A stretch of DNA of 23,049 nucleotides from Clostridiales bacterium (GTDB taxonomy: Bacteria > Bacillota > Clostridia > Oscillospirales > CAG-272): the NCBI GenBank assembly GCA_003523225.1, contig DPGK01000026.1, positions 380-23,428 of the forward strand, written 5' to 3'. A model generated the notes under the pieces. It saw only the letters and a list, made by a program, of their open reading frames with translations. It searched no databases and was not told the DNA's origin. Positions 1 through 23,049 of this stretch are shown here, in pieces. The position numbers and the translations under genes were made by a program. Each line of letters starts with the position of its first letter. Position 1 is the stretch's first letter.

Positions 1-160
1 ACACAAGGGAGGCTAACGTATCCAGCCGTATTTGCGGTTGTGGGGCAAATTTGCAAATATCGGAAGTTTCAGTGTGATTACAGACACGCCAGAAACATAC
101 CCATATTGAGCTGTGCAAGCAAACGGCTTTGCCGGCGGTTATGACTACTTTCATTTTATA

Positions 161-1369
161 TCATTTTTCCGGTGTGCGTATATTTCTGTCCGGTTCAAGT
201 GAGCACTGGATATCCACCGTACCGTCCGACTTTACAAACGGAGATGCGGTATCGTTTTCGTACTTTACCCTGTCCTCCTCACGCCGGAAGTCCGGGATCT
301 CGTACATTCTGCCGTTTTCAAGGCAGCTCCGCCATCCGAGTATCCCGCACGACGCCATCGCCGTGGCGCGATAAACGTCAAAGAACGGTTCGCGCTTGCC
401 AAGCAGCACCTCGACAAATTCGCGGCAGACATAATAATCCCCGCCCGAATGACCGCACTTTGCCGCCTTATCTCCGTCATACGGGAAGGTCGGCGCATAT
501 ACGGAATCGCGCGGACTGCCCGCCGGTGTGTTGTATGAGTTGAAGCCGACACGTATGCGGCTGCCGTCAAATCTCACAGTCTCAACATCCCCCTCGGTGC
601 ATACGATCCTGTACCAGCTTCCGTGCGCGCCTACCGCGCCCCAGCCGCAGAAGGAAAAGACCGAGCCGTCCGACATTTTGCAGGTCATCTGAGCATACGG
701 GTCATTCCGCGCATATGTTCCGACCCCGACCTCCGGACGCTCCACAGCCTGAGCCGATATGTAAAGCGGCATGGCCTCCGTTGCATACATAATAGGTCCG
801 ACCGAATGAGTATTGTAGTACGTCGGCGGAATGTGGTTGCGCCAGTGTTCGGGAGTCGGCGCGTATCTCAGTCTCTCCGCCGTTGACATCGGGTGAATAT
901 ACTCGCCCTCACCGTGCACCGCTCTGCCCAGTATCCCGCTCTGATACACTCTACGCATTTCCTGACACGGCGCGGAATAGGGATAGTTTTCTATAAGCAT
1001 ATATTTTGCCCCGAGCTTTTCAGCCGCCTCGACCGCGCGCACAAGCTCAACGCCCTCCGCCATTGTGCAGTTGGAGGCGCACTCAGACAGCACCGATATC
1101 CCCTTTGCAAGCAGGCGTATTGCGTATCTCTGATGCTCACAGTAGTAGTTTGCCAGCACGCAGGCGTCCATGTCGTGCAAAATGAATTTCTCAAAATCCT
1201 CGTATACTCCCGCGCCTTCGGAAATGTACGGCTTGATCTTTTCAAGCTGCTTGGGGTCGCGGTCACACACCGCAACTATATCGGCTCCCGCCAGCTTGAG
1301 ACACGCCGCCAGCATGGTTCCCCGCCAGCAGCCGAACACACCTATTTTCGGTCTTCTTTCCTCGCTCAT
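161..1369 (-). CDS. Gfo/Idh/MocA-family protein, GH109-like
   Basis: This 402-residue protein has an N-terminal Rossmann NAD(P)-binding fold (GVFGCWRGT, residues 10-18; acidic end of beta-2 at VAVCDRD, 32-38) followed by the alpha/beta C-terminal domain of the Gfo/Idh/MocA family. The usual catalytic EKP motif is replaced by E96-C97-A98, so the lysine of ordinary sugar dehydrogenases is missing. Other motifs recall the NAD-dependent GH109 glycosidases: ENYPY (127-131), NTHSVGP (186-192), GHSGGDYY (306-313) and a C-terminal EIPDF (357-361). This likeness is from memory of the family, not an alignment. A cytoplasmic NAD-dependent glycosidase or sugar oxidoreductase is inferred. The ATG at 1369 is chosen because AAAGGA precedes it and because the longer ATG start at 1450 would place the consensus promoter (1422-1450) inside the gene. 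It lies downstream of the transporter operon but has its own promoter. Confidence 0.85.
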   Translation of the reverse strand: MSEERRPKIGVFGCWRGTMLAACLKLAGADIVAVCDRDPKQLEKIKPYISEGAGVYEDFEKFILHDMDACVLANYYCEHQRYAIRLLAKGISVLSECASNCTMAEGVELVRAVEAAEKLGAKYMLIENYPYSAPCQEMRRVYQSGILGRAVHGEGEYIHPMSTAERLRYAPTPEHWRNHIPPTYYNTHSVGPIMYATEAMPLYISAQAVERPEVGVGTYARNDPYAQMTCKMSDGSVFSFCGWGAVGAHGSWYRIVCTEGDVETVRFDGSRIRVGFNSYNTPAGSPRDSVYAPTFPYDGDKAAKCGHSGGDYYVCREFVEVLLGKREPFFDVYRATAMASCGILGWRSCLENGRMYEIPDFRREEDRVKYENDTASPFVKSDGTVDIQCSLEPDRNIRTPEK

Positions 1370-1421
1370 ATCCGCTGATTCCTTTCGTTTTATCCCGCGC
1401 ACGCAGGTTTTTTGTATTGAA

Positions 1422-1450
1422 ATTATAATTACTGCCTGTTCATTTGTCAA
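1422..1450 (-). promoter_or_regulatory. Consensus sigma-A promoter of the Gfo/Idh/MocA gene
   Basis: On the minus strand TTGACA (1445-1450) and TATAAT (1422-1427) are separated by exactly 17 bp, matching the sigma-A consensus at all twelve positions. Transcription would start near 1415, leaving a leader of about 45 nt before the ATG at 1369. It indicates that this gene can be expressed independently of the upstream transporter operon. Confidence 0.85.
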
Positions 1451-1555
1451 CAGTATTTTTGATCGTTTTAATCACTTTTACTGTTAAGTTTTCGCGAACC
1501 GTTTTTGTGCCTGTGCTAATACTATAAACGCGCGACTCGCCTTATATAGGTACGG

Positions 1556-1800
1556 TCAAAGACAGTTCGATAGCCGCTTTTTATTTGATGAAGCAGGCGC
1601 AAAGAAAAAGCTTCGCAAAAAGAAAGCCTCATGAGGGGATCTCGCTGCCTGCGGGCGGCGACAAGGGCTATGCGCCCTCAAGCCTTTTGAAAAAGGCTTG
1701 AGAAACCTTTTACTTTTACCTGCCCGCGCAGGCTTTACGACAGCCAATGGGGGCTGCCGCAAGCGGCAACCCCCATATGCGGTATAAATGCCGCAGGTGA
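1556..1800. repeat. Structured intergenic element, repeat-like, non-coding
   Basis: The gap between the last permease gene and the Gfo/Idh/MocA promoter (1451-1819) contains no convincing gene. An open frame at 1556-1762 on the minus strand has a low-complexity translation and no good ribosome binding site. The segment holds a perfect 12-bp inverted repeat (1677-1702, CTCAAGCCTTTT and its complement around GA), another hairpin at 1749-1774 and GC-rich blocks between them. Its layout recalls short intergenic elements that recur in Oscillospiraceae-type genomes. That is recollection, and only one copy is in this window. Confidence 0.4.
1749..1794 (-). terminator. Tandem hairpins after the transporter operon
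   Basis: Just after the stop codon at 1820, the minus-strand transcript meets two hairpins: GCGG/CCGC around an 8-nt loop (1779-1794), then a stronger GGGGG..TGCCGC / GCGGCA..CCCCC hairpin (1749-1774) with one internal mismatch. No clear T-tract follows, so these could be a weak terminator or a 3'-end stabiliser of the long operon mRNA. Confidence 0.4.
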
Positions 1801-1819
1801 AATATTTGTTTTTGCGGTA

Positions 1820-2944
1820 TCAGTCCGCGGTAAGTCCCGAACGCTCGATGCCCTGTACCAGGAAGCGCTGGCAGAACAGGTACATGATAACAAGCGGGAA
1901 GATTATCACAAGACCGCAGGTGTTGCGTATCGCGGAGTAATACAAGTTCTGTCCGGCGTAGTTCGTCTCAAGCACCCTCGGAATTTCAACCATATCCGGC
2001 ATAAGCCTGATCTTTGTGTTCGTAAAGAACAGATTGGTATAGAAGTCGTCAGTCCACTGCCATGAGAATGCAAACAGGAAAACTGTGATCATCATCGGAA
2101 TAGACAGCGGGAGAATGATCTGAAGGAAAGTGCGGAAAACGCCCGAACCGTCGATGTAGGCTGATTCTTCAAGCTCGTCAGGCACGCCGCGGAAGAACTG
2201 ACGCATCATGAAGATGTAAAGTCCGTTCTTGAATCCGAGACCTGTCAGAGACATGATGATAAGCGGCCAGAAGGAGTTATTGAGGTTCATAGCACCGCTT
2301 TCAATGATACTCTTGATGAAGGCGTTCTTGGAGGTCTCCGGGAAGATGTTGATCATCGAAAGAATGTTGTTCAGCCATTCAATGTTGCCTACAGTAGCGT
2401 GACCGGAAAGCAGATGGGTAATACCCAGCACGTCAAAGAAGCGGAACTTCATGAAGAGCGAAAGCTGAAGGGTCGGGTGCGGAACTATCATCGTCAGCAT
2501 GACGGCGAGGAACACGTACTTTGAGCCTCTGAATTTGAATTTTGCAAATCCGTAACCGATGAGGGTACATATAAATGTCTGGATAAGTGCCGTAGAAGCT
2601 GAAAGCAGCAGTGTGTTTCCGAATGCTTCCCAATAATCGTTGGCAAGTATCGCCCGGTAAGTGTCAAGCGTGAAGTGCATGGGTATAAGCCTTACTCTTA
2701 CGTCGACAAAATCCTCAGGCGCCATGACCGAACCGGAAATCATTGAGAAGAAGGGGTAAAGCACGATGTAGGAAATACCGATAAGAAGGACAAGACGGAA
2801 AATATACCATACGACCTTTCCGACGAAAGCACCGTTGATGAATTTTGCCTTAAGTCTGTCCTTAAGCGGAGTTCTTTCAAACTCTACTTTTATCTTGTTC
2901 TTGGATTCCTTTTTGATACGCGGAGATTCCTGTACGTTATTCAT
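1820..2944 (-). CDS. Carbohydrate ABC transporter permease, MalG-like (second pair)
   Basis: This 374-residue membrane protein has a MalG/CUT1 layout: a basic cytoplasmic N-terminus (1-40), a first membrane helix near 44-68, further hydrophobic helices, and the cytoplasmic EAA loop at 256-283 (ELEESAYIDGSGVF, ending in LPLSIP), which docks onto the ATPase. Family members are usually about 280 residues. The extra length is an insertion of roughly 50 residues near 175-222, after the QLSLFMKF segment, plus a long N-terminal tail. The ATG at 2944 follows a strong GAGGAGGT site, and the preceding permease gene ends 16 nt upstream. It is the last gene of the transporter operon and should pair with the permease at 2961-3950. 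Substrate unknown. Confidence 0.9.
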   Translation of the reverse strand: MNNVQESPRIKKESKNKIKVEFERTPLKDRLKAKFINGAFVGKVVWYIFRLVLLIGISYIVLYPFFSMISGSVMAPEDFVDVRVRLIPMHFTLDTYRAILANDYWEAFGNTLLLSASTALIQTFICTLIGYGFAKFKFRGSKYVFLAVMLTMIVPHPTLQLSLFMKFRFFDVLGITHLLSGHATVGNIEWLNNILSMINIFPETSKNAFIKSIIESGAMNLNNSFWPLIIMSLTGLGFKNGLYIFMMRQFFRGVPDELEESAYIDGSGVFRTFLQIILPLSIPMMITVFLFAFSWQWTDDFYTNLFFTNTKIRLMPDMVEIPRVLETNYAGQNLYYSAIRNTCGLVIIFPLVIMYLFCQRFLVQGIERSGLTAD

Positions 2945-2960
2945 TTGTACTTACCTCCTC

Positions 2961-3950
2961 TCAGTCTTTCTTCTGGTAGAAGACGACACCGGAGAATATC
3001 GCGGCGACAACTCCTACTATCAGCATAACAATGAGGAAGTATATCCACGACATTGCGGAGCTGATAACGTTACCGTTTGTTTGTGTGTACTTTGCTGCAA
3101 TGAACTTCATAACCGTGTTGGAGTCGGTCGTGAACGAGTCTATGATCGTATAAACAGCGTTGACAAGTATCATAGGGCTTATCATCGGGAAAGTTATCTT
3201 CCAGAAGGTCTCCCAGCTTGAGGCACCGTCTATCTGGCAGGACTCATAAATTGCAGGGGAAATGGACTGAAGTCCGGCAAGGAATATAAGCATCTGAACG
3301 CCGGAACGGTTTACGATATCGTAGATGTTGTTGATTGCAGATACAACATAATCGACTATCTCGGTACCGACCTTCATATTTGAGAACAGATACTCAATGT
3401 CTATTGCCGAAACCAGCTCAGCCGTGGTGCTCTGTCCGGAGTTGCTGATACTGTCTGTCTCCTCTCCGTATTCAGCCATGATATTCTGCGCGTTTATTGA
3501 CTCCATAAGACCGGTTGAAAGGATAACGGGTATGAAGAATATCGCACGGAATACCGCACGTCCCGCCATCTTCTGGTTCAGAAGGACCGCCATGAAGAGC
3601 GAGAAAATGATGATCGCGGGAATATCGAACAGAAGCTCCTGAATACCAACAAGCAGGGTCTGCGCGAACTTGGGGTCGTTGATAAGTGCCTCTTCATAGT
3701 TCTGCCAGCCTACGAACTCTGTAACAAGTCCGCCACCTGCCTGTACGCTGATGCGCTGGAAGCTGTACTTGATAGAGTCGAAAATCACGGGCAGATAGAT
3801 CAGTACAAAGCCGATCACGAAGGGCAGGACAAACAGCCAGCCCGACCGCGCCTTGCGCCTGTCAAGAGAGGCAATGCGGCGTTTCTTCGGCTGCTTGGCG
3901 CCGGCGCCCTTGGTGCTAACAGTATTTTTAAGTTGAATATCGTTTGTCAC
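2961..3950 (-). CDS. Sugar ABC transporter permease, MalF/UgpA-like (second pair)
   Basis: This 329-residue integral membrane protein has the MalF/UgpA fold typical of carbohydrate importers. A basic N-terminus (1-36) precedes the first helix (38-58), and the EAA loop is at 235-258 (YESCQIDGASSWETFW..FP). About 60 polar residues near 150-215, with no membrane segment, lie where this family normally has a shorter external loop. The start is GTG at 3950, supported by GAGGTG 6 nt upstream. The DUF5696 gene stops 16 nt before it and the MalG-like partner starts 16 nt after its end, so the genes are clearly co-transcribed. No ATPase is encoded nearby. Confidence 0.9.
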   Translation of the reverse strand: MTNDIQLKNTVSTKGAGAKQPKKRRIASLDRRKARSGWLFVLPFVIGFVLIYLPVIFDSIKYSFQRISVQAGGGLVTEFVGWQNYEEALINDPKFAQTLLVGIQELLFDIPAIIIFSLFMAVLLNQKMAGRAVFRAIFFIPVILSTGLMESINAQNIMAEYGEETDSISNSGQSTTAELVSAIDIEYLFSNMKVGTEIVDYVVSAINNIYDIVNRSGVQMLIFLAGLQSISPAIYESCQIDGASSWETFWKITFPMISPMILVNAVYTIIDSFTTDSNTVMKFIAAKYTQTNGNVISSAMSWIYFLIVMLIVGVVAAIFSGVVFYQKKD

Positions 3951-3966
3951 TTAAAGCACCTCTCTT

Positions 3967-6900
3967 TCAATCATTTGCAGTGAAGTAAACGCTGTTACCG
4001 TCGGGCGTTACCTTTACGCCGCCGTTGCGGGCGATCGTGTAGGTGGTGCCGTCAAGCACTACGGTCACATCAAAGAAGTTGTAGTTAAGAATGAAGAATA
4101 TTCCATTCTCGTATGTTACCTTGACGATGTTGCCGCCGTCATCGGTATACTTGGTGTACTTGTACTCGCCGTCATCCTCTTCGTCGGAAGTATCGGGAGT
4201 GGTATCCGGAGTTGTGGGATCGGTTGAGATCGCCGGCAGCTCGGGGATCTTCTCAACGATCTCGGAGGCGATATCATAGCACTGGGCAACGATATCACGT
4301 GCAAGCAGGAACAGCTTATCTGCTTCTGCAGCCAGCTTTGCGGACTCGTCCTTGGCATACTGAACGTCTGCCTTGAACCCGGCGGAATACTGTGCATCGG
4401 GAAGGAGAACCTCTGCCGCATATGCCGCGTTGTCGGCTGCGGTGAGAGCGGAACGTCTCTGGTTCTCGATCTTCTTGATGATACTGTTGATGGTCGTTAC
4501 CTGACCGCTTGCTTTGCGCTTTGCAGTGCTCTGAGCAGTGGTGGCGTTGCGGTAAGCCGTGGCAGCGTCGGTCTTTGCCTTCTTCGCCGCGTCATCAGCC
4601 TGCTTGGCGTTGTTGTACTCGGCATCGGCGGCGAGAAATACGGCGTTATCAGCGTCATACTGAGCCTTGCCGGCACTTGCTTCTACCGCCGCCTTGGCAT
4701 TATTGAGAGCTGCAAGTCTGGTGTCAACAGTTGTCTTCTGGGTTGCGTAGCTGTAAACCACAGATGCGATCTTGGTGTCCTTGTTCTTGAGCGCGGTGTA
4801 AGCGTCGTTGCTGGCGGTAGCCGCGTCAGTGTACTTCTGGTTAGCTGCTGCGTAAGCATCGGGATTGGCGTTCTTGTCGATAGCGTCTCTTGCTTCCTTG
4901 GCGGCTGTCATTGCAGCGTATGCGGTCTCAAAGGCTGCCTTCAGGCTGAGAGCCTCGGCGTCAGCAGTGGCAAGAGCCTCGTCGAGCGCGGTCTTGCGGG
5001 TCACAAGTGTCGCCTCAGCCGCATCATAGCTGGTCTGAGCAGAGTTCATTGTTGCAACGAGCTTGGCGTGAGCTGCATTTTCGGAAGAATCAAGCGCCGC
5101 TTTTGCAGCAGTGCGCAGTGCAGTCTTTTCGGCAAGCACCTTGGCGGTTTCCGCAGCGTCGTTTGTAGTAGTTTCGACCAGAGCTGCATAGGTATCGATA
5201 TCGGCAGTTGCCTGCTTGTAGTCGGCGACATACTGCTTGATAGTATCAAGCTGGTCGAAAAGTCCGCGGTCTGTACGTCCGGTGGTGGGATCGATCACCG
5301 CACCCGTCCCGTAGTAGCTGTTGCTGATGGTTGTAAGCGCGTTCTGTGCGGTAGTTACGGAATCGATACGTCCGGAGAGTGCTTTCTTGCGAAGCTCCTC
5401 GGCAAGCTTTGCTTCCGCAGCCTCTTTTTCAGCCTGCGCGGCTTCCTCAAGAGCCTTGAGATCGGCTTCGATCTCATCTGCATCGGGAACACGTTCACCG
5501 ATCAGGAATTCGTGACCGACGATCTGAAGGAGCTGCAGGTCACGTGTCAGCTCGTTGAGCTTGGTGTAATACTTTACAATGTCGTCCTTGAGAATGTCAT
5601 AACGCACCGAGTAGTACTGGCTGAGGTTTCTGTCTTCCTTCAGCTTTTCATAGTTCTGATAGCAGAGCGTGAAGTTGATGCTTGCTCCGTTTTCGATCGC
5701 CTTCAGGAAGCTGTAACCGATGTTACCGTCCATATTGATAGGCGAACCGGACATCTGCACATAGCTGTGAAGCACAACACCGATGAAAGGCACTGCATTG
5801 CTGGATTTGTTGAAACGGCTGGAATCCAGCGGTACATTCATAATGTAGTCAATGTACTTCCAGGTGTACGCGTTTGCTCCGTCTGTCATGACTTCATCGA
5901 AGTCCTCGGACATGGTCTTGAACAGATCTACCGTGAACTCCTCGGAGTCTGCGCGGTGGTAAGGCTCATCCTCATCGAAGTCGGAGTTGAGGTCCGTTCC
6001 GAGAGTTGCGACCGAAATACCGCTCTTGCAGCCTTCCGGATAATACTTGAGCAGGTTCTCTGAGAGCTTGTTGTAGAAATGAGTGAAATACGCGGGAGAT
6101 ATTGCAAGCTCGTAGCGACCTACATAAGTCTGCATTGTGGCGCTGTAATATCTCTTTGAGGTGTACTGGTCGTTTATGGTTCTGACGGCGTGCTTCTTGA
6201 GAGACAGTCCGTCAAACAGCGTATCGGTTTCACCGCTTGCGTAAACAAAGTCGAAGTCCGGGAAGATGCCGAAGCCTTTTTCGTTGGCGTACTTGACAAG
6301 CTCCTCGTATCCGTCTTTGCCGCCGACCGATTTTTCCCACTTAAGATTGTACGGCACCTGGCTGTACATACCGCCGTTTGCAAAACCGGTAAGTCTGAAT
6401 TTGATGTTTGTGATCCCGCTTTCCGCAAGATCGTCGTATATAGTCTTTATATCCTCGAAAGTGGTAAGCGGGGTCATTACATTGACCGGAACTGAAAGGA
6501 TCTTCTCAACGGTCTCAATAGTTCCGAATGTCTGCAGGTAAAGCGGGATATCCTCGTTTACATCCGCCTCGGTGAGCTTTGTCAGGTCGCCCTTGGATAC
6601 AAGATAATCGCGGTAAGCCTGAGCCATACCCATCCATGTGGGGGAATAATAGTCGGTGATTCCCTTTTCCTCGGCGATCTTCTCGTCGGTCAGCATGATG
6701 TAACGGATCTTGTAGTTTCCGACGTATTTACGGGAGGAAACGACCGTCCACTGTGCGTTTGAACCGACTGAGATGATGTTTGCAAGGTTCATGTTGTCAC
6801 GCGGTCTGGGATAGAACTGCATTTCAACATAGTTGTACTTGTGGACGCCGCTTGTGTGGTTGGTCGAGAGAGTGGCAAGAGAGTCGCCTTCCTCGATTAT

Positions 6901-8415
6901 AGCCACAAATCCGCGATCCTCTTTGTAAACGGATTCCACATCCTCGTACACGGCGGGAGTGACAACTTTTCCGTCTGCGTCATATTCCGCCTCGCTGACA
7001 AGCTGCTTGTCTGTGCGTGTCTCGTGGTAGTTGGACACGATACCGAAAACGGGATATCTGATGACCTCGGTGTGACCGCCCGTTATCTCGTGGTAAGCAT
7101 AGTCCTGACCGTAAACCTTACCGCTGACGATAGTTGAGCCTTTGTTTACCAGCTCCTCGTGACGGAACAGTGTTCCCGAACCGTCGGGGAAGAAGTTGTA
7201 GCCTGTAAAGGTATCGGTCTTGTCGTCAAGGTAGTAGTTTGCGCCTGCGCCCATGAAGGGGAGAACGCTGATGTAGGTCAGCTGATAAAGTGACTCGGTG
7301 AAACGCAGACCGTTTACCGGAACTCTTACGGACATGCCCCATTCGTCAAGCGTGTACTCAAGCGCGAGCTTGAACAGAGCCGGAGCCTTGTCGCCTTCGC
7401 TGTCATATTCGGCGTCCGCATGGTCCTTATCAAGCTCCTCGTAGGTGTACTGAGGAACATAGGTCTTGATAAGAGTTTCTATCTGCATTGTCTCAGTGAG
7501 GGTGGCGTCGGGAGTGAAAACGTAAATGGCGTGCTCCTTGCAGATCGGATAGAGCAGTATCATTTCGTTTTTCAGCGTCTCGGTCTCAGCCTCGTTGATG
7601 TCATAGCGGTCATAGTGCGCTCTGAGCTTGTTGAACATGAACCAGCTGCTGTTACCGGATTCGGTGATGATCTTGGTGTACATCGACTCATGGTAATAGT
7701 CGCGCCAGTTTACTTCTCTGACCAGTATCGGCTCGGCAAGCTCCATTCCGGTTTCCTTGGAGTAGTACTTACCGTCCCGTTCGTAGCAGAGGTTTTCATT
7801 GATAACGCCCTTTTCCGCAAGCTCGCGGGACTCGGCGTTTATTTCCGCAGCGTAAACGTCAAGGATGTTTTCCTCAAATCTTTCCTTGAGTATGCGCTTG
7901 GGAACCAGCATACGGTTTTCTTCACGTCCGATCGTGTATTCGACGCGGATACCGTTTTTGATATTTTTGAACTTGATCTGTCCGCGGGAGGCAGCCTCCT
8001 CAAAGCTGTACATGAACTTTTCGGTATCGTTGTCCTTGTACTTGACAACGATCTGAGAAAGCAGCTGCTTTTTGACGGAATCTGAACCCGATGTCGCAAC
8101 ATCGTAGGGGTTGGAGAACAGGATCTGTCCGGACGCCGTGTTCTTTGTGGCAACCTCACCGGTAAAGGTGTCTACCCAAAGCTGGTATCCGTTCTTTTCA
8201 TACATAAGATCCATCTCCGCGAGCTTTTCCTCAGCGGATTCGAATTTAGTTGTGAGATATTGTGCAAGTGTTGCCTCGTAATCTATCTCATCGGTTTCCT
8301 TCTTGGTCTGTTCGTCGATTTCGTAGACGGGGGTAATCTTTTTTGCGGATATACCTATCGTCAGCGTACCGAGCAGTAACACAACAGTCAAGAGTGCCGC
8401 TAAAATTCTTTTCAT
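3967..8415 (-). CDS. Secreted DUF5696-type protein with long Ala-rich coiled coil
   Basis: This 1482-residue protein begins with a signal peptide (MKRILAALLTVVLLLGTLTIGISA). An N-terminal region of about 570 residues looks rich in beta structure. Residues about 600-970 look like a glycoside-hydrolase-type (beta/alpha) barrel: a repeated strand pattern with FRLTGFANGGMYS (673-685), FPDFDF (718-723), LGTDLNSDFDED (805-816) and PFIGVVLHSYVQMSGSPIN (876-894). Acidic residues D720, D722, D808 and D811 are catalytic candidates only. Residues about 980-1390 form an Ala/Lys/Asp-rich helical coiled coil, then a Pro/Thr linker (PTTPDTTPDT), an acidic patch and a small C-terminal beta domain. The DUF5696 call is from recalled motifs and the recurrent neighbourhood with permeases and YIP1 proteins. 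The ATG at 8415 has GGAGGAG upstream. The enzymatic role is inferred. Confidence 0.8.
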   Translation of the reverse strand: MKRILAALLTVVLLLGTLTIGISAKKITPVYEIDEQTKKETDEIDYEATLAQYLTTKFESAEEKLAEMDLMYEKNGYQLWVDTFTGEVATKNTASGQILFSNPYDVATSGSDSVKKQLLSQIVVKYKDNDTEKFMYSFEEAASRGQIKFKNIKNGIRVEYTIGREENRMLVPKRILKERFEENILDVYAAEINAESRELAEKGVINENLCYERDGKYYSKETGMELAEPILVREVNWRDYYHESMYTKIITESGNSSWFMFNKLRAHYDRYDINEAETETLKNEMILLYPICKEHAIYVFTPDATLTETMQIETLIKTYVPQYTYEELDKDHADAEYDSEGDKAPALFKLALEYTLDEWGMSVRVPVNGLRFTESLYQLTYISVLPFMGAGANYYLDDKTDTFTGYNFFPDGSGTLFRHEELVNKGSTIVSGKVYGQDYAYHEITGGHTEVIRYPVFGIVSNYHETRTDKQLVSEAEYDADGKVVTPAVYEDVESVYKEDRGFVAIIEEGDSLATLSTNHTSGVHKYNYVEMQFYPRPRDNMNLANIISVGSNAQWTVVSSRKYVGNYKIRYIMLTDEKIAEEKGITDYYSPTWMGMAQAYRDYLVSKGDLTKLTEADVNEDIPLYLQTFGTIETVEKILSVPVNVMTPLTTFEDIKTIYDDLAESGITNIKFRLTGFANGGMYSQVPYNLKWEKSVGGKDGYEELVKYANEKGFGIFPDFDFVYASGETDTLFDGLSLKKHAVRTINDQYTSKRYYSATMQTYVGRYELAISPAYFTHFYNKLSENLLKYYPEGCKSGISVATLGTDLNSDFDEDEPYHRADSEEFTVDLFKTMSEDFDEVMTDGANAYTWKYIDYIMNVPLDSSRFNKSSNAVPFIGVVLHSYVQMSGSPINMDGNIGYSFLKAIENGASINFTLCYQNYEKLKEDRNLSQYYSVRYDILKDDIVKYYTKLNELTRDLQLLQIVGHEFLIGERVPDADEIEADLKALEEAAQAEKEAAEAKLAEELRKKALSGRIDSVTTAQNALTTISNSYYGTGAVIDPTTGRTDRGLFDQLDTIKQYVADYKQATADIDTYAALVETTTNDAAETAKVLAEKTALRTAAKAALDSSENAAHAKLVATMNSAQTSYDAAEATLVTRKTALDEALATADAEALSLKAAFETAYAAMTAAKEARDAIDKNANPDAYAAANQKYTDAATASNDAYTALKNKDTKIASVVYSYATQKTTVDTRLAALNNAKAAVEASAGKAQYDADNAVFLAADAEYNNAKQADDAAKKAKTDAATAYRNATTAQSTAKRKASGQVTTINSIIKKIENQRRSALTAADNAAYAAEVLLPDAQYSAGFKADVQYAKDESAKLAAEADKLFLLARDIVAQCYDIASEIVEKIPELPAISTDPTTPDTTPDTSDEEDDGEYKYTKYTDDGGNIVKVTYENGIFFILNYNFFDVTVVLDGTTYTIARNGGVKVTPDGNSVYFTAND

Positions 8416-8440
8416 ATTAATCTTAATCTCCTCCTGTTTG

Positions 8441-10588
8441 TTATAGACGGTAGTTGATCTCGATGATGATATTGGAAACAAAGCTGATTATCTTTCCGAG
8501 CAGCGTGGTAAAGAGAATACCTATGAACATGATGAACGCCATACCAACTATGGTGCCCAGAGAGGTAATGAAGTTTTTACCCAGCGAATAATCGTGAGTG
8601 ACCATCATTCCGCAGAAGATGAGCATTCCCGTCCAGATAAACGCGATCGTTCCGATGAAGCTGACGATGTCAAGCTCGGCAACGGTTGCAAAGTTGGAAT
8701 AGATAGTGGCGGGAATCACAAGAAGTATCAGCGGCAGCAGAGAGTAAGAGCAGGCAATGAATATATCCTTGAAGCTGCCCTCGCCGTCGAACAGTGTTGT
8801 AAGACACCAGTTTGCCGTGACCCAGAGCATAAGGGGCACGATAACGCTTATCGCCTGTGACACTATCGTGGTGTAGCTTCCGCGCGGGTTGACAAGATAA
8901 CCCGAGCCGATCTCCTGATAGAAGAAGGTAAGCACGGTCAGCAGGACGTACACAAGCGACGCACGCAGCGAACCGCGTTTTTCGTGCTTGAGGTCCCAGA
9001 AACCGTCAAAGGGGTGGAAGATGAGGTGGAAGCCAAATATAAGCTCCTCCCAGAAGGTTCTCTTGCCTCCTGCTGTGGAAACGCGCTTATTCAGCTTTCC
9101 GGCGTATCTGAAGAAGAGTACGACCGCTGCGATGATAACGCCTGCGATTACGGGAACAAGCAGAACGTACTTGGCGATCCATGCCTTACGGATCTCCTTG
9201 TAGGCGTCCGACCAGTTGTCCTTGTCGTATGCTGCCTCAAAATACTTGAGAGCGTTTTCGTAGTCACCGTTACGTGAGTAAGCCTGACCTATACCGATGT
9301 AAGCGGTGTCAAAGTTGGAGTTTCTCTTGAGTATCTCGGTCCAGTCGTCGATGGCACGGTCAAACTGACGCTCGTTCTGGTTTTTCAGAGCGTTTATCAG
9401 AATATCGCCGTACTCTGTGCGCTGGAAGACTGTAAAGTTCTTCTGTGTTTTGTCAAGCACCAGCATTGTTCCGTCGCTCTTGTAAACAACAGCGGCGATC
9501 TTTTGCATATTACCGAGCTGGTTACCCGTGTCGCCGAATGCAAACAGCAGATTACCGTTGAAGTCGTAGGTAAATACTCTGCTTCGCTTTTCGTCGATTA
9601 TCGTCCATGTCTTCTCAGGTCCGACGGCAACGTCGACTATCTTTGAAGGACCGGTGGTCGAACCGTCAGTGCTTGAGGTACCGACCTGAACTTCACCGGA
9701 AGGCGGATAAAAACCGTTACGCTTCATAACCTCGGTACCCGAGTTATTGAGCAGCTTTACCGGCGCGTAGTCACCGCTTTTGGACTTGTTCTTTATCGCG
9801 TTCTGCTGAGCCTTCGCATCAAGCGAGGAGGTCGTGACATAGATCAGCTTGTCGCGTATCGCGATATTATTATATTCGGTAGGAATATAAGACTCGGTCT
9901 GCGCGCGCGCGGCGTCGGACATTATCTTTCTCCACACCTTATCCCAGGCGGAGATCGAAACCTTCTGAGCACCGATGATGCTTATGAAATCACCGGTATC
10001 AGACATTACGATGATACCCTGATAGGTGGTGGAGGATACAACGTACAGACGGTTGTAATCGTCAACGGCAAGAGCCACCGGCTTGTAGACGGAATCGTCT
10101 TCAAGGATCTCGTCCTCAGGCTCGGGGATTATCGCAAGGAAATTACCGTCGCGGTCAAACGTGACTATACGGTTGGCATCGGTATCGCACACAAATATGC
10201 GATCCTTGGTCACATACACGCCCGAGGGGTTGGTGAACTTATCGGGAACACCCTGCTCGTTGGTGAAGTCCGAAATAATGAACTTCAGCTTATAGTATCT
10301 GTCGCATACAACTATGCGGTTGTTTGCTGCATCGGCGATGTAGATGTTATCCTCATCATCGACGAACAGATCGCGCGGGTCGTCCAGCGTCTTTTTGGAA
10401 TCAAGTCCTATATAGGCGGAGTCGACCGTCATCACCGGAGTGTATGCATCCGGTGAGTAAAGCGGAAATCCGGAGGAGGAGTAGGTGTAGGTCTGATATG
10501 ACTTGACCGCTCCCGCGGGAACCGCAAACAGTGTTATCAGTGCGACAAGGAGAGCCGCAGCCGATATGTATCGTCTCTTTTTATTCAT
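8441..10588 (-). CDS. Secreted NHL-repeat / TPR / YIP1-domain fusion protein
   Basis: This 715-residue protein has a signal peptide (1-27, ending in PAGA). NHL-type beta-propeller blades follow (69-104, 117-153, 168-205 and 316-388) with the recurring pattern DxxxxIYIADxxNNRI. A TPR-like helical stretch (397-465, FDTAYIGIGQAYSRNGDYENALKYF) leads to a membrane helix (473-493). The C-terminal YIP1-like multi-helix membrane domain spans about 515-715 (FHPFDGFWDLKHEKRGSLR). The propeller and TPR would lie outside the cell and the YIP1 part in the membrane. NHL propellers usually bind proteins, RNA or glycans, and the partner here is unknown. The ATG at 10588 has AGGAGG 7 nt upstream, overlapping the stop of the preceding permease. 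The DUF5696 gene starts 25 nt after its end. A scaffold or sensor role for the transport complex is inferred. Confidence 0.8.
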   Translation of the reverse strand: MNKKRRYISAAALLVALITLFAVPAGAVKSYQTYTYSSSGFPLYSPDAYTPVMTVDSAYIGLDSKKTLDDPRDLFVDDEDNIYIADAANNRIVVCDRYYKLKFIISDFTNEQGVPDKFTNPSGVYVTKDRIFVCDTDANRIVTFDRDGNFLAIIPEPEDEILEDDSVYKPVALAVDDYNRLYVVSSTTYQGIIVMSDTGDFISIIGAQKVSISAWDKVWRKIMSDAARAQTESYIPTEYNNIAIRDKLIYVTTSSLDAKAQQNAIKNKSKSGDYAPVKLLNNSGTEVMKRNGFYPPSGEVQVGTSSTDGSTTGPSKIVDVAVGPEKTWTIIDEKRSRVFTYDFNGNLLFAFGDTGNQLGNMQKIAAVVYKSDGTMLVLDKTQKNFTVFQRTEYGDILINALKNQNERQFDRAIDDWTEILKRNSNFDTAYIGIGQAYSRNGDYENALKYFEAAYDKDNWSDAYKEIRKAWIAKYVLLVPVIAGVIIAAVVLFFRYAGKLNKRVSTAGGKRTFWEELIFGFHLIFHPFDGFWDLKHEKRGSLRASLVYVLLTVLTFFYQEIGSGYLVNPRGSYTTIVSQAISVIVPLMLWVTANWCLTTLFDGEGSFKDIFIACSYSLLPLILLVIPATIYSNFATVAELDIVSFIGTIAFIWTGMLIFCGMMVTHDYSLGKNFITSLGTIVGMAFIMFIGILFTTLLGKIISFVSNIIIEINYRL

Positions 10589-10599
10589 TGACTGCCTCC

Positions 10600-11472
10600 T
10601 TAGTCTTTCATACCGCTCGAACCCATCGTTTCAATGATGTTCGACTGTGTAATAATGAATACCATGATAGGTACAAGCATCATAACTACCGTTGCCGCGG
10701 CGCTGGCGCCTGCACGCTTGATACCGCCGGCGGTTATCTGACCGATAGCGTAGTTAAAGGACTTGAGCTGTTCGGAGTGGATATAGACCGATGCACCGGC
10801 GTTCCACAGATCCTGGAAGCAGTAAACTATAAGCGTCAGCCATGCGGGCTTGACCATAGGCATTGCGATCAGCCAGAAGGAGCGGAACTCGCCCGCGCCG
10901 TCAAGACGCGCCGATTCAAGCACCGAGTCGTTGACGTGGGTATCCATGAACTGCTTCATGAGGTAGAGTCCCAGTGTAGCTCCCCATGCGGGAACTATCT
11001 TTGCCCAGTAGGTATCAATCATACCGAGGATACTCATCGTCAGGAAGTTCGCAACAGCAGTAACTGTTTTGTGGAACATCAGCGAGGTCCTTACCGACTT
11101 GAACATCATCTTGCCGCCGGGGAATTTGATCTTTGCCATGGCGTATGCTGCAAGGGATGCAAAGAACAGGTTTCCGAGCGTACCGGCAACAGACACGAAT
11201 ACCGTGTTGAATATGTAGCGGGAGAAGGGGACCCAGGAGTCGTTCATCAGTGTGAACAGATCCTTGTAGTTTGAAAACGTCGGTCTGATAACGTAAAATC
11301 TCGGCGGGAACATCCACAGCTCATCAAGAGGCTTGAAGGACTGTATAACGACGTAATACATCGGGAGGAACATGAAGATACCGAGCAGCGTGAGCATCAC
11401 GGTGATGCCGAAGTCGCCTCCGACCGAACGGTTAAGAACGACTTTATGTTTTCTTGTTCTCAGTTTTGCCAT
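10600..11472 (-). CDS. Carbohydrate ABC transporter permease, MalG-like (first pair)
   Basis: This 290-residue MalG/CUT1-type permease is of normal length for the family. A basic N-terminus (1-14) is followed by a membrane helix at about 22-45 and the typical FNT..VSVAGTLGNLFFASLAAYAMAK segment (88-114, given here in abbreviated form). The EAA loop is at 184-207 (VLESARLDGAGEFRSFW..MP). It starts at ATG 11472, one nucleotide after the stop of the partner permease, with AAGGTGGG inside the end of that gene, so translation of the pair is probably coupled. It forms a heterodimeric channel with the product of 11474-12439. Confidence 0.92.
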   Translation of the reverse strand: MAKLRTRKHKVVLNRSVGGDFGITVMLTLLGIFMFLPMYYVVIQSFKPLDELWMFPPRFYVIRPTFSNYKDLFTLMNDSWVPFSRYIFNTVFVSVAGTLGNLFFASLAAYAMAKIKFPGGKMMFKSVRTSLMFHKTVTAVANFLTMSILGMIDTYWAKIVPAWGATLGLYLMKQFMDTHVNDSVLESARLDGAGEFRSFWLIAMPMVKPAWLTLIVYCFQDLWNAGASVYIHSEQLKSFNYAIGQITAGGIKRAGASAAATVVMMLVPIMVFIITQSNIIETMGSSGMKD

Positions 11473-11473
11473 C

Positions 11474-12439
11474 TTACTGTCCCACCTTTGAAATCATTTT
11501 CTTGACCAACATGTTGGCTCCTATCATTATAAGGAAGAGCACCACGGCTATGGCTGACGAATATCCCGTTTCAAAACGGGCGCCGCCGTAGTCGTTAAGG
11601 TGATGCACGATGGTCCACGCACAATAGTCAACCGATGGGTTGCCGCAAAGTGCGTCAACAACGCCGCCAAAGCCGAAGGACTGGGTTATCGACATGATAG
11701 CACCGAACATCAGCTGCGGCTTCATGGACGGAAGGGTTACATACCAAAGCTCCTGCCATCTGTTGCGGACGCCGTCAACTGCCGCCGCTTCGTAAAGCGA
11801 GTGGTCAACGCCCTGAAGACCGGCTATGAAGGACAGGAACGATGTACCAAGGGACGTCCAGAGGGCGACCACGATACAAAGCGGCATTACATATTTTTTG
11901 TCCTCAAAGAACTGAATTGCTTCGGTAGTAATGCCAAGGTCAAGCAGAACGGCGTTCGCCCAGCCGTATGAGTCTCCGGAGAACAGTGTACCCCAGATAA
12001 GATAGACCTGACCGGAAATCGAGGGAGCGTAGAATACCAGTGTTACCACCGCACGGATCTTGGGCGGCAGCTCGTTGATGAACCACGCGACGAACAGCGA
12101 CATAAGGTATGACGCCGGTCCGACGATCACAGCGAATATAAATGTGTTCTTGCAGGCGATAAGGAAGATATCGTCGTCAAGGAAAAGGCGGATATAGTTA
12201 TCGAAGAATACGAAGTTGGGCATCTGCAGGATGTTGAAGTCGGTAAAACTGACAACTATCGAAAGCAGAACCGGTACAACGGTGAACAGAGTGAAGACTA
12301 TCATGAAGGGGGCAACCATGACGTAAGCCGCCCAGTTGCGCTTCATTTCCTTCCATGTCCACGCCGCACGGCTCATATCTTTTCTGGCGACAGCCTTTTT
12401 CGGCGCTTCCTTTGCAGCCTGCGCTTTTTGCAGTGACAT
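11474..12439 (-). CDS. Sugar ABC transporter permease, MalF/UgpA-like (first pair)
   Basis: This 321-residue integral membrane protein has a basic cytoplasmic N-terminus (1-35), a first helix at about 38-62 (YVMVAPFMIVFTLFTVVPVL), a conserved VSFTDFNI segment and the EAA loop at 216-239 (YEAAAVDGVRNRWQELW..LP). The glycine, alanine and aspartate of the EAA motif are intact, so it should contact an ATPase. The ATG at 12439 has AAGGAG about 11 nt upstream. It starts 43 nt after the binding-protein gene and is followed without a gap by the MalG-like partner, the usual order for a CUT1 importer. Confidence 0.92.
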   Translation of the reverse strand: MSLQKAQAAKEAPKKAVARKDMSRAAWTWKEMKRNWAAYVMVAPFMIVFTLFTVVPVLLSIVVSFTDFNILQMPNFVFFDNYIRLFLDDDIFLIACKNTFIFAVIVGPASYLMSLFVAWFINELPPKIRAVVTLVFYAPSISGQVYLIWGTLFSGDSYGWANAVLLDLGITTEAIQFFEDKKYVMPLCIVVALWTSLGTSFLSFIAGLQGVDHSLYEAAAVDGVRNRWQELWYVTLPSMKPQLMFGAIMSITQSFGFGGVVDALCGNPSVDYCAWTIVHHLNDYGGARFETGYSSAIAVVLFLIMIGANMLVKKMISKVGQ

Positions 12440-12482
12440 GTGCTGTTTTCTCCTTACTTAGAATTTGTTTTGCGCGACGGTC

Positions 12483-15400
12483 TTAATAAATCGTCGTTCC
12501 GGAAGTGGCGGGGTAGGAGGACTGATAAGACTTCAGCGCGTTGGCGCATTCAGAAACCTTCTTGGCGATATCGCCGAAGAGGTTTGCATCAGCAGCGCCG
12601 AGAGCTTCACCGGCAGCACGGAGTGCGTCGATGTACTCATCCTCGCAGTAGGTTGAGTAGGTGGGGATATCCTCCATCGCCTTCTTCAGCGCGTCGATCT
12701 GCGCAGTGTAAGCGGAAGCGGAAGAACCGAGAGCATCAAGCGCCTCGTATATCTGATCGCGACGCAGCGATGCAAGCGTCTGACCTACCTCAAGAGTGGG
12801 AAGTCCGAACTCCGATCTCTTACGGGTAATTTCCTTGTTGATCGTCGTAATGTAGCTGAGCAGCTCGCTTACGGCGTCGGCGTTATCGTTGTAAACAGCA
12901 AGGAAAGCAAACTTGGTGTAACGACCGATAATGTATGCTCCGGGATAGTTGGGAATGGAAGCGAGGTTTGTGAACTGAGCGTTGAGGTTTTCAAACTCCT
13001 CACGTGTCCAGGGCATTGATTCAAGCGCCTGAACGTTCGCGGTGGCGTATTTCGCAGAGTCGCCCATGATAGCAACCATTTCGTTTGAATAGTCTATCTG
13101 GCACTGTGCGCCGACATGCCACTTCATGAATTCCCATGCATCCTCTTTCTTGTCGCAGCTGCTTATCATAACGATCGCGTTTACAGAGGAAACCGAAACG
13201 TTGTTGATAGTGCCGTCTTCACGCTCGAAGCCGGGCAGAGGCAGGAACTGCCACTTACCGCGAAGCTCGGTCGCAAATACGATCAGCTGGTTGTAGGTGC
13301 CGTTGTAGGATGCGATACCTATCGGCATCTCACCGGTACGGAAGCGGTTTGCGAAGTCGTATTTATAGGGGAAGGAGTACATCTTGAACAGGTTGCACAT
13401 CTGCTCAAAGGAGTCAAGAGCCAGGTTGGAGTCAAGATTGATCCTCATACCTTCATCGGCAAAGAGCGTGCCGCCCATCTGGTAAAGGAAGATCTTGTAG
13501 TCATTGCTCATAGCAATGGTCATGTTGTTCTGCTGCAGCTTGATAACGGCGGAAAGAACATCTTCCCAGGTCTTAGGGATCTCAATGTCAAGCTCGGCAA
13601 GAATGTCGGTGCGCAGGAACATCATCGGGAAGTTCTGCTCCTCGGGCAGACCGTAGCAGTGGTTCACGCCGTCGGCGTCGGCAAGCTCAAGAACGAACAT
13701 TGCCGCCTCGGTGAACTGCTGATTCGGGTCGCCGGGTGTGGTGTTAGTGACCTCCTCGAAGCCCTTGTAGGTGCTTATGTCCTCAAGCGCTCCGCGGATA
13801 GCGTAGTTGATAACGCTGTCGTCGCCGAGACCGATGTAAACATCAGGTCCCATGCCTGCCAGAATTGAAGGAAGCAGCGTGCCTCCGGCGACCAGCTTAA
13901 GGTCTACGGAAATTCCGGTAGCGGGAGTGAAGTCGTTGTTGATAAGGTTACGGATGACCTGAGACTGGTCACGTCCCTTTGCAAGCCAGACCTCGACCGA
14001 GCCTTCGGAGCTGACCTCGGTAGCGCCCATGCGGTTGTAGTTACGCAGGAAGCTCTGAATGAAGCTCGAGAACTCGTGTGCGAATGACTGGAAGAAGTTT
14101 GCCTTTGCAACCGGTCTTTCAGCGTCAACGCTCTGGATGTAGATGACGTCCAGCTTCAGCGGCTGGGTCTTTGCGTCGTTGAGCCATGTACCAAGCGAAC
14201 CGATACGGCTCTTCAGCTCGGTAAGGTTTCTTGCTATCTCATCCTCGGGGTCGCTTCCCATACGGGCAAGCAGCCACGCGGCGCGCTCAAGCGTTGCAAC
14301 ATTGGAGCTCTTGATGCCGGCGAGCGACGTCAGCTCGGATGCCACGCTGTAAAGGTTGCGGGATTCAAGAATGATATGAGCCACGGTTTCGGGCATGACG
14401 TCAAGGAAGTTGTAGTCACGGTTGGCGTCAGGATCGGCTCCGGTCAGCTTCATTATAGAGAGGTACGCATCGTTGATAATGGCGAGCGAAGTGTTGACCT
14501 GACGGACAATGTCGCCCATAGTGCCGAGCGAGACCTCAAGCTCGATGGTGTATTCAATACCGGCGGCAAAGTACATCTCGATGTCAGTGTAGAGCATTTC
14601 TTCCTTGCCCTTTGCATTGACGCCGTAATTGCCGAAGCGCAGAGCCTCTGTCTGCCAATCGGTGCTGTAATTGAATCTCAGCTCATTTGCCTCCTTGAAG
14701 GGAACGCCGTTGTAATAGCCGAGATCGCCCTCCTTGAGTCCCTCGCCGCTGTAAACGGAAAGGATACGGGAGGAATACATACCGTCGTTGATGTTCTGCA
14801 TAAAGCGGGTGATTATCGAATACATACCGCTGCTGTTCACGGTAAAGGTATATCTTACCCACTGACCGGGCGTCTGCCACTTGTCACCGCCGATGGTGTT
14901 AAGCACAGTGCGCGATGTATCGGAGGGGCTGCTTACCGCAGAGGCGCGGTCCTCGATAGGATATATCGTGGAGCTGGAGGTCCTGTGGGGGATCTCAGCT
15001 TCCAGCTTTACAACATCCGTACCCTTGGGCTGACCCTCGTACTGCTTGAGGTATTCCTCATAAGTAGGAAGATCCTCAACCGGGAAAAGGGTGATGGTCT
15101 TTATAGCCATAGGCTCGTTGACCGCTTCAAGGGTAATGGTGTTCTCGCCCTCATTGAATATAAATTCGAAGGGTTCGGTATAGAAGCCGTCAACGTCACG
15201 CAGCTCATAGGTCCTCCATTCGGGATCCTGCTTCATCGTTGCGCGCAGCTCGTTTTTGTCGATATCAAGCTTGAAGGGGCGGGTAGCGCCGCTCTTGATA
15301 TCCTCGATGCTCATACCGTTTATGGTTGCTTCATCATAAACCGTAGACCATACCTTTGAGAAGGTTATGTAGTATGCCTCGGAGAAAGGTACCTTATTAT

Positions 15401-15839
15401 TAATAAGGAAGGTACGCTGTATCGACGTCGATTTTCCTTCGACGGGATAATACTCAATAGCGATACCGTACTTTGCAGTCTTGGGAACATTGAAACGATA
15501 TACTACCGAACCGCTGTCGGGAGTATAAAGCGACTCAACACCGTCGTATGTCTCCTTGCTGACCGCAGCGTCAGTTTCGGTCTTGTCGTAGTCAAGACCA
15601 TTGATAACTATTTCGCTTCCGGCACGCGGATACAACGTTTCATCCGAATGTTTTTCGGTGTATTCGTCATAACTTGAGGCGTTCAGCAGCCTCTTGACGT
15701 CGTCAAGCGTTTTATCGGTTACCGAAGCACCGCTTGATGCACCGTCCGCGGCAAACGCCGCAGTAGTCAGGCTGCCAAGAACGAACAGCATTGACAGCAC
15801 AAGTGCCATCAGTTTTTTGAGTTTCGTTCTCATCTTCAT
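12483..15839 (-). CDS. Very large multidomain extracellular solute-binding protein
   Basis: This 1118-residue secreted protein has a signal peptide (1-30) ending in AFA|A. There is no lipobox cysteine, unlike most Gram-positive binding proteins. Residues about 75-260 and 275-470 look like two beta-sandwich (galactose-binding/CBM-like) modules, with RYTFTVNSSGMYSIITRF at 329-346 typical of such folds. A helical region of about 130 residues follows. The binding-protein domain proper starts near 613 (VEVWLAKGRDQSQVI) and includes PDVYIG, PKTWEDVL and EDAWEFMKW. Usual CUT1 binding proteins are 400-550 residues. It is first in the operon and should deliver a glycan to the adjacent permeases. The ATG at 15839 is preferred because AGGAGGG lies 12 nt upstream. 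An internal ATG at 15833 is a weaker alternative. Confidence 0.88.
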   Translation of the reverse strand: MKMRTKLKKLMALVLSMLFVLGSLTTAAFAADGASSGASVTDKTLDDVKRLLNASSYDEYTEKHSDETLYPRAGSEIVINGLDYDKTETDAAVSKETYDGVESLYTPDSGSVVYRFNVPKTAKYGIAIEYYPVEGKSTSIQRTFLINNKVPFSEAYYITFSKVWSTVYDEATINGMSIEDIKSGATRPFKLDIDKNELRATMKQDPEWRTYELRDVDGFYTEPFEFIFNEGENTITLEAVNEPMAIKTITLFPVEDLPTYEEYLKQYEGQPKGTDVVKLEAEIPHRTSSSTIYPIEDRASAVSSPSDTSRTVLNTIGGDKWQTPGQWVRYTFTVNSSGMYSIITRFMQNINDGMYSSRILSVYSGEGLKEGDLGYYNGVPFKEANELRFNYSTDWQTEALRFGNYGVNAKGKEEMLYTDIEMYFAAGIEYTIELEVSLGTMGDIVRQVNTSLAIINDAYLSIMKLTGADPDANRDYNFLDVMPETVAHIILESRNLYSVASELTSLAGIKSSNVATLERAAWLLARMGSDPEDEIARNLTELKSRIGSLGTWLNDAKTQPLKLDVIYIQSVDAERPVAKANFFQSFAHEFSSFIQSFLRNYNRMGATEVSSEGSVEVWLAKGRDQSQVIRNLINNDFTPATGISVDLKLVAGGTLLPSILAGMGPDVYIGLGDDSVINYAIRGALEDISTYKGFEEVTNTTPGDPNQQFTEAAMFVLELADADGVNHCYGLPEEQNFPMMFLRTDILAELDIEIPKTWEDVLSAVIKLQQNNMTIAMSNDYKIFLYQMGGTLFADEGMRINLDSNLALDSFEQMCNLFKMYSFPYKYDFANRFRTGEMPIGIASYNGTYNQLIVFATELRGKWQFLPLPGFEREDGTINNVSVSSVNAIVMISSCDKKEDAWEFMKWHVGAQCQIDYSNEMVAIMGDSAKYATANVQALESMPWTREEFENLNAQFTNLASIPNYPGAYIIGRYTKFAFLAVYNDNADAVSELLSYITTINKEITRKRSEFGLPTLEVGQTLASLRRDQIYEALDALGSSASAYTAQIDALKKAMEDIPTYSTYCEDEYIDALRAAGEALGAADANLFGDIAKKVSECANALKSYQSSYPATSGTTIY

Positions 15840-16420
15840 CTTCTGTGGTTTCCCTCCTGATTGTTTTTCCTGTGCCGGGGGAGCCGAACACGGGTAATTT
15901 GTTCCGCGTTTTGTTTTTATTCTGCCCGATACCGCCGCCCTACAGGGGCAAAACGGCATATCCGCATATCAGGCAACGGATTAAGACCTTTGCGGCGGCG
16001 GCGGAAATAAGCGTAAGCCGCGCGCCGGGTGTCGCAAAGCGCTTTTCAGCGCAGTGCGGAAAGCCGAGCGGTACAGACCGCAGCGACCGCAAAAGCCTCA
16101 AACCGTGACACATTCAGATAGCAGATAAATAAGGCAAGCCGGCAAAAACACAGGTCTTTGCCGAAATGCACGGGCAGTTTTCCGGAACCGCAACGCGGAA
16201 AAGCAGTCCGGAAGCCGCTTTCCGTCGCCGCAAGACCGTCCTGACCGCCGAAAACGGCGGCAAACGGCAAAGCAACGCCGGAAAGAATAAAAGAATAAGT
16301 TCAGACAACGTCCGGATGTCTCAGATATCTTTACGCGGCGGTACCTGCCCGCCGCGTAAAGATACGGTTTTGTTTGCTTTCGCATGACATCTTGGACATA
16401 TGAAATCTGCCTTAATTTGT
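15840..16420 (-). other. Long GC-rich leader of the transporter operon
   Basis: From the promoter at 16427-16455 to the binding-protein ATG, the transcript would carry about 580 nt of untranslated leader. Open frames here (for example 16098-16385 and 16046-16270, minus) give Arg/Cys/Phe-rich translations without good ribosome binding sites and are rejected as genes. Hairpins include 16326-16364 (16 bp) and 16245-16260 (CCGCCG/CGGCGG around AAAA). I do not recognise a known riboswitch. No closer promoter was found between 15840 and 16100. Confidence 0.45.
16326..16364. promoter_or_regulatory. 16-bp perfect hairpin in the operon leader
   Basis: The arms 16326-16341 and 16349-16364 (TATCTTTACGCGGCGG and its complement) pair perfectly around a 7-nt loop. 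It lies about 60 nt downstream of the predicted start of the minus-strand operon transcript. No T-tract follows on the minus strand, so it is not a plain terminator in that direction. On the plus strand it is followed by GGTTTTGTTTGCTTT and could stop antisense transcription. Confidence 0.6.
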
Positions 16421-16426
16421 AGTGTT

Positions 16427-16455
16427 ATAATATCATAAGCTCAAAAAAGTGTCAA
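16427..16455 (-). promoter_or_regulatory. Sigma-A promoter of the transporter operon
   Basis: TTGACA (16450-16455) and TATTAT (16427-16432) lie on the minus strand with a 17-bp spacer, only one base away from consensus. It is the best promoter upstream of the large binding-protein gene and would start transcription near 16420. Confidence 0.75.
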
Positions 16456-17040
16456 TAGGTTTATCGCGCGGGCTTGTTCGGGAAGGGTGTGTAAGGGGCG
16501 TTTGGTTTGCGTCTCCGCTTTTGACGGTCAAATGAACGCTTTCGCCCCGCTTCATCACATTTTCTACACCTTTTGAAGTCATATACGTCTATGGTAAATT
16601 AAAATTACTTTTTTGAAAGCTTGTGTGTTTGAAAAACCGCGTAAATCGCGAAAAAACCAAGGTTTTTGTGTTGTTTATGTGATTTTTAGCCGCCGGGTAA
16701 TTTACAGTTACTACGCTTCGTCGGATTGATTGCTTGCGCAACCGTTGCCGCGATAAATCATCCCCGAAAAACCGCCTGTTTCAGCTCCGGAAAATATTCG
16801 GATGTACAAATTGCACAAAAATTCCGACAGGCAATAAAAAGAGGCAACCAAAGGCGGCAGAATACGCGGTTTATTTCTTTTTGTCGCCTAACAAATACAT
16901 ATTTTTTCATTTTTGTTATAATGGCTCTTCTGGCGTCCGTCCGCGCCTTATAAGCCCCGGCGGCAGATCGGAAAATCCCCGCATATGCTTGCACAGTGCG
17001 CCCGTTGAGGGCTTTTGACGCTTCCGCAGCCCGCCCCCGA
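16456..17040. other. Non-coding stretch upstream of the transporter operon
   Basis: About 585 bases between the lipoprotein gene stop and the operon promoter carry no credible gene; short open frames at 16726-17018 lack initiation signals. The stretch is AT-rich around 16580-16680 and 16860-16920. It holds two similar GTAA(A/T)TTA-type segments (16593-16610 and 16696-16712), an operator-like imperfect palindrome TGTnCAAnTTGnACA (16803-16817), and short hairpins near 16636-16667 (CGCG/CGCG and AAAAACC/GGTTTTT) that resemble a weak minus-strand terminator. The regulatory roles are guesses. Confidence 0.4.
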
Positions 17041-18522
17041 TCATTCTTTAACGGTTATTACCACTACCGTATTGTCCGCGCTGATCCTGAGCCAGCAACT
17101 CTGCCAGCCGCAGGTGGAAAAATCAAGCGTCAAGGTATTTGCCCGACCTGCCTTAAGCCTCATCGTTTGACTATCTGTGCTTCCAAGATTATCATCGCTC
17201 TGATAGCTCATGGCACTGACAAAAACTTCCGTGTCGCATACGGCGGTCAGCTTAAGTGTCACCCTTCCGTCTTCTCCTATCAGCCTTATGTCTGTCACTT
17301 CAACCTTCACAGCCGATGCTGCCTCATAAACATGACTGATGCTAAACTCTCCACCGCTGAACACACCGGTATAAAAATCGTAAGGATAATAGTACCATGC
17401 TTCTTTAAGCATTTTTTTAAGCGAATCGCTAATTTCAAGGTATTCACCGCCGCCAAGATAGTCATCCACACGGCATATACGTGACATATCCGGAGCAACC
17501 CGGTATATCCCACCGCAGTCGCTTATCCAAAGCGTTCCCCGCTCGACTGGTATATCTCCCGCGCTGAAGCTCTCAAGAGCCGAATCAGATATCTTTTTCG
17601 CCTTCTCCCCGGTTGGCTTCAACCCGTTCAGCGCATCAATGATATTACCGGCAAGCCCGCCATCCACTGCCTTTGCGGTGATACCCCAGCCGTCCCATGT
17701 GAATCTTCTGAGCGTCAGCTTCGGCTCTCTCCAGCTCTCACCCGTCTTTAATTCGAGACCGCAAAGCAGTGGTTCGGGGCTATCAGCAGTCGGCATTGAA
17801 AAGGAAAGCCGCACTTCACGGTAGCCCTCGACCGTTACAGTGTCGCTCCTCACCCGTTCATAATCCTCGCGGTACACAAGTATCAACGGATCACTGTACT
17901 CTGCCGGGTCTGATGTGCGCCGCAGGTCGGTAAGCGTCAGACTTGTCTGCTCGCGGCTCGTGAGCGTCATAAGAGTTCCGTCTTTGACGTCGGGCAGAAA
18001 ATGAGCGGACATCCGGAAATCCCCGCCCATAAGGGTCGATATCACGCTGTCAACGCTCTGCCCGAACCTTACACCGGTGGGAAGCGGCAGACCCTCAAGC
18101 TCCAACTCAGCCGAAAAGCTGTTTGATACCGAAAATGTGCCGTCCTCCTTCTCCTCCATAACGCAGTCATATCCTACTCCCTTTCCTCCGTATGCGGATA
18201 TCCCGCAGACCTTTTCGCCGTCAAAAAACGCCGCCTCGGGAGCAAGCCCGCATTCCTTCAGGCTTTTGCCGTTACAGGTGAGCGAATCAACAAAATCAAG
18301 CATTTCGCTCTCAAACATTCCCCGGCAAAGCCCCTTTGAGTCAAGCGCGGCAGAGAAGTTTGAAAGCGGCTCTGTCGGTCCGACATTCCGCAGGCTTTCC
18401 TCTACGGCACCCCCGGAGCCGTCGTTTTTTCCGGTCGTTCCTGTGCATCCAAAGGCAAAAAGCACCACGGAAAGCAAAACACAGACCGTTATCAGGGACA
18501 TGACTCTTACTTGCATTTTCAT
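17041..18522 (-). CDS. Predicted lipoprotein of unknown family
   Basis: This 493-residue protein has a lipoprotein-type signal: a basic start, a hydrophobic stretch (8-25) and a cysteine at 26 in LFAFGC, followed by a Gly/Thr/Ser-rich flexible linker. The -3 position is Ala rather than Leu, so the lipobox is imperfect. The rest is soluble and mixed alpha/beta, with KVEVTDIRLIGEDGRVTLKL near the C-terminus suggesting a beta-sandwich end. I recognise no domain. The ATG at 18522 is chosen because AAGGAG lies 9 nt upstream; an ATG six bases later is less well spaced. It lies 118 nt after the FAD oxidoreductase gene, beyond a hairpin, and no good promoter was found in the gap. It may be an extracellular membrane-anchored accessory protein, but function is unknown. 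Confidence 0.75.
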   Translation of the reverse strand: MKMQVRVMSLITVCVLLSVVLFAFGCTGTTGKNDGSGGAVEESLRNVGPTEPLSNFSAALDSKGLCRGMFESEMLDFVDSLTCNGKSLKECGLAPEAAFFDGEKVCGISAYGGKGVGYDCVMEEKEDGTFSVSNSFSAELELEGLPLPTGVRFGQSVDSVISTLMGGDFRMSAHFLPDVKDGTLMTLTSREQTSLTLTDLRRTSDPAEYSDPLILVYREDYERVRSDTVTVEGYREVRLSFSMPTADSPEPLLCGLELKTGESWREPKLTLRRFTWDGWGITAKAVDGGLAGNIIDALNGLKPTGEKAKKISDSALESFSAGDIPVERGTLWISDCGGIYRVAPDMSRICRVDDYLGGGEYLEISDSLKKMLKEAWYYYPYDFYTGVFSGGEFSISHVYEAASAVKVEVTDIRLIGEDGRVTLKLTAVCDTEVFVSAMSYQSDDNLGSTDSQTMRLKAGRANTLTLDFSTCGWQSCWLRISADNTVVVITVKE

Positions 18523-18601
18523 TGTGATTTTCTCCTTTTGATAATATTTATGCCGCACAAGCGGTGATTCTCGCACAGTGGAAAACCGTCTTTTTATAAA
18601 G

Positions 18602-18632
18602 CGCGCCGCCCAAGGAGTTATCAGGCGGCGCG
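18602..18632 (-). terminator. GC-rich hairpin after the FAD oxidoreductase gene
   Basis: CGCGCCGCC (18602-18610) and GGCGGCGCG (18624-18632) form a 9-bp stem around a 13-nt loop, starting 8 nt past the gene end. The minus strand continues CTTTATAAAAAG, a poor T-tract, so termination may be partial and allow read-through into the lipoprotein gene. Confidence 0.5.
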
Positions 18633-18640
18633 GGGAAAAA

Positions 18641-20461
18641 TTATATTACGCTTCTTGACACAATATCAAAATACTGCGGGGACGCCCAGAGCTTTACGCG
18701 CAGAGAAAAGTCGGGCTGTGCTTCCCTTCGGGATATAGCGCTTTGGATCTCATCCGCCGTTTCGGGATATTTTGCGGCAATACGGCGCAGGGCGCGGCGG
18801 GCATGAGTATAATACTGAACGTAAAGCTCGCCGCGGTCGTGGCAGAACTCATCCGGCGTGAAGGCGCAAACGCGGGCGCATTCGTCAGAGGCTATTATAT
18901 CGAGCAGTACGGGGATCGCCTCGCGAACCTCGCAAAGACCGCATATGGCGGCGGCGCATACGGAATATGGATGCGCGTGGAGGCAATCGTCGTTAAGCCC
19001 ATCGCGGTCGGCAAGCATTTCAAGCAGAACAGCGTTCAGCGCGTCGCTTCTGTCCCCGGCAGCGCCCAGCGCGCGCGCCGCGTTGAAGCGTATCCTTTTA
19101 TCCGGAGAACCGAGCGCGGCGCGTATGGGAGAAAGCTCCTCAAGACGTGAAGCGCAGAACACCGCCCATCCCGCAAACGGAGAAGCAAAGTCCTCAAGCA
19201 GTGCCTCCACCGACTCATACCTGCCAAGACGGTGCCCCTTCCTGTCGGCAAATCTGTAGCAGTCGCCGTCGCCAATGCAGCCTGTCGCGCAAAGCTCATC
19301 CCTCAGCTTTTCGTACGGAAGCTCCTCAGGGCTTACTCCCTCTTTTACCGAAAGAGCCGCCAAAAGACCCGCCGCCTCGCCCGAGCGGTAAACGTCGCGT
19401 ATCATCCGAAACCCCTTGGATATGCTCATGTCGGCGGATATCATTCTGCCGGCGGTGATAAGTCCGTCAACGCCGCGCGGCAGCATGGTCCCCGCCGGGA
19501 CCGGGAATTCGATCGCCGTGCGCCAGAGGTTGCATACGGCGATCCAGCGGACATAATCGTCGTCGTAAAACGCCGATTCAACGGCGTGGTCGTCAAGATG
19601 TGTGTATGACCAGAAAAGCGGTTTGTCGGTTATCCTACCCGCGGCGATATCGCCAAGGCGCAGGGTTTCGCGCCCGACCACCGAGCGCCCCTCGCGTATT
19701 CCAAGATGCGGCTGTACCGAGAGAATGCGTTCGCCTTCGGCGTAATTTTCGCGCAGATACGCGGGAGAGGTGCAGGAGGAAACGGCGCAGCGTCCGTATT
19801 CAAAGGGATCGTACTGATCCACAAACCCGCTGTCGTAGTTTTTGTAAGCAAGGCGGTCGCCCGCGTCGGTCTTTTTTACATAGAGCCGCACATTGCAGTA
19901 GGGCATAAACGGCTTGCCCTCTTCCCTGCCGCACCTCATTTCGCACCCGGCGCTCATAGCCACCGAGCCGTCCCCCGTGCAGTCTATCACATATTCAGCC
20001 GAATATGACCTCTCTCCGTCGGGAGTGAGCAGACGGACGCCGCGCACCCTGTTGCCTGTCATATATACTCCGCAGACAAGCGAACCGTAGAGAACGTCAG
20101 CTCCCGACGCGGTGATGAGGTCGTCATCCGACAGCATACCGATAAGGTTATGCGCATCCGGCAGCATTCCGTCGGCGGAATATTCCCCGAATCTCTCATC
20201 TATCTTCCGGTATACCCCGCCCTGCGCGCCGTAATAGTATTTCCAGATGCCGGTGTTTGTCACCGTACCGCCCGGAGACGCAAGCGATTCCACTCCAAGC
20301 ACGCGCAAGCCGAAGCCTCCAAGACGCATAGCCGCCGCAGTTCCTGCCGTTCCGAGCCCGGCGACGATAACATCATATTCACCGTCAAACGCCGGGGCGA
20401 CAGGCGTGTCGGAAATATGTCCGTCCCGGAACTCACGCAGTATGTATTCGCATTTACTCAT
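18641..20461 (-). CDS. FAD-dependent oxidoreductase with C-terminal HEAT-like repeats
   Basis: This 606-residue flavoprotein of the FAD_oxidored (PF12831-like) type has a dinucleotide-binding GLGTAG (35-40), a second FAD motif IDCTGDG (159-165), REGRSVVGRETL (256-267), and a C-terminal FAD-contact stretch (329-370: RGVDGLITAGRM..GEAAGLLAAL). Residues about 430-560 form a helical HEAT-like tail (RIRFNAARALGAAGD). The family oxidises or reduces varied small substrates with FAD; the substrate here is unknown, and a sugar-derived one is only suggested by context. No signal peptide is present, so it is cytoplasmic. The ATG at 20461 is chosen because GGAGG lies 8 nt upstream and because it overlaps the upstream gene stop by 8 nt (ATGAGTAA). 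The longer start would add about 70 low-complexity Arg-rich residues overlapping the upstream gene. Confidence 0.85.
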   Translation of the reverse strand: MSKCEYILREFRDGHISDTPVAPAFDGEYDVIVAGLGTAGTAAAMRLGGFGLRVLGVESLASPGGTVTNTGIWKYYYGAQGGVYRKIDERFGEYSADGMLPDAHNLIGMLSDDDLITASGADVLYGSLVCGVYMTGNRVRGVRLLTPDGERSYSAEYVIDCTGDGSVAMSAGCEMRCGREEGKPFMPYCNVRLYVKKTDAGDRLAYKNYDSGFVDQYDPFEYGRCAVSSCTSPAYLRENYAEGERILSVQPHLGIREGRSVVGRETLRLGDIAAGRITDKPLFWSYTHLDDHAVESAFYDDDYVRWIAVCNLWRTAIEFPVPAGTMLPRGVDGLITAGRMISADMSISKGFRMIRDVYRSGEAAGLLAALSVKEGVSPEELPYEKLRDELCATGCIGDGDCYRFADRKGHRLGRYESVEALLEDFASPFAGWAVFCASRLEELSPIRAALGSPDKRIRFNAARALGAAGDRSDALNAVLLEMLADRDGLNDDCLHAHPYSVCAAAICGLCEVREAIPVLLDIIASDECARVCAFTPDEFCHDRGELYVQYYTHARRALRRIAAKYPETADEIQSAISRREAQPDFSLRVKLWASPQYFDIVSRSVI

Positions 20462-21230
20462 TGCCATCACCTCCGCCGCTAAGCCTCGCGGCAAGCGCCG
20501 CACCGGAGTCAAACGCCTCAACGGCGTTTCTGCATTCCGAATCAAAATCAAAAGCCTCCGCAATGCAGTCGATAAGAATACCGTTACCGTCCGACGCCAC
20601 CGCAAAGCGATGCTCATACACCCACCGTTTCGCCTCTCTGAGAGACAACTGCTGCGGCACGGCGAACGATGCATACCCCTCGCCGGGAAGTGCCCCGCGT
20701 ATCACGCCGTCCGGCAGCGGCGCACCGTCCTCAGGCGGAATTGACAGCACCGCGTTTAGAGTGTGCGCGCGCAAGACGTCCGCATCGGCACGCATATCAA
20801 TAAAGCGGCACGCCGAAAGCGTAAGCCAGCCGCCGGTCGTGAAAACCGAAAAACCGATCGGTTCACCTCCGCTCGTTCCAGACAGCGCCGCAAGGTCACC
20901 GTCAGCTATCCGGGAGCGGCAAAGCGTCACGACTGCGCTTTCGCAAAGACGTCGGCAAAGCACCGGAGCAACGGCGGGAAGATGCTCGCCGTGCTCGTTC
21001 AGAGCGCCCCGGCGGCACAGCTCGTCTTTGAAATCCTCACCCGCGGCAGTGGCGGGACGGCAGAAAAAACCCCTCCCGTCCCCACGGTAGGCGGAAACAT
21101 AGTCGCAGCCTATGACCCCGCCCGGCTCGATAAGCAGCACACGCTGTCCTCGGGCGGCAAGCGAGAGTGCCGCGGCGCACCCCGCAACCGTCGCGCCGTA
21201 AACAACATATCCGTAAACGGTATTGTCCAT
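20454..21230 (-). CDS. Short degenerate FAD-oxidoreductase-like protein
   Basis: This 258-residue cytoplasmic protein begins with a Rossmann dinucleotide-binding segment (YGYVVYGATVAGCAAALSL, 6-24, then VLLIEPG). The canonical GxGxxG reads GATVAG. A later segment resembles the second FAD motif but is degraded: FIDMRADAD where active relatives have (I/V)DATGDAD-type sequences. The C-terminal catalytic half seen in the neighbouring 606-residue protein is absent. It may be a non-catalytic partner subunit of that enzyme, or an enzyme losing function; no frameshift is visible and the frame is open throughout. The ATG at 21230 with AAAGGGG upstream is preferred over a TTG at 21263. It overlaps the next gene by 8 nt, indicating translational coupling. 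Confidence 0.7.
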   Translation of the reverse strand: MDNTVYGYVVYGATVAGCAAALSLAARGQRVLLIEPGGVIGCDYVSAYRGDGRGFFCRPATAAGEDFKDELCRRGALNEHGEHLPAVAPVLCRRLCESAVVTLCRSRIADGDLAALSGTSGGEPIGFSVFTTGGWLTLSACRFIDMRADADVLRAHTLNAVLSIPPEDGAPLPDGVIRGALPGEGYASFAVPQQLSLREAKRWVYEHRFAVASDGNGILIDCIAEAFDFDSECRNAVEAFDSGAALAARLSGGGDGNE

Positions 21231-21347
21231 AAAGAACACACGCCCCTTTCGGTGATCCGGCAAGCCTTACCCGCCGGTCTTGTTGAATTTGTTGAATTTA
21301 TATCCTGTAACGTTTGAGTGCAGAAATCCTATTTCCGCAACCGCAAA

Positions 21348-22511
21348 TCAGAACGCAGCCTCGTAAATTGAAATTATGTCCTCCTTAGTCAGCGGAACAA
21401 AGCTGCCGCGGCTTCCCGCCTCAGCCTTTGCCGCCATTTCGGCAAAATGGGTCTTATCCGTAATTCCTACCGCGCGAAGATTGGCGGGCATTCGCATAGT
21501 GGTAAAGAAGAACTCCGCAGTCCTGTCGACTGCCGCCTCCGCAACTTCGGAGTCTTTACCTTCAAGACCCCATACATTACGTCCGTAAGCGGCAAGGCTT
21601 GCTGTCTTCCGTGGGTCTTTTCTGAGAACGAAACGCATCCATGCGGGAGTAAGGATAGCCAACCCCTCTCCGTGGGTGATATCATAGAAAGCGGAAAGCT
21701 CATGCTCCATCGGATGTACGCACCAGGCGACCTCCGCTCCTCCGCTCAGAAGTCCGTTGATCGCCAGACTGCCCGCCCACATGAGGTTTGCGCGCGCCTC
21801 GTAATTATCCGGCTCGTCGAGGGCGATGGGACCGTATTTTATGCAGGTCTTGAGCACAGCCTCACACATATACCCCTGAAGGGCAGCACCGGCAACGTTG
21901 GTAAAATAGTTTTCAAAGGTGTGACTCATCATATCGGCAGTTCCCGCTGCGGTCTGCTTTTGCGAAACGGTAAAGGTATATGTGGGGTCAAGTATTGACA
22001 TTACCGGCTTCACATGGTCGCTGCCGGTACCCCACTTTTCGTTTTTGGACATATCGCTGATGACTGCAAATTTGTCCATTTCACTGCCGGTAGCCGAAAG
22101 CGTCAGCACAGTATACACGGGCAGCGCTGCTTTGATCTTTCTGCCGTCCAGCACCAGATCCCAAGCGTCCCCGTCGTAGCAAGCGCCCGCAGCCACGATC
22201 TTGGCACAGTCAATGGCAGAGCCTCCTCCGATGGCAAGCACCATCTCGATCTTGTTTTCCCGGCACAGCGCCACGCCGCGGCGCACCGATTCGATGCGGG
22301 GATTCGGCTCAACGCCCGAAAGCTCGGTAACGCTCAGCCCGGCGTCGGAAAGAATTTTCATCGCGGCATCGTAAAGCCCGCTGCGCTTGATGCTTCCCCC
22401 GCCGTAAACCAGCAAAACTCGGCTGCCGCTCTGCCTAAGCTCTGAAAGATGGCAAAGCTGATCTCTGCCGAAATAAATAACGGTGGGAATGGAATATCTG
22501 AAGTTGTTCAT
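21348..22511 (-). CDS. YqhD-like iron-containing alcohol dehydrogenase
   Basis: This 387-residue, full-length group III alcohol dehydrogenase is of the YqhD/BdhA type, which interconverts aldehydes and alcohols with NAD(P)H in the cytoplasm. N-terminal YGGGSIKRSG (36-45) and GGGSAID (95-101) bind the cofactor. The metal ligands are in place: D193 and H197 (GTADMMSHTFENYF) and H266 and H280 (CVHPMEHELSAFYDITHGEG), numbering close to that of YqhD. It probably reduces aldehydes produced in sugar metabolism; the real substrate is not readable. The ATG at 22511 follows a strong AGGAGGT, and a promoter lies at 22547-22575. The degenerate FAD-like gene begins 117 nt after it, so co-transcription is possible. 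Confidence 0.93.
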   Translation of the reverse strand: MNNFRYSIPTVIYFGRDQLCHLSELRQSGSRVLLVYGGGSIKRSGLYDAAMKILSDAGLSVTELSGVEPNPRIESVRRGVALCRENKIEMVLAIGGGSAIDCAKIVAAGACYDGDAWDLVLDGRKIKAALPVYTVLTLSATGSEMDKFAVISDMSKNEKWGTGSDHVKPVMSILDPTYTFTVSQKQTAAGTADMMSHTFENYFTNVAGAALQGYMCEAVLKTCIKYGPIALDEPDNYEARANLMWAGSLAINGLLSGGAEVAWCVHPMEHELSAFYDITHGEGLAILTPAWMRFVLRKDPRKTASLAAYGRNVWGLEGKDSEVAEAAVDRTAEFFFTTMRMPANLRAVGITDKTHFAEMAAKAEAGSRGSFVPLTKEDIISIYEAAF

Positions 22512-22546
22512 CGTAGGACCTCCTGATTTTTTTGTTTTATATGTAT

Positions 22547-22575
22547 ATTATACCGCACACGACCTACAAACGCAA
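22547..22575 (-). promoter_or_regulatory. Sigma-A promoter of the alcohol dehydrogenase gene
   Basis: TTGCGT (22570-22575) and a perfect TATAAT (22547-22552) lie on the minus strand with a 17-bp spacer, about 36 nt before the ATG at 22511. Confidence 0.7.
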
Positions 22576-22603
22576 CAAGCGGAAGGCAAAATTGAAAATT
22601 AAT

Positions 22604-22613
22604 TCACATGTGA
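22604..22613. promoter_or_regulatory. Operator-like palindrome TCACATGTGA
   Basis: A perfect 10-bp palindrome lies 28 bp upstream of the -35 box of the alcohol dehydrogenase promoter, a position suited to an activator or repressor. The binding protein is unknown and chance is possible. Confidence 0.25.
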
Positions 22614-22684
22614 TGTATCTCGGACAGAACTCAGAATAAAATCGTCAGGATAAAATTTATGCGACGCAAGTGTTTTTTTCGCAC

Positions 22685-22718
22685 AAAAAAGATCCAAGCC
22701 CTAAGACTTGGATCTTTT
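22685..22718 (-). terminator. Intrinsic terminator after tRNA-Leu
   Basis: A 12-bp stem (AAAAGATCCAAG, 22687-22698, with its complement at 22707-22718) around an 8-nt loop is followed on the minus strand by a T-run into 22685. It lies about 90 nt past the tRNA 3' end and probably works in both directions. Confidence 0.85.
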
Positions 22719-22806
22719 GGTGCGAGTGTGCAACTGATTTGTCCGTCGTGTGATAAGAAAAAAATCAGCAGTGACGACCCCCGAAATTGGAAGCCGGCAC
22801 TGCCGG

Positions 22807-22891
22807 TGGTGCGAGAAACGGGACTTGAACCCGTATGGTGTGTACCACACGCCCCTCAAACGTGCGCGTCTGCCAGTTCCGCCACTCTCGC
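22807..22891 (-). tRNA. tRNA-Leu (anticodon GAG)
   Basis: The 85-nt minus-strand sequence folds as a class II tRNA. The acceptor GCGAGAG pairs with TTCTCGC (last pair G-U). The D-arm contains GGCGGAACTGGCAGAC. The anticodon stem CACGT/GCGTG encloses the loop TTGAGGG, giving anticodon GAG (codons CUC/CUU). A long variable arm GTGGTACACAC and the T-arm ACGGGTTCAAGTCCCGT follow. Discriminator A and the CCA tail are encoded (22807-22810). The variable arm and discriminator A agree with leucine. Confidence 0.95.
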
Positions 22892-22896
22892 ATGCC

Positions 22897-22910
22897 GCCC
22901 GTATTCGGGC
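22897..22910 (-). other. Small hairpin in the tRNA precursor leader
   Basis: GCCCG and CGGGC pair around a 4-nt loop between the promoter and the tRNA 5' end, and would sit just outside the RNase P cut site. Confidence 0.4.
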
Positions 22911-22919
22911 AACGCAGAT

Positions 22920-22948
22920 ATTATACAGCAAAAGAATGCATTTGTCAA
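22920..22948 (-). promoter_or_regulatory. Consensus sigma-A promoter of tRNA-Leu
   Basis: TTGACA (22943-22948) and TATAAT (22920-22925) lie on the minus strand with a 17-bp spacer, a full consensus match as expected for a highly expressed stable RNA. Confidence 0.88.
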
Positions 22949-22978
22949 CCCCTAAAATCAATTTTTTTCTGGAAATCT

Positions 22979-22996
22979 AAAAAACACTTCGCGTGT
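22979..22996 (-). terminator. Short terminator-like hairpin of an upstream gene
   Basis: On the minus strand ACAC/GTGT (arms 22993-22996 and 22984-22987) around GCGAA is followed by six T. The stem is short, so it may only be part of a terminator for a gene beyond the right edge. Confidence 0.3.
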
Positions 22997-23049
22997 CGAC
23001 AGTTCTCCCCCGGAGCGCCGCAAACGCGAGGGGTGTTAAAAAATTCCTT

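What the first reader, a model, noticed from the sequence alone, without database searches (positions are those of the whole stretch)
1820..15839. A seven-gene glycan-capture operon with surface proteins of unknown role
One apparent transcription unit joins a giant binding protein, two permease pairs, an NHL-TPR-YIP1 membrane protein and a DUF5696 coiled-coil protein. Gaps range from 1 to 43 nt. DUF5696 and YIP1 genes beside sugar permeases recur in Firmicutes as far as I recall, but no function has been assigned to my knowledge. The tight layout suggests a physical complex in which large extracellular proteins hold and process a polymer above the importer. The complex is inference; the gene order is seen.
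Basis: partly seen in the sequence, partly recalled or inferred. Interest (0 to 1): 0.75.

Follow-up and report, generated by a model that had tools for sequence, protein, structure and literature searches.

The report
Glycan importer with a dead-enzyme receptor
Seven neighbouring genes in a gut bacterium look like one sugar-import unit whose outer parts include a giant sugar-catching protein and a former sugar-cutting enzyme that has lost its cutting residue; the same set of genes, in the same order, recurs in many other bacteria and seems undescribed.

Summary
In detail: seven minus-strand genes (1820-15839), gaps 43, 1, 11, 25, 16, 16 nt. The order is kept in 70 of 80 related loci; the other ten contigs end inside the unit. 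In 398 genomes of one phylum, DUF5696 and the NHL(-YIP1) protein at E <= 1e-100 fall in the same 37 genomes.

New here: (1) DUF5696 has the GH129 glycosidase fold and is homologous by profile, but in this clade the catalytic Asp is Thr/Ser in 79 of 79 scored loci. Twelve free-standing relatives keep Asp and Glu. So here it is most likely a pseudo-glycosidase; 11 of 40 wider members keep both acids. (2) The 1118-aa binding protein is an oligosaccharide-binding domain behind two beta-sandwiches related to CBM35/CBM6. (3) NHL and YIP1 are separate genes in 25 of 60 wider loci and fused here. (4) Wider loci carry diverse glycosidases and often a small binding protein after the second permease pair; this clade shows neither.

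Best reading: a glycan-capture ABC import unit, catalytically inert outside. A physical complex is inferred, not shown. No paper in the held library names DUF5696.

The parts
16427..16455 (-). candidate sigma-70 promoter (TTGACA, 17 nt, tgTATTAT), about 590 nt before the first gene
   Evidence: consensus scan only, 11 of 12 matches; not evidence of use
16326..16364 (.). 16-bp inverted repeat in the leader (operator or hairpin)
   Evidence: fold of 16300-16390 at -39.8 kcal/mol, z -5.5
12483..15839 (-). giant solute-binding protein, 1118 aa; N-terminal hydrophobic signal-like stretch, no lipobox Cys
14529..15611 (-). two beta-sandwich modules of the SBP (residues 77-252 and 276-437), CBM35/CBM6-related
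   Evidence: model; profile of 20 N-terminal pieces hits cycloisomaltooligosaccharide glucanotransferase 5x7g (7.4e-10) and exo-beta-D-glucosaminidase module 2vzp (0.0012; that it is a CBM35 is recalled); CBM_35 in 6 and Golvesin_C in 11 of 20 pieces
12804..14012 (-). oligosaccharide-binding SBP domain (residues 610-1012)
11474..12439 (-). permease PermA (UgpA-like)
   Evidence: EAA-loop Gly 100% (rounded) in 70 aligned
10600..11472 (-). permease PermB (UgpE/MalG-like)
   Evidence: EAA-loop Gly 100% (rounded) in 69 aligned
8441..10588 (-). NHL propeller - TPR - transmembrane helix - YIP1 fusion, 715 aa
   Evidence: Pfam; hydrophobic stretches 5-32, 468-500 and four between 572 and 710; separate genes in many relatives
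3967..8415 (-). DUF5696 protein, 1482 aa: GH129-fold pseudo-glycosidase with a helix-like Ala-rich insert and a C-terminal beta domain
   Evidence: Pfam; model of residues 1-1012; fold; profile homology to GH129
6004..6006 (-). codon of T804, at the place of the GH129 catalytic Asp (NagBb D435)
5881..5883 (-). codon of D845, at the place of the conserved GH129 Glu (NagBb E478)
2961..3950 (-). permease PermC
   Evidence: EAA-loop Gly 99% in 79 aligned
1820..2944 (-). permease PermD, with an insert of about 55-60 aa before the EAA loop
   Evidence: 231 residues span 172 profile positions; EAA-loop Gly 100% (rounded) in 80 aligned
1735..1800 (-). strong hairpin just past the last stop codon, probable 3' end of the unit
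   Evidence: -36.7 kcal/mol, z -4.7, 0 of 200 shuffles as good

Best explanation
The seven genes are one glycan-capture ABC import unit. Outside the membrane a giant binding protein catches carbohydrate with two CBM35/CBM6-like modules and hands oligosaccharide to its own solute-binding domain. A GH129-fold protein that has lost its catalytic Asp (DUF5696) adds a second carbohydrate-binding surface instead of cutting. An NHL propeller tied to the membrane through YIP1 is the likely docking platform. Oligosaccharide enters through PermA/PermB, and possibly PermC/PermD, powered by a MalK-type ATPase encoded elsewhere. Shown: gene content, order, domains, predicted fold, loss of the catalytic Asp in this clade, co-occurrence. 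Inferred: the hand-over, the docking role, the physical complex, the shared ATPase, the substrate class.
Against: No experiment. 11 of 40 wider members keep acids at both places, 5 of them exactly Asp and Glu, so inertness is a trait of this clade, not of all DUF5696. In this clade no glycosidase was found among 22 recurrent flank clusters; those named by Pfam are mostly housekeeping families, so the substrate is unknown. The 80 near loci are related gut Clostridia and not independent; several wider loci come from one genome. Small SBPs of the same loci often lack a lipobox too (11 of 45 have one), so its absence in the giant SBP (3 of 114 have one by the pattern) says less than it seems.
Confidence: 0.62

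Rival explanations
1. DUF5696 of this clade is still a glycosidase, with moved catalytic residues or an inverting mechanism, so the unit trims the glycan before import.
For: The clade keeps acids such as D812 (78 of 82) and D735, D814, D816. GH97, also among the fold matches, holds inverting and retaining members (PMC2670981; only the listing and start of abstract seen). 11/40 wider members keep both acids.
Against: The second catalytic place is not kept either: 28 of 79 near loci have neither Asp nor Glu there. Of the barrel acids of the window only D812 and E908 are acid in 75% or more of 40 wide members.
Confidence: 0.18
2. The unit is two separate importers: SBP-PermA-PermB, and PermC-PermD with its own small binding protein; NHL-YIP1 and DUF5696 merely assist the second one.
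For: In 15 of 39 wide loci a small SBP lies directly after PermD. In several wide loci NHL-DUF5696-PermC-PermD stands without the giant SBP or before it.
Against: A small SBP directly after PermD is seen in only 1 of 64 near and 1 of 19 intermediate loci, and in the near loci the seven genes stay together.
Confidence: 0.15
3. The NHL-YIP1/DUF5696 part is a sensor that reports bound glycan to the cell and controls the operon, not a transport part.
For: Propeller, pseudo-enzyme and membrane domain together resemble receptor architecture (inference). AraC and LacI families occur in wide flanks, 3 and 2 of 87 ORFs.
Against: Pfam shows no kinase, anti-sigma or DNA-binding part in the seven genes. 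Among 22 recurrent near flank clusters the only regulator-like families are a ROK protein and a sigma factor that sits with a SpoIIGA-like peptidase cluster.
Confidence: 0.05

Closest known systems
GH129 (NagBb, Bifidobacterium bifidum) and the GH129-like ZgGH129/DagB (Zobellia)
   Different: Catalytic Asp is Thr here (0 Asp/Glu in 79 scored near loci); has an N-terminal hydrophobic stretch and a 400-aa insert, and sits in an ABC operon; the 17 loci of weak-match relatives show no core gene in the stretches fetched
CUT1 carbohydrate ABC importers (MalEFG, UgpBAE, MsmEFG type; class name recalled)
   Same: SBP plus two permeases with EAA loops; oligosaccharide SBP fold; ATPase encoded elsewhere
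   Different: A 1118-aa SBP with CBM-like modules, a second permease pair, NHL-YIP1 and a pseudo-glycosidase in the same unit
Gram-positive polysaccharide utilization loci (Roseburia/E. rectale; PMC5320581, listing and start of abstract seen)
   Same: ABC transport of glycan in gut Firmicutes; wider copies of the unit sit beside glycosidases
   Different: No linked, intact glycosidase found in the window clade; one operon-type copy per genome in 30 of 30
Bacteroidetes Sus surface glycan-binding proteins (recalled)
   Same: Works like: non-catalytic surface proteins that hold glycan at a transporter
   Different: No SusC/SusD-like Pfam domain in the seven genes; ABC importer of a Clostridia-type genome

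Membership tests
GH129 | GH129 fold | tested here: met
GH129 | sequence homology to characterised members | tested here: met
   profile of 40 DUF5696: 5opq 5.1e-12, 5wzn 3.4e-8; hhalign to the 12 free-standing relatives 99.9%, E 2.8e-37. Pfam's own GH129 model (PF11308) does not match the window protein at E <= 1
GH129 | catalytic Asp (NagBb D435) | tested here: not met
   T804 in the window; T/S in 79/79 scored near loci and 82/82 of A1; Asp 12/12 in free-standing relatives. D435 as catalytic: PMC5698469, passages
GH129 | second catalytic acid, taken as Glu (NagBb E478; role recalled, not read) | tested here: inconclusive
   D845 in the window; near loci D 26, E 25, other 28 of 79; Glu 12/12 in free-standing relatives
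GH129 | glycosidase activity | not testable with these tools
   needs an assay
CUT1 carbohydrate ABC importer | oligosaccharide SBP | tested here: met
CUT1 carbohydrate ABC importer | two permeases with EAA loop | tested here: met
   two pairs, EAA Gly 99-100%
CUT1 carbohydrate ABC importer | ATPase in the same locus | tested here: not met
   none in the seven genes; OB_MalK elsewhere in 27/30 related genomes
gpPUL | linked intact polysaccharide-degrading enzyme | tested here: not met
   none by Pfam in the twelve window genes (the 511-aa ORF has no family) nor in representatives of 22 recurrent near flank clusters (five have no family). Met in several wider relatives
CBM35/CBM6 (SBP N-terminal modules) | profile match over curated cut-off | tested here: inconclusive
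   window piece itself only Golvesin_C 0.00056, below cut-off; CBM_35 in 6 and CBM_6 in 2 of 20 pieces; PDB profile hits

The most novel reading that the evidence does not exclude
DUF5696 is a glycosidase turned into the substrate receptor of an ABC importer: having lost its catalytic Asp, and with no small SBP beside it, this clade uses the pseudo-enzyme itself as the substrate-binding subunit that feeds PermC/PermD, with the NHL-YIP1 protein as the scaffold and the giant CBM-SBP feeding PermA/PermB. For: DUF5696 lies directly before PermC or PermD in 77/80, 19/21 and 38/39 loci, and the small SBP after PermD is present in 15/39 wide but 1/64 near loci. Against: within the wide set, loss of the acids and absence of the small SBP do not go together (small SBP in 4 of 11 acid-keeping and 11 of 29 other loci).
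Probability: 0.2. Interest if true: 0.85.

Novelty: new variant of a known kind. Interest (0 to 1): 0.62.

Why it matters
About a tenth of sampled genomes of this phylum (39 of 398 over the cut-off) carry DUF5696, some several times, and neither the name DUF5696 nor PF18952 occurs in a paper of the held library. The work gives two anonymous families (DUF5696 and NHL-YIP1) a shared, testable role in glycan import, gives DUF5696 a fold and an ancestry, and shows a glycosidase becoming a probably non-catalytic part of an ABC transport locus. It may be a Gram-positive counterpart of the surface glycan-binding proteins of Bacteroidetes.

Tried and rejected
Own genome: none is held for the window. 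Rfam: nothing over gathering scores. NCBIfam: no hit for the SBP or DUF5696 at E <= 0.01, the permeases only far below cut-offs. The first PDB profile search with A1 was spoiled by the insert, which matched unrelated helical proteins; replaced by A2, most of whose members lack it. A 21-genome search with A1 gave little. The N-terminal SBP piece alone against PDB: nothing under E 0.2; the profile A7 then worked. The SBP fold search was filled by the SBP domain, so the folds of the N-terminal modules were not tested apart. Literature: searches on YIP1/SBP/permease, YIP1/ABC/GH, pseudoenzyme and NHL/Yip1 terms listed nothing that I recognised as this unit (listings only). A substrate from near flanks: the 22 recurrent clusters gave SUF, NifU, AlaRS, aminotransferase, methyltransferases, ROK, SipL, ABC exporter, carboxypeptidases, Gfo/Idh, acyltransferase, sigma factor, SpoIIGA, citrate synthase and five without family. 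Lipobox idea: weaker than first thought. Order counts differ between (70/80 complete; 66/80 complete), because the rebuilt models left out some PermD and one NHL; one search also counted 39 of the 40 wide loci. Two of the 17 weak-match loci proved not to be DUF5696-like (L095 alpha-amylase, L094 DUF6259) and two more gave no family (L085, L097); 12 of the 17 went into A3, L096 was left out though it passes the DUF5696 cut-off. One near locus (of 80) had a gap at both catalytic places and was set aside. The comparison of genome sets assumes that both drew the same 398 genomes, as the shared handles indicate; only the best few candidates per genome were scored there.

Full report
WHAT IS THERE. 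The window carries seven tightly packed minus-strand genes from 15839 to 1820, gaps 43, 1, 11, 25, 16 and 16 nt, purine-rich ribosome-binding-site-like stretches before the starts. Pfam gives: a solute-binding protein (SBP) domain in the 1118-aa first product; BPD_transp_1 in four permeases (PermB slightly below the cut-off); NHL, TPR and Yip1 in the 715-aa protein; DUF5696 in the 1482-aa protein. A promoter-like site lies at 16455-16427 and an inverted repeat at 16326-16364; a hairpin of -36.7 kcal/mol follows the last gene. The next gene, Gfo/Idh, has its own 12-of-12 promoter-like site at 1450-1422. These signals are consensus matches or folds, not proof of use.

RECURRENCE. A scan of genome contigs with a DUF5696 alignment kept the best 80 loci of 285 confirmed; all 80 are titled Clostridia, Clostridiales, Oscillospiraceae or Ruminococcus bins, most from herbivore guts. 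In 70 of 80 the seven genes stand in the same order; the other ten contigs end inside the unit, one of them (L014, 3.6 kb) holding only DUF5696 parts. In 30 of 30 genomes searched there is one operon-type DUF5696. Of 59 relatives of G003, 43 have a large DUF5696 (E <= 1e-70) and 42 of those the NHL protein (E <= 1e-40); in the remaining one, G070, DUF5696 lies at a contig end (compared by eye). In an even sample of 398 genomes of the phylum of G066 (unnamed; taken to be the phylum of Clostridia, Bacillota), 39 pass the DUF5696 cut-off, 37 of them with E <= 1e-100, and exactly those 37 also have the NHL(-YIP1) protein at E <= 1e-100; one further genome (G321) has a partial NHL hit of 2.6e-62, and six have generic propeller hits of 1e-21 to 1e-23. 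With rebuilt models, NHL is directly upstream of DUF5696 in 78/80 near, 19/21 intermediate and 38/39 wide loci, and a permease directly downstream in 77/80, 19/21 and 38/39; the SBP is in 73/80, 18/21 and 30/39. One of the 21 intermediate places (L091) is a free-standing relative without neighbours of the unit.

NHL AND YIP1. The two halves are one gene in 76 of 80 near loci (the other four are cut), but two genes in 8 of 20 intermediate and 17 of 40 wide loci; several of these come from one genome, G066. Fusion of neighbours is classical evidence that two products work together.

CONTEXT AND FUNCTION. In wider genomes the unit sits in catabolic loci: of 87 flanking ORFs scanned (chosen from 126 listed), 26 are SBP_bac_1, and glycosidase families are varied. 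Of 30 flank ORFs picked for single scans 12 are glycosidases. The genome G066 has six copies, with GH78-like, GH127, GH2, and GH31 plus GH106 genes beside four of them and a fused nucleotidyltransferase/GHMP-kinase gene, on the other strand, beside a fifth; three ORFs scanned beside the sixth gave no family. Others lie near GH30, GH3, GH43, GH2, GH35 and GH26. In 15 of 39 wide loci a small SBP follows PermD directly; in the intermediate set 1 of 19, in the near clade 1 of 64. In the near clade the 22 recurrent flank clusters show no glycosidase by Pfam. No ATPase gene is in the unit, but a MalK-type OB domain passes the cut-off in 27 of 30 related genomes. All four permease families keep the EAA-loop glycine (99-100%), so both pairs could couple to an ATPase.

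HOW IT MOST LIKELY WORKS. Carbohydrate is held by the CBM-like modules of the giant SBP and by the GH129-fold pseudo-enzyme; oligosaccharide passes to the SBP domain and through PermA/PermB. PermC/PermD form a second importer that has no SBP of its own in this clade; it either shares the giant SBP or is served by DUF5696. NHL-YIP1 ties the outer parts to the membrane. Hand-over, docking and complex are inference.

NOVELTY. No paper in the held library contains 'DUF5696' or 'PF18952', and searches on neighbouring terms listed nothing I recognised as this unit; most subscription papers and all bioRxiv preprints are not covered. I file it as a new variant of carbohydrate ABC import loci: the importer is known in kind; the conserved NHL-YIP1/pseudo-GH129/CBM-SBP apparatus is not described as far as I could see.

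Noticed in passing
window 161 to about 1369 (-), promoter 1450-1422: Gfo/Idh/MocA-family oxidoreductase with a perfect TTGACA-17-TATAAT match, probably transcribed separately downstream of the unit.
   Followed up: no
window 17041-18576 (-): 511-aa predicted lipoprotein (Cys after a hydrophobic stretch) with no Pfam family at E <= 1, just upstream of the unit.
   Followed up: no
window 18641-21263 (-): Two FAD_oxidored (PF12831) ORFs, one with a HEAT-repeat match just under the cut-off, the reading frames overlapping by about 220 nt as listed.
   Followed up: no
window 22807-22891 (-): tRNA-Leu (gag), upstream of an iron-containing alcohol dehydrogenase gene.
   Followed up: no
window 16326-16364: 16-bp near-perfect inverted repeat in the leader of the unit (fold z -5.5), possibly an operator or attenuator.
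   Followed up: partly
L100, L101, L103-L106 (genome G066): A 1.8-Mb genome with six divergent copies of the unit, several beside different glycosidase families: a natural test set for substrate specificity.
   Followed up: partly
L081-L093: Free-standing GH129-related proteins scored as DUF5696 by Pfam; the Pfam family mixes likely active enzymes and operon pseudo-enzymes.
   Followed up: yes
L177:545-3445, L185:15071-18163: Large HEAT-repeat proteins of about 1000 aa downstream of the unit in two wider loci.
   Followed up: no
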